A DNA stretch of 64,000 nucleotides from Verrucomicrobiales bacterium (GTDB lineage: Bacteria; Verrucomicrobiota; Verrucomicrobiia; Verrucomicrobiales; DEV007). The stretch spans positions 124,001 to 188,000 of the forward strand of contig JAEUHI010000046.1 of the NCBI GenBank assembly GCA_016795385.1, written 5' to 3'. Positions 1 to 64,000 of this stretch are shown here, piece after piece. How positions within the stretch are numbered: position 1 is the first letter of the stretch; each line of letters opens with the position of its first letter. The notes beneath the pieces are model-generated. The model was not told the origin of the DNA. It did no database searches and saw nothing but the letters and a program-made list of their open reading frames with translations. The translations under genes and the position numbers were made by a program.

Positions 1-1
1 G

Positions 2-3000
2 ACCATCACCGGATCGGACCTGGCTGCGAGCAGCACCGCGGAGACGCTGACCTTCGTGGCTCAGAACTACCAGGGTGCCATTAGCGGCACCGGTAATCTG
101 ATCAAGAGCGGCCGCTTCACGCAGGTGTTCACCGCCGGTGGCACCCTTTCCTACACCGGCACCACCACGGTCAACAACGGCATTCTCCAGTTCAACAAGG
201 CCTCCGCCACCACCGGCGTGACGGTGAACAACGTCGGCACCTTCCTCGCCAACGCCGCCAACGCCACGGGAGCCACGGCCGCCGTCAACCTTGCCGGGAC
301 CACCTCCACCTTCCAGGTCAACAACGGTTTCAACCAGTCCGTCGGCTCCCTCACCGGCGTCGCGAATTCGCGGCTTGCCATCTCCCGGGGTGCCACCGCC
401 ACCCATTTCACCGTCACCGACAACGGCGGATCTCCGGCAGCCTTCAGCGGGGTCATCGTGGAAACCGGTACCGGGGCGAATGGGGCTTCCTTCACCAAGG
501 CGGGGACCAACACCCTTATCCTCGGCGGCGGCAATAACTATACCGGTGCAACCACGATCAACGATGGTACCCTCCAGACCGCTGCCAGCAGCCTCGTCCA
601 AGTGCTCCCGGACCGCTCCGCCGTCGTCCTTGCGGATGTGGCCACTGCCATTCTCGATCTCAACGGGGTCAATGAGACGATTGGATCTCTTGCCGGAGGC
701 GGCACGACGGGAGGAAACGTCCTCCTTGGGTCCGGCCGCCTCACTGTCGGCATGGATGGGACCAGCACGTCTTTCGGTGGTGTCCTCTCCGGCACGGGCG
801 GCCTCACCAAGATTGGCAACGGCGTCCTCACACTCACCGGAAACAGCACCGCGACCGGATCCGTTATCGTCCAGGGGGGCGGCCTCAGCCTTGCCGCCGC
901 CTCATCCAACACCCTCGCCAGCGGAGTCAACCTCAGCCTGACCGGGCGCAATGCCACCCTCACCGTCAATACTAACCAGACCCTCGGCGTCCTTACCAGC
1001 GGTAAGAACTCCATCCTAAACCTCGGTACTGGAGCCACCCTCTCCAGCGGCGTCGCCAATGTCTCCGTCACCACGACAACAGTCAATGCGATCGCGGTGG
1101 GTGCCAATGTGGCCACCTTCACCGCCGCTCACGGGTTGTCTGAAGGCATGCTCCTGACAGGCACAAACATCCCAGCAGGGACGTTTGTCCGTCGCGTGAT
1201 CAGCAGCACCTCCATCGAGTTGAGCCAGCCCATTGGGACGGCAGTTACAGCTTCTACAAGCATCACCGGTACTGGAACGAATATCATCGCCTCCAAGATG
1301 ACGGGAGCGGGCGGCTACACCAAGGAAGGCACCGGCACGGTCTGGCTTGCCCCCTCCAGCCCCTTGGCCGAATCCACCAACACCGGGGCCACCACGATCA
1401 ACGCCGGCACCCTCCTCATCGGTGGCGAAGCCTCCACCCACAACATCCTCAGTCGGAACTCCGCCCTCGTCGTGAACACCGGCGGCACGCTGAATTTCTT
1501 CGGTCCCAACGTGAACCTCCGCAATTATCAGGAAGTTGGGTCCCTCGCCGGCACGGGAGGCACCATCAACCTGCGCCCCAACAACGTCGGCTCGGCGGCC
1601 CTGGTCGTCGGTGGGGACAATTCGACCACCAGTTGGGGTGGCGTTTTCGTGGGTGACACCGCGGATGCCGCCCTCATGAAAACCGGCACCGGCACGCTCA
1701 CCCTCACTGGTGTGCACACCTCGGACAACATCTATCGCGTCGAGCAGGGCGGATTGACCATCTCCGGAACCGGCCGCCTCGATGATGCGTCCCTCGTCGT
1801 TCTCAGCAACACCACGGGAGCCATCCTTACCTACAGCATCGGAGCCAACACCGATTCTGTTCGCAATCTGGTCGGTGGCGGTCGTGTCGCCGGGTTTCAG
1901 CCTTATACCTTTGGCGGCAGCGCACCCTTCGCCACCAACTTCGGAGGCAATTCCACGACCATGACCGGGGGCGAGGTCGGTGTCGCCGCCAGCTCCATTC
2001 TCCGCGTTTCGAGCAATGATACTCCACGTGTTTTTGGTGGTGTGCTCTCAGGTGTAGGCACCTTCCAAAAATCCGGCACCGGTCTCATGGATCTGTGGGG
2101 CGCCAATACCATCGACAACGTCCTGGTCGATGCGGGCATCCTCCGCTTGGGGGCCTATGGTCAGGCCACCGGTCTCGGCGCGCTTTCCACGAGCGGGTTC
2201 GGCACCTTGAGCGATACCGCCGTGCTCACGGTCAATGGCGGCACCTTCGACCTGAACGGGGCCTCCGAGACGGTGGGACGGATCGCCGGAACCGGCGGCA
2301 ACCTCGCCCTCATCAACGGCACCCTCACGACCACCGCGCAAACCACCCTCTCCACCGGCACCGCCCTGACCGGCAACTTCAACAGCGTCCTCAACCTCGG
2401 GGCCACCGCCGCCTCCACCCTCACCCTCACCGGGAACAGCACCGGCTTTGGCGGCACCATCAACGTCGGCAGCAACGCCGCCCTCACCCTCAACCGTTCC
2501 GGTGGCGCGATCAACAGCACCGGGCTTTTCGGCGCCCGGGTCAACCTCAACGGCACCGGCACCCAGCTCACGGTTACCCTCGCCGATACCATTGGATCTC
2601 TGGCAGGCACCGGCAATGCCGCCCTCACCCAGGGGTTGACTCTTCGAGAAGCCGCCAGCGGCACCGCCTCCGCCACCGCCTTTTCCGGCGCCACCAGCGG
2701 CGCGGGAGCCCTGATTCTCTCCGGCTTCGGCGGACTTTCGCTCTCCAGCAACCTCGGCCATACCGGCGGCCTCACCGCGAGCAGCAACTCGGTCCTCAAC
2801 CTGAACTACGGCACCGGCAACAACATCCTTCCCGGCACTGGCGCCCTCACCCTCAACGGCGGTCATCTCCGCGTCATCAGCACAGACTCCGCCTCCGGCA
2901 TCCTCGAGAGTGTCGCGAGCACCACCCTGGGTGCCGGCGCGTCCTCCGTCCGCGCCTTGAACTCGTCCACCGGCTATCTCGACTCCGGCGTCGATGGGAT

Positions 3001-6000
3001 CAACCTTGCGGCTATTACCCGGAACGCCGGCGGCACCCTCGATGTAGGCCGCAATGCGGCCGCCACCAGCACGGCCAATGGAGCGAGTGGCATTCTGGGC
3101 GGTTACGCCACCTTCAATGGCTCGACCTGGGCGGTCGGCGATGGTGCCGGAACCGTCGCGATCACCGGTCTGGCCGCCGGCTCGTACACCGCCGACGGTA
3201 TCGGCTCAGCCGTCCACAACGACATCACTCTGGGGAACGGCACGGGTACTGTGGCCACTCTTCGATTCAATGGCTCGGCCACCGTTGATCAGTCAGCCGC
3301 CATCACTACCGGGACCGGCGGCATTCTCGTCACTCGCAACGTCGGGGCCAACACATCCACCATTTCCGGTGCCCTGAATGCCACTGGCAACGAACTCATC
3401 ATCCACCAGTACAACCCGCTGGGCGATCTTGTGCTCTCCAACGTCGCCGGCACCAATACCGTCATCACGACCGCAGGCGGAGGTCGCACGCTCATCACCA
3501 ACAATATCGGAGGCACGGGCACCACGAACATCGGCTACGGCTATCTCCAAGTCGGCGACGACACGGTCGGCGGCAGCACGACGGGCATGGTCGGGTCCGG
3601 GAACATTTTCAACAACGGCACTCTTGCCTTCAACCGGTCCAATGCCGTCGGCATTCCGACCGCCGTCATCTCCGGTACCGGCAACCTGGAACAGCTCGGC
3701 TCGGGCACCACCACTCTGGGCGGCACCAACACCTTCGCAGGCCGTGTCACCGTGCGCGGCGGCACCCTGGAGGTCACCAACAACGTCGGTCTCGGTCTCG
3801 GCTTCACCTCGCCCACCAACCGGTGGGCCAACCTCACCTCCGTCAATACCGGAGGGACTTTGTCTTTCACGGGAGGTGTCACGTCTATCGCCGAGTTGCT
3901 GAATCTGGATGGCGGCACGTTGAACATCGCCACGACGGCCGCCTCCACCTACTCCGCTCCCCTGGTCCTCTCCAGTTCCAGCACCATCACCTTGGGTGCC
4001 GGGGCCGCGGTCACGCATGTGTTGAGCGGACAGATCATCGGAGCTCCCGGATCCAACCTCACCATCAACGGGGGCGCCTCCGGCAGCACGCTCGCCTTCA
4101 CGAATCCGAACAACGTGATCAACGGCACCCTCTCGATCGGAGCGAACGCCAACGTGATGATCGGCAACAACTCCGCCGGCACCCTCGGCGTCACCGGTGC
4201 CATCACCAACAACGGCACCCTCATTTTCAACAGCAACGATTCGTTCCAGTTTTTCGGCAACACGGTTTCCGGTGCAGGCAACATCGAGGTGCGTCGTTCC
4301 AACGTCTACCTGACCGGCGATCTAAGTGGCGCCACGGGCAATCTGGTCATCCCCGGCAGTGATCTGGGCATCCAGATATTCCTCGGCGACCACGACTTTA
4401 CCCCTGCTGCTCCGGGTTTCTCCAACATCATCGTCAACGGTGCTACCGCCAACGCCAACGTCGATCGCGGGGTGCGCTTCAGCCAAGCCAACAACGTCCT
4501 GACATTGGGTTCGAACATCGCCCTGGCTCCCCTGGCGAACACCAACGCCAACCGCCTCACCTATTTCATCAAGAACAACGTCGGCACCCTCGAACTCACC
4601 GGCAAGATCGCGGGCGAGTATGCCGCCACCTCGATTGATGACCGCAGTTATCTGGAAGTGAACCACGGCCTTCTCCGCATCGTCACCAATGCGGCATCCA
4701 ACAACTACCTCATGGGCCTCACTGCCGGGGTCCCCGATCCCGCCAAAGCTTTCGGGGGACAGATCGCTCTTGCAGGTGACACCAACCAAGGCCGTGTTGT
4801 TGCGAACTGGGGCTACTTCGAACTCACCGGCGATGCCAACCAGACCATCTCCGCCAACATCACCGGTGGAGGCAGTGCGGATCAGGGCGGCATCTTCATT
4901 TACAACGGCTCCGGCACGCTCACCCTGAGTCCCGGCACGACCTCCACCAGTGCCTTCGACGGCAATACTCTCTTCAACAACCGCAACCAGATCAACCGCG
5001 GCACCGTGATCTTCAACGGGTCCGCGGGTGGCGGTGCCTGGCGCAATGACGGCTTCATCTCCGTCGGCTCCGGGGCCACTCTCCAGGTTAACGCGGCCGA
5101 GACGACCAACATCGGCGTGATGAAAAATGGCACGCTCAACCTGAACGGTGCCAACTACACGCAGAACGGCAACTCCGCCTTCTTTGCCGCGGGGCAGATC
5201 ATTGGCGCCGGAGCGCTGATCCTCAACGGCAACGTCACCCACCGTCTGAACAATCCCAACAATACTTTTGCCGGCGGCCTCACTTTCACGCGGAACCAGA
5301 CCCAGTTCGTCGATGCCGGCTCGCTCGGATCGGGTACGATCACCATCGATTCCGGGGCTTCCACCGAAGCGGAAACGCAGTTGCTGCAGTATGTCGGTCT
5401 GACCTCAACCGTCGAAACAATCTCCAACAACCTCACCATCACCGGCACGAGCGGAAACCGCCAGAAAGGCGTCGCCTCCTATGGCGTCGGACAGCTCGTC
5501 ATCGCCAGCACGGTCACCAATAACACCGCGGCGAACTTCTTCAACCTCCGAGGGTCGGCCACCGGCACCGATCCGAACATGGCCCCCTTCGCCTCCTGGT
5601 CCATCGGAGTTCCCACCGTTTCCGGCCAGATCGTCGGGGCCGGCGGCCTCCTCAAAGATGACGGGGGTGCCTGGGCCCTGACCAACGCCACCAACACCTT
5701 CACCGGCAGCATCAACCACAACAATGGACGCCTCATCGCCAGCGCCATCGGGGTGCTAGGCGGTTCCACCAAGACCTACAACCTTGGTTCCGGCACCGGC
5801 ACGCCCACGCTTGAGTTCAGCTCTGCCTTCACGGGGGGCGCGATGCCCTCTACGATGGAAATGAACCTCTCCGGCACCACCGGGACCATTCGCATCGTGA
5901 ACCTCGGCTCCGGCGCCCTCACCATCGCGGACCCCACCTGGACCGCCACGGGAGGCGGGGCCAAAACCCTGGCCATCGGTCGCTTCGACGACACCACGGG

Positions 6001-9000
6001 ATTCACCAACGTCATTTCGGGGGCCATCGTAAACAACAGCGGCACCAACACCACCGCCCTTACCAAAGACGGTCTTAGCACTTGGAGGTTGAACGGGGTG
6101 AGCACCTTCACCGGGGCAACGACGATCAATAACGGCGTGCTTCAGCTGGGGAATGCCGCCGGCACGACTCTGGCGGACTCCGTGGACGTGAACGTGAACA
6201 ACGCCTTCGGCCGTGGATCCACCCTGGAGTTGCTCTTCAACGAGACGATCGACCACCTGTCTGGGAACCTCGGGGCCACCGTCCAGTTGAATGGCAACAC
6301 CCTCACCATCGGAGCCAACAACGGTGCGGCGACCTACAACGGCCTCATCACCGGCACGGGGGGCATCACCAAGACCGGAACCGCCGCCATCGGCCTCGGC
6401 GGTCAGAACAACAACCTGCCCACCCTCGGCCAAAATGCCTACACTGGGGTCACTCGGGTCAATGGCGGCCGCATCGACACCGCCACCCTCGCCAACGGAG
6501 GTGTCGCCAGCGGCATCGGACAGTCCTCCAACGCCGCCGCCAACCTCGTCCTGGCGGGAACGGTCGCCGATAGTGGGCTCCGCTTCATCGGTACGCGCGC
6601 CCAGACCACGGACCGCCTCCTAAGCTTTGGTCCCGTCGGTGCCCTCAGCAGCCCCACCGCCATCTGGGCGGATGGGGCCTTCAACGAGGGCATCAACGAA
6701 TCCACCATCACCTTTGGGAATACCGGGGACATCGGCTTTACCGGCACCGGGGCGCGAACCGTCACCCTCCGTGGTGGCGCCGTGGTCAACAACGTCTTCG
6801 CCCCCCGCATCATCGACAATGGCGCTGAAGTCACCAGCCTCCAAAAAACGGAGCAAAGCATCTGGGTGCTGACGAATGCCAACACCTTTACGGGCGCCGT
6901 GACCATCAATGGCGGCACTTTGGCGATCACGAACAACGGCGCCCTCGGCACCTCCGCCGGCGGTGTCACCATCACCCAGCCGGGGGACAATACCCGCGCC
7001 TTCCTTGATCTTCGTGGTGTTACCGTCACCGGCGAGGCCCTGACCTACACCGGCGGCGCCAACAACAACTCCGCAGGCTTCGGTGCCTCCACCGGCACGA
7101 ACCTCTGGACTGGCACCGTGGCCATCAACCAGGCCGCCATCGTTCCCGTCTTCAGCGGAGCTTCTTTTGAACTCTCCGGCGTGGTTTCTGGCTCAAACAC
7201 CATCAACAAATACGGGTCCGGCACTTTGATCCTTTCCAACAATAACACAGTCACCGGCGCGTTCCTCGCCCGCGGCGGCGTCGTGGAATTGAACTATACG
7301 ACTAACAATGGCTCAAAACTTGCCGATGGTGGCGCCTTGAATCTCGGCGGAGGTGGTGCTCTCGCTGTTCAAGGCCAAGGCCTTTGGAACAGTGGGAGCA
7401 ACGCAATGCACTCCGAAGGCACGGTCATCCGGTTGGTCGGCGACCACTCGGGAGGTCAGGAAATCGTTTCCGCCACCACCGTGGATCTGGGAAGCTCTTC
7501 GATCATTCGATCCTCGGGAACCACCGTGCTTCGTTTGAACGCCATCACTCGTGGCGTCGGCGGCACTCTGGATTTCGGCGCGGCAAGCATCGCCAACACT
7601 GACACCAACAGCACCAACGGCATCCTTGGCGGCTGGGCTACGGTGGCTCAGGCCAACTGGGCCTTCAGCATTGGTACCGGGGCTGCCGACACCGCAATTA
7701 CGGCTCTCGGCACCTACACGGCAGATACTTGGGCGACCGCGAACAATGTGGACGTTGCCACCTCATCCAATCAGTCAGGGCAGGTCAACTCGCTTCGCTT
7801 CAATACTGCCGCCGCCAACACGATCACCCTGACCGCGGCCGGCACCGTCAACACCGGCGGTATTTTGGTCACGAATGCCGTCGGTGCCAACGCCTCCACC
7901 ATCACCGGCAGTACGCTTACGGCAGGCAACGCGAACGACGGTGACTACGACCTCATCGTTCATCAATACAACGCCGGAAACCCGTTCATTCTCGGTTCGA
8001 GCATTATCAACAACGGAGCCAATGCTGTTGGTCTCACCATCACCGGAACTGGGCCGGTTGTCCTTACCAGCGACGCCAGTCTCCGCTCCGGAACCACCAA
8101 TCTTAACACGGGATCGGTCCTGCGTGTCGGCAATGCGGGTGGCGCCTACGGCCTCTCCGCCGTCACCACCGGCACCTTGGGTGGCAACGGAACCACCGCC
8201 AGCGTCGTTTCCGGAGCGATCAACAACAATGGCTCGCTCATCTTTGACGGCGCGGGGGCGGACATCTCCCTGAATGGAGCTATCAATGGAAATGGCACCA
8301 TCGAACTCGCCGCCACCAACACCCGCACTATCATCTTCAACAATTCGGGGAACAATTTTTACGGTGATACTTATATCAACGGTGGGATCCTCGCCTACGG
8401 CCAGGCTGCCGTGAACGTGGGAAACAACTCAGGCCTCAACACCCCCGGTCTCGGTTCCAACATCGGTCGGACCGTCATTGGCGCGGACGGACGGCTCGAA
8501 TTCCGCGTCGTCCAGGCAGTCAACCCGCAAAACCTCACTCCCGCGGTTCCTCAGGCCTCAGAATTCATTACGGTTAACGAAGGTGGTGAGATTGGCATCC
8601 CGAGCAGCATCGTCAACGGGAACTTCGTCATCCAGGCAAACCTGAACCTCAGTTACCGCATCGACCTCGACAACACCACCACCGGCGGCGCCACCTTCGA
8701 TGTCGCGGGCAGCAACCATCTCTCCAGCAACGGGATCATCAAGGGGGCCAACGGTTTCACCAAAACCGGCGATGGCATCCTTCAGATCGCCGGTACGAAC
8801 TGGATCGATGGCGCCCCCACACTCTCCGGACAGATCGTTGTCGCCAATGGTCTCCTCTATGTCGGTAACAACAGCCGTTCCCTCGGTGCCACTGGGGTCG
8901 GCAACGAAACCATCGTCCAATCCGGAGCCACCCTCGATCTCCGCGACACTGATCTCGCCTTTGGCGACGATCCCACCGCCACCCGCGAGATCATCCGCAT

Positions 9001-12000
9001 CGCCGGCATCGGCGTGAACGGCACGGGAGCCCTCCGCAACACCGCCGGCACCGCCAACCTCACCGATCTCGTCCTCACCGCCAACGCCAGAGTCGGGGGC
9101 AATGCCAGGATTGACATGGTGGCGTTCGACACCGACACCTCCCCAGGCATCACCGCCACCGCACCGGTCCTTAACGGTGGTGGATTCGACCTCACCAAAG
9201 TGGGCAGTGGCGAATTTGTCCCCCTCGAGACGACCATCACGGGTCTCAACAAGCTCATCATCGCGGAAGGCGAGTTCCGCGCGGAAACCCGCAGTCAGTT
9301 CCCCTTCGCCACGAACGTGGTCAATGCCTTCCCGCTGGGGAACCCGGCTGGAACGCCCACGCCGCTGGCCAATTATCCGCACACTATCCTCACTTCCGCA
9401 AACATCGCCAACGGCATTGACCTCGTATACGGAGGACCCACGGCGGATCCGCTCAGCACGGCCCTGCCCCTGCCCATCGTCGGCGCCCGCCTCGACCTTT
9501 TCCGCCAGCACGGTGCCCATCACACGGCCAACATCACCTCGTTCGGCGCGTCCTCCGGCACCGGTGGCAGTTATCTGGAACTGAACGCGGACACGCTCCC
9601 CAAAGTCTACACCTTCTGGGACGGCAACATCAACCTCACCGGCATCGCCAACGGCTCCAATACGTTCTTCAACATCGAGGCCGGGGGCGCGGGCACCAAC
9701 ATCAGTAACACCGTTACGGGCACATTGAGTCCCAGCGGGGACCAGGTGGTGAATCCCACCAGCATGCTCATCGTCCAGGGCCAGATCACCGGAACCGGCG
9801 GTGTCACCAAGATCGGCTCCCGCGAACTGCGCCTCACCGGAAACAACACTTTCGGGGGTGACTTCGTGGTGATGCGTCAGAACAACAACGCCCAGCCTAT
9901 CGACCCTGTCCAGAACGAGGCCTATTCGAACGGATGGAGCGCCAGCCTTTACGGGCAGGGCCAGCTTTCCGGCACCTCCAACATCGTCCTGGAACGTCGT
10001 GGCATGCTCCGGGTGATCAACCACAACCTCTTCGATGGCACCAACGTCAATGGAGCGGGCACCACCAACGTCGGCGCGAATCTCGCCGACCGCATCAACG
10101 ACGCCGCCACCCTCAAGCTGCGCGACGGTTTCCTCGTCTTCGACAGCGGGAACAACAACGTCACCGAAACGCTCGGTACCCTGCGCCCCGAGTTTGGCGA
10201 CACCTTCGTGGTCGCCAATCTCCAGGACGGATCAAACAAGAACACTACGCTCACGGTGAACGCCTTTGCCCGGCAAGCAGGTTCCACCCTGACTTTCACC
10301 AGTTGGGATTCCACCGCCACGTTCGGCACCACCGCTCCCGCGGGGGACGATAGCTTCCGAATCGCCACCACCGGCACCGGGCTCACCTTTACTGGCGCAG
10401 GAGGTCCGACCAGTGCCGGGATCGCCACCGGACTCTACGGCGGTCTTGCCGTCCAGCCCATCTCCGATCCCTACATTTGGGCCAACGCCACCGCCTCCAC
10501 CCAGGAGAGGAACATGATCTTCTTCTCCGGCCGCGACTTCATGCGCCTGGACGGCGGCTACCTTCGCCCGCTGGATGACAGCGAATACTATACCAATATA
10601 GCCAACATGGCCGGGGCCGCCGGTCAGAACCTGAACCTCAGTCTGCCTCACACCGCCGTGCTGGACAATCTGTCGGTGAACAGCCTCCGTTTCGGCAACC
10701 TGAACGACAACCTCAACGACTCCTCCGGTGCCTACCTCATCCCCGGCACCCGCATGGTCGGCTGGCAGCAGACCAACAACGCGCTCACCATCGACGAAGG
10801 CCGCACTCTGACCATTGCTTCCGGCATGATCCTGTTTGCCAACATGGGCCAAGGGGTAAACCAAGACATGGTGACCTACATCAACGGTGGAACCCTGAGC
10901 TTTGGAGCCAACGAAGGCGTCATCACGAATGTCAACGGATGGTATCGTACGTCAGACGGCCAGATGGTCTCTACTGGCGCGTATATTCGCTCGACGATTG
11001 CAGGCTCCGTCGCTCCGGGAAATGTGGGCATCACCAAGTCCGGCCTTGGCGAAGTCTATTTCGACGGTATCAACACCTACACCGGCACGACCAAGGTGGC
11101 CAACGGCCTCCTCCGCCTCCGCAGCAACGCCGCTCTCGGGGCCGGCGGAGATGGCAACGGCGTGGTCATCGAAGGCTCCGGTTCCATCCTCTTCAACGCC
11201 GGCGTGAACCTGGGGATGAACACGGCCTGGCAGGTGAATCCCGCCTTGGCCAACAATGGCCTCAACATCAATGCAAACCGGGAAGACACCTACGTCGGTG
11301 TCCTCTCCGCGGACAACCAGATCTTCATGCGATCGAATGACTCGGTGAACCGCCACTACGGCAATGTCACCATCGACAACGTGGATAGTGCCGGTCAAAC
11401 TGCCCACGGGGCGGTTCGCCTCCAGCCGCGCCTGCTCGTGGACGCGAACGCCACCATGATCGTCGGCGGCAACATCGGCGGAGGAAACACCGCCGTCAGC
11501 CAGGACACCTACTACATCGACTCCCGCGGATGGAGCCTCGATGGCTCCGCCGGCTGGCTCATCCTCCAAGGTTCCGTGGGTGACAAGCTCAACGGATCGG
11601 GCAATCCGCTCTCCGTCACTGGCCCGCTCAGCAACAAGGCCACCGGAACGATCGTCAATGCCACCAGTACGACTGCGACCAGCGCCAGCACCACGGTCAC
11701 GGTCAACAACACTCTCGGGTTGTGGGTGAACATGGCCATCAGCGGCTCCGGGATCCCGGCCGGCACCACGGTGACCCACATCAACCCCTGGAACAATACC
11801 CTCACCTTGAGCCAGGCGGCCACCATCCCGGGAGGCAGCTCCCTGTCGAGTGCCTCCCTCGTCAATGAGAACGAGGTGCTCAGAACTTGGATCGGCGGCT
11901 CGGACCACCTCAATGTCGAAGCAACCCAGCCCTGGACCGCCGTGGGGCGCATCGAACTCCAGCGCGGCTGGCTCCGCTACACCGGCAACGCCGGCACCGA

Positions 12001-15000
12001 CTTTTACGATCCCGCCACGCTGGCCCTCATCAACGGCTCCGAAGCGGGCAACAACCACGTCGGACTCCAGATCGGCGGTGGTGTGATGAAGAATGACCCC
12101 GGCAACGACTCCATGGTCGGGTTCCTTCTCACGAAGCCCGGCCAGAGCCTCGGTGTTAACAACTGGACCATCACCAACAACGCAAATAATAACCAGGGCA
12201 TGACCATGATCGGCGGCGAAAACGAGAGCGGCACGGTCACTTTCGGCCCTACCACCTCGGTCACCAACAGCACCATCGCTCTGGGGCGCAACCTCGCGAT
12301 CTATGCCAACGCCGGCGGCACCGTGGAGAATCACAGCCGCTTCACTGGCGGCAGCATCTCCAAGATCGGTCGTGGCACCGTCGTACTATACGGCAACACT
12401 TTGGCGAACTTCGGCGCCACGAACCTTGCACTCGCGGGATCGACAATCACGAACCTCCAGACCACCGGGGGTGAGTTGGTTTTTGATTACACACAGGCCA
12501 ACAACAGTCGCACCAACAGCAATCACTCCACAAACTTCAACGGTGGAACCCTACGCCTCGTCGGCAACGCCACGGCCAACACCACTCAGTCGATCAGCAA
12601 CACGAACAACAACGTGCTCAATCTTCGGGCGGGTGGCACAGAGGTCGTCGTCCAAAGCGCCACCGGCCGTACCACCACCTTGAACATGGGGCGCCTCGCC
12701 AGCGCCACCGATGGTGCGGTGGTGACTCGCGCTACCGGGGGCACGGTCAACTTCGTGGAGTTCGGCAACGGAGGTACCTCCGTGATCACCCTCGCCGCCA
12801 AGACCGGCATCGTGTCCAACGCCTCCATGCCGTGGGCCACCTATGGCGCCGCACCGCGCACCGCGATCGATTTTGCCATGGTGGACACCACAGGTGCCAA
12901 CGTGAATCCCTTCGGGCGTGCCTTCGACGAGTTCAATAATGATGTTGCCACCTGGAACGCCACCGGCGATATCTCCGAAAACGGTGGTGGCGGCTTCCGC
13001 AACGCATTGTCTGCCAACCTGACCTTGAACTCCCTCCGCTTCGACGCCAACGCTGACAGCACGGTCGATCTCGGAGCCAACACCCTCACCGTCCACGGCA
13101 CCACCTTCGGTTCCTTCGCCGGTGGAGGCATCCTCGTCAGCAGCAATGTCGGAGCCGCCAACAAGACCATCACCGGCGGCGTCCTCACCACGGTGAACAA
13201 CGGCGAGTTGATGATTCACCATTACGGAAATGGGACACTCAACATCGGTTCCCAGATCGGAGCCGCGGGCGCCGCTCCGGGTCGCGTCATCGTCACCGGC
13301 CCGGCCATGACCGGCGCCGCCCAGTTGTCCTCCTGGAACTCCGCGACGAACGGTCAGGTCATCCTCTCCGGCGCCAATCAGACGGCCAACGTGGAGACCC
13401 GCTGGCTGCTCAACGGCGGCGTCCTTTCCGTCGACGCGGAAAATCGCCTCGGGAAAACCACTTTCGCCGCGGCGGCTGCCGACGCCGTCTACATGAACGG
13501 TGGAGTCCTGCGTTGGACCGGTACCGGATCTTCGGCGCTCGACGTAAACCGCGGCTTCCAGATCGGTGGCAACGGCGGCGTGATCGATGTTGTGGACGGC
13601 AGTGCGAACCTTCAGATCACCGGAGACATCGAGTCCGAGAACTGGCTTGGCAATATCCAGACCGCAACCGCCGGCCAGTACATCGGCGGCGACCTCATCA
13701 AGATGGGCGCGGGCACACTGACACTCACGGGTGGCACTGATGCCATTCAGGGCAACTTCAAGGGCATGATCGATGTCCGCGAGGGTACCTTGCGCATCAA
13801 TGGCAATATCAGCACCGCTGTAACTGGTACACAGACGGTCAACATTCTTGGTGACAACCGCACCAATCTTCTTGACGGAACCATCTTTCGGAACGGCACG
13901 AACTTTGAGATTGCCATGGGACCAACGGGCTATACAACGGGGACCGTGCCAGAATGGCGAATCGAGGAAAACCTCCGCTTCGAAGGGAGCAACACGATTC
14001 GCTTCGGCATTCCCGGAAACACGAATCGTACCACCCACCTGAACGGGGTGATTGATGTGGCCGGGAGCATTACGGTTGACGTGGTTTCAGGCATGACCGC
14101 CCGTTTCAACCAGAGCAGCGGCGGTTACATGACCGGTGCGGGCAACGTCACCAAAACCGGCCTCGGCACCCTTGAGTTCCGCGACAACAACGTCCTCTGG
14201 TCCGGGGCACTCAACGTTTATGAGGGCACCATGCGCCTCATCAGCACGGGCCTTCCAGGTGGTGTGGGCACCACCGCCGTCACCCTCGGGTCCACGACCC
14301 ATCAGGGAATTTCCGAGCTTCAGCTGTATTCGGAGCAAGGTTACGTCGGAGCCGTTTACGAACTTTTCCAAGACATCAACGTCATCTACAACCCCCTTCA
14401 ATCCAAGCGCATCAGTTTCGGGGCCGACACCGCCGCCGGCAACAATGCCTGGTTCCATGGTGACGTGACCCTGAGCGACAACCTCGGACTCTACATGATC
14501 CAGGGGGGGCGTTTCCCGGGAGGCACCTACAACAGCATGTATTTCACCGGCGACTTCAAGGACGACGCCGTCAACAACCGGTCCGGCAACATCGTCTTCC
14601 ACACCGACGACAATAACAGCAGCACCGCCAACAACCAGCAGGTCGGAGAAGGGTCGGGATTCCTCGTCCTTCGCGGGAACAACTCCCTTTGGACCGGTGA
14701 CCTCGAAATCGGGATCAACCAGTCCTACGACCAGGATGAGTTGTCCATCGTGCGCCTGGAGAATGTCAACGCCCTGACAAACAAGAACGATGTCCTCATG
14801 CGCGGTTCCTCGGCCCTCCAGATCGCCGGGAACAATGTCACCATTGGCAGCCTCATCACGAACAACGCCGCGCTGAACGGCACCAGCACGGTCGGCACGG
14901 CCAACGATGGCACCGGGAATTTCATCGGCACCACCGGAAGCTCCGCCTTCATTGAAAATGCTTCCACCACCGCCGCCACCCTGACCATCACCCAGACCAC

Positions 15001-17518
15001 CCCTGCTGCCACTCAGGCTCTCTGGGACGTGCATTTCCGCGATGGCCAGATCCCCAGCCATGTTCTGGACAATCAGAACCGCGCCAGCGCTGCCCTCAGC
15101 ATCGTCAAGGCGGGTGATGGCTGGGCCACCCTTAGCGTGGACAATCATCACACCGGATCCACAACCGTCACCGGCGGCATCCTCCAGGTCGGCCGCAATG
15201 GTGTGGGGGACACTGGAGCTGTCGGTGCTGCGGGCTTAACAGCGGACGCTGGCACGACCATCGCGGGCACCGGCGTGATCCAAGGCAACAGCACCATCAA
15301 TGGCTTCCTCCGCCCCGGCGATGAAGCGGGCGGTTCGATGGGCACGCTCTTTATCAACGGCACCCTAACTCTGGCGGGGACAACGACAATTAACCTTCAG
15401 ACCCAGCGCGCCAGCTACACGGCATTGAACGCGGTGAACATCCACGACAGTGAATATGGCACCTGGAACGCCGGCCACGCCTCGGACCCTCTCTACAGTC
15501 ACTTGTCGAACGATCCCGTCACCACCGCCCAGCATGACCAACTCCGGGTCTCCGGAACAATCACCTCCGGTGGAAAGATCGTCGTGGCCAATAACGGATA
15601 CAATCCGACCGCGGGTGACATTTTCAATCTCCTCGACTGGACCGGTGCGGCTCTCGCTTATAACACCGGCGGAATCGCCCACAACGGCGGAATCTTCCGC
15701 ACCGGAGCCGAGACCGGCACGGATCTCGATCTCTTCGAGCTGGGGCATGGCTTCGTCTGGGACGTGAGCCAGTTCAACGCCACTGGCAACCTCATCGTGG
15801 CACAGGCAATCAGCCGCCGGATGTATTGGAATGGAGATGTCGGTGCGGCATGGAACACTGCCGGAAACACGAACTGGCAAGATGCGGAAACAGGCGGCTC
15901 CGATCCAGGAAATGTTCCCGTCTTTACTGACGACGTCTACTTCAGCACTTCCGGAGCCGGAAATCTCGCAACCTCTCTCGGTGCGAATTTCACGATTCGC
16001 AGCCTCAACTTTGGCTCGGGTTCGAACGCCAGCTCGAGCGTGACGGTGAATACCGGCAGCAACACCCTCACGGTCTACGAAGGGGTGAACCAGACGACCG
16101 GCTCCGCGGCCAACACGATCAGCGGAAGCGGCGGTGTCGTCCTTGCGAAGGATCAAACCTGGACCGTGGACAGCACGAACGCTTTGACGGTGAGCGCTCC
16201 CGTAAGCGGGGCTTCCTCCCTGACGAAGGCCGGTGCGGGCACCTTGGTGCTCTCCGGAGCGAATACCTACTCCGGCGCGACGACGGTTTCGGCCGGGACC
16301 CTCCAGCTGGGAGACGGCGGCACGACGGGCTCGCTCAACACCGCGAGCGCCCTCGTCAACAATGCCACCCTCGCTTTCAACCGCAGCAACACCCTCACCC
16401 AAGGCACCGATTTCAACGCGGTGATCAGTGGAACGGGTGAAGTTCGTCAGATTGGCACGGGCACCACGGTTCTGAACGGAGCCAACACTTACTCCGGTGC
16501 CACCGTCGTCTCGGCCGGGACGCTGCGCGTCACGGCCAACACGGCTCTCGGCACCACCGCGGCAGGCACCACGGTTGCCTCCGGAGGCACCCTGGAGTTG
16601 GCGGGCGATGTCACGGTGACCGGCGAAGACCTCACCCTGAACGGCGACGGAGCCGGCGGCAACGGCGCGCTTCGCAGCAGCTCGGGCAACAACACCTTCG
16701 CCGGAAACATCACCTTGGCCTCGAACAGCCGGATCCAATCCGATACGGCCGGAGATCTCCTCCTCATCGATGCGGCCTCTGGTGACGCCATCTCCGGTAC
16801 GAACGTGAATGTGACCTTCGCCGGCGAAGGCGACATCACCGTGGCCGATGCGATCGCTCTGGGCACGGGCAGCCTCACGAAGGACGGCGAAGGGATCCTC
16901 ACGCTGAACGGTAACAATACCTACACCGGGACGACGACGGTCTCGAACGGCATCCTGGTGATGAACGGCAACAACTCCGCGGCGACGGGCGATGTCACGA
17001 TTGGCACGAACGCGATCCTCGGCGGTGAAGGAACCATCGGTGGCAACACCTCCGTCTTCGGTTCGATCTCCACCGGAAGCAATCCCGATGCGTTCGATAT
17101 CGGCACGCTCAACTTCAATGGCAAGAACCTGACCTTCGAGGACAACAGCTCCTGGTTCGTGGATCTCGTGCAGGATACCAACGGATTCTCCGACCTGATC
17201 AACAACGTGGGAACCTTCACGATCGGTGCGAACACGACCCTGAATCTGCTCCCGGATGCGACCAGCTTCACGGTCGGCCACTCCTACACGATCGCCAGCT
17301 ACGGCACCCGCACCGGCACCTTCAGCAACTTCGCCGATGGAGCCATCATCTCGGGCTACCAGATCAGCTACGGAGCCAACGCCATCACCCTTACCGCGGT
17401 GCCCGAACCGGGCACGCTGGGGCTGCTGGGACTGGCCCTCGCCGGCTTCTTCACCCGCCGCATCCGCCGCCGCCGTGCGGAGGCTGCGATGGTGCAGACG
17501 GAGAACTCGGAGTCCTGA
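2..17518 (+). CDS. Giant PATR-repeat surface protein with PEP-CTERM tail (5' partial)
   Basis: The frame is open to the left edge, so the true start lies upstream; the GTG at 56 is only the first start-like codon. At least 5838 residues are visible. The protein is rich in Gly, Thr, Asn and Ser. It is built of short beta-strand repeats of the type GTLTLTGxNTYTGxTTVxxGTL, alternating with linkers like NETIGSLAGTGG, the hallmark of autotransporter-associated (PATR, PF12951) passenger domains. There is no autotransporter beta-barrel. Instead it ends with VPEPGTLGLLGLALAGFF and an Arg-rich tail, a PEP-CTERM signal. That predicts Sec export, exosortase processing and release or anchoring at the cell surface, probably as an adhesin or matrix protein. 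It stands alone, with a hairpin just after the stop. Family and topology are secure; the biological role is inferred. Confidence 0.93.
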   Translation, partial: TITGSDLAASSTAETLTFVAQNYQGAISGTGNLIKSGRFTQVFTAGGTLSYTGTTTVNNGILQFNKASATTGVTVNNVGTFLANAANATGATAAVNLAGTTSTFQVNNGFNQSVGSLTGVANSRLAISRGATATHFTVTDNGGSPAAFSGVIVETGTGANGASFTKAGTNTLILGGGNNYTGATTINDGTLQTAASSLVQVLPDRSAVVLADVATAILDLNGVNETIGSLAGGGTTGGNVLLGSGRLTVGMDGTSTSFGGVLSGTGGLTKIGNGVLTLTGNSTATGSVIVQGGGLSLAAASSNTLASGVNLSLTGRNATLTVNTNQTLGVLTSGKNSILNLGTGATLSSGVANVSVTTTTVNAIAVGANVATFTAAHGLSEGMLLTGTNIPAGTFVRRVISSTSIELSQPIGTAVTASTSITGTGTNIIASKMTGAGGYTKEGTGTVWLAPSSPLAESTNTGATTINAGTLLIGGEASTHNILSRNSALVVNTGGTLNFFGPNVNLRNYQEVGSLAGTGGTINLRPNNVGSAALVVGGDNSTTSWGGVFVGDTADAALMKTGTGTLTLTGVHTSDNIYRVEQGGLTISGTGRLDDASLVVLSNTTGAILTYSIGANTDSVRNLVGGGRVAGFQPYTFGGSAPFATNFGGNSTTMTGGEVGVAASSILRVSSNDTPRVFGGVLSGVGTFQKSGTGLMDLWGANTIDNVLVDAGILRLGAYGQATGLGALSTSGFGTLSDTAVLTVNGGTFDLNGASETVGRIAGTGGNLALINGTLTTTAQTTLSTGTALTGNFNSVLNLGATAASTLTLTGNSTGFGGTINVGSNAALTLNRSGGAINSTGLFGARVNLNGTGTQLTVTLADTIGSLAGTGNAALTQGLTLREAASGTASATAFSGATSGAGALILSGFGGLSLSSNLGHTGGLTASSNSVLNLNYGTGNNILPGTGALTLNGGHLRVISTDSASGILESVASTTLGAGASSVRALNSSTGYLDSGVDGINLAAITRNAGGTLDVGRNAAATSTANGASGILGGYATFNGSTWAVGDGAGTVAITGLAAGSYTADGIGSAVHNDITLGNGTGTVATLRFNGSATVDQSAAITTGTGGILVTRNVGANTSTISGALNATGNELIIHQYNPLGDLVLSNVAGTNTVITTAGGGRTLITNNIGGTGTTNIGYGYLQVGDDTVGGSTTGMVGSGNIFNNGTLAFNRSNAVGIPTAVISGTGNLEQLGSGTTTLGGTNTFAGRVTVRGGTLEVTNNVGLGLGFTSPTNRWANLTSVNTGGTLSFTGGVTSIAELLNLDGGTLNIATTAASTYSAPLVLSSSSTITLGAGAAVTHVLSGQIIGAPGSNLTINGGASGSTLAFTNPNNVINGTLSIGANANVMIGNNSAGTLGVTGAITNNGTLIFNSNDSFQFFGNTVSGAGNIEVRRSNVYLTGDLSGATGNLVIPGSDLGIQIFLGDHDFTPAAPGFSNIIVNGATANANVDRGVRFSQANNVLTLGSNIALAPLANTNANRLTYFIKNNVGTLELTGKIAGEYAATSIDDRSYLEVNHGLLRIVTNAASNNYLMGLTAGVPDPAKAFGGQIALAGDTNQGRVVANWGYFELTGDANQTISANITGGGSADQGGIFIYNGSGTLTLSPGTTSTSAFDGNTLFNNRNQINRGTVIFNGSAGGGAWRNDGFISVGSGATLQVNAAETTNIGVMKNGTLNLNGANYTQNGNSAFFAAGQIIGAGALILNGNVTHRLNNPNNTFAGGLTFTRNQTQFVDAGSLGSGTITIDSGASTEAETQLLQYVGLTSTVETISNNLTITGTSGNRQKGVASYGVGQLVIASTVTNNTAANFFNLRGSATGTDPNMAPFASWSIGVPTVSGQIVGAGGLLKDDGGAWALTNATNTFTGSINHNNGRLIASAIGVLGGSTKTYNLGSGTGTPTLEFSSAFTGGAMPSTMEMNLSGTTGTIRIVNLGSGALTIADPTWTATGGGAKTLAIGRFDDTTGFTNVISGAIVNNSGTNTTALTKDGLSTWRLNGVSTFTGATTINNGVLQLGNAAGTTLADSVDVNVNNAFGRGSTLELLFNETIDHLSGNLGATVQLNGNTLTIGANNGAATYNGLITGTGGITKTGTAAIGLGGQNNNLPTLGQNAYTGVTRVNGGRIDTATLANGGVASGIGQSSNAAANLVLAGTVADSGLRFIGTRAQTTDRLLSFGPVGALSSPTAIWADGAFNEGINESTITFGNTGDIGFTGTGARTVTLRGGAVVNNVFAPRIIDNGAEVTSLQKTEQSIWVLTNANTFTGAVTINGGTLAITNNGALGTSAGGVTITQPGDNTRAFLDLRGVTVTGEALTYTGGANNNSAGFGASTGTNLWTGTVAINQAAIVPVFSGASFELSGVVSGSNTINKYGSGTLILSNNNTVTGAFLARGGVVELNYTTNNGSKLADGGALNLGGGGALAVQGQGLWNSGSNAMHSEGTVIRLVGDHSGGQEIVSATTVDLGSSSIIRSSGTTVLRLNAITRGVGGTLDFGAASIANTDTNSTNGILGGWATVAQANWAFSIGTGAADTAITALGTYTADTWATANNVDVATSSNQSGQVNSLRFNTAAANTITLTAAGTVNTGGILVTNAVGANASTITGSTLTAGNANDGDYDLIVHQYNAGNPFILGSSIINNGANAVGLTITGTGPVVLTSDASLRSGTTNLNTGSVLRVGNAGGAYGLSAVTTGTLGGNGTTASVVSGAINNNGSLIFDGAGADISLNGAINGNGTIELAATNTRTIIFNNSGNNFYGDTYINGGILAYGQAAVNVGNNSGLNTPGLGSNIGRTVIGADGRLEFRVVQAVNPQNLTPAVPQASEFITVNEGGEIGIPSSIVNGNFVIQANLNLSYRIDLDNTTTGGATFDVAGSNHLSSNGIIKGANGFTKTGDGILQIAGTNWIDGAPTLSGQIVVANGLLYVGNNSRSLGATGVGNETIVQSGATLDLRDTDLAFGDDPTATREIIRIAGIGVNGTGALRNTAGTANLTDLVLTANARVGGNARIDMVAFDTDTSPGITATAPVLNGGGFDLTKVGSGEFVPLETTITGLNKLIIAEGEFRAETRSQFPFATNVVNAFPLGNPAGTPTPLANYPHTILTSANIANGIDLVYGGPTADPLSTALPLPIVGARLDLFRQHGAHHTANITSFGASSGTGGSYLELNADTLPKVYTFWDGNINLTGIANGSNTFFNIEAGGAGTNISNTVTGTLSPSGDQVVNPTSMLIVQGQITGTGGVTKIGSRELRLTGNNTFGGDFVVMRQNNNAQPIDPVQNEAYSNGWSASLYGQGQLSGTSNIVLERRGMLRVINHNLFDGTNVNGAGTTNVGANLADRINDAATLKLRDGFLVFDSGNNNVTETLGTLRPEFGDTFVVANLQDGSNKNTTLTVNAFARQAGSTLTFTSWDSTATFGTTAPAGDDSFRIATTGTGLTFTGAGGPTSAGIATGLYGGLAVQPISDPYIWANATASTQERNMIFFSGRDFMRLDGGYLRPLDDSEYYTNIANMAGAAGQNLNLSLPHTAVLDNLSVNSLRFGNLNDNLNDSSGAYLIPGTRMVGWQQTNNALTIDEGRTLTIASGMILFANMGQGVNQDMVTYINGGTLSFGANEGVITNVNGWYRTSDGQMVSTGAYIRSTIAGSVAPGNVGITKSGLGEVYFDGINTYTGTTKVANGLLRLRSNAALGAGGDGNGVVIEGSGSILFNAGVNLGMNTAWQVNPALANNGLNINANREDTYVGVLSADNQIFMRSNDSVNRHYGNVTIDNVDSAGQTAHGAVRLQPRLLVDANATMIVGGNIGGGNTAVSQDTYYIDSRGWSLDGSAGWLILQGSVGDKLNGSGNPLSVTGPLSNKATGTIVNATSTTATSASTTVTVNNTLGLWVNMAISGSGIPAGTTVTHINPWNNTLTLSQAATIPGGSSLSSASLVNENEVLRTWIGGSDHLNVEATQPWTAVGRIELQRGWLRYTGNAGTDFYDPATLALINGSEAGNNHVGLQIGGGVMKNDPGNDSMVGFLLTKPGQSLGVNNWTITNNANNNQGMTMIGGENESGTVTFGPTTSVTNSTIALGRNLAIYANAGGTVENHSRFTGGSISKIGRGTVVLYGNTLANFGATNLALAGSTITNLQTTGGELVFDYTQANNSRTNSNHSTNFNGGTLRLVGNATANTTQSISNTNNNVLNLRAGGTEVVVQSATGRTTTLNMGRLASATDGAVVTRATGGTVNFVEFGNGGTSVITLAAKTGIVSNASMPWATYGAAPRTAIDFAMVDTTGANVNPFGRAFDEFNNDVATWNATGDISENGGGGFRNALSANLTLNSLRFDANADSTVDLGANTLTVHGTTFGSFAGGGILVSSNVGAANKTITGGVLTTVNNGELMIHHYGNGTLNIGSQIGAAGAAPGRVIVTGPAMTGAAQLSSWNSATNGQVILSGANQTANVETRWLLNGGVLSVDAENRLGKTTFAAAAADAVYMNGGVLRWTGTGSSALDVNRGFQIGGNGGVIDVVDGSANLQITGDIESENWLGNIQTATAGQYIGGDLIKMGAGTLTLTGGTDAIQGNFKGMIDVREGTLRINGNISTAVTGTQTVNILGDNRTNLLDGTIFRNGTNFEIAMGPTGYTTGTVPEWRIEENLRFEGSNTIRFGIPGNTNRTTHLNGVIDVAGSITVDVVSGMTARFNQSSGGYMTGAGNVTKTGLGTLEFRDNNVLWSGALNVYEGTMRLISTGLPGGVGTTAVTLGSTTHQGISELQLYSEQGYVGAVYELFQDINVIYNPLQSKRISFGADTAAGNNAWFHGDVTLSDNLGLYMIQGGRFPGGTYNSMYFTGDFKDDAVNNRSGNIVFHTDDNNSSTANNQQVGEGSGFLVLRGNNSLWTGDLEIGINQSYDQDELSIVRLENVNALTNKNDVLMRGSSALQIAGNNVTIGSLITNNAALNGTSTVGTANDGTGNFIGTTGSSAFIENASTTAATLTITQTTPAATQALWDVHFRDGQIPSHVLDNQNRASAALSIVKAGDGWATLSVDNHHTGSTTVTGGILQVGRNGVGDTGAVGAAGLTADAGTTIAGTGVIQGNSTINGFLRPGDEAGGSMGTLFINGTLTLAGTTTINLQTQRASYTALNAVNIHDSEYGTWNAGHASDPLYSHLSNDPVTTAQHDQLRVSGTITSGGKIVVANNGYNPTAGDIFNLLDWTGAALAYNTGGIAHNGGIFRTGAETGTDLDLFELGHGFVWDVSQFNATGNLIVAQAISRRMYWNGDVGAAWNTAGNTNWQDAETGGSDPGNVPVFTDDVYFSTSGAGNLATSLGANFTIRSLNFGSGSNASSSVTVNTGSNTLTVYEGVNQTTGSAANTISGSGGVVLAKDQTWTVDSTNALTVSAPVSGASSLTKAGAGTLVLSGANTYSGATTVSAGTLQLGDGGTTGSLNTASALVNNATLAFNRSNTLTQGTDFNAVISGTGEVRQIGTGTTVLNGANTYSGATVVSAGTLRVTANTALGTTAAGTTVASGGTLELAGDVTVTGEDLTLNGDGAGGNGALRSSSGNNTFAGNITLASNSRIQSDTAGDLLLIDAASGDAISGTNVNVTFAGEGDITVADAIALGTGSLTKDGEGILTLNGNNTYTGTTTVSNGILVMNGNNSAATGDVTIGTNAILGGEGTIGGNTSVFGSISTGSNPDAFDIGTLNFNGKNLTFEDNSSWFVDLVQDTNGFSDLINNVGTFTIGANTTLNLLPDATSFTVGHSYTIASYGTRTGTFSNFADGAIISGYQISYGANAITLTAVPEPGTLGLLGLALAGFFTRRIRRRRAEAAMVQTENSES
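1078..1275 (+). repeat. IPxGT-type module, copy 1, inside the giant PATR protein
   Basis: A short non-PATR module with the pattern GMLLTGTNIPAGTFV..I.S.TSIELS. A second copy lies at about 11650-11860 (MAISGSGIPAGTTVTHI...NTLTLSQAAT). The two are separated by about 10 kb and are inserted between PATR units. The family was not identified. Confidence 0.55.
3028..3416 (+). repeat. Long internal module, copy A, in the giant PATR protein
   Basis: Encodes about 130 residues running from GGTLDVG through NGILGG-like and STW segments to GGILVTRNVGAN and IIHQYN. Copy B at about 7555-7974 matches it segment by segment. Copy C near 13020-13230 retains only the second half. This is larger than the ordinary PATR unit. 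Boundaries are approximate. Confidence 0.7.
7555..7974 (+). repeat. Long internal module, copy B, in the giant PATR protein
   Basis: Begins GGTLDFGAAS, passes NGILGGWATV and LNSLRFNTAA-type segments, then GGILVTNAVGANAS, and ends LIVHQYN. It is clearly homologous to copy A at the protein level but diverged at the DNA level, so this is an old duplication rather than a recent one. Confidence 0.7.
11650..11860 (+). repeat. IPxGT-type module, copy 2, inside the giant PATR protein
   Basis: Second copy of the module seen at 1078-1275. Shared features are the SGSGIPAGT core, a following TxVTxI strand and a closing TLTLSQAAT strand. It interrupts the PATR pattern. Confidence 0.55.
13020..13230 (+). 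repeat. Long internal module, copy C (partial), in the giant PATR protein
   Basis: Contains LNSLRFDANADS, then GGGILVSSNVGAANKTITGG and MIHHYGNG, matching the C-terminal halves of copies A and B. The N-terminal half is replaced by a segment (DFAMVDTTGAN, DEFNNDVATWNA) that resembles a unit earlier in the protein near 10450-10790. Confidence 0.55.
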
Positions 17519-17531
17519 GAAATCCCGCGAC

Positions 17532-17569
17532 ACCGGTCCGCCGCCCGGCTCAGGGAGCGGGGGACCGGT
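17532..17569 (+). terminator. Hairpin after the giant PATR gene
   Basis: ACCGGTCC (17532-17539) pairs perfectly with GGACCGGT (17562-17569), and four more pairs lie inside after one mismatch. It starts 14 bases after the stop codon. There is no clear T-run, so intrinsic termination is likely but not certain. Confidence 0.5.
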
Positions 17570-17648
17570 CTTCAGGCCTCTCGTGCGCCGCTCTCAGGGT
17601 GGTCCGCATTCCCGCTGGACAGGGGGATGAGAGGCGTATCTTGGGTGG

Positions 17649-18869
17649 ATGTCAGGGTGGGGGACACACTGGTGGCTGATCGCACCTGTTTTTCTCGGGG
17701 CGTGCGTTTCCCCTCGTGCTCTTCAGGAGGGCGAGGGGGCGCCCGGGGGTGCCGTTTGCCTTCCCGTCTCGGGAGCGGAGTTCGTCGACAGCGGCGAGGC
17801 GATCCGGCGTGAGATGCTGCAGTTGGTGCGAGGGGCGAGGTCCTCCATCCTCATCGACAGTTTTCTCCTGAACGATGGTCCGCGCAGCCGCGAAATCCTC
17901 GACGCACTGGCGGCGAAAGCCAAGGCGGGAGTCGCCGTCCATATCATCGGAGACGGGGCTTCGCGTTATGTGCGGGAGCCTGAGGCTTTTGAACTTCTCG
18001 ACTCGAGGGGAGTGGCGACGGCGGAGTTCAATCCGGTGAAGGGCTGGCGTCTCTTCATCCCGAGCCATATCCTCGAGCGCGATCATCGGAAGTTCTGGAT
18101 TATCGATGGCCGAACCGTGTTTCTCGGCGGGGCGAATCTCAGCGACAGCAGCCTCGTCGACGCGGCGCAAGGGGGAAACCGCGACCTCATGGTACGGGTC
18201 GAGTCGCCCGCAGCAGCCCGTTATCTGACGGAGTCCTTTGCGAGAACCTGGGAGGAGAGCGTTGCCGAAGTGCCGTTCCGGTTCATCCCGTCCCCGCCAA
18301 CGGATTGGGAGCCGGGAGGCGTCGAATTCTGCTTTTACAATCAGGAGAACGTGCGAGGCCGGGCCTCTCCGACGAAAGCGATGTTCGACGGTCTCTTCGC
18401 GGCCGCGCGGGAATCGGTCTGGCTGATCGAGCCTTACACGTTCACGAACGCGGAGATCCTCGACCAGATCCGGGGCATGACCCAGCGGGGCGTCGAGGTG
18501 AATCTCGTCCTCTCGACCCAGGCGCGGGCTCCGCGTTTCCGCTACGCTTCCTACTACGGGATCCGCGATCTCATCAAGGCCGGGGCGCGGGTCTGGGTCT
18601 ACGACTCGGAGGTGAGTCCGCTTCACTACAAATGCGCCCTCGTCGACGACCGGATCGCCTTCGTCGGTTCGGCGAATCTGAACCACCGGTCCTACCACCT
18701 CTCGCGGGAGTTGAGCGTCGTTTTTGACGATCCCGCGAGTGTCGGCGAGGTGAAGAAGGTCGTCGAATCGGTGAAAGAGGGCTGTCGCGAGGTCGATCTG
18801 CGGGAGGCGCGCCGCTATCGTTCGGTGCCCTTCGCGACCTGGTGGCTCATCATGCAGACGGCGGGGTGA
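17649..18869 (+). CDS. Phospholipase D-family lipoprotein (cardiolipin synthase-like)
   Basis: Predicted PLD-superfamily phosphotransferase or phospholipase of 406 residues with two HKD active-site motifs: H146-x-K148-x4-D153 followed by GGAN, and H326-x-K328-x4-D333 followed by GSAN. Both are complete, so the enzyme should be active. The N-terminus (hydrophobic stretch then FLGAC) is a lipoprotein signal with the acylated Cys at about position 19. This places it in the periplasm or outer membrane rather than the inner membrane, where ordinary cardiolipin synthases with two N-terminal membrane helices sit. Substrate is unknown; cardiolipin synthesis and nucleic-acid or lipid hydrolysis are both possible. 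Its stop codon directly abuts the stop of the convergent phosphatase gene. Confidence 0.85.
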   Translation: MSGWGTHWWLIAPVFLGACVSPRALQEGEGAPGGAVCLPVSGAEFVDSGEAIRREMLQLVRGARSSILIDSFLLNDGPRSREILDALAAKAKAGVAVHIIGDGASRYVREPEAFELLDSRGVATAEFNPVKGWRLFIPSHILERDHRKFWIIDGRTVFLGGANLSDSSLVDAAQGGNRDLMVRVESPAAARYLTESFARTWEESVAEVPFRFIPSPPTDWEPGGVEFCFYNQENVRGRASPTKAMFDGLFAAARESVWLIEPYTFTNAEILDQIRGMTQRGVEVNLVLSTQARAPRFRYASYYGIRDLIKAGARVWVYDSEVSPLHYKCALVDDRIAFVGSANLNHRSYHLSRELSVVFDDPASVGEVKKVVESVKEGCREVDLREARRYRSVPFATWWLIMQTAG

Positions 18870-20123
18870 TCAGGGTCGGATCTCGAACCGGTCGAGGACG
18901 GATCCATCGAGGGCGATCGCTTCGCCGGTGATTTTCTCATTGGTGAAGGAGAGTAGATGCACGTGATGGCTCTTCGAAGTCATGCCGGGAGCCTGGAGAT
19001 ACCACCGCTTCGGATCAGGATCGCGCTGGGGCACCCCGAGACCTCCGTCGCCGATGTAGACGATGCCTTTTTCCGGATCGTGCTTCTCCCGGTAGATCGG
19101 CAGGGTCCGCTTCAGGCTGTGGTGATCGCTCTCGAGGACGAGGTCGACCTGGTGATCCTCGAAGAGAGGCACCCAATGCTGGCGCTGTGAGGCGCCTTGG
19201 GTGAACTCCTTCACGCTGCCCCAGGCCGGGACGTGGTAGGAGGCGAGGAGCCAGCGTCGATCACCTTCGCGATAGTGTTTCAGGGTCTTTTCGAGCCAAT
19301 CCCGTTGATCGCCCCCGTGGCTCATTTCGGTATTGAGGGTGATGAGGGCCACCTTTTTCGAGAGTTCGGTGGCGTAGTAGTAGTTGGTCTCGCGTCCGGG
19401 CCAGTGGAAGATCTCCTCGAAGACCACCTGGCGGTCGTGGTTGCCACGGGCGGGGATGATCGGGAGGATGCGGCCCTCCGGTGTGGTGGTCAGTTCCAGA
19501 TCCGAGAGCCAGTCGGTCATGAAGGTCCACTCGGCCTTGGCGCAGTAATCACCGCCATGGACGAACGCGACGACTTCGGGATGTTTTTCGACGAGGCCGG
19601 CGATCATGCGGTTCACCTTGCGGCGGTCTTCATGTACCTCGGGCCATTGAGGACCGCGGCGCGAGTCGCCCCCAAAGAGCAGTTTCAGGGGGCGATCATC
19701 GTCCGGAGCAGTGATGAAGTGGAATTCCCGGGAGACGTATTTCCCGCTGGCGACGACGAAGTAGTAGGTCGTGGCCGGCTCCAGCCCTTCGAGGAGGACG
19801 CTGTGCCCGATGTTCTTCGGGATCCGGTTCTCCTTGTCCTTCTCGACGAGGGTATAGGGATGCGAATGGACCTTGTCGGTCTGGTTGGCGTATTTCGTGA
19901 GGTCGCCGTCGCGGGATGTGGTGTCCCAGTAGACGCGGTGGGATTCGAAAACTTCATCCGCCGTCGTCCACGCGATGGAGGCCTTGGTGGACGGATCCTC
20001 CATGAAAAGGACGCGGTGGTGCATGAAGGGGCGCGCCATCTGCTCCGCGGTGGAGACTTCGGCGGCAAAGGCCATCGATGTCGTCGCGAAAACGGCGGAA
20101 AGGAGAAAAGCGGTTCGTTTCAT
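18870..20123 (-). CDS. Exported purple-acid-phosphatase-like metallophosphoesterase
   Basis: Predicted secreted phosphoesterase of 417 residues. Start chosen at the ATG before a clean signal peptide (MKRTAFLLSAVFATTSMAFA); another ATG lies three codons upstream, and further upstream extension lacks support. Residues 35-140 form a fibronectin-like domain typical of purple acid phosphatases. The metallophosphatase core follows with GGDSR (D153), HGGDY (D192, Y193), GNHD (N228, H229), SYH (H297) and a DHH pair (H334, H335), the expected dinuclear metal ligands. It is convergent with the PLD lipoprotein with no bases between the stops, and divergent from the membrane protein at 20254. The natural substrate is unknown. 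Confidence 0.85.
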   Translation of the reverse strand: MKRTAFLLSAVFATTSMAFAAEVSTAEQMARPFMHHRVLFMEDPSTKASIAWTTADEVFESHRVYWDTTSRDGDLTKYANQTDKVHSHPYTLVEKDKENRIPKNIGHSVLLEGLEPATTYYFVVASGKYVSREFHFITAPDDDRPLKLLFGGDSRRGPQWPEVHEDRRKVNRMIAGLVEKHPEVVAFVHGGDYCAKAEWTFMTDWLSDLELTTTPEGRILPIIPARGNHDRQVVFEEIFHWPGRETNYYYATELSKKVALITLNTEMSHGGDQRDWLEKTLKHYREGDRRWLLASYHVPAWGSVKEFTQGASQRQHWVPLFEDHQVDLVLESDHHSLKRTLPIYREKHDPEKGIVYIGDGGLGVPQRDPDPKRWYLQAPGMTSKSHHVHLLSFTNEKITGEAIALDGSVLDRFEIRP

Positions 20124-20253
20124 CAGGCCCATCGTTCCAGAGAGGAGGACGGAAGTCAAAGCCTCGTCCCTCAAAGGATCCTCGCGCGGACGCGTCCCCG
20201 CCGACCTCAGCGGGCGTTTGGCAAAAGGGGAGAGACGACGCATCTTCCCCATC

Positions 20254-21060
20254 GTGTCCAAGTCCGCTTTCGCCTCATCCCCTCTGCCTCTCGACCTTTC
20301 TTCCAAGGGAGGTGGCCGGCTCTTTCTGGGGCTTGCCGTCGTCGCAACCATGGGGGGATCTCTCGTAACAGCTCTCCGCACGGGCGGATCAGGCTGGAAT
20401 GCGTGGCTCTTTCTCGATCAGGGGTTTTCGCACGCCGCTGCTTTTCGGACCGAATTGACGCTGGTGCTGGTGGCCATGGCTTTCGCGGTGGCGGGACTGC
20501 TCCTCCGTCACCATCGATGGGGCGGATGTCTGATGTTGCCGGCCTTCGGGTATCTCCTCGCCGAAGCCTGCCTCATCGCGAAGATGGGTGGGGTGGGTCA
20601 TGCGGAATGGGCGCCCGCCGCCCATGCGATGCGCTACGCGACGCCCTTTGCCCTCGCCCTGCTCGCGATGAAGGAGCCCTTCGGCGAAGCCCAGGTGACG
20701 ATGCTGTTGCGCGTTTCGCTGGCGATGGTTTTCCTAACCCATGGGGCGGAAGCGCTCCTGCATTTTCCGAGGTTCATCGACTTGATCATCGGCAGCGCGG
20801 AGAATCTCGTCGGCTGGCGCGTCACCGAGGCACAGGCAAAATCGATGCTCACCGCCATCGGGGCCGTGGATGTCGTCGCAGCGGTCTTGGTCCTGGCCCG
20901 GCCGACGCCGGCTTTGCTCTGGTGGATGGCGGCTTGGGGCTTGATCACGGCGCTCTCACGGATGACGTGCCTCGGTCTCGACGCTTACCGCGAGGTGCTC
21001 CTGCGGGCGACCCACTTCCTCGTGCCACTGGCTCTGGTGCTTTATCGGAGGAAGGGGTGA
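20254..21060 (+). CDS. Integral membrane protein of unknown function
   Basis: About 268 residues with roughly seven hydrophobic segments (first near residues 23-40, last near 245-263) joined by short loops; no catalytic motif was recognised. The start is uncertain: GTG at 20254 keeps the gene clear of the divergent phosphatase, while the first ATG that follows (20350) would remove part of the first membrane segment. Longer readings overlap the phosphatase signal-peptide region and are unlikely. The gene ends before an intergenic repeat element that separates it from the convergent gltX. The translation reads as a real protein; function is not assignable. Confidence 0.65.
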   Translation: MSKSAFASSPLPLDLSSKGGGRLFLGLAVVATMGGSLVTALRTGGSGWNAWLFLDQGFSHAAAFRTELTLVLVAMAFAVAGLLLRHHRWGGCLMLPAFGYLLAEACLIAKMGGVGHAEWAPAAHAMRYATPFALALLAMKEPFGEAQVTMLLRVSLAMVFLTHGAEALLHFPRFIDLIIGSAENLVGWRVTEAQAKSMLTAIGAVDVVAAVLVLARPTPALLWWMAAWGLITALSRMTCLGLDAYREVLLRATHFLVPLALVLYRRKG

Positions 21061-21085
21061 GGCATGCCTTGACTCAAGAATTGGT

Positions 21086-21269
21086 GGCCTACGGAATACG
21101 CGGAAAAAACGGAAGGAAGACAGGATGGCGTGGTGTCATGCGACTCTGCCCACGAATCGTCTCCACAAGTCCGTCGGTGGTCTGTTTCCGGGTATTCTGC
21201 GTATATTGATGCCTGCGGCATCTTTCTCGGTCTTTTGTTGTTCCGCGTATTCTGTGTATTCCGTAGGCC
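21086..21269. repeat. Small intergenic element with GGAATACgCGG-type inverted ends
   Basis: The left end GGCCTACGGAATACGCGG (21086-21103) is repeated inverted at the right end (21241-21269), where the inverted form carries an extra ACAGAATAC-like unit. A third related word (TTCCGGGTATTCTGCGTAT) lies inside at about 21186-21204. The element is about 184 bp, non-coding, and sits between two convergent genes. It resembles a dispersed intergenic repeat or a small non-autonomous element. Confidence 0.6.
21208..21230 (+). terminator. Short hairpin with T-rich tail inside the repeat element
   Basis: GATGCC (21208-21213), loop TGC, GGCATC (21217-21222), then TTTCTC. It could end transcripts of the membrane protein gene. 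The stem is only 6 bp and the tail is imperfect. Confidence 0.35.
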
Positions 21270-21318
21270 GCCTCTTCTCCGCTCGATTGTAGGACGACCT
21301 CTTCGCCGTAGAATTCCC

Positions 21319-22674
21319 TCAGGCAATGATCCCAGCGAAGCCTCGAAGCCGCTTCACAGTCTCTTCCTTGCCGAGCAGGACGAGCACGGGTACGAGGTCG
21401 GCTCCGCTGGTGCTGCCCATCGTCGCGACGCGACAGGGGAGCATCAGGGCCCCCATCTTCACTCCGAGGGATTCGGCTCCGGACGTTACCGCCGCCTTGA
21501 TACCGTCGATGGACCAATCGGAAGCCGCTTCGAGACTGGTGATGAGAGCCTCGGTCACGGCCGCGAGATCCGCTTTTTCTTTCACCTTCGCCACGGACGC
21601 CTCGTCGTAGGTGACGGACCCGGCGAAAATCGTGCCGATGATCGCGGGCACTTCGCCGAGGGTCTGGACGCGGTCGCGCGCGAGTCCGAGCGCGGCGGGG
21701 ACGCGGGGATCCTCCGGAGCGATCCCTGCTTTGGCAAGGAACGGACCGGCCAGCTGCTCGAACTCCTCCGTCGTGAGGCGCTTGAGATGCTCGCCGTTCA
21801 CCCAGCGGCATTTGTCGAAGTCGAACTTGGAGTTCGAGCTGTTGACCCCGGAAAGGTCGAAGCGGGCCTTAAGCTCCTCCATCGAGAAGATTTCCTGATC
21901 GTCCTTGGCCGACCAACCGAGCAAGGCCATGTAGTTGTTCACGCCCGCGGGGAGGAAGCCGGCATCCTGATACTCGTGGATGAGGGCACCCTGGTCGCGT
22001 TTGCTCATCTTCGTGCCGCTGGGATTGAGGTTCAGCGGGATGTGGGCGAATTGGGGCGGGGTCACCCCGAAGGCCTCGAAGAGAGCGAGGTGTTTCGGCG
22101 TGTTGGAAAGGTGGTCCTCACCGCGGATGACGTGCGTGATCGCCATCTCGATGTCATCGACAACGTTCACGAAGTGGAAGATGTAGCCGCCGTTCGGCCG
22201 TTTGATGACGATGTCGGGATTCGCCTCGACCTCGCGTTTCAGGTCGGCGTCGTAGCGGCGCGAGCCCGCTTCCTTGAGATTTGTGGAAACCTCACCGCAG
22301 ACCAGGTCTGAAACGGTGATGAGCTTGTCAGGAACCCTGAAACGGATCGCCCCTTCGTCCTCGTAGACGAGACCGGCGGCTTCGAGCTTGGCGAGGTAGC
22401 GGTCGTAGATCCCGACACGCTCGCTTTGGAAATAGGGACCACAGGGACCACCCACGCCCGGACCTTCATCCCACTCCAGCCCCAGCCAGCGGAGCCCGTC
22501 GAGGATGATCTGCATCGACTCCGTCGTGCTGCGATCGGCATCCGTGTCTTCGACCCGGAGGAGGAATGTTCCCCCGTGGCGCTTCGCATAGAGCCAGTTG
22601 TAGAGCGCGGTGCGGGCGCCGCCGATGTGGAGGAAACCGGTGGGAGAGGGGGCAAAACGGGTGCGGACAGTCAT
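21319..22674 (-). CDS. gltX: Glutamyl-tRNA synthetase
   Basis: Class I aminoacyl-tRNA synthetase charging tRNA-Glu (or tRNA-Glu and tRNA-Gln) in the cytoplasm; 451 residues. The start chosen is the ATG giving MTVRTRFAPSPTGFLHIGGAR, the normal N-terminus of the family; an upstream ATG at 22773 adds 33 low-complexity residues and is rejected. The HIGH-class motif is HIGG at 16-19 and the KMSKS-class motif is KMSKR at 222-226. The Rossmann core with RVEDTDADRS and the helical anticodon-binding C-terminus are intact. A glutaminyl synthetase is excluded by the R-F-A-P-S-P-T-G signature. Divergent from a toxin-antitoxin pair. Confidence 0.95.
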   Translation of the reverse strand: MTVRTRFAPSPTGFLHIGGARTALYNWLYAKRHGGTFLLRVEDTDADRSTTESMQIILDGLRWLGLEWDEGPGVGGPCGPYFQSERVGIYDRYLAKLEAAGLVYEDEGAIRFRVPDKLITVSDLVCGEVSTNLKEAGSRRYDADLKREVEANPDIVIKRPNGGYIFHFVNVVDDIEMAITHVIRGEDHLSNTPKHLALFEAFGVTPPQFAHIPLNLNPSGTKMSKRDQGALIHEYQDAGFLPAGVNNYMALLGWSAKDDQEIFSMEELKARFDLSGVNSSNSKFDFDKCRWVNGEHLKRLTTEEFEQLAGPFLAKAGIAPEDPRVPAALGLARDRVQTLGEVPAIIGTIFAGSVTYDEASVAKVKEKADLAAVTEALITSLEAASDWSIDGIKAAVTSGAESLGVKMGALMLPCRVATMGSTSGADLVPVLVLLGKEETVKRLRGFAGIIA

Positions 22675-22770
22675 TCCCGGGGAAGGTGCCGCATCGCGGG
22701 CGATGGTCAAGGACGGTGACGGAGATCGCGGGCGGGCGGGCGCGCGGCGGTCTTGCCCATTGACGGAGGC

Positions 22771-22790
22771 CATAATCGCAGGAACGTTCC
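22771..22790 (+). promoter_or_regulatory. Candidate -10 box and palindromic operator before the DUF433 antitoxin gene
   Basis: CATAAT (22771-22776, five of six bases of the -10 consensus) is followed by the perfect palindrome GGAACGTTCC (22781-22790), which ends three bases before the antitoxin ATG. This fits autorepression by an antitoxin. No convincing -35 box was found. Confidence 0.35.
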
Positions 22791-22793
22791 CAG

Positions 22794-23033
22794 ATGGAAT
22801 TGCTGGATCGGATCACCATCGAATCAGGCAAATGTGGAGGCCGACCCTGCATCCGGGGTTTTCGCATCCGTGTGACTGATCTTTTGGAACTCCTGGCGGC
22901 CGGTGCGACCAAGGAAGAAATCCTGGCGGACTACGAGTTTCTTGAAGAGGAAGACATTGCAGCGGCCATTCTCTATGCCGCCCGCCTCACGGATCATCCT
23001 GTCATTCTTCCAGAACCTGCGGATGCGGCGTGA
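22794..23033 (+). CDS. DUF433 family antitoxin
   Basis: Small protein of 79 residues with the DUF433 pattern: GKCGGRPCIRGFRIRV, then a helix-turn-helix-like LLELLAAGATKEEILADY, then EEEDIAAAILYA. DUF433 proteins commonly pair with DUF5615 PIN-like toxins and are predicted DNA-binding antitoxins. That is the arrangement here: its stop overlaps the start of the next gene by four bases (GTGA). The activity is inferred from pairing, not visible in the sequence. Confidence 0.85.
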   Translation: MELLDRITIESGKCGGRPCIRGFRIRVTDLLELLAAGATKEEILADYEFLEEEDIAAAILYAARLTDHPVILPEPADAA

Positions 23034-23359
23034 AGTTTCTTGTCGATAATCAGCTGCCGGTTGCGCTTGCCCACTGGTTGCAAAAGCGGGGAGTCGATGC
23101 GGTCCACGTCCTCGACCTGGAGCTCGGCCAGTCAACGGATCGGGTGATTTGGCATGCTGCCGTTGACGAACAGCGGATCGTCATCAGCAAAGATGAGGAC
23201 TTCGTGATTCTCGCATCGCGTCCCGGTGACCCAGGGCGGCTTTTGTGGCTCCGGATCGGCAACTGCCGTACGTTTGATCTGATCAAAAGACTGGAATCGA
23301 GTTGGACCAGGATATCCGAAGAGTTTCAGAAAGGTTGCCGGATTGTGGAATTGCGTTAG
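23030..23359 (+). CDS. DUF5615 PIN-like toxin
   Basis: 109 residues starting with GTG and overlapping the DUF433 gene by four bases. The PIN-like fold is indicated by KFLVDNQLPVALA (first acidic residue D6), an acidic pair in the SKDEDF segment, and the following LRIGNC strand. Members are predicted ribonucleases of type II toxin-antitoxin systems, kept inactive by the DUF433 partner. Length is normal for the family and the key acidic residues are present. Confidence 0.85.
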   Translation: MKFLVDNQLPVALAHWLQKRGVDAVHVLDLELGQSTDRVIWHAAVDEQRIVISKDEDFVILASRPGDPGRLLWLRIGNCRTFDLIKRLESSWTRISEEFQKGCRIVELR

Positions 23360-23360
23360 T

Positions 23361-25475
23361 TCATTCCTCCTCCTTCACCGCCTCCCGCACCTGAACCTGC
23401 TTCTCGGGCCACTCGAATTTCTTCGCCGCCTCCGTGACGTAGCTCCAATCGGCCGGCTTGCCATAGATCCGCAACTGGGTGCGCTCGGCGGCGATCGCGG
23501 CGATCTGGGGGAGGTCGGTGAAACGGAGCACGTTCAACAGCTCCGGCCCTTCCTGATGGCTTAGGGGCAGGGCATGGAGATCGAGGCGGTGGATGTCTTT
23601 CTCAAAAAGCGAGGCGTAGAGAGCGTTTCCGGCCATCACGCCGCTGGATTGGAGCCAGAGTTTGGGTTTGTCCCCGTCCTCCATCTCCCGGATCGCCTGC
23701 ACGCCGCGGCGGATATCCCAGATCCGCATCGTGTCGAGCGTCTGGCCGAGGAGGGCAAAGCGACGGCGGATGTGGGTACGCTCTTTTTCATCGGTGGTCC
23801 AGGCGGTCGGGCCGACGCCGCGGACGGGGAGATAGAGCATGCCCCACTTCTGGCTGGCGTGGAGTCCCTTCTCGGATTCATAGGCCTCGGCATCCGTTTC
23901 AGGCAAGGTCGCGCCGGGGAAAGCACCAGCAAAGGCGCTGCCATAGGTGGAGAGAAATGAATTCCAGCCGTCATCGTCGAGGGCGTTCAGGACGACGAGA
24001 TCCAAATCCCCCAAAGGCGTCGCGGCAGGTTGGGCGAAGTAAATCGGCAGACGGACGCCCGTCTGGCTGTCGAAGCTCCATTTCGAGAAGGCGATCCCGT
24101 CGTTCACTTCACGGAAATCCTCGGTGAGATTCAAATCTTCTCCCGCTGTCGGCCAGCCGCGGAAGGTGCGGGTTTGCAGCCGGCTGAGGATGAGTGCTTT
24201 TGACGCATTCCAATCCGCTGCAGTCTCCGGCAGAACGGGGGTCTCCGGCACCCGCTTGGTGAAATACTCGTCGATGAAGGTGTTCCGCTCGTTCCCGGGG
24301 ATTTCCGCCAGCACTTTCAATTCGGCGGGTTGAAAGGGTTTCGGTGCCCGCGTGTCGGCGATCTCGTCGCCGATGTCGATCCCCTTGAACTGTCGTTCGA
24401 ACCAGTGGAAGGCTGGCACCCGGAGCGGCTGGGTATCCTTGTGCGGTCCTTCGTAGATCGCAAAGCCGATCTTGTCACCCGCTCCCATCGCTTCATAGAC
24501 CTTTCTCGTCTTCTGGTAGACATCGACGACCCCGTCGAGCGGGAAAATGGTGTCCTTGTCCGTATTCAGGATCATCAAGGGACGCGGGGCGATCAATGCC
24601 GTGACGAGTGGGAAATCCCATCGGAAGGTGTTGACCATGAACATGCAATCACAATGCCCCTCGATGCAGCCGTCCGGGACGTGGTTCTGCATCGAGGTGA
24701 TCCCGGCGACGGGAGCGGCGACCTGGATGCGTTCGTCGAGCGCCGCGATCCAAAGGGTATAGGCCCCTCCTCCGGAGCGGCCCGTGACACCGAATTTCGT
24801 CTTGTCGACCTCGGGACGAGTCTCGAGGTAGTCGAGGGCGCGGATGCAGTTCCACGCCTCGACTCCGGCGGGAGTGTAGCCGCGCGAGTTCCACCACCAG
24901 CGTCCGAGGTTGTGGGTGCCGTGGTGTTTGCCTTCGATCTCGCCGAGTTGGAGGGTGTCGAGGATGAGACAGGTGTAGCCGTTTTTCGCGAACCAGTTGC
25001 CGTGGTGCTGGTAGGTGGTCTTGTTGCCGTAGCTAACCCCGTCGATCTTCACCCCGCCGTGACCGCAGACATAGAGGATCGTCGGCAGGGGCGCTTCCTG
25101 CTTCACGGGGCGGTAGAAATTGGCGGTGACGTAGAGACCGGGTTTGGATTGAAAGATGATCTTCTCCACGATGACCCCGTCGCGTTCGATCGTGCCGGTG
25201 ATCTCCGCCTTCAGATCCGAACGGGCCGGGAGCGGTTGGAGCCCGAGCATTTCAAAGAGCTGCCGACGCATCTCGGCCTGGGCGGCGGGCCAGTCGGTGA
25301 CGTTCTCGAGAAAGGCCGCGTTGCGGGCGGTGAGGCGACGGGTCTCGCGATCGAAGTAATCGGCGAGGATGCGGTCGCCCTCGGTCGGTTCGGTGGGGAT
25401 GGACCGGTAGTCGGCGGCTGCGAGCCAAGCGGTGGTCGAAAAGGCAAGGGCGAAGAGGGCGGAACGGAGGAACAT
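23361..25475 (-). CDS. Secreted alpha/beta-hydrolase esterase (acetylxylan-esterase-like)
   Basis: Exported esterase of 704 residues; the ATG at 25475 is chosen because it begins a signal peptide (MFLRSALFALAFSTTAWLAA). The hydrolase core spans about 115-380: LYVCGHGG before the oxyanion region, the nucleophile elbow GRSGGG (S234) after a helix, then LNTDKDTIFP and GPHKDT, plausible acid and His positions. Residues about 420-704 form a second, weaker hydrolase-like half lacking an obvious GxSxG. Relatives of this type are common among planctomycete and verrucomicrobial polysaccharide-degradation enzymes. Substrate is not known. It ends one base after the toxin gene on the other strand, so the two are convergent. 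Confidence 0.8.
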   Translation of the reverse strand: MFLRSALFALAFSTTAWLAAADYRSIPTEPTEGDRILADYFDRETRRLTARNAAFLENVTDWPAAQAEMRRQLFEMLGLQPLPARSDLKAEITGTIERDGVIVEKIIFQSKPGLYVTANFYRPVKQEAPLPTILYVCGHGGVKIDGVSYGNKTTYQHHGNWFAKNGYTCLILDTLQLGEIEGKHHGTHNLGRWWWNSRGYTPAGVEAWNCIRALDYLETRPEVDKTKFGVTGRSGGGAYTLWIAALDERIQVAAPVAGITSMQNHVPDGCIEGHCDCMFMVNTFRWDFPLVTALIAPRPLMILNTDKDTIFPLDGVVDVYQKTRKVYEAMGAGDKIGFAIYEGPHKDTQPLRVPAFHWFERQFKGIDIGDEIADTRAPKPFQPAELKVLAEIPGNERNTFIDEYFTKRVPETPVLPETAADWNASKALILSRLQTRTFRGWPTAGEDLNLTEDFREVNDGIAFSKWSFDSQTGVRLPIYFAQPAATPLGDLDLVVLNALDDDGWNSFLSTYGSAFAGAFPGATLPETDAEAYESEKGLHASQKWGMLYLPVRGVGPTAWTTDEKERTHIRRRFALLGQTLDTMRIWDIRRGVQAIREMEDGDKPKLWLQSSGVMAGNALYASLFEKDIHRLDLHALPLSHQEGPELLNVLRFTDLPQIAAIAAERTQLRIYGKPADWSYVTEAAKKFEWPEKQVQVREAVKEEE

Positions 25476-25545
25476 GTCCGGAGGATAACGAACCCGTGGA
25501 TGGCGTCTCAAGCGAAAACGCGGCGCGAAGACGGAGGCGTGTCGG

Positions 25546-25980
25546 CTAGAAAGGCACCGTCAAACCCTCGGCTTTGGCGAGTTTCCTCTGGTTGTCATCG
25601 AAAGTGAGAAACTCTCCGGCTCCCAATACCAGGGCGGCGGCAACATGGAAAATGTCAAAGGCGCGATGTCCTCCGTTGCCGGTGTGGGTTGATGAAAGGC
25701 GTGTCGCTTCATCGAGGACGTCGGCAAGGTTGCAAGGAGGCGTGACCAGGCGGCCGCGGCGTATCGCTGCTTGGAACTGAGACCAAGACATGGCCGCTTC
25801 TTCCGGCTTCACGACTTTTCGAAATTCGGCAAGCCGCAGGGCGTTGCCAAACTCGAAGGGATTGAAAGGACTCAGCGTGAGGGGCTGTCGGCACGAGGCA
25901 GTCCACGACACGGCTTTCGACGAGTGGACATCGTTGCCGTAGAGTGAAAAATAGAAGCTCGTGTCTCCGGCAATCACCAT
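25546..25980 (-). CDS. VapC-type PIN-domain toxin
   Basis: 144-residue PIN-domain ribonuclease toxin. Acidic active-site residues are D6 (IAGDTSF), E43 (NPFEFGN), D109 (RAFDIFH) and D128/D129 (TFDDNQ), a complete set. Its start overlaps the stop of the upstream antitoxin gene by seven bases, the usual translational coupling. Second of three toxin-antitoxin modules in the window. Confidence 0.87.
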   Translation of the reverse strand: MVIAGDTSFYFSLYGNDVHSSKAVSWTASCRQPLTLSPFNPFEFGNALRLAEFRKVVKPEEAAMSWSQFQAAIRRGRLVTPPCNLADVLDEATRLSSTHTGNGGHRAFDIFHVAAALVLGAGEFLTFDDNQRKLAKAEGLTVPF

Positions 25981-26225
25981 TTCCCCCCGGCCTCGTGAAT
26001 CAGGGAATCGACCTGCTCCGCGGTGAGTTGCGATTCTTCCCTCCGGTCGCGTTTGACCTCGGGACTATCCGCCCAATCCACTTCATCCATGGATTGGAGA
26101 ACCACGGGGATCAGGCGGGCGACCGGTTCTCCTTTTTGAGTGATGAGCACCTCTTCACCCGCCGCCACCCAGCGCAGAAGGCCGGTGTAATGGTTCCTGA
26201 GCTCTCGGACGGTCGCGGTCTTCAT
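25974..26225 (-). CDS. Phd/YefM-type antitoxin
   Basis: 83 residues. The N-terminus [40 protein letters not shown] is the Phd/YefM DNA-binding fold in the normal order (quoted here in parts: [23 protein letters not shown]). The C-terminal tail after residue 50 would wrap the toxin. Overlaps the PIN toxin gene by seven bases. A TACAAT box lies directly at its start codon, so the transcript may have a very short leader. Confidence 0.87.
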
Positions 26226-26235
26226 TGTAGCACAA
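26225..26235 (-). promoter_or_regulatory. Candidate operator/-10 region of the Phd/VapC pair
   Basis: TTGT-AGC-ACAA inverted repeat directly upstream of and touching the antitoxin start. On the coding strand it reads TTGTGCTACAAT and contains a TACAAT -10-like box. A TTGACA word lies further up (26262-26257), but its 27-base spacing is too long for a normal promoter. Confidence 0.3.
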
Positions 26236-26358
26236 ATTGCGGCACGTCAGAGGTCTTGTCAATGCCTGCCTCCCGCTCCATCCGCCGTCTTCCTTATGAC
26301 ACATTGTGGTCTCGACCAAGTCGTGCCGGCCGTGGCACAATATCCCTGTCTTTTTCCC

Positions 26359-27381
26359 ATGAAAGCCCTCGTCAAAACCCACGATGCACCCGGCCTTTGG
26401 CTAGAGGACGTGCCCGAGCCGACCATCGGCATCAACGATGTGCTCATCAAGGTCGATCGCACCGGGATCTGCGGCACCGATGTCCACATCCACAACTGGG
26501 ACGCGTGGGCGCGGAAGACTGTGCCGGTGGGGCTGACGGTCGGCCACGAATTCGTCGGCGAGATTGTCGAGGTCGGATCGAATGTCTCCGACTTCCGTCC
26601 CGGCGAGATTGTCAGCGGCGAGGGCCACGTCGTCTGTGGCCGCTGCCGGAACTGCATGGCCGGGCGGCGTCACCTTTGCAAGGATACGAAGGGCATCGGG
26701 GTGAACCGTCCCGGAGCTTTCGCCGAATACATCGCCCTGCCCATGGCGAATGTCTGGCACCACGCCGACGACATCGACCGCGACCTCGCCGCGATCTTCG
26801 ATCCCTTCGGGAATGCGGTGCACACCGCCCTGACCTTTGAGATCCTCGGCGAGGATGTCCTCATCACCGGGGCTGGACCGATCGGCTGCATGGCCGCGGC
26901 GATCTGCCGATACGCCGGAGCCCGGCACGTCGTCGTCACCGATGTGAACCCCTGGCGTCTCGATCTCGCGAAGAAACTCGGCGCGACCCGGACCATCGAT
27001 GTGCGTCATGAGCGTATTGCCGAAGTTCAGAAAGAACTCGGGATGTCCGAAGGCTTCGACGTGGGGCTGGAAATGTCGGGCAATGCCTCGGCCTTCCGAG
27101 AGATGCTCGCGAATCTCTGCCACGGCGGCAAGGTCGCGATGCTTGGGATTCCTTCCGAGGAAATCGCGATCGATTGGAATACGGTCGTCTTCAACATGCT
27201 GACGATCTCCGGCATCTACGGGCGGCGCATGTATGAGACCTGGTACAAGATGACCGTCATGCTCCAGGGCGGGCTCGATATCCGACCCGTCATCACGCAC
27301 CGCTTCAACTACACCGACTTCGAGGAAGGATTCTCGGTGATGAAGAGCGGGCAATCGGGGAAAGTGATTCTGAAATGGTAA
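26359..27381 (+). CDS. tdh: L-threonine 3-dehydrogenase
   Basis: NAD-dependent zinc dehydrogenase converting L-threonine to 2-amino-3-ketobutyrate. 340 residues from the ATG at 26359, close to E. coli Tdh (341); an upstream ATG at 26296 adds an unrelated tail and is rejected. Catalytic zinc ligands C38, H63 and E64, and structural zinc cysteines C93, C96, C99 and C107 are all in place. The Rossmann GAGPIG motif follows near residue 170. Next gene is kbl, 12 bases downstream, forming the threonine-to-glycine pathway. Confidence 0.95.
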
Positions 27382-27393
27382 TTTGTCAGGCCC

Positions 27394-28578
27394 ATGCAAG
27401 CTCCCTACCAAACCCACCTCGCCGAGCAACTCTCGTCGCTTCGCGCCGCCGGGCTCTACAAGACCGAACGCGTCCTCACAACGCCGCAATCCTCGCACGT
27501 CGCCACCAGCACGGGACGCGAGGTCATCAACCTCTGTGCGAACAACTACCTCGGTCTCGCCGATCATCCCGAGGTGATCGCGGCGGCACATGAAGCCCTC
27601 GACCGCTGGGGCTACGGACTCTCTTCGGTCCGTTTCATCTGTGGCACGCAGACCATTCACAAGGACCTCGAGGAACGTCTCAGCGACTTTCTCGGTACGG
27701 AGGACACGATCCTTTATTCTTCCTGCTTCGATGCGAATGGCGGGCTTTTTGAAACGATCCTCGGCGAGGAAGATGCGATCATTTCCGATGCGTTGAACCA
27801 TGCCTCGATCATCGACGGCATCCGCCTGTGCAAAGCCAAGCGCTACCGCTATGCGAACGGCAATCTCGATGAGCTCGAGTCCTGTCTGAAGGAGGCGCAG
27901 TCGCAGCGTTTCCGGCTCATCGCGACGGACGGGGTTTTTTCGATGGATGGATCCATCGCCGATCTCAAGGCGATTTGCGATCTCGCGGATCGCTATGGAG
28001 CATCGGTGATGGTCGATGATTCCCACGCCGTCGGGGTGATCGGCGCGACCGGACGGGGGACCCACGAATACCGCGAAGTGATGGGGCGCGTCGATGTTTT
28101 CACCGGCACCTTGGGCAAAGCCCTCGGCGGCGCGAGTGGCGGATACACGAGCGGGCGAAAGGAGATCATCGACCTGCTCCGCCAGCGCTCGCGCCCCTAT
28201 CTCTTTTCGAACACCGTCGCCCCCGCCATCGTCGCGGGATCGATCAAGGCGCTCGAGCTCCTGACAGGGTCTACTGAGAGACTCGACCGTCTTCGGTCCA
28301 ACACCGCCTTCTTCCGGGCCGAAATGGCGAAGACGGGACTCACCCTCTTGCCCGGCGAGCACCCCATCGTGCCGGTGATGCTGGGCGAGGCGACCTTGGC
28401 GGCGGAAATGGCCTCGCGCCTGCTCGAAAAGGGAATCTATGTGATCGGTTTCTTTTTTCCCGTGGTGCCCGAGGGCAAGGCTCGCATCCGCACCCAGGTC
28501 TCGGCCGCCCACAGCGAGGAGGATCTCGCGACGGCGGCGCGGGCGTTTGGAGAAGCATGGGCGGAACTGCGCGCTTGA
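27394..28578 (+). CDS. kbl: Glycine C-acetyltransferase (2-amino-3-ketobutyrate CoA ligase)
   Basis: PLP enzyme of the alpha-oxoamine synthase family, 394 residues, cleaving 2-amino-3-ketobutyrate with CoA to glycine and acetyl-CoA. Visible features: [15 protein letters not shown], the [14 protein letters not shown] segment, DDSHAVG with the cofactor-contacting Asp/His, and [10 protein letters not shown] with the Schiff-base Lys at K242. The position behind tdh separates it from the related KAS/BioF/ALAS enzymes. A two-gene operon is very likely. Confidence 0.95.
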
Positions 28579-28583
28579 TCGAG

Positions 28584-29519
28584 TCAGCGCGCCGCGACCG
28601 CCGTGCTCATGATCTGGAAACCCGGCTGGCTCCGGGTCGCCTTGCTGATCGGGTCTTTGGTGATGACGAGGACGGCGCCCGGAGCGAGGACGGCTTCGAG
28701 GATGTGACTGAGGCGGGGATCGGTCTGGATGTGGGAAAAGGCCTTCACCTCGCGGCTGTTGGCGGGACCGCCGACCTGATGCCAGCTCGGATGAACCTCC
28801 TTGCCGAGGGGATCTTTCGACCAACCGTCGAGCACGTAGGTGTAGGTGCCCTCGGGTTTGGGAGTCATCGCCTTGAAATGCGCCGGTCCCTTCCCGATGA
28901 GGACCCCGTTGCGGATGATCTCGAGCTGCCCGTCGGCCGCGCTGTAAAGGATCGCGACCGGTCCATGGGGGGAATCCTGCGGCGCCCAGTGGAATTCGGC
29001 GGTGTCGTGTTCGCTGAACTCGATGCGATGGCCGCTCGAGACTCCGCCGGTTTCCGCATCGTTCGTGATGATGACGGTCGCTCCTAGCTCCGTGATGCCA
29101 AAAAGGCGCTTGGAGAACTCGTAGGGCAGGTGAACACAGCCGTGAGAGGAGGGATATCCGGGCAGACCGCCGGCGTGCAAGGCGACGCCACCGGAGGTGA
29201 GCCGCTCGGTAAAGGGCATCGAGGCATTGTTGTACTGTGAGGAATGATGGTCGGCGTCCTTCTCGAGAATGTGGAAGACACCAGTGGGGGTCTCGAAGCC
29301 TTCATGTCCCGTGCTGACGAGGCAGCTCCCGATTTCGATCCCGTCGCGATAGACGGCGGCGGTCTGCGTTTTCAGATTTACCCAGACCAGCACCGGTCCG
29401 GTCGGCGAAAGAGCCGGGTTCCAGATGAAGGTGGACGGATCGTTCTCACGATCCTGGGCAACGCCTGCGAGGAAAATGCCGGAGACGAAAGTGGTGGTGA
29501 GCAGGGTGCGGCGGTTCAT
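28584..29519 (-). CDS. L,D-transpeptidase (YkuD) with degenerate second domain
   Basis: Exported peptidoglycan L,D-transpeptidase of 311 residues. Start at the ATG giving MNRRTLLTTTFVSGIFLAGV, a signal with two arginines that may use Tat. Catalytic domain about 41-154, with H115 and SSHGCVH (S125, H126, C128, H130) as the active site. Residues about 186-290 repeat the same order of strands (GPVAILYS... against GPVLVWVN..., RNGVLIG against RDGIEIG, PEGTYTYVL against PTGVFHIL, GAVLVITKD against GATVIITND) but have no Cys-containing motif. This second copy is therefore catalytically dead and perhaps binds substrate or wall. It ends five bases from kbl, convergent. Confidence 0.85.
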   Translation of the reverse strand: MNRRTLLTTTFVSGIFLAGVAQDRENDPSTFIWNPALSPTGPVLVWVNLKTQTAAVYRDGIEIGSCLVSTGHEGFETPTGVFHILEKDADHHSSQYNNASMPFTERLTSGGVALHAGGLPGYPSSHGCVHLPYEFSKRLFGITELGATVIITNDAETGGVSSGHRIEFSEHDTAEFHWAPQDSPHGPVAILYSAADGQLEIIRNGVLIGKGPAHFKAMTPKPEGTYTYVLDGWSKDPLGKEVHPSWHQVGGPANSREVKAFSHIQTDPRLSHILEAVLAPGAVLVITKDPISKATRSQPGFQIMSTAVAAR

Positions 29520-29596
29520 GTCTGGGAATGATGAATAGGGAATGCGTGCGGTGATGTCGATGAGAAATTGGAGCCGGACGCAATTAACGACGCAAT

Positions 29597-30652
29597 TCAA
29601 TCGCGACCGGTGGTCTGACGGCTTTCGATGACGCGGCGCTCTCGTTCGAGTTCGGCAATGAGTTCGGCCTCGGTCGGGAGAACCGTGCGGTATTTGGAGG
29701 CGAAGAGCTGTTCGCTGCCCTTGAGGACGGAATATTGGACGATGGTCTCGTCTTTATCGGCACAGAGGATGAGGGCAATGGTGGGGTTGTCGTCGGGTCC
29801 GCGTTTGAGATCGTCGAACATCCTCACATACATGTCGATCTGGCCGATGTCCTGATGGGTGAGCTTGGTCGTCTTGAGGTCGATGATCACGAAGCACTTC
29901 AGCACGTAATGGTAGAAGACCAGATCGAGGTAGAAATGGCTCGTCTCGGTGCTGATGCGCATCTGGCGAGCGACGAAAGAAAAGCCGTGACCCAATTCCA
30001 GGAGGAAACTCTGGAGCTGGGAGATAATGGCGGACTCCACTTCGGTCTCGGACGCGGACGGGGCTTCCGGCAGACCGAGGAATTCGAGCACGTAGGGATC
30101 CTTGATGAAGTCGCGGATGGAGGGTTTGAACGGGACCTCTTCAGGATTGGCGGCGGAACCGTCCCGGCTGGAGAGCAGGCGTTGGTAGGCGTGCGTCTCA
30201 ATCTGACGTTCCAAGGTGCGGGAACTCCAGTTCTCCTTTTCGGCTTGAGTGATGTAATAATCCCTGGCTTGGGCGGTCTCGACCCGCATGATGAGCCGAT
30301 GGTGGGTCCAGGTCAATTTGCTACGCAGTGCGTAGCAAATCTCAGGGTCAGGATAGGTGAGGTAAAATTGGCGGAAATTTCGGAGGTTGGCGTAGGAGAA
30401 TCCTCTTCCGAATTCAGAGGTTAGGGCCCGGGAGAGCGCCGGAAGCAATCCCTCTCCATAAGTCGCTTTTGCCGAGCCTCCCTGTTCCTCTTCCACGATC
30501 TGGCGGCCGATCTGCCAGTAGGCGGCGACCATGGCGGAATTGACGGCCGAGCAGGCCGCGTGTCGGGCCTGGGAAAGGATGGTCCGCACGTCGGTGAAGA
30601 AATCGGAGGACGGGATCAGGTCTTCGCTCATGGGAATCTTCCTCACTGGCAT
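29597..30652 (-). CDS. DUF1016 / YhcG-family PD-(D/E)XK nuclease protein
   Basis: 351 residues. The N-terminal DUF1016 domain (about 15-170) has AYWQIGRQIVEEEQGG and the SYANLRNFRQFY region. The C-terminal half is a PDDEXK nuclease: SHFYLDLVFYH followed by CFVIIDLKTTKLTHQDIGQ gives the D...DLK catalytic core. Start taken at the ATG at 30652, preceded by a purine-rich stretch; the longer reading would overlap the helicase gene end. Family members are nuclease-fold proteins of uncertain role, often in defence or mobile regions. Here it stands downstream of a UvrD helicase on the same strand. Co-function is possible but not shown. Confidence 0.85.
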   Translation of the reverse strand: MPVRKIPMSEDLIPSSDFFTDVRTILSQARHAACSAVNSAMVAAYWQIGRQIVEEEQGGSAKATYGEGLLPALSRALTSEFGRGFSYANLRNFRQFYLTYPDPEICYALRSKLTWTHHRLIMRVETAQARDYYITQAEKENWSSRTLERQIETHAYQRLLSSRDGSAANPEEVPFKPSIRDFIKDPYVLEFLGLPEAPSASETEVESAIISQLQSFLLELGHGFSFVARQMRISTETSHFYLDLVFYHYVLKCFVIIDLKTTKLTHQDIGQIDMYVRMFDDLKRGPDDNPTIALILCADKDETIVQYSVLKGSEQLFASKYRTVLPTEAELIAELERERRVIESRQTTGRD

Positions 30653-30702
30653 TGGTTCTTCTTTCTCTTCCCATCGCCGAAGGCAAAATCGCGGAGTTCG
30701 CC

Positions 30703-32724
30703 TCACCACCCCGTCCCGACCTTCCATTCCTCCATCAACTCGAGGGGAATCTCGTCGAGGAAGCGCGAGGGGCGCTGCAGGACTTCGCCGGTGAAGGAGC
30801 CGTGCCAGAGGAGCGGGTAGGTCAGGTAAAGCTCGTCCTTCGCCCGGGTCACGGCGACGTAGAAGAGGCGGCGCTCTTCCTCGAGGCCGCTCTGGTCCTC
30901 GTTATCCTCGTCGATGACGCGGTTGTTGGGGAACATGCCATCGGCGAGCCAGACGCAGAAGACGACCTTCCATTCGAGGCCCTTGGCCTGGTGGACGGAA
31001 CTGAGGCAGACGGATTCCTTGTCGGGCTGGTTGGCAGTGGCCTCGACGGCATCCTGTCCGGCGAGGAGGCTGAGCTGGCTGAGGAATTCGCCGAGATCAT
31101 CGAAGCGCTCGGCGTAGCGCTCGAGCTGGAGGAGATCCTGCTTGCGATGGTCGTAGTTGGTGAATTTCGCCTTCATGTAATCCTCGTAAACGCCGCCGAG
31201 GATGGAGGGCATCATCTTCGCGGGAGGTTTGGGGTAACCGCCGGCATCGACCAATTCGTCGAGGGTGTAGGCGAGCTGCTCCCAGCCGGTTTTGGCTTTG
31301 GCACCGACCTTGAACTTGAGAAGGGTCTCGGAGAAATTCACGACACTCTCGGTGGTGGCGAGCTCGCTGTGGCTCCATTCGCGCCAGAGGCTCTCGGCCC
31401 CTTTGTTTCCGATGCCGGGGAGCATGCGGACGAGGCGTTTGAAGGCGATCTCGTCGCGCCGGTTGAAGACGAGCTTCATGAAGGCCGCGGTGTCCTTGAT
31501 GTGGGCCTGCTCGAAAAAGCGGAGCCCGCTCGTGATGATGAAGGGGATCCCGCGCTTCGTCAGCTCGAGCTGGATTTCCATGGCGTGGAAATGGGCGCGG
31601 TAGAGCACGGCGATCTCGTTCAGCTCGATCCCATCGTCGCGCAACTCGAGGATGCGCTGGGCGACAAAAGCGGCCTGGGTGCCCGGATCCTGCATCGGGA
31701 CGAGGGCGGGCAGCGACTCGCGGTCGGGACGGGAGGGGGCGAGGTCCTTGCGGAATTGTTTCGTGTTCGGGGCGATCGCGGCGTTGGCGAGGGTGAGGAT
31801 CTCGGGGACGGAACGGTAGTTCGTCTCGATGACGTATTTTTTCGCGCCCTCGTAACGGTCGGTGAACTCGAGGATGTTGCGGAAGTCGGCTCCGCGCCAC
31901 GAATAAATCGATTGGGCGTCGTCGCCCACGACCATGACGTTGTTCTGCGGGGCTCCGAGGAGGTCGATGAATTCGGCCTGGAGCAGGTTGGTATCCTGAT
32001 ATTCATCGACGAGGATCCACTCGAACTGGTTCTGGTAGAGGCGGAGGATGTCCTTGCGCTCGCGGAAAAGCCGGAGCGGCTTTTCGAGGAGATCGTCGAA
32101 GTCCATCGAGTTGGTCTCGCGCTTTTTCCTCTCGTATTGTTTCTGGAGCGTCTCGATCTGGGGAGTGAGATGCCGGAAGTAGGGGTAACGGCGTTCGACA
32201 AGGTCGGAGATCTCCTCGCCGGTGTTGATCGAGAGGCTGAAAAGGTCTGCGAGAACCTCGGGCTTGGGGAAACGGACGGCCTTCGTGTCGATGCCGCTCT
32301 CCTCGACCGTGCCGGAGAGGAGTTCCTTCTGGTCCTCGCGATCCATGATCGTGAAGCCGGACTCCCAGCCGATTTCGCGGGCGTGTTTGCGGAGGATGCG
32401 ATTGCCGACCGAGTGGAAGGTGCCGCCCCAGAGATCGCGGAGATCGTAGGGGACGAGCTCGCCGACGCGCTCGAGCATTTCACGGGCGGCCTTGTTCGTG
32501 AAGGTGAGCAGGAGGATGTTGGCCGGACGCACCCCGTTGTCGAGGAGGTAGGCGACGCGGTAGGTGAGGGTGCGCGTCTTGCCGCTGCCGGCCCCGGCGA
32601 TGACGAGGGCGGGGCCCGGAGGCGCGGTCACCGCGGCGAACTGCTTTTCATTCAGCTCGGCGGCGTAGTTGATCTTCGATTGGGCATTCGCCGGCTGGCG
32701 ACTGACGGTGTATTCACGGGCCAT
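30703..32724 (-). CDS. UvrD/PcrA-type DNA helicase
   Basis: Superfamily 1A 3'-5' DNA helicase, 673 residues. Walker A GAGSGKT at 44-50; motif II VDEYQDTN with D240/E241; motif Ia LTFTNKAAREM; QSIYSWRGAD (motif III) ; ETNYRS (motif IV) ; SVHQAKGLEWKVVF (motif V) ; VAVTRAKDELYLTYP (motif VI). All motifs are intact, so an active translocase in repair or replication restart is expected. The C-terminus is short compared with PcrA/UvrD proteins that carry the RNA polymerase-binding tail. Name pcrA or rep cannot be decided from sequence alone. Confidence 0.92.
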   Translation of the reverse strand: MAREYTVSRQPANAQSKINYAAELNEKQFAAVTAPPGPALVIAGAGSGKTRTLTYRVAYLLDNGVRPANILLLTFTNKAAREMLERVGELVPYDLRDLWGGTFHSVGNRILRKHAREIGWESGFTIMDREDQKELLSGTVEESGIDTKAVRFPKPEVLADLFSLSINTGEEISDLVERRYPYFRHLTPQIETLQKQYERKKRETNSMDFDDLLEKPLRLFRERKDILRLYQNQFEWILVDEYQDTNLLQAEFIDLLGAPQNNVMVVGDDAQSIYSWRGADFRNILEFTDRYEGAKKYVIETNYRSVPEILTLANAAIAPNTKQFRKDLAPSRPDRESLPALVPMQDPGTQAAFVAQRILELRDDGIELNEIAVLYRAHFHAMEIQLELTKRGIPFIITSGLRFFEQAHIKDTAAFMKLVFNRRDEIAFKRLVRMLPGIGNKGAESLWREWSHSELATTESVVNFSETLLKFKVGAKAKTGWEQLAYTLDELVDAGGYPKPPAKMMPSILGGVYEDYMKAKFTNYDHRKQDLLQLERYAERFDDLGEFLSQLSLLAGQDAVEATANQPDKESVCLSSVHQAKGLEWKVVFCVWLADGMFPNNRVIDEDNEDQSGLEEERRLFYVAVTRAKDELYLTYPLLWHGSFTGEVLQRPSRFLDEIPLELMEEWKVGTGW

Positions 32725-32789
32725 CTTCCGGTGACCTTATGCCCCGGACCTCGTCCTTGCGCAAATAAAACGCCGTGACACCGCCTGAA

Positions 32790-34358
32790 TTACATCTTCC
32801 GGGCAGCGGCTTCCGCCAACTGACTGCGTTCGCCCCGCTCCAGGGTGACGTGCGTGCTGCACGCCTCGTCGCGGAGACGGTCGCGAGTGTAAACAAGACC
32901 GTTGCTAAGTCGATCCACATAAGGGTTGTCAATCTGGGCGGGATCACCCACGAGGACGAGCTTCGACCCCCGCGCCATGCGCGTGACGATGGTCTTCGCT
33001 TCCAGCGGCGTCAACTGCTGGGCCTCGTCGAGAATGAAAAAGCGGTTCGGGATGGAGCGGCCGCGGATGTAGCATAGGGCTTCGATCTCGATGAGCCCCG
33101 ACTCGAGGAAGGGATCGTAGCTGCGTTTGCCGCCGCCGGCCGGGGGGAACTCCGGGCCCCCCTTGCGCTGCGGGCGCTGGGCCTGCTTGCGTTTGGCCGT
33201 CCCTTGCTCGGGGGTGAGAAGAAATTCGAGGGCGTCGTAAACCGGTTTCAGCCAGGGATCGAGCTTTTCCTCGAGCGATCCGGGGAGGAATCCCAGGGTG
33301 TCACCCATGGGAATGACGGGACGGCTCACGGTGACCCCGTTATAGACCCCGTCAAAGGTCATGTGGAGGGCGGAGGCCACGGCGAGGAGCGTTTTTCCGG
33401 TGCCGGCCTGACCGTAACAGGTGACCAGGCTGATCTCGGGATTGAGGAGGGCGTCGAGGAAACACTGCTGCCCGAGATTGAGCGGACGGAGGGGCGCTCC
33501 GCGCTGGATGCGGATCTGCTCGGGGATGTTCAGCTTGTGAAAGGCCCCGTCGACACCCATGCGGGCCGGCATGGTCCGTTTGTCGCCGGCCTTGAGGAGG
33601 ACGTATTCGTTGGGGCTGATGCGGCGGACGTGCGAGGGCAGGTCGAGACCTCCGGTGGAGGCAAAACGCTGCAGGTCGTTCGGTTTGATCTCGACGACGA
33701 TGGGCGAGGCCGCCCCGACTTGGGCGCTGTCGACCTTGTCGTTCTGATAGTCTTCGCAGGGGATGCCGATGGCGTGCGCCTTGAGCTGGAGGTTCAGATC
33801 CTTGGTGACGAGGATGGTCGGCGCGGTATTCTTCTCCGCGATGAGCTGGGTGCAAATGAGGATGCGGTTGTCGTTCGAGATCTGGCCTTCGAAAACGGCG
33901 AGAAGCTCTTCGACCACGGCGCTCCGATTGGTCGCCGTGGGCTGGGCGGGGACGAGTCGCACCGAGCCTCCCTCGCGGTTGGGGATGCCGGTGGTCGCGT
34001 TTTCGGGATGTTTGGCGAAAAGCGCGGCGAGCTTGCGGTGGACGCTGCGGGCACTGGCGCCGCGCTCGGACTGTTCGTTCTTGAATTTGTCGAGCTCGCA
34101 GAGCACCTCGAGCGGAACGCAGACATGGTTGTCGCCGAAGCGGTCGAGGCAGTCCGGATCGTGAAGGAGGACGTTGGTATCGAGGACGAAATTCTTTCCG
34201 ATAGGCGAGGGGGCCTTGAGGCCGTTGCCGTAGAGGGGCTTTCGCTTGTGCTTCTCTTCGGCTTTCCGCTTTGGTCCTCCGTGGACGACAAACATCTCGG
34301 ATTGGAGGGGACCGTGGAGAGGACCGTTCGCGACGGTCTCGGAGGGGGTATCGGTCAT
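32790..34358 (-). CDS. PIN-PhoH fusion protein (PhoH2-like)
   Basis: 522 residues. N-terminal PIN nuclease domain begins NFVLDTNVLLHD (first Asp D60) and runs to about residue 205, with further acidic positions in PLEVLCELDKF and LVTKDLNL. The C-terminal PhoH ATPase has Walker A GQAGTGKT at 316-323 and Walker B FILDEAQ (444-447). The combination matches PhoH2-type proteins, reported as ATP-dependent RNA helicase/ribonucleases. A basic, Pro- and Gly-rich insert at about 386-412 sits inside the ATPase and looks like a disordered loop. A good promoter lies about 50 bases upstream. No small antitoxin gene is seen next to it. Confidence 0.88.
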   Translation of the reverse strand: MTDTPSETVANGPLHGPLQSEMFVVHGGPKRKAEEKHKRKPLYGNGLKAPSPIGKNFVLDTNVLLHDPDCLDRFGDNHVCVPLEVLCELDKFKNEQSERGASARSVHRKLAALFAKHPENATTGIPNREGGSVRLVPAQPTATNRSAVVEELLAVFEGQISNDNRILICTQLIAEKNTAPTILVTKDLNLQLKAHAIGIPCEDYQNDKVDSAQVGAASPIVVEIKPNDLQRFASTGGLDLPSHVRRISPNEYVLLKAGDKRTMPARMGVDGAFHKLNIPEQIRIQRGAPLRPLNLGQQCFLDALLNPEISLVTCYGQAGTGKTLLAVASALHMTFDGVYNGVTVSRPVIPMGDTLGFLPGSLEEKLDPWLKPVYDALEFLLTPEQGTAKRKQAQRPQRKGGPEFPPAGGGKRSYDPFLESGLIEIEALCYIRGRSIPNRFFILDEAQQLTPLEAKTIVTRMARGSKLVLVGDPAQIDNPYVDRLSNGLVYTRDRLRDEACSTHVTLERGERSQLAEAAARKM

Positions 34359-34406
34359 AACTTCTGTAAGTGAGTCCCTGAGGACGCTGACACCGGAGAT
34401 AGCGGG

Positions 34407-34435
34407 ATCTTGGCCAAAATGCTTCGGAATGTCAA
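34407..34435 (-). promoter_or_regulatory. Candidate sigma70-type promoter of the PIN-PhoH gene
   Basis: On the minus strand TTGACA (34435-34430) and CAAGAT (34412-34407) are separated by exactly 17 bases. The -35 box is perfect and the -10 box matches three of six. It lies 49 bases before the PIN-PhoH start and just after the stop of the phosphatase gene. Confidence 0.5.
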
Positions 34436-34453
34436 AAGATTCGGAAAATTAAA

Positions 34454-34930
34454 TCAAAATTCCGCTCCGACCGCCGCGCGGGAGCCGAGGGCGTGACCGG
34501 CGCGCAGATGCTGGATGAGTGACTCGACCTCCGTCTCGATCCGGGCAAGGGCGAGGGGTGGGGCGGTCTCATCGATATCGGGGACATTCCAATAGCGGAC
34601 CCGGTCGACCCAATGGGGAAACCGATCGCGCATCATGGGGCGGTGTTCGGACTCGTACAACGCCACGACGATGGAGGCCTCGGCCAGATCGCCCTCCACG
34701 AGCTTTTCCGGTGCTTGTCGCGTGAGGAGACGGGGCACCGACTGGACCTCGAGCCGGTCAGCCGCGTACGGAGAGAGCGGTGCTTCTTCAATGTGCGGGC
34801 GGAATCCCCGCGATTCGGCGCGCCAAGACAAACCGTGGCGCGGCGCGAGGAAATTGAACCAGGCCTCCGCGTAGCGGCTCCGATAAAAGTTACCGGTGCA
34901 GAGGAAGAGGACGGATTGCCAGTCTTTCAC
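34454..34930 (-). CDS. Low-molecular-weight protein-tyrosine-phosphatase-like protein
   Basis: About 158 residues from the GTG at 34930, chosen because the core begins only a few residues later (VLFLCTGNFYRSR). A TTG at 34966 would add 12 residues. The CxGNxxRS loop supplies the nucleophilic Cys and the phosphate-binding Arg, and WNVPDIDE gives the general-acid Asp region. Arsenate-reductase-type enzymes share this fold, and the sequence does not decide between them. Single gene upstream of PIN-PhoH. Confidence 0.75.
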   Translation of the reverse strand: MKDWQSVLFLCTGNFYRSRYAEAWFNFLAPRHGLSWRAESRGFRPHIEEAPLSPYAADRLEVQSVPRLLTRQAPEKLVEGDLAEASIVVALYESEHRPMMRDRFPHWVDRVRYWNVPDIDETAPPLALARIETEVESLIQHLRAGHALGSRAAVGAEF

Positions 34931-35025
34931 GTCGGCCAGTATGTACCGGGATCCGGCGGAAACCAATTAGGAAATGTTAAGGGTTTGACACCTTTACCGG
35001 CTCTGCGCGCGCTCCAAACGGACGC

Positions 35026-35406
35026 TCACGCTGCCGGGGCGATCTCATCGAGGACGCGGAGGAGGAGGGGAAGATTCACCGGCTTGGGCAGCACCATCTG
35101 GGTGCCGGCCTGAGCGACGGCGCCTTCGGAAAGTTCGGTGGAATCGACCAGCGCGGTCAGCATCACCACGGGGATCCGGGCGAGCAGGGGATTCGCCTGC
35201 AACTGCGCCTGCACGTCACCTCCGTCCATCTCCGGCATGACGACATCGAGGAGGATGGCGTCGGGACTGAACTCGCGGGCGGCGGCGACGGCCTTGGTCG
35301 AATCGTTTTCGATCCTGACCTCGAAGGCCCCTGAACGCTCGAGATTCATCTTGAGGAGTTCGGTGAACCCCGCCTCATCATCGACCAGCAGAATTTTTCG
35401 TGGCAT
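35026..35406 (-). CDS. Single-domain response regulator
   Basis: CheY-like receiver of 126 residues with the full acidic pocket (D9, D10), phospho-acceptor D54 in LLDVVMPEMDG, T84 and K108 (LPKP). There is no output domain, so it acts by protein contact or as a phosphate relay. It starts 30 bases after the histidine kinase stop on the same strand, making a two-gene signalling operon. Confidence 0.9.
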   Translation of the reverse strand: MPRKILLVDDEAGFTELLKMNLERSGAFEVRIENDSTKAVAAAREFSPDAILLDVVMPEMDGGDVQAQLQANPLLARIPVVMLTALVDSTELSEGAVAQAGTQMVLPKPVNLPLLLRVLDEIAPAA

Positions 35407-35436
35407 GGTGCGTTTGGGTTGGAATTGGCGTCGGTA

Positions 35437-36723
35437 TCAGGATGTCAGGTCGGAGGGACCGGTGTCAATCTCTTTCGGAGTTTCTTCGGTTTTTACGCGA
35501 CCGGTCACGGTGCGCACCTTCGCGGTTTCGAGTTTGGTGGGGAGGATGAGCCGTGCGACCGCGCCGGGGTCTTTTTCCCGGTTTTCGAGGGTGAGTTCGC
35601 CCCCGTGGAGTTCCACGATGCGCCTGGCCACGGAGAGCCCGAGTCCGGTTCCGACGCCGGTGGCTTTCGTGGTGAAGAAGGGATCGAACAGCCGGTTCGC
35701 ATCGGAGGGGGCGATGCCGTGCCCGTTGTCGATGATCTCGAGAATGACGACGCGGTCTCCGCTGCGAAAGACCTCGCGCTTGCGGGCTCCCTGGTTCTTC
35801 ACCACCTCCTCGAGCGACTCGGAGCGCGCCCGGATCTTGATCAGCTTCGACTCGACTCCGGCCATGGCGTGCACGGCGTTGATGATCAGATTGATGAGGA
35901 CTTGCTCGAACTTCGACATGTCGAGAAAGACCAGCGGCAGATCCTTCTCGATGCGCACGTTCACCTTGGTGTTCGAGCGCGTCAGCTCGTGTTTCACGAG
36001 AAGGAGGACTTCATCGATGACGCGCGAGAGCTGGGTCGGTTCGCGGGAAAGAGACCGTTGCGAGGAGAAATCGACAAGTCCCCGCACAATGCGGTCGGCG
36101 CGCTCGACGGCATCGCGCATCTGTTGGAGGATCTTTTCGACATTCGGGTCGTCGGGCTCAATGCCTTGGGAGAGGTAATCGACTCCCAGGAGAAGGAGGG
36201 CGAGCGGATTCTTCACCTCGTGGGCCACGCCGGCGGCGAGGCGGCCGATCGACTCGAGCTTCTCCGCCTGGATTAATTGCATCTGAGTCTGCTGCAATTC
36301 CTGATTCGCCTGGACGAGGTGTCGATTGAGGCGTTCGAGCTGCTCGCGGGATTTCACCTGTTCGGTGATGTCTTCGCTGATGCCGACGACGAGGAGGCGT
36401 CCGCTCTCCTTGTCGTGCACGGGGATCTTCACGGTGCGCAGGTGCACCTCGCGTCCGTTCTTGGTCTCGATGATCTCCTCGGGCACCTTCATGAGGCTGC
36501 CTCGCTTGATCACCGCTTTGTCGACGCTGCGGAAGTAGTCCGCGGACTCCTGCGAGAAGAGATGGTAATCGTTTTTCCCAAGGGCCTTTTCGGCCCGGAT
36601 GGTCGTCACTTCCTCCTGCTTCTTGTTCCAGAGAATGAAACGGAAATCGTCGGTGGCGTCCTTCGCGAAGAGCGCGACCGGCAGATTATCGAGGACGGAT
36701 TCGACGATGCTGTGCTCTTCCAT
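35437..36723 (-). CDS. PAS-domain sensor histidine kinase
   Basis: 428 residues from the ATG at 36723; a GTG nine codons upstream is an alternative. Residues about 3-125 form one PAS domain with a PAC-like end (VVGISEDITEQ). A coiled helix follows, then HisKA with AAGVAHEVKNPL (phospho-acceptor H168). The HATPase domain has N, G1 (DNGHGI), F (FDPFFTTK) and G2 (GTGLGLS) boxes. No membrane segment was seen, so it is a soluble sensor. The signal is unknown. Paired with the receiver downstream. Confidence 0.9.
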   Translation of the reverse strand: MEEHSIVESVLDNLPVALFAKDATDDFRFILWNKKQEEVTTIRAEKALGKNDYHLFSQESADYFRSVDKAVIKRGSLMKVPEEIIETKNGREVHLRTVKIPVHDKESGRLLVVGISEDITEQVKSREQLERLNRHLVQANQELQQTQMQLIQAEKLESIGRLAAGVAHEVKNPLALLLLGVDYLSQGIEPDDPNVEKILQQMRDAVERADRIVRGLVDFSSQRSLSREPTQLSRVIDEVLLLVKHELTRSNTKVNVRIEKDLPLVFLDMSKFEQVLINLIINAVHAMAGVESKLIKIRARSESLEEVVKNQGARKREVFRSGDRVVILEIIDNGHGIAPSDANRLFDPFFTTKATGVGTGLGLSVARRIVELHGGELTLENREKDPGAVARLILPTKLETAKVRTVTGRVKTEETPKEIDTGPSDLTS

Positions 36724-36800
36724 GATCCCGGCTAGGGGATCAGGATACACGAAAGGCCATCCCGATGGGAAGCAAAAGGAAGCCGGGACACGATCCGGAC

Positions 36801-36983
36801 TCAGCGGAAATCGCGATAATGGCTGCGCATCCGGTCGGTGGCCTCGACAGGTGAGAGGGAGGGCGGGGGCGTGTAGGTGCCATCTCCGGCAGCGTTGCCA
36901 CTGTTCGAGGCACAGGAGGTGAGGCCGATCGTCGATGCAAGCGAGGAGAGCAGCAGCAGAGCGTGGAGAACAAACGATTTCAT
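36801..36983 (-). CDS. Small lipoprotein
   Basis: 60 residues. The signal (MKSFVLHALLLLSSLASTIG) ends in the lipobox LTSC. The mature part is short, Pro/Ser-rich and ends RSHYRDFR. No family was recognised. The start at 36983 was chosen because it puts the hydrophobic segment at the N-terminus. It is divergent from the PVC haem protein gene. Confidence 0.6.
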   Translation of the reverse strand: MKSFVLHALLLLSSLASTIGLTSCASNSGNAAGDGTYTPPPSLSPVEATDRMRSHYRDFR

Positions 36984-37055
36984 GGGAGAAGGATGAGCAG
37001 ATTTCCTTCCGGGAATCAACTTGAAAAGCGATCCCCGACCCACGTCAAAACGGGA

Positions 37056-37069
37056 GCGACAATTGTCGC
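37056..37069. promoter_or_regulatory. 14-bp perfect palindrome between divergent genes
   Basis: GCGACAATTGTCGC lies 21 bases before the start of the PVC haem protein gene and 72 bases before the divergent lipoprotein gene. Its position suggests an operator for one or both. Perfect 14-bp palindromes occur a few times by chance in 64 kb, so only the location raises its value. Confidence 0.4.
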
Positions 37070-37090
37070 CGGTTCTGCCACGATGGGTGA

Positions 37091-39931
37091 ATGTTCCGCC
37101 GTCTGGTCGTCGTCTTTGCCCTCGCTTCCCTTCTCGTCGCCCATGCCCAGGATCATCTCGTGAGGGAGACCGAAGCGCTCTCGCCCGAGGAGGAACTCGC
37201 TTCTTTCACGGTGCCGGAGGGGTTTTCCATTTCCCTTTTTGCCGCCGAGCCGATGATCCACAAGCCGATCAATCTCGCGATCGACGGGCGGGGGCGCGTT
37301 TGGGTCTCTTCGACGGTCGAGTATCCCTATGCCGCGGAAAAGTCCCGCTGGTCCGATCCGCAGGGGACCCGGGTGAGCGGCAGCCGGGATGCCATCAAGA
37401 TCCTCGAAGACACAAATGGCGACGGACGCGCCGATCGGGTGACCGACTTTGCCGACGGCCTCAATATTCCGACCGGCGTGCTCCCCTGGCATCGGCCGGA
37501 GCATGCCGATGGTTGCATCGCCTGGAGCATCCCGAATCTCTGGTATTTCGCCGACACCGACGGGGATGGGAAGGCCGATCTCCGCGAAGTGCTCTTCGGT
37601 CCCCTCGGGTATGAAAAGGACACCCACGGCATGGTCTCGAGTCTGCGCCTCGGCGCCGATGGATGGGTCTATGCGACGCATGGTTTCAACAATACCAGCG
37701 TGATCCGCGCGAAGGACGGGAGCGAACTCGAGCTGCACTCGGGCAACGTCTTCCGCTTCCGTCCTGATGGATCGCGGGTCGAGATCTGGTCGCGGGGACA
37801 GGTGAATCCCTTCGGGCTCGCTTTCGACCGACGCGGCAATCTCTACAGCGCGGATTGCCACAGCGCCCCCGTCTACCAACTCATCCCCGGAGCGGTGTAT
37901 CCCAGCTTCGGCAAACCGCACGACGGGCTCGGCTTCGGACCGGCCATGATCGAACACACCCACGGCTCGACCGGCATCGCCGGGATCGTTTTCGTCGATC
38001 GGGGTGTCTGGGGCGCGGCATGGGAGGATCACGTCCTTATCGGCAATCCCGTGACCTCGCGGGTGAATCTCGATCGCATCCATTTCACCGGCACGACCCC
38101 TCGCGCGGAGGAAAAGCCCGATTTCATCACCAGCAGCGATCCATGGTTCCGGCCGGTCGATCTGCGGCTCTCCGATGACGGCGCTCTTTATGTTGCCGAT
38201 TTCTACAACCGCATCATCGGTCACTACGAGGTGCCCCTCGATCATCCGGGACGGGACCGCGAGCGCGGCCGGATCTGGCGCGTGGTGAAAACGGAAAGCG
38301 CTGGTGAAGGGGCCCCGTTTGCACCTCCCGGGGCTCCGGCGGATCCCGTCGGCGGTCTGGCTTCGACCGATCCTTGGGAACAGAGGCGCACCGCGGAGGC
38401 TTTGATCCTGAGTCCGATGGTGGAGGCGCTGCCCGCCCTGCGGCAGGCTCTCGCCTCGACCCCGGAAAACGATACCCATCTGCGACATGCCCTTCGCATC
38501 GCGACGAAAGAGTGTCTGTCCCAGCCCGGAGGCTTTTCGCGGATTGGAGAGACCGCCGATGCCGATCTCGCCCGGATCGCCCTCGCCGTGCCGACGGCTG
38601 AAAGTGCGGCTTGGTTGCTCGGGTTCGAGGCTGGTGAGAACTTGCCTGCTGACTGGGAAAGTTCCCGGCGTCGACATCTCTCGCGTCACGGCGATGATGC
38701 GACCCTTGCAGCGCTCATCGAGAAAGAGGGTGAGGCGAGGGCCGGAGATGCACCAGAGACCGCCGCAGCCGCCTATCTCGAGATCGCCGAGGCGGTGGAG
38801 GAGCGCCAAGGGATCATCCGGGATCCGGCATTGCTCGCTCTCCTCGGGAAGGTCGTGACGGCTTTGCTCAAGATCCGCGAGAGCACCGCTCCACCATCAT
38901 GGGAGATCAGCGAAGGAAAGGGAGGCTGGGAGACACAGCTCCGGAAGGGGCCGAATGGTCGTGAAATCACGGTGCTTTCCAGTTTGGTTCGTGGCGCGAA
39001 GGGAGCCGAACAACACACCGGCATCGTGAGATCGCGCGTTTTTACGATGCCGGAGCGCCTCACGCTCCTCATCTGCGGTCACCGTGGCAAGCCCGGCGAG
39101 GAGGACCATGATCGGAATTTCGTCCGGATCGTCGATGCCAAAGACGGGACCGATCTGGGGCGCGCCTTCGCCCCGCAGCAGGATCAAGCGGTCGGAGTCG
39201 AATGGCGTCTCCCCGAGATCGTGGGCCGGGCCGTGCGGCTGGAAGTGGTCGATGGGGACGCCGGTTCGTCCTACGCCTGGGTAGGGGTGGGGGAGATCAC
39301 GGGGACCTCCCTTCCCGTTGAGGAGTTTGCAAAGCATCAGGCAAATCACGATGCGCTCCGCCGTCTCGCGCGGCTGCTCAGCCCCACCGCCGCTGTCGAG
39401 CTGCGGGACCGGCTTCGTCCTTTTCTGCCGCCTCCACCGCCGGCCCCACCTTTCGAGATCACCGCCGAAGAGCGTGCCCGTCTCGATGCCCTCATCGCCG
39501 GGCGGGTCGAGTCTTTCGATCCCGCGAAGGTTGATTCCGGAAAAGGACGTGCTCTCTTCGCCACGCATTGCGCGACCTGCCATCGCATCGATGGAGAGGG
39601 CGGATTAATCGGTCCCCAGCTCGATGGAGTCGGCTCCCGCGGGCTCGCGAGGCTCGCCGAGGACATCCTCGACCCGAACCGCAACGTCGACGCCCATTTC
39701 CGGCTCACCGCCTTGAAGAAAGCCGATGGCAATATCGCCGCGGGATTTGTCGCGGGCGAGAGCGGCGAGATCCTGACCTTGCTCGACGCCTCCGGGCAGA
39801 CCCACCGTGTTTTGAAGAGCGAAATCGCCTCCCGGGAGGTTTCCGCCATCTCCCTGATGCCCGCGATCTTCGGCTACGTGCTGTCGCCGGAGGATTTCCG
39901 CGACCTCGTCGGCTGGATCATGGCTCCTTGA
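37091..39931 (+). CDS. PVC-type exported protein with haem-binding CxxCH site
   Basis: 946 residues with a signal peptide (MFRRLVVVFALASLLVAHAQ). The main part is a beta-propeller of the PVC-type (membrane-bound dehydrogenase-like, sorbosone-dehydrogenase-type) family: FTVPEGFSISLFAAEP at the start, DTNGDGRADRV and DTDGDGKADL (EF-hand-like calcium loops), SADCHSAP and ADFYNRIIGHYE. The C-terminus carries a cytochrome c site CATCH at 827-831, with downstream methionines as possible axial ligand. A periplasmic redox or sugar oxidation role fits the family; the substrate is unknown. First of three exported proteins in a row. Confidence 0.87.
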   Translation: MFRRLVVVFALASLLVAHAQDHLVRETEALSPEEELASFTVPEGFSISLFAAEPMIHKPINLAIDGRGRVWVSSTVEYPYAAEKSRWSDPQGTRVSGSRDAIKILEDTNGDGRADRVTDFADGLNIPTGVLPWHRPEHADGCIAWSIPNLWYFADTDGDGKADLREVLFGPLGYEKDTHGMVSSLRLGADGWVYATHGFNNTSVIRAKDGSELELHSGNVFRFRPDGSRVEIWSRGQVNPFGLAFDRRGNLYSADCHSAPVYQLIPGAVYPSFGKPHDGLGFGPAMIEHTHGSTGIAGIVFVDRGVWGAAWEDHVLIGNPVTSRVNLDRIHFTGTTPRAEEKPDFITSSDPWFRPVDLRLSDDGALYVADFYNRIIGHYEVPLDHPGRDRERGRIWRVVKTESAGEGAPFAPPGAPADPVGGLASTDPWEQRRTAEALILSPMVEALPALRQALASTPENDTHLRHALRIATKECLSQPGGFSRIGETADADLARIALAVPTAESAAWLLGFEAGENLPADWESSRRRHLSRHGDDATLAALIEKEGEARAGDAPETAAAAYLEIAEAVEERQGIIRDPALLALLGKVVTALLKIRESTAPPSWEISEGKGGWETQLRKGPNGREITVLSSLVRGAKGAEQHTGIVRSRVFTMPERLTLLICGHRGKPGEEDHDRNFVRIVDAKDGTDLGRAFAPQQDQAVGVEWRLPEIVGRAVRLEVVDGDAGSSYAWVGVGEITGTSLPVEEFAKHQANHDALRRLARLLSPTAAVELRDRLRPFLPPPPPAPPFEITAEERARLDALIAGRVESFDPAKVDSGKGRALFATHCATCHRIDGEGGLIGPQLDGVGSRGLARLAEDILDPNRNVDAHFRLTALKKADGNIAAGFVAGESGEILTLLDASGQTHRVLKSEIASREVSAISLMPAIFGYVLSPEDFRDLVGWIMAP

Positions 39932-39942
39932 GGCGGTCTCAC

Positions 39943-39969
39943 GCGGCGCATCACCGTGATGCGATCCGC
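39943..39969 (+). terminator. Hairpin after the PVC haem protein gene
   Basis: CGCATCA (39947-39953), loop CCG, TGATGCG (39957-39963). The stem is extended by GCGG/CCGC (39943-39946 with 39966-39969) across a two-base bulge. Then TGAGATTTT. The stop codon is at 39929-39931. Confidence 0.5.
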
Positions 39970-40032
39970 TGAGATTTTGCTGTGCACTTCCGGCCGTCGG
40001 CGTTACACCATTGCCATCCGCCAAGTCTCTTC

Positions 40033-41622
40033 ATGAAATCCGCCCGTTTCCTGCCCTTGCTGAGCGCCTCCCTCTTCGGGACCACTCTTGTCGCCATCCT
40101 GTCCCTGCCCGTCGCGCAGGAAAAGCCCGCTCCGAAGCAGCAGGAGAAAGCGGTGAGCCACGATGAATTCATCCCGCTCTTCGACGGGGCGACCCTCGCG
40201 GGTTGGGAAGGCGATCCGGCGCTCTGGCGGGTCGAGGACGGGGCCATCACCGGCGAAACGACCGCGACGACGGAGTTGAAACACAATTCCTTCCTCAAAT
40301 GGACCGCGGGGGAATTGGATGATTTCGAACTCGTCGCCGAATACCGGATCTTCGGAGGCAACTCCGGCATCCAGGTCCGCAGCTTCGATCTTGAGAAACC
40401 GCACGCCGTGGGCGGATACCAGGCCGACATCGACGCCGCCGGACAGTGGGCGGGGACGAATTACGGCGAAGCCTTCCGCGGGGTCCTTGCGAAGCGGGGC
40501 GAAAAGACCGTCATCAACGAAGACGGCAAGCCCGAGATCACCGGCAGCCTCGGGGATTCCGCCGAGCTCGCCCAGGTCATCAAGAAAGAGGAGTGGAACA
40601 CCTACCACATCGTCGCCCAAGGCCACAAGATCGTCTGCGAGATCAACGGCACCGTCATGTCCGAGATCACCGACAATGACACCGACACGCGCCGCCGCGC
40701 CGGACTCCTCGCCCTGCAGATCCACACCGGTCCGCCGATGAAGGTGCAGTTCCGCAACATCCGGCTCAAGCGGCTGCCGCTCGGCGACGTGAAAAAGGTC
40801 GTCTACGTCGCCGGTCGTCCCAGCCACCCGCCTCGGATGCACGAACACAACGCCGGCGCCCTCATGGCCAAACGGCTGCTGAACACGCATCACGGCGACA
40901 AAGTCCACGTCACCACCTACCACAACGGTTGGCCGTCCGACCTCAGTGCCTTCCAGAATGCCGATGCCCTCGTCATCCAGTCCGATGGCGGAGCCGGGCA
41001 CTCGGCCTACTGGCACCTCCGTCAAATCGACTACCTTCGCGAGCGCGGCGTCGGCGTCGGGATGGTCCACTACGCCGTCGAGATGACCCCCGGCGAGACC
41101 AACGATACCCTCATCGCCGCGACCGGTGGCGCCTTCGAAATCAACTACTCCGTCAATCCGCATTGGGACGGTGAGTTCGCCAAAATGCCCGAACATCCCG
41201 TCGCACGCGGAGTGAAGCCTTTCACGATCCGGGACGAATGGTACTTCAACATGCGTTTCAAGAAGGATATGGAAGGCGTCACGCCCATCCTCTCCGCCGT
41301 GCCGCCGCAGGAGACGATGTCACGTCCCGACGGAAACCACTCCGGTAATCCCGAAGTGAGAAAAATGGTCGAGGAGAAGATGCCACAGCACGTCTGCTGG
41401 GTCGTCGAGCGTCCCGATGGCGGGCGTGGCTTCGGCTTCACGGGGCTCCACTTCCACGACAACTGGGCGCACGACGATTTCCGCAAGACCGTGCTCAACG
41501 CGATCTGCTGGATCGCCGGAGCCGAGATCCCGGCCGAAGGCATTGTCACCCCGACTCCCACGCAGGAAGAACTCGACGCCAACCTCGATCCCAAGGCCCC
41601 GCCGAAGCCGAAGGCGAAGTGA
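40033..41622 (+). CDS. DUF1080 (3-keto-disaccharide hydrolase)-ThuA fusion, exported
   Basis: 529 residues from the ATG at 40033, giving a signal-like N-terminus (SARFLPLLSASLFGTTLVAI). Residues about 45-255 are DUF1080 (LFDGATLAGWEG, RVEDGAITGET, FELVAEYRIFGGNSGIQVRS, EWNTYHIVAQG, GLLALQIHTGPP, FRNIRLKRL), a concanavalin-like fold now linked to 3-keto-glycoside hydrolysis. Residues about 260-510 are a ThuA-like domain (VVYVAGRPSHPP, DGGAGHSAYWHL, GVGMVHYAVEM). The C-terminus is Pro/Lys-rich. A role in periplasmic processing of oxidised sugars is inferred, consistent with the redox protein upstream. Confidence 0.85.
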   Translation: MKSARFLPLLSASLFGTTLVAILSLPVAQEKPAPKQQEKAVSHDEFIPLFDGATLAGWEGDPALWRVEDGAITGETTATTELKHNSFLKWTAGELDDFELVAEYRIFGGNSGIQVRSFDLEKPHAVGGYQADIDAAGQWAGTNYGEAFRGVLAKRGEKTVINEDGKPEITGSLGDSAELAQVIKKEEWNTYHIVAQGHKIVCEINGTVMSEITDNDTDTRRRAGLLALQIHTGPPMKVQFRNIRLKRLPLGDVKKVVYVAGRPSHPPRMHEHNAGALMAKRLLNTHHGDKVHVTTYHNGWPSDLSAFQNADALVIQSDGGAGHSAYWHLRQIDYLRERGVGVGMVHYAVEMTPGETNDTLIAATGGAFEINYSVNPHWDGEFAKMPEHPVARGVKPFTIRDEWYFNMRFKKDMEGVTPILSAVPPQETMSRPDGNHSGNPEVRKMVEEKMPQHVCWVVERPDGGRGFGFTGLHFHDNWAHDDFRKTVLNAICWIAGAEIPAEGIVTPTPTQEELDANLDPKAPPKPKAK

Positions 41623-41631
41623 AAAGCAGAA

Positions 41632-41650
41632 GCGGGTCCCGCCGTTTTTT
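41632..41650 (+). terminator. Weak hairpin with six-T run after the DUF1080-ThuA gene
   Basis: GCGGGTCCCGC (41632-41642) followed by CG and TTTTTT (41645-41650). The T-run is good, but the palindrome leaves almost no loop, so the real stem is short. A much stronger hairpin follows at 41668. Confidence 0.35.
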
Positions 41651-41667
41651 GCATCCCTAGCGCGACC

Positions 41668-41698
41668 CCGCCAGACAGCGTCCTCGACGCTCTGGCGG
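41668..41698 (+). promoter_or_regulatory. Strong hairpin immediately before the DUF1080-hydrolase start
   Basis: CCGCCAG (41668-41674), a two-base bulge AC, AGCGTC (41677-41682), loop CTC, GACGCT (41686-41691), CTGGCGG (41692-41698): thirteen perfect pairs. It ends eleven bases before the ATG at 41710, so it covers the place where a ribosome would bind. It has no T-run. Either a second-part terminator or a control of translation. Confidence 0.5.
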
Positions 41699-41709
41699 AA
41701 ATCGCTACG

Positions 41710-43329
41710 ATGCCACGCATGAACTCCCGCTTGTTTGGCTCTCTCGCCGCCGTCATCCTGCTTGCCGCCACCTTTTCCCATGCCGATGAACCCGCTCCGC
41801 CGAAGGGCTTCCGGGCGATCTTCAACGGCAAGGATCTCACGGGCTGGTACGGGTGGAATCCCCACACCTCGGCCAAGCTCGAAGGCGAAAAGCTCGCCGC
41901 GAACCTGAAAGAACAGCGCGCCGATTTCGCGAACCACTGGCGCGTCGAGAACGGCGAGCTGGTCAACAGCGGCACCGGTCCCTACGCGACGACGGAGGAG
42001 GAATTCGGCGACTTCGAACTGCACATCGAATACAAGACCGTCGCCGGAGCCGACAGCGGGATCTACCTCCGCGGCATGCCCCAGGTGCAGATCTGGGACA
42101 TGAACCAGGTCTTCGACCCCGCCAAACCCGACCGCCGTCCCCACCTCGGATCCGGCGGGCTTTTCAACAACACACCCAAGACTCTCGGGCGTGATCCCAT
42201 CGCGAAGATGGACAAGCCCTTCGGCCAATGGAACAGCTTCAAGATCAAACAAATCGGCGCCCGCACCTGGGTGACCCTGAATGGCCGGGTCGTCGTCGAG
42301 GGAGCGGATTTTGAGAGTTACCCCGACAAAACGCAACCCTTTCCAGCCAAGGGACCCTTGATGCTGCAGACCCACGGCGGCGAAATCCGCTGGCGCAATC
42401 TCTACGTCAGGGAAATCGGTGAGAAGGAAGCCCAGGCTTTCCTCGCGGCCAATCCCGTGCTACCGGATCCCACCCATTACGACGTGGCCTACGGACCGCA
42501 TCCCAAACAGGTGATGCACGTGTGGAAAGCCAAATCTGACAAGCCGACTCCGGTCTTGCTCTTCATCCACGGCGGCGGTTGGTCGGGCGGGGCACGGCTC
42601 AGCGGGCTGATTCCCTTGCTGAATCCCCTCCTCGAAAAAGGCATCTCCGTCGCCTCGGTGGAGTATCGATTCATCGCCGAAGCGACCGCCGATGGCATCG
42701 TGCCTCCGGTGAAGGGACCCCTCACCGACGCGGCGCGCGCCCTCCAGTTCCTCCGCAGCAAGGCGGGCGAGTGGGGACTCGACAAAACGAAGATCGGCGC
42801 CAGCGGCGGATCGGCCGGGGCCTGCACCTCACTCTGGCTCGCCTTTAACGATGATCTCGCCGATCCGATGAGCGAGGATCCCGTCGCCCGCGAGTCGAGC
42901 CGGCTTTCCTTTGCCGCCGTCTCCGGTGCCCAGACCACCCTTGATCCGGCGCAGATGAAGGAATGGACGCCGAACAGCCGGTATGGAGGTCATGCCTTCG
43001 GCTTCACCGGCGACCCGGGCAAAAAGATCACCCAATTCGACGAGTTCCTCGCCAAACGTGAGACCATTCTCCCCTGGATCGCCGAGTATTCGCCTTACGC
43101 GCTCGTCTCGAAGGATGATCCGCCGGTCTATCTTTATTACGGCGCCCCTCCGGCGCTCGGGAAAGAAGAGAAGGATCCAACCCACAGCGCGAACTTCGGT
43201 CTGAAGCTGCAGGAACATTGCGAGGCGAACGGAGTGAAGTGCGAGTTCTCTTACCCCGGCGCCGAGGGAGTCACGCCGACCGTTCTGGAGTATCTCCTCA
43301 AAGCCTTCGGCGTCGCCGAAGGAGAATGA
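41710..43329 (+). CDS. DUF1080-alpha/beta-hydrolase fusion, exported
   Basis: 539 residues; the signal peptide follows either ATG 41710 or ATG 41719 (NSRLFGSLAAVILLAATFSHA). Residues about 32-235 are DUF1080 (AIFNGKDLTGWYGWN, HWRVENGELVNSG, FELHIEYKTVAGADSGIYLRG, RWRNLYVREIG). Residues about 265-535 are an alpha/beta hydrolase of the BD-FAE/HSL type: FIHGGGWSGG for the oxyanion hole, GASGGSAGAC with the nucleophile Ser, PVYLYYGAPP and a late acid/His region. So two carbohydrate-active domains are joined, possibly de-esterifying and cleaving the same sugar. The specific substrate is not known. Confidence 0.85.
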   Translation: MPRMNSRLFGSLAAVILLAATFSHADEPAPPKGFRAIFNGKDLTGWYGWNPHTSAKLEGEKLAANLKEQRADFANHWRVENGELVNSGTGPYATTEEEFGDFELHIEYKTVAGADSGIYLRGMPQVQIWDMNQVFDPAKPDRRPHLGSGGLFNNTPKTLGRDPIAKMDKPFGQWNSFKIKQIGARTWVTLNGRVVVEGADFESYPDKTQPFPAKGPLMLQTHGGEIRWRNLYVREIGEKEAQAFLAANPVLPDPTHYDVAYGPHPKQVMHVWKAKSDKPTPVLLFIHGGGWSGGARLSGLIPLLNPLLEKGISVASVEYRFIAEATADGIVPPVKGPLTDAARALQFLRSKAGEWGLDKTKIGASGGSAGACTSLWLAFNDDLADPMSEDPVARESSRLSFAAVSGAQTTLDPAQMKEWTPNSRYGGHAFGFTGDPGKKITQFDEFLAKRETILPWIAEYSPYALVSKDDPPVYLYYGAPPALGKEEKDPTHSANFGLKLQEHCEANGVKCEFSYPGAEGVTPTVLEYLLKAFGVAEGE

Positions 43330-43387
43330 TGCAGGACGGAATGGCATTCCGCCCATTCTCCAGCCCGGAAGTACCGCCGCTTTCGCG

Positions 43388-43420
43388 TTGACAAGGGCGA
43401 AGGGTGGACGGATGGAATCT
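43388..43420 (+). promoter_or_regulatory. Candidate promoter before the hydrolase/acyltransferase unit
   Basis: Perfect TTGACA (43388-43393) within GTTGACAAGGG. The best -10-like word is weak (TGGAAT at 43413-43418, 19-base spacing). The same 11-base -35 context recurs before the DinG-type gene at 47229. Confidence 0.3.
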
Positions 43421-43476
43421 GCGATTTCGCCGACCCAAGAGGGTATGGCGTCCGACCGCACCCTGTTGACCCTGTA

Positions 43477-44037
43477 ATGAAGAAACCGCTCCTGTCCCTG
43501 CTTGCTTTTCTCACACTCGCTGCCGCCGTGCCCGCCTCCGCCGAAGAGGTTTACTTTTTCCGGGGCGGCTTCGACATCTTTTCGACGGGGATGAACCAGA
43601 TGGCCAGTGAGCTTCGGGCGAAAAAGATCAAGGCGACCTCGCAGAGTTTCATGTCGTGGCAGTCGATCGCGAACGATATCGTGAAGCGCTCGAAGGAGAA
43701 GAAGGTCTCTTACCCCATCATCGTCCTCGGGCATTCCTTTGGAGCCGATGCGGTGACGGAGTTCGCGAATTTCCTCGGACAGAACGGGATCAGCACCGAA
43801 TTGGTGATCGCCTTCGACGCGACCGGGCAGCGCACCCTCACCAAAGGGGCGAAGAAAGTGATCAACTACCGCTCGTCCCACATCGGCCCCTTCGTGAAAG
43901 GCCCCGGCTTCCGTGGCACCCTGTCGCACGTCGATGTTTCGAAGTATGGCGCGAACCACTTCACGATCGAGCAGGTCAAAGAGGTGCAGGCTCTCGCGAT
44001 GAAGGAAGTGCTCGCCAAGGTGGGCCGCCGCCGCTGA
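43477..44037 (+). CDS. Exported alpha/beta-hydrolase (thioesterase/lipase-like)
   Basis: 186 residues, with the signal peptide MKKPLLSLLAFLTLAAAVPASA. The serine-hydrolase elbow GHSFGAD puts the nucleophile at S87; D114 (IAFDATG) and H161 (GANHFTIEQ) complete a plausible triad. Small size without a lid resembles lipase or thioesterase folds of PE-PPE/thioesterase type. Substrate unknown. It heads a unit of three genes: the acyltransferase starts 24 bases after it and overlaps the methyltransferase. Shares the word ACCCTGTTGA (43460-43469) with the leader of the polyketide synthase. Confidence 0.7.
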   Translation: MKKPLLSLLAFLTLAAAVPASAEEVYFFRGGFDIFSTGMNQMASELRAKKIKATSQSFMSWQSIANDIVKRSKEKKVSYPIIVLGHSFGADAVTEFANFLGQNGISTELVIAFDATGQRTLTKGAKKVINYRSSHIGPFVKGPGFRGTLSHVDVSKYGANHFTIEQVKEVQALAMKEVLAKVGRRR

Positions 44038-44061
44038 GTCGGGGATCCGCGCACCCGGGAC

Positions 44062-45396
44062 ATGTCATTGGCCGGCCCATCGACCCCGACCGCGGGACCG
44101 GGGCCGGTCTCCGGGAAGCTGAATGAATTCCAGCGGACCATGCTCCAATGGAGTGGTCTGCACCCCTATAACGCGGTCCACGTCGCCCGTGTCACCTCGG
44201 TGATCGAGCCGGAAGGTTTCGCGAGGGCGACCGCCCATGTGCTCGCCGCCGCCGGCCTCACGAATTATTCGGTGTGGGAAAAGGGCGGACGTTACCGCTA
44301 CGAGGGTGGTCAGGTCGAGGTGACGCCGGTCCTCATCGATGGGGGCGAGGATCCGGTGGCGATCGTGCATCGCGAGATGGCCCGGCAATTGGACGAGCCC
44401 TTTCCGCGGGACAAGGTCTTTCAACCTTTCCGGTGGTTCCTGGTCCGGGGAGTGGGCGAGACCTTTGTCGGGATCGCTTACTTCCACGTCGTCGCCGATG
44501 CCGAGGCGATCGGCCGGCTCCTGCGTGAGGTGATCACGGCGGCTTTTGATGAATCGCCTTTGCCGCTACGGGATCCTTCGCTCGCTGAACGGCGCAGCTC
44601 GCGGGTGCCGACGGGTGGGCCGATCGGGCTGCTGCGTCGGACGGCGGCGGCTTACGGCAAATTCCAGCGGATGCGGCAGAGCTTCCGTTCTCCGGATTGT
44701 CCGGTGAACCGGTTTGGCAATGAGTGGTTCGGCCGATCCCTCGATGCGGAGGAGACCGCGGCGGTGCTCTCGCTCGCGAAGCAACAAGGCGCGACGGTGA
44801 ACGATCTTTGTCTCGCGGCCGTTCTTCAGGCGGTCATCCCTGCGGCGATGTGGCGTTTTGAAAAGAAGCGGCAGCATCTCTCGGCGGGCTGCGTCGTGAA
44901 CCTGCGGCGCGACCTCCCCGAGGCGCGTCGGCGGGATTTTGGGCTGTTTCTCGGGTCCTTCTCCGTGACGCATCCGGTGCCGGTGACGGTGCGGCTCGAG
45001 GAGTTGGTCGCCAGCGTCCACGCCCAGGCCGAGGAGGTGAAGCGGGCCAAACTCTACCTCGCCTCGCGGCTGGAGTTCCGCATGAACCGCTTTCTCTTTG
45101 CGAGGCAGCCTCTCGAAAAACAGCGCAATTTTTACCGGAAGGCCTATCCGGTGTGGGGTAGCATCACCAATTTCAAGATGGACGGATTTCAGATCGGAGA
45201 GAAGGCTCGGGTCGCCGACTACTATCGCGCGGTCTCGGCGGGACCGGCGCTGCCGTTCGTGATCGGGGTGACCGGATTCGACGGACGCCTCCAGTTCGGC
45301 TTCACCTACCGCCCCGACGTCATCCAGGGCGACATCGTCCGCGGCATTGCGGACCGCTTTTTACAAATTCTCACCGGAAAGGAACCCACGGCATGA
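44062..45396 (+). CDS. Condensation-domain-fold acyltransferase
   Basis: 444 residues of the CoA-dependent acyltransferase / NRPS condensation superfamily. The active-site motif HxxxD appears as FHVVADAEAIG (H142, D146) after the GIAYFH strand. Second-half markers are the VNDLCLAAVLQAV helix, AGCVVNLRRDLPE, and DFGLFLGSFSVTHPV, comparable to the DFGxG structural motif. No carrier or adenylation domain is attached. Such stand-alone enzymes (PapA-, wax-ester- and alcohol-acyltransferase-like) move an acyl group to an alcohol or amine. Product is unknown. Its stop overlaps the next gene by ATGA coupling. Confidence 0.75.
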   Translation: MSLAGPSTPTAGPGPVSGKLNEFQRTMLQWSGLHPYNAVHVARVTSVIEPEGFARATAHVLAAAGLTNYSVWEKGGRYRYEGGQVEVTPVLIDGGEDPVAIVHREMARQLDEPFPRDKVFQPFRWFLVRGVGETFVGIAYFHVVADAEAIGRLLREVITAAFDESPLPLRDPSLAERRSSRVPTGGPIGLLRRTAAAYGKFQRMRQSFRSPDCPVNRFGNEWFGRSLDAEETAAVLSLAKQQGATVNDLCLAAVLQAVIPAAMWRFEKKRQHLSAGCVVNLRRDLPEARRRDFGLFLGSFSVTHPVPVTVRLEELVASVHAQAEEVKRAKLYLASRLEFRMNRFLFARQPLEKQRNFYRKAYPVWGSITNFKMDGFQIGEKARVADYYRAVSAGPALPFVIGVTGFDGRLQFGFTYRPDVIQGDIVRGIADRFLQILTGKEPTA

Positions 45397-46001
45397 ACGA
45401 AGAATTTCTCTGGCAGCGGATCGTGGTGGCTTTGTCAGGGCTCGTCTATTGGGGCGGCGTCGTGATCCAGGCCCGCCGCGTCCGCAAGAAGATCGGCCGC
45501 ACCCCGAACCTGAAACCCAAAGGCACGAAGGAGCGCCTCCTCTGGGTCGGCTGGACGCTCGTCATCCTTTGTTGGATCCTCCAACCCCTCTGGGTGCGGG
45601 GCACCGGATCATGGTACGGCGTGCAGGCGTCGCTCGTCCATCCCGCCGCTTGGGTCGCGGGTGTGATCCTCATCGTGCTCGGCTATGCCGCGACCCTCTG
45701 GTGCTATGCAGCGATGGGCGCGGCCTGGCGGATCGGGATCGATGAGAAGGGCACCTCGAAGCTGGTGCAAGTCGGGCCGTATCGCCGCATCCGGCATCCC
45801 ATCTATGGATTCCAGATGACGATGTTGATCGGGGCGGCGCTGTTGCTGCCGACCTGGATTTCCTTCGCGATCCTCGTGATCCACTACGTCTGTGCAACCA
45901 TCAAGGCGGTCGATGAAGAGCGGCACCTCACCGGGGTCTTCGGCGCGGAGTATCGCGATTTCATGAAACGCACCGGCCGTTTCCTGCCGGGGCGGGGGTG
46001 A
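45393..46001 (+). CDS. ICMT/PEMT-family membrane methyltransferase
   Basis: 202 residues with about five membrane segments. The C-terminal signature GPYRRIRHPIYGF and EERHLTGVFGAEYRDFMKRTGRFLP is that of the isoprenylcysteine carboxyl methyltransferase / phospholipid methyltransferase family, which binds SAM between the last helices. Bacterial members methylate carboxyls or lipids of varied substrates; the target here is unknown. Overlaps the acyltransferase stop by four bases (ATGA), preceded by a good GGAAAGGA ribosome site. Co-expression with the acyltransferase is therefore firm. Confidence 0.82.
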   Translation: MNEEFLWQRIVVALSGLVYWGGVVIQARRVRKKIGRTPNLKPKGTKERLLWVGWTLVILCWILQPLWVRGTGSWYGVQASLVHPAAWVAGVILIVLGYAATLWCYAAMGAAWRIGIDEKGTSKLVQVGPYRRIRHPIYGFQMTMLIGAALLLPTWISFAILVIHYVCATIKAVDEERHLTGVFGAEYRDFMKRTGRFLPGRG

Positions 46002-46008
46002 GCGGGCC

Positions 46009-46407
46009 TCACTCGGCACCACTGACCTCGATCAACTTCGAGACCACCCCGGGAATCTGCAGGGCCAGTTCGCGGAAGCGGGCGGGTTCGGCCTCAGGCA
46101 CGGCGAGTCCGTTGACGAGGCTGACGAGGTCGGAGAGCAGCGCCTTCACTTCGGTGAAATTCGCCACGTTTTCCGGCACAGAAGCCGGACCCACCGCCCA
46201 TCCGGCCTGGACGAGGCGGGCGCGGTTTTTCATCAACTCGAGGTCGGACCGATCCCGGGCGTGTGAAGCGACCTCCGCGGCGATCCTTTCCAAGGTCCGA
46301 AGTTCCGGCCACTCGACCGGCGTCGCCGCGGCCGGAGGGGCGGGGGAGTCGCAGGAGGTGAGGAGCGGGAGAAGGATCAGGAGAATAGGTATGAGACGGA
46401 GGAACAT
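46009..46407 (-). CDS. Hypothetical lipoprotein
   Basis: 132 residues from the ATG at 46407, giving the signal FLRLIPILLILLPLLTSC with the lipobox LTSC at residues 16-19. The mature part is helical, with regularly spaced hydrophobics (LRTLERIAAEVASHARDR, VKALLSDLVSLVNGL), perhaps a coiled or helical bundle. No family was recognised. Convergent with the methyltransferase gene, seven bases between stops. Confidence 0.6.
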   Translation of the reverse strand: MFLRLIPILLILLPLLTSCDSPAPPAAATPVEWPELRTLERIAAEVASHARDRSDLELMKNRARLVQAGWAVGPASVPENVANFTEVKALLSDLVSLVNGLAVPEAEPARFRELALQIPGVVSKLIEVSGAE

Positions 46408-46489
46408 CGGGCGGAAACGGTAGGGGGATCGGACGGGGCGGCAAGCGGGGATTGTGAAGAAGGTGGTTCCAGGCAGATTTCGCTTTTCC

Positions 46490-46508
46490 ATCTAGCCAAT
46501 CTAGCTAA
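46490..46508 (+). promoter_or_regulatory. Direct repeat before the second Phd/VapC pair
   Basis: ATCTAGC occurs twice (46490-46496 and 46499-46505) nine bases apart, ending in TAGCTA, just ahead of the antitoxin ATG at 46518. This is a reasonable site for antitoxin autorepression. Nothing confirms binding. Confidence 0.3.
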
Positions 46509-46517
46509 ATTTGTGGC

Positions 46518-46757
46518 ATGATCTGGAAGTTGGCAGACGCAAAAAACCGGCTGAGCGAAGTGGTGAATCTGGCTTTGAAGGAGGGGCCGCAAACCATTAC
46601 TCGTCGCGGGGATGAACTAGTTTTGATTTCCAAAGAGCAATACCTGCGGGAAACAGGCGGTCGGGAGTCGTTTCTCGATTTTCTCATGGAGGGTCCTTCG
46701 TTGGAGGGCGTCGATCTGGAGCGGTCCGGAGAACCTATGCGTGAAGTGTCGCTATGA
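46518..46757 (+). CDS. Phd/YefM-type antitoxin
   Basis: 79 residues: WKLADAKNRLSEVVNLALKEGPQTITRRGDELVLI is the Phd/YefM DNA-binding region (ADAKNRLSEV, TRRGDELVLIS), followed by a toxin-wrapping tail (SFLDFLMEGPSLEGVDLER). Stop overlaps the toxin start by four bases (ATGA). This is the third toxin-antitoxin module in the window. Confidence 0.87.
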   Translation: MIWKLADAKNRLSEVVNLALKEGPQTITRRGDELVLISKEQYLRETGGRESFLDFLMEGPSLEGVDLERSGEPMREVSL

Positions 46758-47185
46758 GGTGGCTACTCGACACGAATGTCATCTCGGAAATTCGCCATCC
46801 GCAGGGGGATCGCGATGTGAAACGGCGCATCGCAGCCCTGCCACCCGAAGCTCTTTACATCAGCTCGATCGTTTTTGGAGAACTCATCAAAGGAGTGCGA
46901 CGCCTGCCGGATGGGGAGCGAAAGGGAGAACTCGTGCGCTGGCTGCGCAAGTTTGAGTCTGACTTTGGGGACCGGATTCTGGCCTTTGACCGGGCAGCTG
47001 CGGCGTGTTGGGGTGAGCTTGCCGCCGCCAGTGAGTCACAAGGATTTTCGATCGGGCATGCGGATGGTCAGATCGCCGCCACAGCCATTCAAAACGGGAT
47101 GGTTTTTGTTACCCGGAATCTGCGGCAGTTCGAATTCGCCGGGTTGCGTCTTTGGAACCCGTGGGAAGGGGAAGCGCCGTTTTGA
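46754..47185 (+). CDS. VapC/FitB-type PIN toxin
   Basis: 143 residues, RWLLDTNVISEIRHP at the start (D6), E43 (SIVFGELIKGV), D104 (GHADGQIAATA) and the TRNLRQFE segment in which N122 is the family's usual residue. The active site is complete. The SEI/RHP signature is that of the FitB-like VapC group. Translationally coupled to the antitoxin. Confidence 0.88.
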   Translation: MRWLLDTNVISEIRHPQGDRDVKRRIAALPPEALYISSIVFGELIKGVRRLPDGERKGELVRWLRKFESDFGDRILAFDRAAAACWGELAAASESQGFSIGHADGQIAATAIQNGMVFVTRNLRQFEFAGLRLWNPWEGEAPF

Positions 47186-47228
47186 AGCGGACCGGGGCGA
47201 TTGGGGGCATTCGTCCTCGGATGGCTCC

Positions 47229-47259
47229 GTTGACAAGGGATTCGGGACAAGACGATTTT
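47229..47259 (+). promoter_or_regulatory. Candidate promoter of the DinG-type helicase gene
   Basis: GTTGACAAGGG (47229-47239) contains a perfect TTGACA; the best -10-like word is GATTTT (47254-47259) at 18-base spacing. It is the same -35 context as at 43387-43397. Confidence 0.35.
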
Positions 47260-47308
47260 GTCTTCTTCCCCCTTGCCCCGCCCGCCATTCCGGTGCATCG
47301 CTGAACAC

Positions 47309-49294
47309 GTGATCTCCCTCGTCGAGCTGGGGCAGGCCCCCGATTCTTTGACGCGCTTCACTTCCGAGTTTTTTGGAAAAAGCGGCGCTTTGTCGCGGCT
47401 TCAGGATTTTGAGTTCCGCCCCGAGCAGCAGCAGATGGCGGTGGCGGTGGCACGGGCCCTGGAGGAGTCGCGCCCGCTCGTGGTCGAGGCAGGCACGGGG
47501 GTGGGAAAATCGCTGGCTTACCTCGCTCCTTCGGTGCGGCTGGCTCTCGATGAAGGGCGCAAGGCGATCATTTCGACCCACACCATCAATCTGCAGGAGC
47601 AGCTCGTGTTGAAGGACATCCCGCTCCTGCAATCGGTCCTCAATGAGCCGTTCCGGGCGCTTTTGTTGAAAGGGCGCCGCAATTACCTCTGCCCGCTCCG
47701 GCTCCAGATCGCGATGTCGGGTGGTCCCGAGCTCTTCACGACCTCGGAGCTGGAGGAACTGAAGCTGATCTGGGAATGGGCCGAAAAGACGAAAGATGGC
47801 ACGCTGAGCGATCTCGATTTCACGCCCTCGTCGCGGGTCTGGTCGCAGGTCTGCAGCGAGAGCCATGCCTGCACCCCGAAACGCTGCGCCGGGACGGGGA
47901 AGTGTTTTTATCAGGAAGCCCGCAAACGCATCGCCGATGCCCACGTCGTGGTGGTGAACCACACCCTCTTTTTCACCCTGCTCAATTCCCAGAGTGAGTT
48001 CAAGGAATCGGGCGAAGGATTTCTTTTCGCCAACGACTTCCTCGTGTTCGACGAGGCCCACACCCTCGAGCAGGTCGCGGCCCGGCAGTTGGGGCTCTCG
48101 CTCTCGCAGACGGGGATGAAGTTCGATCTGCACCGCCTCTTCAATCCCAAAAACAAGAAGGGGCTCTTCCAATTGACCGGCGACGCCGAGGGGCGCCGCC
48201 TGACGATGGCCCTGCTTGACGAGGTCGACGAGTTCTTCGATCGGGTCGAGGGGAACTGCAAGTGGGGCGAATACGGGCGCGAATTCCGCATCCGCGAGGC
48301 GGAGTTCGTCGAGGACACCCTCGGCGCAGGCCTGATCGAGGTAAGCCGGCGGGCCCGGACCATCGCGGAGCTGGCGGACGAGACGACCAAGGCCGAACTC
48401 GGCGAGCTGGCCCGTCGCCTCGCCGACTGCCGCGCCGCCCTCGGGAGCTTCCTCGACCAGCGCGATGACGGGCTGGTCTACTGGGCGGAGAAGAGCGAGC
48501 GGGAGTCGCTCAGTCTCGTCGCCGCCCCGGTCAACGTGGCCGAGCTGCTCAAGCCGGTCTTTTTCGACCGCGACCGTCCCTGCATTTTCACCAGCGCCAC
48601 CCTCGGGGTGGGCGAGCGCGACCTCGGCTATTTCCGGAAGCGGGTGGGGGCGGGGGAGGTCGAGGCACTCCGGATCGGGAGCCCCTTCGACTACGCGAGG
48701 CAGATGACGATCCACCTCGTCAAATCCATGCCCGAGCCGAGCGACCGGGCCTACGAGGTGGCGCTGGCAAAATGGATCCGCCATTTCGTGAGAAAGTCGG
48801 GCGGTCGGGCCTTCGTCCTGTTCACGAGCTACAAGCTCCTGCAAAGGATCTCGACGGAACTCGACGACTTCTTCCGCACCGAGAAAATCCGGCTCCTCAC
48901 CCAGGGCGGAGGCACTTCGCGGAATCAGTTGATCGAGGATTTCAAGAACGACGAGACGAGCGTCCTTTTCGGCACGGACAGTTTCTGGACCGGGGTCGAT
49001 GTGCCGGGCAAGGCCCTCAGCAATGTCATCATCACGCGGCTGCCCTTCGCCGTGCCGGATCATCCGCTGACCCAGGCGCGTCTCGAATACATCGAGGAGC
49101 ACGGAGGGAATTCCTTCATGGATTACAGCGTGCCGGAGGCCATCCTGAAACTGCGCCAGGGCGTGGGCCGTCTCATCCGCAGCAGTGAAGACCGCGGCAT
49201 GGTCGTGATCCTCGACAACCGCGTCCTGACGAAACGCTACGGAAAGGTTTTCCTCGAGGCGATGCCCGAGGCCCCGGTGGTGGTGGAGGAGTGA
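47309..49294 (+). CDS. dinG: DinG-type Fe-S DNA helicase
   Basis: About 661 residues from the GTG at 47309; a TTG at 47258 adds a Pro-rich tail and is less likely. XPD/DinG superfamily 2 helicase: Walker A VEAGTGVGKSLAYLAP near residue 60, DEAH box, then SATLG, FTSYKLLQRI, and the C-terminal QGVGRLIRSSEDRG arginine-finger motif. Four cysteines of the iron-sulfur domain are visible at NYLCPL, QVCSESHAC and CAGTGKC. Such enzymes unwind 5'-3', clearing R-loops or damaged forks. Family naming is firm; dinG against yoaA is not decided. Confidence 0.88.
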   Translation: MISLVELGQAPDSLTRFTSEFFGKSGALSRLQDFEFRPEQQQMAVAVARALEESRPLVVEAGTGVGKSLAYLAPSVRLALDEGRKAIISTHTINLQEQLVLKDIPLLQSVLNEPFRALLLKGRRNYLCPLRLQIAMSGGPELFTTSELEELKLIWEWAEKTKDGTLSDLDFTPSSRVWSQVCSESHACTPKRCAGTGKCFYQEARKRIADAHVVVVNHTLFFTLLNSQSEFKESGEGFLFANDFLVFDEAHTLEQVAARQLGLSLSQTGMKFDLHRLFNPKNKKGLFQLTGDAEGRRLTMALLDEVDEFFDRVEGNCKWGEYGREFRIREAEFVEDTLGAGLIEVSRRARTIAELADETTKAELGELARRLADCRAALGSFLDQRDDGLVYWAEKSERESLSLVAAPVNVAELLKPVFFDRDRPCIFTSATLGVGERDLGYFRKRVGAGEVEALRIGSPFDYARQMTIHLVKSMPEPSDRAYEVALAKWIRHFVRKSGGRAFVLFTSYKLLQRISTELDDFFRTEKIRLLTQGGGTSRNQLIEDFKNDETSVLFGTDSFWTGVDVPGKALSNVIITRLPFAVPDHPLTQARLEYIEEHGGNSFMDYSVPEAILKLRQGVGRLIRSSEDRGMVVILDNRVLTKRYGKVFLEAMPEAPVVVEE

Positions 49295-49306
49295 TGGGGG
49301 GCACGG

Positions 49307-51328
49307 CTACTTGCCTTTGCTCTTCCCGTTCCCTGTTTGACCGGTGTTCCAGACGAAAAGCCGGATGGAATTGAAGTTGCCGGGTTTGAAGGTGTTCTTG
49401 TTGCTCTTGTAGGATTCGCCCGGCCAATGCCAGAAGACCGCCGCCTCCCAAAGCATCCCACTCGTCGCGGCACCATGGCTGCCGTTGCTCTTCGACGAAT
49501 CAAGGCTGTGGGCGGGACTACCGTCCGCGTTCACCGCGACCGCCTGGAGGGTGAGGGCTCCGTTGCGCCATTCTCCGTCCTTGCCGGGAACATTCGACAC
49601 CACTTCTCCCGTGGTGGTCGGAATGACTCCGGCTTGGTAGATCAAATCCTGCGCCATGGAAAGACGGAGGCCGGTGAGCTTGGCTGTGCCGGCGGAACTC
49701 ACGAGCGAAAAGGCCGGCAGATCCGAGACCTTGAGTTTTCCGTAGGCATCCACGGGCATGTCGATGGTGCGGCGGCTCCCGTTGAAATCGTAATCAATCG
49801 TGAGATTCATTCCCGGAGAGAGCGCTCCATTGACGACGGTGAGCTTGAAGGCATGGGCACCGGAACGGATTGCCTCCTGGATTTCAATCTGTTTGCCTTC
49901 GGGAAGTGCAAAGAAGTTCAACGAGGTGCCGCCGGCCTTTAGAATGTCGTGGCTATGGGCTCCCGTGGTCCCGGATCCGACTTTTGCAATGGCGGTCGAG
50001 GTGTCGAGATCGAGGTGACCGCCAAACAGGGTCTTCTGAGCCGTGGCGAATCGAGTCGCGGGTCGGCTGTCGACATAACCGGATGCGGTGGCCTTGGCGT
50101 ACGCTCTGATCCCAAATCCGGACGGGTAACTCCCGGCACTTACCACAAAGGGGCCGGAGTAAGTCGAATAGGCCAAGGTCGGCCCCTGGCCGCCCGGGAC
50201 CGGCAGTAGCTGATATTGAATCTCGGAAACTCCCTCCTTGTTCGGGTTCGTGAGACGCACGGTGATGCTGTCGGAGTTGTTTTGGAAGTATTCCTTCGTG
50301 AAGTCGATCCCGGGCGGCAGCAGCATCGCGTTGAACGGATCAAACGCCTCATAGAATGTCTCGACCACCGCACTCGGATCATGGGTCTCGGCATTGAGCG
50401 GCATTGCCTGTGCTTTTAAGGAGGTATCGTAAGGAATGGAAATCGAACCGCCGGAGTAAGGGGTCCATGCACCGTGGTTGAGGGCGTAAAAAAGGGCGGC
50501 GCTTCCCGCTGGATTTGGGTCGCGAAGGGAGACGGAGAGGTTGAAATCCGACCGCGCAAAGCGTCCTCCAGGCCGCGAGAACTGTGGCGCGAGAAGCGGG
50601 ACCCGTTTCGTGACTGGAGGCGACGTTACCGGTGGAACGACAGGAGGAGTCGGCGGAAGGATCGACGGAGGGATTGGTGCCACCGTTGATGGCGGGGTGG
50701 CATTTGTCGGATCGCTGGTTCCGAAATCAGAGATACCGGGGCCGGTGGTGGCGGGGGCCTCAGCGTAGTCCCAGATCCAAGTGTCTTTCGCGGCGTAGGA
50801 AAATGGAGTTTCACGATCTTCAGTGGCTCCGTCCCCAGCCGATCCGGAAGGTCCGTGCAAGGATGGGGTTCCATCACTTTCACTGGAATCCCCGCGCCTG
50901 GCGATCGAGACAATCCCGGGAGGACCGGATCGGGCCACCTCGAAACGATTCTTCGATGGGCTCCAAAGCAGTCTCGGAAGTTCCTTTTTAGCCTCTTCTT
51001 CCGTCTGCATCACGAATTCGACCGACGAGTCGAGGAAGCTACCGGAAAGTCCGGGGGTGCGCATTCTTTGGTCCTCGGACACGCTGGTCTTCAATTTTGC
51101 AAGCACTGCCTCGCCTCCTTTCGCGCTCGAGAGGTCGCCTCCGGATGCCAGGTAGGCGAGCACCGCCGAATTCAAGACCTTTTCGTCCTGACTGGATCTG
51201 ACCTCTCGTGCCCCCTGAAGAGTACCCGAGGCTACCACGGAAACGACGACAGCGGCGAGTATCCCAATGATCGCAGTGACCATGATCATTTCGATCATCG
51301 TAAAACCGCGAGAGCCGGAATGCCTCAA
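49307..51328 (-). CDS. Oversized pseudopilin-like protein (type II secretion/type IV pilus N-terminus)
   Basis: 673 residues. A prepilin peptidase site follows the leader MRHSGSRG, with mature FTMIEM (Glu5) and a hydrophobic helix (IMVTAIIGILAAVVVSVVASG). Normal pseudopilins are 130-250 residues. Here a Pro-rich linker (about 210-240) leads to a beta-rich part: about 246-305 looks like a CHB_HEX_C-type (chitobiase C-terminal) sandwich (ALFYALNHGAWTPYSGG), and later there is a segment with HSHDILKAGG. Ends FVWNTGQTGNGKSKGK. It is probably exposed as a minor pilin adhesin. No pilus genes adjoin it. The AT-rich stretch upstream (51329-51440) is its likely promoter region. Confidence 0.8.
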   Translation of the reverse strand: MRHSGSRGFTMIEMIMVTAIIGILAAVVVSVVASGTLQGAREVRSSQDEKVLNSAVLAYLASGGDLSSAKGGEAVLAKLKTSVSEDQRMRTPGLSGSFLDSSVEFVMQTEEEAKKELPRLLWSPSKNRFEVARSGPPGIVSIARRGDSSESDGTPSLHGPSGSAGDGATEDRETPFSYAAKDTWIWDYAEAPATTGPGISDFGTSDPTNATPPSTVAPIPPSILPPTPPVVPPVTSPPVTKRVPLLAPQFSRPGGRFARSDFNLSVSLRDPNPAGSAALFYALNHGAWTPYSGGSISIPYDTSLKAQAMPLNAETHDPSAVVETFYEAFDPFNAMLLPPGIDFTKEYFQNNSDSITVRLTNPNKEGVSEIQYQLLPVPGGQGPTLAYSTYSGPFVVSAGSYPSGFGIRAYAKATASGYVDSRPATRFATAQKTLFGGHLDLDTSTAIAKVGSGTTGAHSHDILKAGGTSLNFFALPEGKQIEIQEAIRSGAHAFKLTVVNGALSPGMNLTIDYDFNGSRRTIDMPVDAYGKLKVSDLPAFSLVSSAGTAKLTGLRLSMAQDLIYQAGVIPTTTGEVVSNVPGKDGEWRNGALTLQAVAVNADGSPAHSLDSSKSNGSHGAATSGMLWEAAVFWHWPGESYKSNKNTFKPGNFNSIRLFVWNTGQTGNGKSKGK

Positions 51329-51440
51329 ATTGGCAATCTAAAAAAAATTACGATAAATATGAAAATTTCAAATAGATTTTATGTGATTTGTATAAGAATC
51401 CTTGGATTGGGCTTGGGTTGAATCCTCATCTGATGCGGAA
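51329..51440. other. AT-rich intergenic stretch
   Basis: Between the pseudopilin and the divergent deacetylase gene the composition drops sharply in GC, including an A-run (51341-51348) and TTCAAATAGATTTTATG-type sequence. This is the only clearly AT-rich patch seen in the window. It likely holds promoters for both directions; no pair of boxes was decisive. Confidence 0.5.
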
Positions 51441-51487
51441 CCGGTCCAGTCTTGCATCCCTCCGTTTTCTCCGCTATCGAACGAGGG

Positions 51488-52405
51488 ATGTCCTACTTCG
51501 ACCTCCAGATCAACGGCTATGCCGGTGTCGATTTTTGTTCGCCGAACCTCACCGGTGAGGAGATGCGGCGGGCTTGCGAGGCTCTGGCGGCGGACGGGAT
51601 CGAGGGGATCCTTGCCACGATCATCACGGATACGGTCGAGGCGCTCTGCGGGAAGCTGCAGGGCATGGTCCGCTACCGTGAAGCGGACCCGGTGATCGCG
51701 GAAATGGTGAAGGGCTTTCACGTGGAAGGTCCCTTTCTCAACGCCGAGCCGGGATTCATCGGGGCGCATCCGCCGGATTGTGTCGTGCCGGCGAACCGCG
51801 AGGACGCGGCACGTTTGCTTGAGGCGGGGGATGGCCTGGTGCGGCTCCTCACCCTCGCCCCGGAAAATGACCCGGGTGCCGCGACCACGAGATACCTCGT
51901 CGAGCAGGGGGTGACGGTCTCCGCCGGACACTGCGATCCGGATCTCGCGACCTTGGAACGAGCCATCGACGCGGGGCTTTCCATGGTCACCCATCTCGGC
52001 AACGGATGCCCGGTGATCCTGCCCCGGCATGACAATTTCATCCAGCGGGTGCTCTCGCTCTCGGGCCGGCTCTGGGTCTGCTTCATTCCCGACGGGGCGC
52101 ACGTGCCCTTCTTTGCCCTGCGGAATTATTACAAGATCACCGGGCTCGAGCGGACCATTTTCACCTCGGACGCGATCACCGCGGCCGGGCTGGGACCGGG
52201 GATCTACGATCTTTCGGGCGCGCCGGTCGAGGTGGATGCCGAGGGGGTGGCGCGTCGTCCGGGATCGCCCAACTTGGCGGGATCGACGATCCGGGGGCAT
52301 CAGGTGGCGGCCAAATTGCGCGAGCACCTCGGGCTGGGTGAGGTGGAGATCGACCGTGTCTACCGCCGGAATCCCCTGAAGGCTCTTGGGCTGACGTTCG
52401 AGTGA
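51488..52405 (+). CDS. Short N-acetylglucosamine-6-phosphate deacetylase-like amidohydrolase
   Basis: 305 residues from the ATG at 51488 (GAGGG just before). DLQINGYAGVDF corresponds to the start of the metal-dependent barrel of NagA. Then HVEGPFLN (metal Glu), SAGHCDP and THLGNGC (His ligands), GAHVPFFALRN and TSDAIT (catalytic Asp). All NagA signatures are present. It is shorter than the usual 380 residues because the small N-terminal beta-sandwich is absent. Function as deacetylase of amino-sugar phosphate is likely; no nag partner gene is adjacent. Confidence 0.78.
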   Translation: MSYFDLQINGYAGVDFCSPNLTGEEMRRACEALAADGIEGILATIITDTVEALCGKLQGMVRYREADPVIAEMVKGFHVEGPFLNAEPGFIGAHPPDCVVPANREDAARLLEAGDGLVRLLTLAPENDPGAATTRYLVEQGVTVSAGHCDPDLATLERAIDAGLSMVTHLGNGCPVILPRHDNFIQRVLSLSGRLWVCFIPDGAHVPFFALRNYYKITGLERTIFTSDAITAAGLGPGIYDLSGAPVEVDAEGVARRPGSPNLAGSTIRGHQVAAKLREHLGLGEVEIDRVYRRNPLKALGLTFE

Positions 52406-52464
52406 TTTCCCCGAGATTTCCGATTCGCACCGCGGCCGTCCTGTGCTAAAGAACGGCCTCCCTC

Positions 52465-53442
52465 ATGGCGAATCTTCACGACTGCTCGATCGGCGACTCC
52501 ATCCAAACGGTGCGGCCCTGTCCGCTGACCGGCTCGCATGAGGCCGTCGTCGTGGCGAATCGCGATCGCCACGGAAACCCGCTCCGCAACGTGATGTCGC
52601 TCGCGAGCGGGATCATCTACGTCGATCCACTGCCGGTCGAGGACCTCGCGAAGTTTTATCGTGAGGATTACCGTGTTTCCTATAAACAAACCTTTGTTCC
52701 CAAGCCCAAACACATCCTCCGCGCGGGAGGCGTGGCGGTGGAGCGTCATGGACACTCGCGCAAGGCTGCAAAAGCAGGAATGCGGACGCTAGACATCGGC
52801 GCGGGTGGGGGAGAATGGGTGTATTTGATGAAAACCTTGGGTTGCGAGGCCCGTGGGATCGAGCCGAACCTCGGCTACGGCAGCTTTGCGAAGGATCAAT
52901 ACGGGGTCGAGGTCTTCCTCGGCATGTATCAGGAAGCGGCTTTCGAGCCGGAGTCCTTCGACCTGCTCTCGCTTTATCAAGTGCTCGAACATCTCGCCGA
53001 CCCGGTCGAGGACCTCCGCCGCATGAGCCGGTTTCTGAAAACGGGCGGGCTTTTCCTCATTGAAGTGCCGGATATCCTCTTTCCGGGGATGCGATTCGAC
53101 CACAAATGGCACGAAGGGCATCTTTTTGGATTCGATGCCCTGACGCTGGAAGCGGTCGCGGCGAAAGCGGGACTGAAGGCCCGTTTTGTCGAGGTGTTGC
53201 CGGGAAATCTTTTCGGCGTTTTTGAGAAAAGCGGGGAGGAAACCCTGCCGATTCCCGATCTGGGAGGTCATGCTGAACAGGCCAAGGAGGCCCTCGCGGC
53301 GGGGCAGGCGAGCTACTGGTCGCTCGCCGACACTTACCTCAAGGTGCCTCGGAGGCTCGCAAAACGCATCGCGGAAAAGTGGCAAAGCGCACGAGGCAAG
53401 AGCCCCAGAGCGATTTTGGACCGGGTTTACCGCGGGGCTTGA
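52465..53442 (+). CDS. Class I SAM-dependent methyltransferase
   Basis: 325 residues. An N-terminal Cys-bearing segment (HDCSIGD, RPCPLTGS) resembles the zinc-like tail of sugar C-methyltransferases or methyltransferase-23 relatives. SAM motif I is LDIGAGGGEW (109-118), then IEPN, YQVLEHLADP and GGLFLIEVPD. The substrate is uncertain; similar proteins act on nucleotide sugars or lipid-linked groups. Single gene, between the NagA-like gene and the Uma2 gene. Confidence 0.75.
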   Translation: MANLHDCSIGDSIQTVRPCPLTGSHEAVVVANRDRHGNPLRNVMSLASGIIYVDPLPVEDLAKFYREDYRVSYKQTFVPKPKHILRAGGVAVERHGHSRKAAKAGMRTLDIGAGGGEWVYLMKTLGCEARGIEPNLGYGSFAKDQYGVEVFLGMYQEAAFEPESFDLLSLYQVLEHLADPVEDLRRMSRFLKTGGLFLIEVPDILFPGMRFDHKWHEGHLFGFDALTLEAVAAKAGLKARFVEVLPGNLFGVFEKSGEETLPIPDLGGHAEQAKEALAAGQASYWSLADTYLKVPRRLAKRIAEKWQSARGKSPRAILDRVYRGA

Positions 53443-53460
53443 AAGGTTTCCCGCGCGAAC

Positions 53461-54009
53461 TCACGGAATTTGGGAAGGGAACTCCGGGACAAGGGCGGAT
53501 CCAGTGACCGGCTCCGACTCGGGTGCCAAGAAAAAGCGCATCGAGCCATCCCGCTCGCAAAACCAAACCTCGCGCGCGCCGGCAGCAAAGTAGAGTCGCT
53601 TTTTCTCCTCGAGTTCACTCCTGGTGTTGGAGGGCGAGCAGATTTCGACACTGATCTCCGGGCACTCGAGGAAACAAGACTGGGTCTTGAAGCGCTCCCA
53701 GAACGCGGTCGAGCACCAGGCGACATCAATGGCTTTGACGCCTTCGCTGGTGGAGACGGGACATTCCGAGACAACTCGTCCGTGATCGATGATCGAACGA
53801 AGTCGGTAAGAGATTTCACTCTGCCGACTTCCATGACTGGGAGCGGGGGGAGGGGACATGATCATCTGACCGTGACGGTCGGTCTCAATTCGGAAATCGA
53901 GTGCGGCGATCGCTGGATCAGCCGAGAGCTTATCCCAGACCGCCACATTGAAGGCATGGTAGTCGGTCGCCGCCAGTTCGGTCGCGGGATACTCCAGCAC
54001 GGTGCTCAT
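53461..54009 (-). CDS. Uma2 family (DUF820) nuclease-fold protein
   Basis: 182 residues from the ATG at 54009. The Uma2/DUF820 pattern is clear: DRHGQMIMSPPPAPSHG near 50-65, then IDVAWCS, PEISVEICSPSNTRSELEEKKRLYFAAGAREVWF (given in parts: ISVEICSPSN, LEEKKRLYF, AREVWFCE). This is a restriction-endonuclease-like PD-(D/E)XK fold with D...E...K spread over these motifs. Role in cells is not established for the family. Confidence 0.82.
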   Translation of the reverse strand: MSTVLEYPATELAATDYHAFNVAVWDKLSADPAIAALDFRIETDRHGQMIMSPPPAPSHGSRQSEISYRLRSIIDHGRVVSECPVSTSEGVKAIDVAWCSTAFWERFKTQSCFLECPEISVEICSPSNTRSELEEKKRLYFAAGAREVWFCERDGSMRFFLAPESEPVTGSALVPEFPSQIP

Positions 54010-54117
54010 GAGAGTGAGATTACGCGAATTCAGGATCGATCGCAAGCTTGCAGCCCCGTCCAAACAGTTTCATGTGGCGGATGGCGTGAACTTCGCTAAC
54101 GTGCTGACGATACGGGC

Positions 54118-55872
54118 ATGTCCGCTCGACGACACAGCATGAATCGCAGACTCGCCGGCATCCTCGTTCCGGTTTTTTCCATCCGTGGCGAACACGATCT
54201 CGGCATCGGGGACGTGAGTTCACTCCGGGATTTCGTCCATTTCGCGGCCGAAACCGGCTTCGGATTCGTTCAGCTTCTCCCGATCAATGAGACCGGTCCG
54301 GACAATAGCCCTTACAACGCGATCAGCTCGGTGGCGATCGAGCCGATGACGCTCGATTGCACGACAGGCGGGCTGAAAGATCTCACCGCGGAAGACTTCG
54401 CGGAGGTGACGGCGGCTCATGACCTGGCGGCGCTGAATGCGGGAAATGTGGTCTACGCCGAGGTGCGGGTGCTGAAACATGCGCTGCTGAAAAGGGCCTT
54501 CAACTCGTTCTGTGAAAAGGTGTTGGGTCGGGTTGATACGCGGGCCGCGGATTTCGAATCTTTCTGCCAGCGCGAGGCCGCTTGGCTGAACGACTACTGC
54601 CTGTTCCGGCTTCTCATGGACCGGGAAGGCGGAAGCCAGGTCTGGCAATTATGGCGTGAGGAGTATCAAGACAAAGCCAAAGCTCTGGCCGCCATCGTCG
54701 AAGAAGCCAAGGTGCGGCCCGATGAGATCGATCGGGAGCTGCGCTACTACGCTTACGTCCAGTGGATCGCTTTCTCCCAGTGGACCGAGGTCCAGGCCTA
54801 CGCATCCTCGAAGGGGGTCACCTTGATGGGGGATATTCCTTTTGGAGTCAGCCTCTACAGCGTCGATGTCTGGGCCGAACTCGACATCTTCGACCTCGAC
54901 TGGTATGGCGGGGCTCCGCCGGAGCAGCTCTTCAAGGACGACGAATTCGTCCAAAAATGGGGCCAGAACTGGGGCATCCCCCTGTATCGCTGGGACGTCC
55001 TCGAACAACGGGATTTCGACTGGTGGAGACGTCGCATCGCCAAAACGACCGAGATTTTTGGCATGTTCCGCGTCGACCATGCCCTTGGTTTTTATCGGAT
55101 TTACTCATTCCCATGGAATCCCGTGAGAAATGCGGAATTTCTTCCACTTTCCCATGACGAGGCGGCGAGCCGTTGTGGCGGCAGGCTGCCCGGATTTCGG
55201 CCTCGCCCCGATCACAACGAGGAGGCGAAGCGGGCCAACCGTGCCGAAGGGGAGAAATACCTGCGCATGATCCTCGAAGCGGCTGATGGGGCGGAGGTGA
55301 TCGCGGAAGACCTCGGCACCGTGCCGGATTATGTGCGTCCCTCGCTCTCTGAACTCGGCATCGCCGGAATGAAGGTGCCGCAGTGGGAATTCACGGACGG
55401 TCGGGTCAGTTCGGGGCTCCATTATCCCGCGCTTTCTTTTGCCACCTATGCGTCCCACGACCACGCCCCGATGAGGGGGCAATGGGAGCAGCAACGCCAG
55501 CGGATGTTGGAGTCCGACCATGGTGGCCATGATTACTGGGAAGCACGGAATTTTCTGGAAACACTCTGTGCCTTTGCCGGGATCGAACGACCAGATGGCG
55601 AGATCCCGGAGTATTCGGCGGAGATCTGGACGAAGCTCTTCCGCGAGCTCTCGATGTCGAATTCGGACCGGGTCGCGGTGCTGATCAACGAACTTCTCCT
55701 CGATACCGAGCGCATCAATGTGCCGGGAGTGATGGGAGGGGCGAACTGGAGCTACCGGGTGCCGGTTTCGGCGAAGGAATTGACGACCGGGAAGGACTAC
55801 TGGGAGTTGCGTGAGAGTCTGAAAAATCTCTTGAACGAAACCGGACGTTCGCGAAGGGTCCACGGCGTGTGA
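54118..55872 (+). CDS. malQ: 4-alpha-glucanotransferase
   Basis: GH77 amylomaltase of 584 residues, which transfers maltodextrin units between alpha-1,4-glucans in the cytoplasm. Catalytic residues: nucleophile D320 (FRVDHALG), acid/base E397 (AEDLGTVP) and transition-state D448 (ASHDHAP). GH77 also shows GIGDVSSLRDF, LLPINETGPDNSPYNA and GDIPFGVS. Length is normal for compact MalQ. ATG 54139 is an alternative start. Downstream lies a hairpin, then mdh. Confidence 0.92.
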   Translation: MSARRHSMNRRLAGILVPVFSIRGEHDLGIGDVSSLRDFVHFAAETGFGFVQLLPINETGPDNSPYNAISSVAIEPMTLDCTTGGLKDLTAEDFAEVTAAHDLAALNAGNVVYAEVRVLKHALLKRAFNSFCEKVLGRVDTRAADFESFCQREAAWLNDYCLFRLLMDREGGSQVWQLWREEYQDKAKALAAIVEEAKVRPDEIDRELRYYAYVQWIAFSQWTEVQAYASSKGVTLMGDIPFGVSLYSVDVWAELDIFDLDWYGGAPPEQLFKDDEFVQKWGQNWGIPLYRWDVLEQRDFDWWRRRIAKTTEIFGMFRVDHALGFYRIYSFPWNPVRNAEFLPLSHDEAASRCGGRLPGFRPRPDHNEEAKRANRAEGEKYLRMILEAADGAEVIAEDLGTVPDYVRPSLSELGIAGMKVPQWEFTDGRVSSGLHYPALSFATYASHDHAPMRGQWEQQRQRMLESDHGGHDYWEARNFLETLCAFAGIERPDGEIPEYSAEIWTKLFRELSMSNSDRVAVLINELLLDTERINVPGVMGGANWSYRVPVSAKELTTGKDYWELRESLKNLLNETGRSRRVHGV

Positions 55873-55902
55873 GTCGGCCGGGTGAGGAGCGCTGGGGCCG
55901 AC
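55873..55902 (+). terminator. Hairpin after malQ
   Basis: GTCGGCC (55873-55879) pairs with GGCCGAC (55896-55902), loop 16 bases, beginning right at the malQ stop. No T-run follows, so it may be a weak terminator. Confidence 0.4.
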
Positions 55903-55961
55903 CGTCGACGTCACGGAGTTGACGTTCATATTTTCCATAACCCCACCTTGTTTCCATCACC

Positions 55962-56945
55962 ATGAGCAAACCCATACGAGTCGCAGTGACCGGTGCCGCC
56001 GGTCAGATTGGTTATTCTCTCCTTTTCCGCATCGCCAGCGGATCGATGTTTGGTCCCGACCAGCCGGTCGCACTGAGCTTGATCGAAATCGAGCCCGGTA
56101 TGAAGGCTCTGGAAGGGGTGGTGATGGAGCTCGATGACTGCGCTTTCCCGCTGCTCACCGAGATCCGTGCAACTTCGGACCTGAATGTCGGCTTTGACGA
56201 CGTGAACTGGGCTCTGCTCGTCGGCAGCGTGCCGCGCAAGGCGGGGATGGAGCGCAAGGATCTCCTTGGTATCAACGGCAAGATTTTCACCGGACAAGGC
56301 CAGGCCATCGCGAAAAACGCCGCATCCGACGTGCGCACCCTCGTCGTCGGCAATCCTTGTAACACCAACTGTCTCATCGCCATGAACGCCGCTCCAGAGG
56401 TGCCGAAGGAGCGTTGGTTCGCGATGACCCGCCTCGACGAAAACCGGGCCAAGTCCCAGCTCGCCCGCAAGGCCGGCGTCCACGTCAGCGAAGTGACCAA
56501 CACCGTCATCTGGGGGAACCACTCGGCGACCCAGTATCCCGACTTTTACAACGCCCTCATCGGCGGAAAACCCGCCACGGAGGTGATTTCCGACCACGAA
56601 TGGCTCCACGGTGCCTTCATCGAGACGGTGCAGAAGCGCGGTGCCGCCATCATCGAAGCCCGGGGCTCGTCCTCGGCGGCTTCCGCGGCCAATGCCGTGG
56701 TCGATACCGTCCGCAGTCTCACCACTCCGACACCGGCCGGGGACTGGACGAGCGTGGCGGTCTGCTCGGATGGCTCCTACGAGACCGATGCCGGCCTCAT
56801 TTCGTCGTTCCCGATCCGCACCGATGGCAAGAACTGGGAAATCATCCAAGGCGTGCCCGTGAATGATTTCAGCCGCGGTAAAATTGCCGCAACGGTACAA
56901 GAATTGCGTGAGGAAAGGGAGGCGGTGGCCGACCTGCTTCCCTGA
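55962..56945 (+). CDS. mdh: Malate dehydrogenase
   Basis: 327 residues, NAD-dependent malate dehydrogenase of the group related to cytosolic and Thermus/Chlamydia enzymes. NAD site [12 protein letters not shown]; catalytic loop [16 protein letters not shown] with substrate Arg residues; [20 protein letters not shown]; and catalytic H187 in [11 protein letters not shown]. Interconverts malate and oxaloacetate in the citric acid cycle. Followed by a 258-bp gap with two hairpins, then the polyketide synthase. Confidence 0.95.
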
Positions 56946-56976
56946 AAAACCGGGCATTACGCAAGGCTGGACCCTG

Positions 56977-57015
56977 TTGAACGTCGGAGGATACCCTGTT
57001 GACTCCGGCGTTCAA
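56977..57015 (+). terminator. Long hairpin downstream of mdh
   Basis: TTGAACGTCGGAG (56977-56989) pairs with CTCCGGCGTTCAA (57003-57015) over 13 positions with one G-T wobble and a 13-base loop. The word ACCCTGTTGA occurs twice here, at 56971-56980 and inside the loop at 56993-57002. It is 31 bases after the mdh stop. It may terminate mdh, but no T-run follows. Confidence 0.5.
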
Positions 57016-57136
57016 AACGTTTAAGACATGCGTCCCATTCGTCGAAGATTTGACCCAAGATTTGAACCGTTTCTGACACCATCTCCGGCCCCTTTTTTGT
57101 AGCGAAAGCGCTTAAATTCCTTCCCGTAAACGGCAC

Positions 57137-57180
57137 GTCCGGAGTCCCCCTCACACGGGGTCTTCGGACCTGTCCTTTTT
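57137..57180 (+). terminator. Terminator-like hairpin with T-run in the polyketide synthase leader
   Basis: GTCCGGAGTCCCC (57137-57149) pairs with GGGGTCTTCGGAC (57157-57169) at 12 of 13 positions, one being a wobble. TTTTT follows at 57176-57180, six bases past the stem. It ends only 24 bases before the synthase ATG. This is the geometry of an attenuator, or of a terminator for upstream transcription. Confidence 0.55.
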
Positions 57181-57203
57181 GATTTTCCTGACAGTTTGCT
57201 CCC

Positions 57204-60200
57204 ATGTCCGACTCCACCCAAGCGACTCACGAACCCCTGGCCATCGTTGGTATCGGCTGCCGTCTCCCCGGTGGCGTCAACGGGCCGGAGTCCTTCTGGC
57301 AACTGATGGTGGAGGGGCGTTCGGGGATCGTGCCAGTGCCGGTGGACCGCTGGAACCGCGAGCGATGGCACCACGAGAATGTGGACATTCCGGGCAAGAT
57401 GATCACGAAGTGGGGGGGCTTCATCCACGATTTCGACCGTTTCGACTCCCAATTCTTCGGGATTTCGCCCCGCGAGGCCCTGCGGATGGACCCCCAGCAG
57501 CGCTGGCTCCTCGAGGCGGCGTGGGAGTCGCTCGAAGACGCCGGGATCCCTCCGGTCTCGCTCCGCGGCAGCAACACGGCGGTTTACGTGGGGATCGCGT
57601 CGAATGACTACGCCAACGTCGCCCAGAGCGATCCGCGCAACGTCGACGTGCACACGAACTCGGGCAGCACGCTCTCCATCGCGTCAAACCGGATCTCGTA
57701 TCTCTTTGATTTCAAGGGGCCTGCGGTCTCCGTGGACACCGCCTGTTCCTCCGCTCTTGTCGCCATCAACCTCGCCTGCGAAAGCATTTGGGCAGGGGAG
57801 GCCTCGATGGCGCTGGCGGGTGGGGTGAATGCCCTGCTCACGCCCGATGCCTCGATCGGCTTCTCAAAGGCCACGATGCTCTCGCCGTCGGGCCAGTGTT
57901 TCGCCTTTGACGATCGCGCCAACGGCTACGTCCGCGGGGAAGGAGCCGGAATTTTCACGATCAAGAAGCTCGCCGATGCCCAGCGGGACGGCGACCGGGT
58001 CTATTGCGTGATCCGCGCCGCGGTGATCAACCAGGATGGCCACACCTCCTCGATGACCGTGCCGGGCGTGGAAACGCAGGCCAAGATGCTCGAGGATGCC
58101 CTCGCGAAATCAGGGATCCAGCCCAAACATGTTCGCTACATGGAAGCCCACGGCACCGGCACGCCGGTTGGCGATCCGATCGAAACCCGTGCCCTCGGGA
58201 TGGTGCTCTCCCGCGGGCGCGACGAGGGCGATTATTGCCTCATCGGCTCGGTGAAGACGAATGTCGGTCACCTTGAGTCGGGCTCGGGCGTCGCCGGTCT
58301 CGCGAAGGCGGCTTTGGTGCTGTATCACGACCAGGTCCCCGGGAACCTCAATTTCAAGCGCCCGAATCCGAATATTCCCTTCGAGGAATTCAAGCTGAAG
58401 GTCGCGACGGAACTCCAGCCGCTGCCGCACCTGGGCGATCTCCCGCCGGTGGTCGGCGTGAACAGCTTCGGATTCGGGGGGACGAACTCCCACATCCTGC
58501 TCGAGGCCCCGCCGAAGCCCGTGGTAAAGGCAAAGGAATCCCTGCCCCTCACGATTTCATCAGGATCCGCCAAATCCGTCGAGCGCCCGGTGCTGCTGCC
58601 ACTCTCGGCCCGCACTGACGACGCCCTCCGCGACACCGTGATCCGCTGGCGCCGTTTCCTCCGCGCCTCCGAGGAGCAACTCGGCGACATCGCCGCCGCC
58701 GCCGGAACGAAGCGCGAACACCACGATCACCGCCTCGCCATCGTGGCGAAGGATCGCGAGGATCTCATCCACCGCCTCACCGAGTGGCTCGCCGAGGGTG
58801 ACCGCAGCGGCCAGGTCTTTTCGGGCCGTCCCGTCGCCGAAGCGCATCCGCTCGTCTTCGTCTTCACGGGCCAAGGTGCCCAGTGGTGGGCGATGGGGCA
58901 GGATCTCATCCAGCGCGAGCCGGTTTTCCGCAAGGTGCTCGAGGAGATCGATTCCTACCTTAAGCCGCTCGCCGGTTGGTCGCTCATCGAAGAGATGACG
59001 CGGGACGAGGCCTCCTCGCAGATCAACCGGACCAACATCGCCCAGCCCGCCATCTTCGGCCTCCAGGTCGCTTTGGCGGAACTTTGGAAGTCGTGGGGAA
59101 TCCGTCCCTCGAAGGTCGTCGGTCACTCCGTCGGTGAGGTCGCCGCGGCCTATGTCGCCGGGGCTTATTCTTTGGAAGACGCGGTCAAGGTGATCTACCA
59201 CCGCTCGCGCCTGCAGGACCAGACCGGTGGCAAAGGCCGCATGGTCGCGGTCGGCCTTTCCCAGTCGGAGGCCCGCAAGGCCATCGCCGGCAAGGAAGAC
59301 CAGGTGCAGGTGGCGGTGATCAACAGCCCCGGCATGGTCACGTTGGCCGGTGACACCGCACCGCTTGAGGAAGTGGTCGCCGGACTCGAGGCCCAGGGCA
59401 AATTCGTCCGCTGGCTGCGCATCGACTACGCTTTCCATACCCACCAGATGGAGCCGATCCGCGAGGAACTTCTCGAGGTGTTGGCCGATATCAAACCGCT
59501 GCCCACCAGCATTCCCTATATCTCCACCGTCACCGGCGGGGTCTGCGAAGGTACCAAGCTCGATGCCCAATACTGGTGGCAGAACGTCCGCGAGGCCGTG
59601 CTTTTCGCCCCCGCGATCGCCAGCCTGATCCGGGCCGGGGAAGATTCCTTCCTCGAAGTGGGGCCGCACCCCGCGCTCCAAAATCCGATCATGGAGTGTC
59701 TTTCGGACCAAAACCGGAAGGGTTTCTATTTCTCCAGCCTCAAGCGCAAGACGGACGAATCCGAGGAAATGCTCGGCAGTCTTGCCCGCCTCCACCTCCA
59801 TGGCTACGGGATCGATTGGGATTCCGTGAACCAGGCCACCGGGGTGATCGTGCGCCTGCCCACCTACGCCTGGCAGCACGAGCGTTTCTGGCTGGAGTCG
59901 GCCGAGGGTCATTACCTCCGCTGCGCCCCGATCGAGCATCCGCTCCTCGGACTGGCCCAGACCGCGCCGCGCCCGACCTGGCGGTTTGATCTCGATCCCC
60001 GCTATTTCACCTGGCTAGACGACCACCGTTTCTGGGACAGCGTCGTCTTCCCGGCCGCGGGATACGGCGAAATCGGTCTCGCGATCGCCCGCAAGCTTTT
60101 CCCGGGGGAAAACTACGCGGTCGAGGATCTCGAGATGAAAAAGGCCCTCTTCGTCACCGAAGAGAAGGTGCCGACCGTCGAGGTGGTCTTTGATCCGATC

Positions 60201-63200
60201 ACGAAGGTCTTCCAGATCTTCAGCTCCACCGGCGAATACAAGGATTGGGATCTCAATTCCCAGGGTGTGCTACGCAAACTCCCGGTTCCGGCGGATGCCT
60301 CGGCCGATCTGAATGCGATCAAAGCCGGCCTGCCCCGCCATTTCACCCACGAAGAGTATTACGAGGATTACGAGGAGGCCGGCTACCAGTTCCGCCCGCT
60401 CTTCCAGCACCTCCAGAATGTCTGGCGCAAGGATGGCGAGGCTCTCGCCGAGATCGTCGCTCCCGAGGGGCTGAAGGACACGATCCCCGACCACCATTTC
60501 CATCCCGCGGTGCTCGACGCCTGTTTCCACACCGTGAAAGGGGGGCAGGTCATTCCCGATGGCGCCCTCGCCACCGACTACTTCTACCTGCCTGCGGCGA
60601 TCCGCAGCATCCGTCTCTACACCGACAAGCCGCCACTGCGCCTCTGGGGGCATGCCAAGGTCAACTCGGACAACGACCGCGAATACATCATCGCCGACAT
60701 CAAGGTCTATGACGATGGTGGCCGCCTCGTCGCCGAAATCTACGGATTCCGTGCCGACCGGGTCGAGCAGAGCAAGGCGGACGACCTTGAAAAATGCCTT
60801 TACCAGGCGAGCTGGGAACCGCTCCTGCTGAAGGGCACCCGGATCGACGGACCGGCCAAGATTCCGGCTCCCGCGGAACTGGTGAAGGCCGCGAACGAAG
60901 GCCTGCAGGCGCTCTACGACGCCCGCGGTCTCGGGAACCACTACGGCAAGTTCCTGCCCGCGATGGAGGAGCTTTCCCGGCAGTTCATCGTCAACGCTTA
61001 TCTCGATCTCGGATGGCAGCCCCGGGTGGGTGATCGCGTCACCGTGGCCGGTCACATGCGCGATCTGATGATCGCGGATCACCACCGCAAGCTCGTCTTT
61101 GGGCAGCTCACCGCCCTTACCGAAGGTGGTTTCCTGAAATCTGTTGGAGAAGAGGAGTGGGAAGTGATCGAGGTCCCGGTGCGCGAGGAGGCCCTCAAGT
61201 GGGTCGACCGTCTCGCCAAACAGATGCCGGAATTTGCCTCGGAGGCCGAGCTGCAGCGCCTCGCCGGGCCGAATCTCGCCGGAGTCCTTTGTGGAGAGAA
61301 AGATCCCATCGAAGTGCTCTTCCCTGGCGGTTCCTCGCGGGTGATGGAGCGTTTCTACCGTGAAGGCGCCGACTTCCCCGTGATCAACGAGCAGATCCGC
61401 CTCGCCCTCGCCGCGGCGGTGAAGAATCTCCCCGAGCGCCGCGCCATCCGCGTCCTCGAAGTCGGAGCCGGCACGGGATCGCTCACCGGGCAGATTCTCA
61501 CGGTCTTCCCGCCCGATCGCACCGAGTATTTCTTCACGGACAATGGTCCGACCTTCCTCCAGGCGGCGCAGGATCGCTTTGAGGAGAATTTTCCCTTCGT
61601 GGAATACAAGATCTTCGACTGTGAGAAGGATCCGGTGGCCCAGGGTTTCGAACCCCACCATTTCGATCTCATCATCGCTTCGAACGTGATCCACGCCACT
61701 GCCGACCTCAGCGTGACGATGGGCAATCTCCGGAAGGCCCTCGCTCCCGACGGCATCCTCATGTTCCTCGAGGTGACCTGGCGCCGTGCCGCCCTCGACA
61801 ACGTCTTCGGTCTACTGCCCGGTTGGTGGCGTTTCTCCGACAAGGAACTCCGGAAACGTTCCGCGCTGCTGACCCGGTCGGAGTGGGAGAAATTCCTCAC
61901 CAGCCTGGATTTCCGCGACGTGACGAGCTTTATCAGTTCGCCGAATGCGAAAGAAGACCAGCAGGCCTGTCTCGTCGCCCGTGCGCCGGAACCGGTCGAG
62001 GTCGTCTCCGATGACGATGCGACGGCAGGCTCCGGTGAATCCGCTGAGGCCGTTGCCGCCGAAACGATCCTGATCACCCGCGATCAATCCGGCCTCGCCG
62101 AGCGTCTCGCGAAGGCCTTGGCCTCCGATGCGGTCGCGGTCCAGGTGGTCGATGGCACTCTCGCCGCGATTGATGCGGCACTGGACGAAGTCGCCGCCTC
62201 CGGAGGGATCGTGCGCGGTCTCATCCACACGCTCTCGCTGGATCATCCGAAAGCCGACCAGCTCGACGAAGCCTCCCTCAATGCGGCCCAGAATACCGGG
62301 GTTCGCTTTGCCCACCAGCTTTTCAAATCCATCACCGGCCGCGAATGGACGAAACGTCCCCGCGTCTTTTTCCTCACCCGCGGCACTCTGCCGGTCTTGC
62401 CCGGGGAGTCCCTTCCCGGACTGGCCTCGGCTCCGCTCACGGGTCTCCTCCGCGTCGCGAATAACGAGCAGCCCGATTTCATCTGGACCCAGATCGATCT
62501 CGATCCCGCGGACAACCCGAACGAAATCGAAGACCTCGTCGCCGAGATCTCCCTCGTTGGGAAGGAGCACGAGATCGCCTTCCGCGGGAACGGTCGTTAC
62601 GTCCGGCGCGTCCACCGCGTCAAGTCCGACGAGCTGCCTCCGCGCAAGCGCAACGCCGTCGCCAAGGACGGATCGATCACGCCCTATCGTCTCCAGATCG
62701 ACAAACCCGGCATTCTCACGAATCTCTCCCTCAACGAGACGATCCGCCGCGAGCCCGGTGCCGATGAGATCGAGGTGCTGGTGAAGGCGGGCGGGATCAA
62801 CTTCCGCGACGTCATGAAGGCCCTCGGGATCTACCCGGGACAGCCGGTTGATCTGAAATGGTTCGGCGACGACTTCTCCGGCACGGTCATCCGCGTCGGC
62901 TCGGCGGTGAAGGATCTCAAACCCGGCGACGACGTCGTCGGCATGGCTCCGTATTGCTTCCGCAGCCACGTCACCGTGCACCGGAACATGGTCTTCCGGA
63001 AGCCGGAGACGATGAGCCACACCGAGGCGGCGACCCTGCCGACCGTGTTCCTCACCTCGCACTACGCGATCAACGAGCTTGCCCGCATGGAGAAGGGCGA
63101 GAGCATCCTCATCCACGCCGGCACCGGCGGGGTGGGGCAGGCCGCGATCCAGATCGCGAAACACCTCGGGCTGACCATTTTCGCGACCGCCGGGAGCAAG

Positions 63201-64000
63201 GAGAAGCGCCAGCTCCTCACGGACATGGGCGTGGACCACGTCCTCGACTCGCGGACCCTCAAGTTCGCCGACGACATCATGGAGATCACGAACGGAGAAG
63301 GGGTCGATGCCGTCCTCAACTCCCTCGCCGGTGATTTCATTCCGAAGAATTTCTCCGTCCTGAAGACCTTCGGCCGCTACATGGAGATCGGCAAGGTCGA
63401 CGTCTACGGCAATTCCAAGATCGGCCTCGAGCCGCTGCGCAACAACATCAGCTTCTTCGTCATCGACCTCGCCCAGCACCTCCAGAGCAAGCCCGCCTAC
63501 ATCGCGCGCATGTTCTCGGATCTCGAGGCGAAGTTCTACGACGGCAGCTACGTGCCGCTGCCGAACCACGTTTTCCCCGTCACCGAAGTGGTCGAAGCCT
63601 TCCGCTTCATGGCCGCCGGCAAACACATCGGGAAAAACGTGCTCGATTTCGACTTGCCGGAAATTGAAATCGGCCAGCCGACCGAGGCGGGCCATCGTTT
63701 CCGTGGCGACGGCACCTATCTCATCACCGGTGGTGCCGGGGGCTTCGGCCTCGAACTCGCCACTTGGATGGCGAAGAATGGCGCCGGCCATTTCGCGCTC
63801 ATGAGCCGTTCCGGTCCGAACGCGGAATCGCTCGAGAAGATCGAGGCCCTTCGCGCCACCGGTGTCGAAGTGATCGACGCCCGCGGCGACGTTACCTCGC
63901 GTGCCGACCTCGACCGCATCATCGCGGACATCCAGGAAGGCGGCGCGCCGCTCATCGGCGTGATCCACGGGGCCATGGTCCTCGATGACGAATTCATCGT
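57204..64000 (+). CDS. Type I polyketide synthase, KS-AT-DH-MT-(pseudoKR)-ER-KR (3' partial)
   Basis: At least 2265 residues in one frame to the right edge. KS about 10-430 with VDTACSSA C181, H316 (EAHGTGT) and H356 (NVGHLESG), all active. AT about 554-850 with FTGQGAQ, GHSVGE (S642) and YAFH (742-745). DH has H941 (DHRFWDSVVFP, G replaced by D) and D1105 (LDACFH). C-methyltransferase has LEVGAGTG at 1418-1425. ER near 1840-2150 has AGGINFRDVM and GGVGQAAIQ (1975-1983). KR begins near 2165 with TGGAGGFG (2175-2182). An ACP has not yet been reached. The order matches fully reducing iterative synthases. No ribosome site is clear before the ATG. The AT fingerprint (YAFH with GHSVGE) is mixed between malonyl and methylmalonyl types, and the product is unknown. 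Confidence 0.92.
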   Translation, partial: MSDSTQATHEPLAIVGIGCRLPGGVNGPESFWQLMVEGRSGIVPVPVDRWNRERWHHENVDIPGKMITKWGGFIHDFDRFDSQFFGISPREALRMDPQQRWLLEAAWESLEDAGIPPVSLRGSNTAVYVGIASNDYANVAQSDPRNVDVHTNSGSTLSIASNRISYLFDFKGPAVSVDTACSSALVAINLACESIWAGEASMALAGGVNALLTPDASIGFSKATMLSPSGQCFAFDDRANGYVRGEGAGIFTIKKLADAQRDGDRVYCVIRAAVINQDGHTSSMTVPGVETQAKMLEDALAKSGIQPKHVRYMEAHGTGTPVGDPIETRALGMVLSRGRDEGDYCLIGSVKTNVGHLESGSGVAGLAKAALVLYHDQVPGNLNFKRPNPNIPFEEFKLKVATELQPLPHLGDLPPVVGVNSFGFGGTNSHILLEAPPKPVVKAKESLPLTISSGSAKSVERPVLLPLSARTDDALRDTVIRWRRFLRASEEQLGDIAAAAGTKREHHDHRLAIVAKDREDLIHRLTEWLAEGDRSGQVFSGRPVAEAHPLVFVFTGQGAQWWAMGQDLIQREPVFRKVLEEIDSYLKPLAGWSLIEEMTRDEASSQINRTNIAQPAIFGLQVALAELWKSWGIRPSKVVGHSVGEVAAAYVAGAYSLEDAVKVIYHRSRLQDQTGGKGRMVAVGLSQSEARKAIAGKEDQVQVAVINSPGMVTLAGDTAPLEEVVAGLEAQGKFVRWLRIDYAFHTHQMEPIREELLEVLADIKPLPTSIPYISTVTGGVCEGTKLDAQYWWQNVREAVLFAPAIASLIRAGEDSFLEVGPHPALQNPIMECLSDQNRKGFYFSSLKRKTDESEEMLGSLARLHLHGYGIDWDSVNQATGVIVRLPTYAWQHERFWLESAEGHYLRCAPIEHPLLGLAQTAPRPTWRFDLDPRYFTWLDDHRFWDSVVFPAAGYGEIGLAIARKLFPGENYAVEDLEMKKALFVTEEKVPTVEVVFDPITKVFQIFSSTGEYKDWDLNSQGVLRKLPVPADASADLNAIKAGLPRHFTHEEYYEDYEEAGYQFRPLFQHLQNVWRKDGEALAEIVAPEGLKDTIPDHHFHPAVLDACFHTVKGGQVIPDGALATDYFYLPAAIRSIRLYTDKPPLRLWGHAKVNSDNDREYIIADIKVYDDGGRLVAEIYGFRADRVEQSKADDLEKCLYQASWEPLLLKGTRIDGPAKIPAPAELVKAANEGLQALYDARGLGNHYGKFLPAMEELSRQFIVNAYLDLGWQPRVGDRVTVAGHMRDLMIADHHRKLVFGQLTALTEGGFLKSVGEEEWEVIEVPVREEALKWVDRLAKQMPEFASEAELQRLAGPNLAGVLCGEKDPIEVLFPGGSSRVMERFYREGADFPVINEQIRLALAAAVKNLPERRAIRVLEVGAGTGSLTGQILTVFPPDRTEYFFTDNGPTFLQAAQDRFEENFPFVEYKIFDCEKDPVAQGFEPHHFDLIIASNVIHATADLSVTMGNLRKALAPDGILMFLEVTWRRAALDNVFGLLPGWWRFSDKELRKRSALLTRSEWEKFLTSLDFRDVTSFISSPNAKEDQQACLVARAPEPVEVVSDDDATAGSGESAEAVAAETILITRDQSGLAERLAKALASDAVAVQVVDGTLAAIDAALDEVAASGGIVRGLIHTLSLDHPKADQLDEASLNAAQNTGVRFAHQLFKSITGREWTKRPRVFFLTRGTLPVLPGESLPGLASAPLTGLLRVANNEQPDFIWTQIDLDPADNPNEIEDLVAEISLVGKEHEIAFRGNGRYVRRVHRVKSDELPPRKRNAVAKDGSITPYRLQIDKPGILTNLSLNETIRREPGADEIEVLVKAGGINFRDVMKALGIYPGQPVDLKWFGDDFSGTVIRVGSAVKDLKPGDDVVGMAPYCFRSHVTVHRNMVFRKPETMSHTEAATLPTVFLTSHYAINELARMEKGESILIHAGTGGVGQAAIQIAKHLGLTIFATAGSKEKRQLLTDMGVDHVLDSRTLKFADDIMEITNGEGVDAVLNSLAGDFIPKNFSVLKTFGRYMEIGKVDVYGNSKIGLEPLRNNISFFVIDLAQHLQSKPAYIARMFSDLEAKFYDGSYVPLPNHVFPVTEVVEAFRFMAAGKHIGKNVLDFDLPEIEIGQPTEAGHRFRGDGTYLITGGAGGFGLELATWMAKNGAGHFALMSRSGPNAESLEKIEALRATGVEVIDARGDVTSRADLDRIIADIQEGGAPLIGVIHGAMVLDDEFI

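Follow-up and report, generated by a model that had tools for sequence, protein, structure and literature searches.

The three adjacent genes described here form a supported conserved, co-inherited unit that encodes an exported, presumed hydrolase (HYD), a stand-alone condensation-fold enzyme presumed to be an acyltransferase (AT) and a membrane methyltransferase (MT). We favour, with modest confidence, a reading in which this trio is a lipid-tailoring module: it would transfer the acyl product of a dedicated FAS-II, cap it with methyl and process it by hydrolysis.

The window, the whole 64,000-nucleotide stretch that was analysed, spans positions 124001-188000 of contig 49 in a genome of 6.5 Mb. 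Direct reading of the window verified all three genes on the plus strand, with HYD at 43477..44037 (186 aa), AT at 44062..45396 (444 aa) and MT at 45393..46001 (202 aa). HYD and AT are 24 bases apart, and AT and MT share a 4-base ATGA overlap in which the MT start lies over the AT stop, as the preliminary description had reported. A consensus scan found no promoter-like sites (0.4 by chance) and five terminator-like sites (2.8 by chance, sd 2.0), the latter near chance. The spacing and the conservation of the genes suggest that the trio may be transcribed as one unit, and the three very probably function as one.

HYD begins with a predicted signal peptide of about residues 1-22, which is hydrophobic from residue 4 to residue 22 by hydropathy and ends in ASA just ahead of EE. 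The nucleophile motif is GHSFGAD, and the presumed nucleophile, Ser87, is encoded at 43735..43737. In an alignment of 10 members (A7), S87, D114 and H161 were invariant in all 10, so that HYD has the GxSxG, Asp and His of an alpha/beta serine hydrolase, with the putative triad read from the alignment. The structure model (pLDDT 87.0) matched esterases best, with Z up to 14.4. HYD scored 20 bits against the Pfam class 3 lipase family Lipase_3 (PF01764), below the cut-off of 22, and six of the 10 members matched this family at E 0.01. Motif and modelled fold together make HYD a minimal alpha/beta enzyme that is presumed to be a hydrolase.

AT carries the sequence YFHVVADA, in which HVVAD (44485..44499) supplies the HxxxD motif as H142xxxD146, and no hydrophobic segment was found in its hydropathy profile. 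It scored 31.4 bits against Pfam PapA_C, above the cut-off of 30, and 17.1 bits against Pfam Condensation (PF00668), below the cut-off of 30.6; at E 1e-3 these families matched 11 and 14 of 19 AT members, respectively. The AT model (pLDDT 85.5) adopted a condensation/PapA5 fold across residues 13-444. When it was compared with solved chains, 358 of 999 were matched at Z >= 8 (best Z 39.1), and the best 50 of these 358 were condensation, cyclisation, epimerisation, PapA5, WS/DGAT and related folds. H142 was invariant in 19/19 members (alignment A1). The whole-chain fold and an HxxxD motif with its catalytic His indicated that AT is a member of the condensation-fold (CAT) superfamily.

MT scored above the Pfam cut-offs for both PEMT (49.2 bits, cut-off 25) and ICMT (35.5 bits, cut-off 24), and three to four hydrophobic segments were seen by hydropathy. 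Its profile matched the solved ICMT 4a2n at E 5.7e-14 in the C-terminal region. Unlike ICMT proper, MT fell under the cut-off of the NCBIfam isoprenylcysteine O-methyltransferase model NF040696 (73.6 bits against 160). The preliminary description had proposed a small secreted serine hydrolase and an ICMT-like membrane methyltransferase, and both assignments held. It had proposed, as a check, to place AT among the PapA, WS/DGAT and condensation clades; AT shares their fold and passes PapA_C, but failed the PapA5, WS/DGAT and Condensation cut-offs.

SrsB and BpsB are ICMT/PEMT-type enzymes that methylate phenolic lipids and are encoded beside type III PKSs; unlike that setting, inspection by eye of the neighbourhoods of the trio listed here showed no type III PKS. 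Operons of a type III PKS, a methyltransferase and an oxidoreductase are described from planctomycetes (PMC10896814). The trio resembles them as a short, conserved PVC-group operon that includes a methyltransferase, and differs in having an acyltransferase and a hydrolase, without a type III PKS or FAD-dependent oxidoreductase. No account of a HYD-AT-MT trio was noticed in the literature searched, and we claim nothing beyond that search.

The trio recurred in other genomes, as had been proposed as a check. By tblastn, HYD, AT and MT were found in the same order and on the same strand in 11 loci besides the window (L017, L018, L019, L020, L021, L022, L025, L026, L027, L030 and L031; L038 is the same place as L027), with AT identities of 43-86%. 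The genes were separated by 0-40 bases or overlapped briefly, given the start codons chosen. The genes flanking the trio varied between groups of these loci, which indicates that the trio outlives rearrangement. The gene caller passed over HYD in L017, L022 and L026, as well as the whole trio in L034, and reported antisense frames for L107 and L133, so gene placement rests on tblastn; the genomes are often incomplete metagenome assemblies, and gene starts were partly guessed.

Co-occurrence was assessed across 95 relatives, 15 of which carried AT. A strong HYD match (E < 1e-15) was present in 13/15 genomes with AT and 0/80 without (Fisher 3e-14), and an MT orthologue (E < 1e-35) in 14/15 and 0/80 (Fisher 7e-16), where the counts and tests take genomes as independent, with shared ancestry uncorrected. 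These thresholds leave out weaker HYD matches in G027, which lacks AT (5.3e-5), and at a second site in G019, and MT-family matches no stronger than E 9.4e-13 in another 27 of the 95 genomes, which are expected for a broad family. In ten of the 15 AT genomes the three genes were contiguous and ordered as in the window, and two (G024 and G009) had them linked but rearranged, with other orientations. The preliminary description had named a lack of linkage in close relatives as an outcome that would tell against its reading, and this was looked for and not seen. In the remaining genomes, AT and MT were together with HYD on a separate contig (G011), AT and MT were on separate contigs without a strong HYD (G029), or AT occurred without HYD or MT (G018).

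In the AT tree, the enzymes from HYD-containing trios formed one group (SH-aLRT 100) that adjoined the ATs of the lipoprotein-type trios described below. Named carriers of close homologues were Akkermansiaceae and other Verrucomicrobiota. Two AT genes from Nitrospirota were not accompanied by HYD or MT on the stretches examined, and HYD was not found genome-wide. Phylum-wide profile searches of 387 genomes gave the window's own genome alone among the matches listed; few candidates were scored per genome (at most 4 and at most 8 among the listed rows), so no absence is claimed. A search of a viral sequence collection found no relative.

A parallel arrangement was found in which AT is followed by a lipoprotein hydrolase and then MT, in that order and on one strand, at nine loci of other Verrucomicrobiota (L023, L024, L129-L134 and L136). 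The protein between AT and MT, presumed to be a hydrolase from its motif, contains GHSxGG, and its lipobox cysteine is conserved. L024 and L132 have two copies each, with one of the L132 copies split between two frames; L136, where the contig ends within AT, is one of the nine loci and was excluded from the tree and the motif check. In the order of G465, AT was present in 9/196 genomes. The lipoprotein hydrolase was found in 9/10 such AT genomes and in 0/15 AT genomes of the window's family, whereas the search for HYD in those ten and the two Nitrospirota genomes returned one weak 43-residue match alone. Profile comparison of the two hydrolases gave a probability of 9% and E 0.0036 across 80 columns, GHSxG among them. 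A single family was considered for them and set aside, as this result neither demonstrates common descent nor speaks against it. That the same AT and MT are accompanied by exported hydrolases of two dissimilar kinds suggests that extracytoplasmic cleavage is a required step of the pathway.

The lipoprotein-type loci also pointed to a partner. At L023, L024 and L131, genes for an SDR, FabG, ACP, a dehydratase, two ketosynthases (KS) and an LpxL-type acyltransferase lie directly downstream of the trio on the same strand. The SDR is FabL-like (316 of 328 bits), the dehydratase has a FabA domain, and in L023 and L024 the LpxL-type acyltransferase is in one frame with an AcpS-type part. L133 has an SDR-like piece upstream of the trio on the same strand, together with a ketosynthase (38% identity). 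In five of the nine lipoprotein-type loci, no FAS-II gene was found on the stretch examined, and two of these stretches were contigs under 7.3 kb.

Aryl polyene clusters combine a KS with a catalytically dead chain-length factor and carry an aryl-AMP ligase and MMPL/LolA export genes. The FAS-II-like cluster resembles aryl polyene and flexirubin clusters in its two KS, ACP, FabG, dehydratase and LpxL/HtrB-like acyltransferase, and some of the FAS-II-like clusters also have an AcpS-type domain. One cluster FabG also scored 225 of 340 bits, below the cut-off, against the flexirubin FlxB model, among many SDR models. In contrast to aryl polyene clusters, both KS retain Cys-His-His in six aligned clusters, so neither looks like a dead chain-length factor, and there is a FabL-like SDR. 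Inspection by eye of the limited cluster stretches showed no aryl-AMP ligase or MMPL exporter.

To follow the cluster in genomes where it does not adjoin the trio, its dehydratase was used as a marker. In the order of G465, the dehydratase occurred in 6/8 genomes with AT and 0/20 without (p 7e-5), where the 20 are those listed of 187, relatedness is uncorrected, and the genomes of L023 and L024 are excluded from the eight because they supplied or resembled the marker. In the window's family, a dehydratase orthologue (E < 1e-50) was present in 14/15 genomes with AT and 11/17 without (p 0.09), the 17 being those of the window's genus among the 80 that lack AT, with G003, G017 and G022 omitted. 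The association is therefore weak in the window's family. There the cluster lies elsewhere in the genome and does not adjoin the trio at the loci examined; in G000, the end of contig 34 (L107) carries four cluster genes. Searches of three genomes with AT (G009, G520 and G560, the last with an AT fragment), which may be incomplete, gave no dehydratase orthologue, and in the two Nitrospirota AT genomes the search gave short weak matches alone. On this evidence the FAS-II-like cluster is probably the partner of the trio. Because related units adjoin the cluster or share a genome with it, the trio probably finishes a lipid.

In the model that we propose, the FAS-II-like cluster, encoded elsewhere in the genome, would build a special acyl chain, carried by the cluster's own ACP. 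In the cytosol, AT would then take the chain from ACP (or CoA) and attach it to an acceptor hydroxyl or amine by way of His142, and MT, in the membrane, would methylate a carboxylate, phenol or hydroxyl of the product as a cap. Across the membrane, HYD, or the lipoprotein hydrolase elsewhere, may cleave an ester in the course of lipid maturation, recycling or remodelling. As parts of this model we infer the donor, the acceptor, the product, the order of the steps and the meeting of the exported hydrolase with the product. The preliminary description had suggested that the three genes build and cap an ester or amide lipid; the enzyme types fit this predicted chemistry, and the unit is co-inherited.

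The three enzymes might instead use housekeeping acyl-CoA or acyl-ACP, with no special FAS-II, to make or remodel an ordinary storage or membrane lipid such as a wax ester, an acylglycerol or a phospholipid. AT shares with PapA-type acyltransferases such as mycobacterial PapA5 a stand-alone condensation fold (Z 26.3), HxxxD and a PapA_C score over threshold, and shares with the WS/DGAT wax ester and acylglycerol synthases the same fold (6chj, Z 25.9) and HxxxD. The higher score of MT on PEMT than on ICMT, and the FAS-II dehydratase in many relatives without AT, also fit this explanation. However, AT scored only 23.8 bits against the WS/DGAT model TIGR02946 (cut-off 309.95) and 14.6 bits against the PapA5 model NF006787 (cut-off 396), and the lipoprotein-type trio is linked to, and co-occurs with, the FAS-II-like cluster. 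The patchy distribution of AT among relatives is also unlike that of a core lipid enzyme, and we regard this explanation as unlikely.

A second alternative is that AT is a condensation-fold enzyme of other chemistry, such as dehydration or an epimerisation-like reaction, and that the trio modifies an acyl-ACP intermediate. The nearest solved structure was 8s6l, the AzeD protein from Pseudomonas aeruginosa (Z 39.1 over 415 residues at 3.1 A); NRPS condensation domains followed at Z 31.6, and PapA5 came lower still. The AT profile also matched 8s6l among solved-structure sequences at E 6.3e-11, where the single AT sequence matched none. Because this structure is titled a dehydratase, the chemistry of AT may not be acyl transfer. 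D146 is replaced by S or G in five distant ATs (L032, L033, L034, L035 and L036) that keep the His; three of these (L033, L034 and L035) are in linked but rearranged loci still near MT, and two of the three are near HYD. On the other hand, the sequence record of 8s6l itself reads phthiocerol/phthiodiolone dimycocerosyl transferase, a fold in common shows no function, and HxxxD with D146 was intact in 20/20 contiguous-trio ATs of the tree set. We consider this alternative quite improbable.

The window also contains a type I PKS-NRPS, which starts at 57204, 11.2 kb from the end of MT, and the trio could be its tailoring set, with AT offloading or acylating, MT methylating and HYD editing. The protein has 4009 aa and the Pfam domain order KS-AT-DH-methyltransferase-ER-KR-ACP-C-A-PCP, and its C-terminal part matched no Pfam family at the threshold used. 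Mycobacterial PapA enzymes act on PKS products, the order of trio, intervening genes and PKS recurs in L018, L025 and L027, and trio and PKS share a contig in G010 and G030. However, a 450-residue query from the C-terminal region was matched in 29/32 genomes of the family, comprising 13/15 with AT and 16/17 without, and the three genomes without a match were 69-77% complete. AT and PKS lie on separate contigs in, for example, G008, G049 and G056, and the query was not found in the 12 AT genomes outside the family, an empty answer that alone proves nothing. The intervening genes, which keep their synteny in relatives, look by eye like housekeeping genes, namely those for DinG, NagA, MalQ and malate dehydrogenase. 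The PKS region, present irrespective of AT, is therefore a family trait whose nearness to the trio in some genomes reflects shared synteny across these genes. The distance of 11 kb given in the preliminary description was correct; a special tie to the PKS was not supported. A trio-specific PKS partnership was rejected as very improbable, and the FAS-II-like cluster is a better partner for the trio.

To our knowledge, lipid biosynthesis beyond the core pathways has been little described in Verrucomicrobiota. The lipid-tailoring reading, tentatively and at somewhat less than even chances, would extend to an envelope-lipid pathway new to description in this phylum, in which a dedicated FAS-II with an AcpS-LpxL fusion would supply an unusual acyl chain and a detachable three-enzyme module would finish it, the exported hydrolase having been swapped between lineages for an unlike lipoprotein hydrolase while AT and MT were kept together. 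The trio and its probable FAS-II partner offer a concrete target for lipidomics, and the marker genes indicate which relatives to test and which might serve as natural negatives.

Immediately 5' of the exported hydrolase gene (HYD) in the window lies a plus-strand gene (41710-43329) in which a 3-keto-disaccharide hydrolase domain is fused to a BD-FAE esterase domain, as assigned by Pfam. Homologues of this fusion gene are located 5' of the HYD-AT-MT trio in the related loci L017, L018 and L030, and another adjoins the rearranged HYD in L034. The methyltransferases (MT) of L021 (11311-12045), L025 (11287-12015), L026 (8191-8910) and L027 (11341-12048) carry approximately 40 additional N-terminal residues that are absent from the MT of the window. 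This extension looks like an additional signal or membrane segment.

Distant homologues of the condensation-fold acyltransferase (AT) in L032, L033, L034, L035 and L036 retain the His of the HxxxD motif, but their Asp is replaced by S or G. The MT is still close by in L033, L034 and L035, and is accompanied by a nearby HYD in the latter two. The Nitrospirota AT relatives L028 and L029, with 27-30% identity, adjoin a common pair of other genes (families c30 and c31), and neither HYD nor MT was found on the stretches around them.

Within the FAS-II-like cluster, one open reading frame joins an AcpS/phosphopantetheinyl transferase domain to a downstream acyltransferase of the LpxL/HtrB type, as recognized by family assignment in L111 (5808-7283) and L024 (19414-20901) and by alignment in L117 (13236-14438). 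This predicted single-frame arrangement is an unusual fusion.

At the window start, a plus-strand open frame of 5820 residues (56-17518) apparently encodes a giant repetitive exported protein. At the other end, a plus-strand PKS-NRPS hybrid of 4009 aa occupies 57204-64000 and continues in L039 (205-12234). Its Pfam domain order is KS-AT-DH-MT-ER-KR-ACP-C-A-PCP, followed by a C-terminal region without any Pfam match at E 1e-5. This region was present in 29 of the 32 genomes searched from the window's family, of which the hybrid looks to be a core gene.
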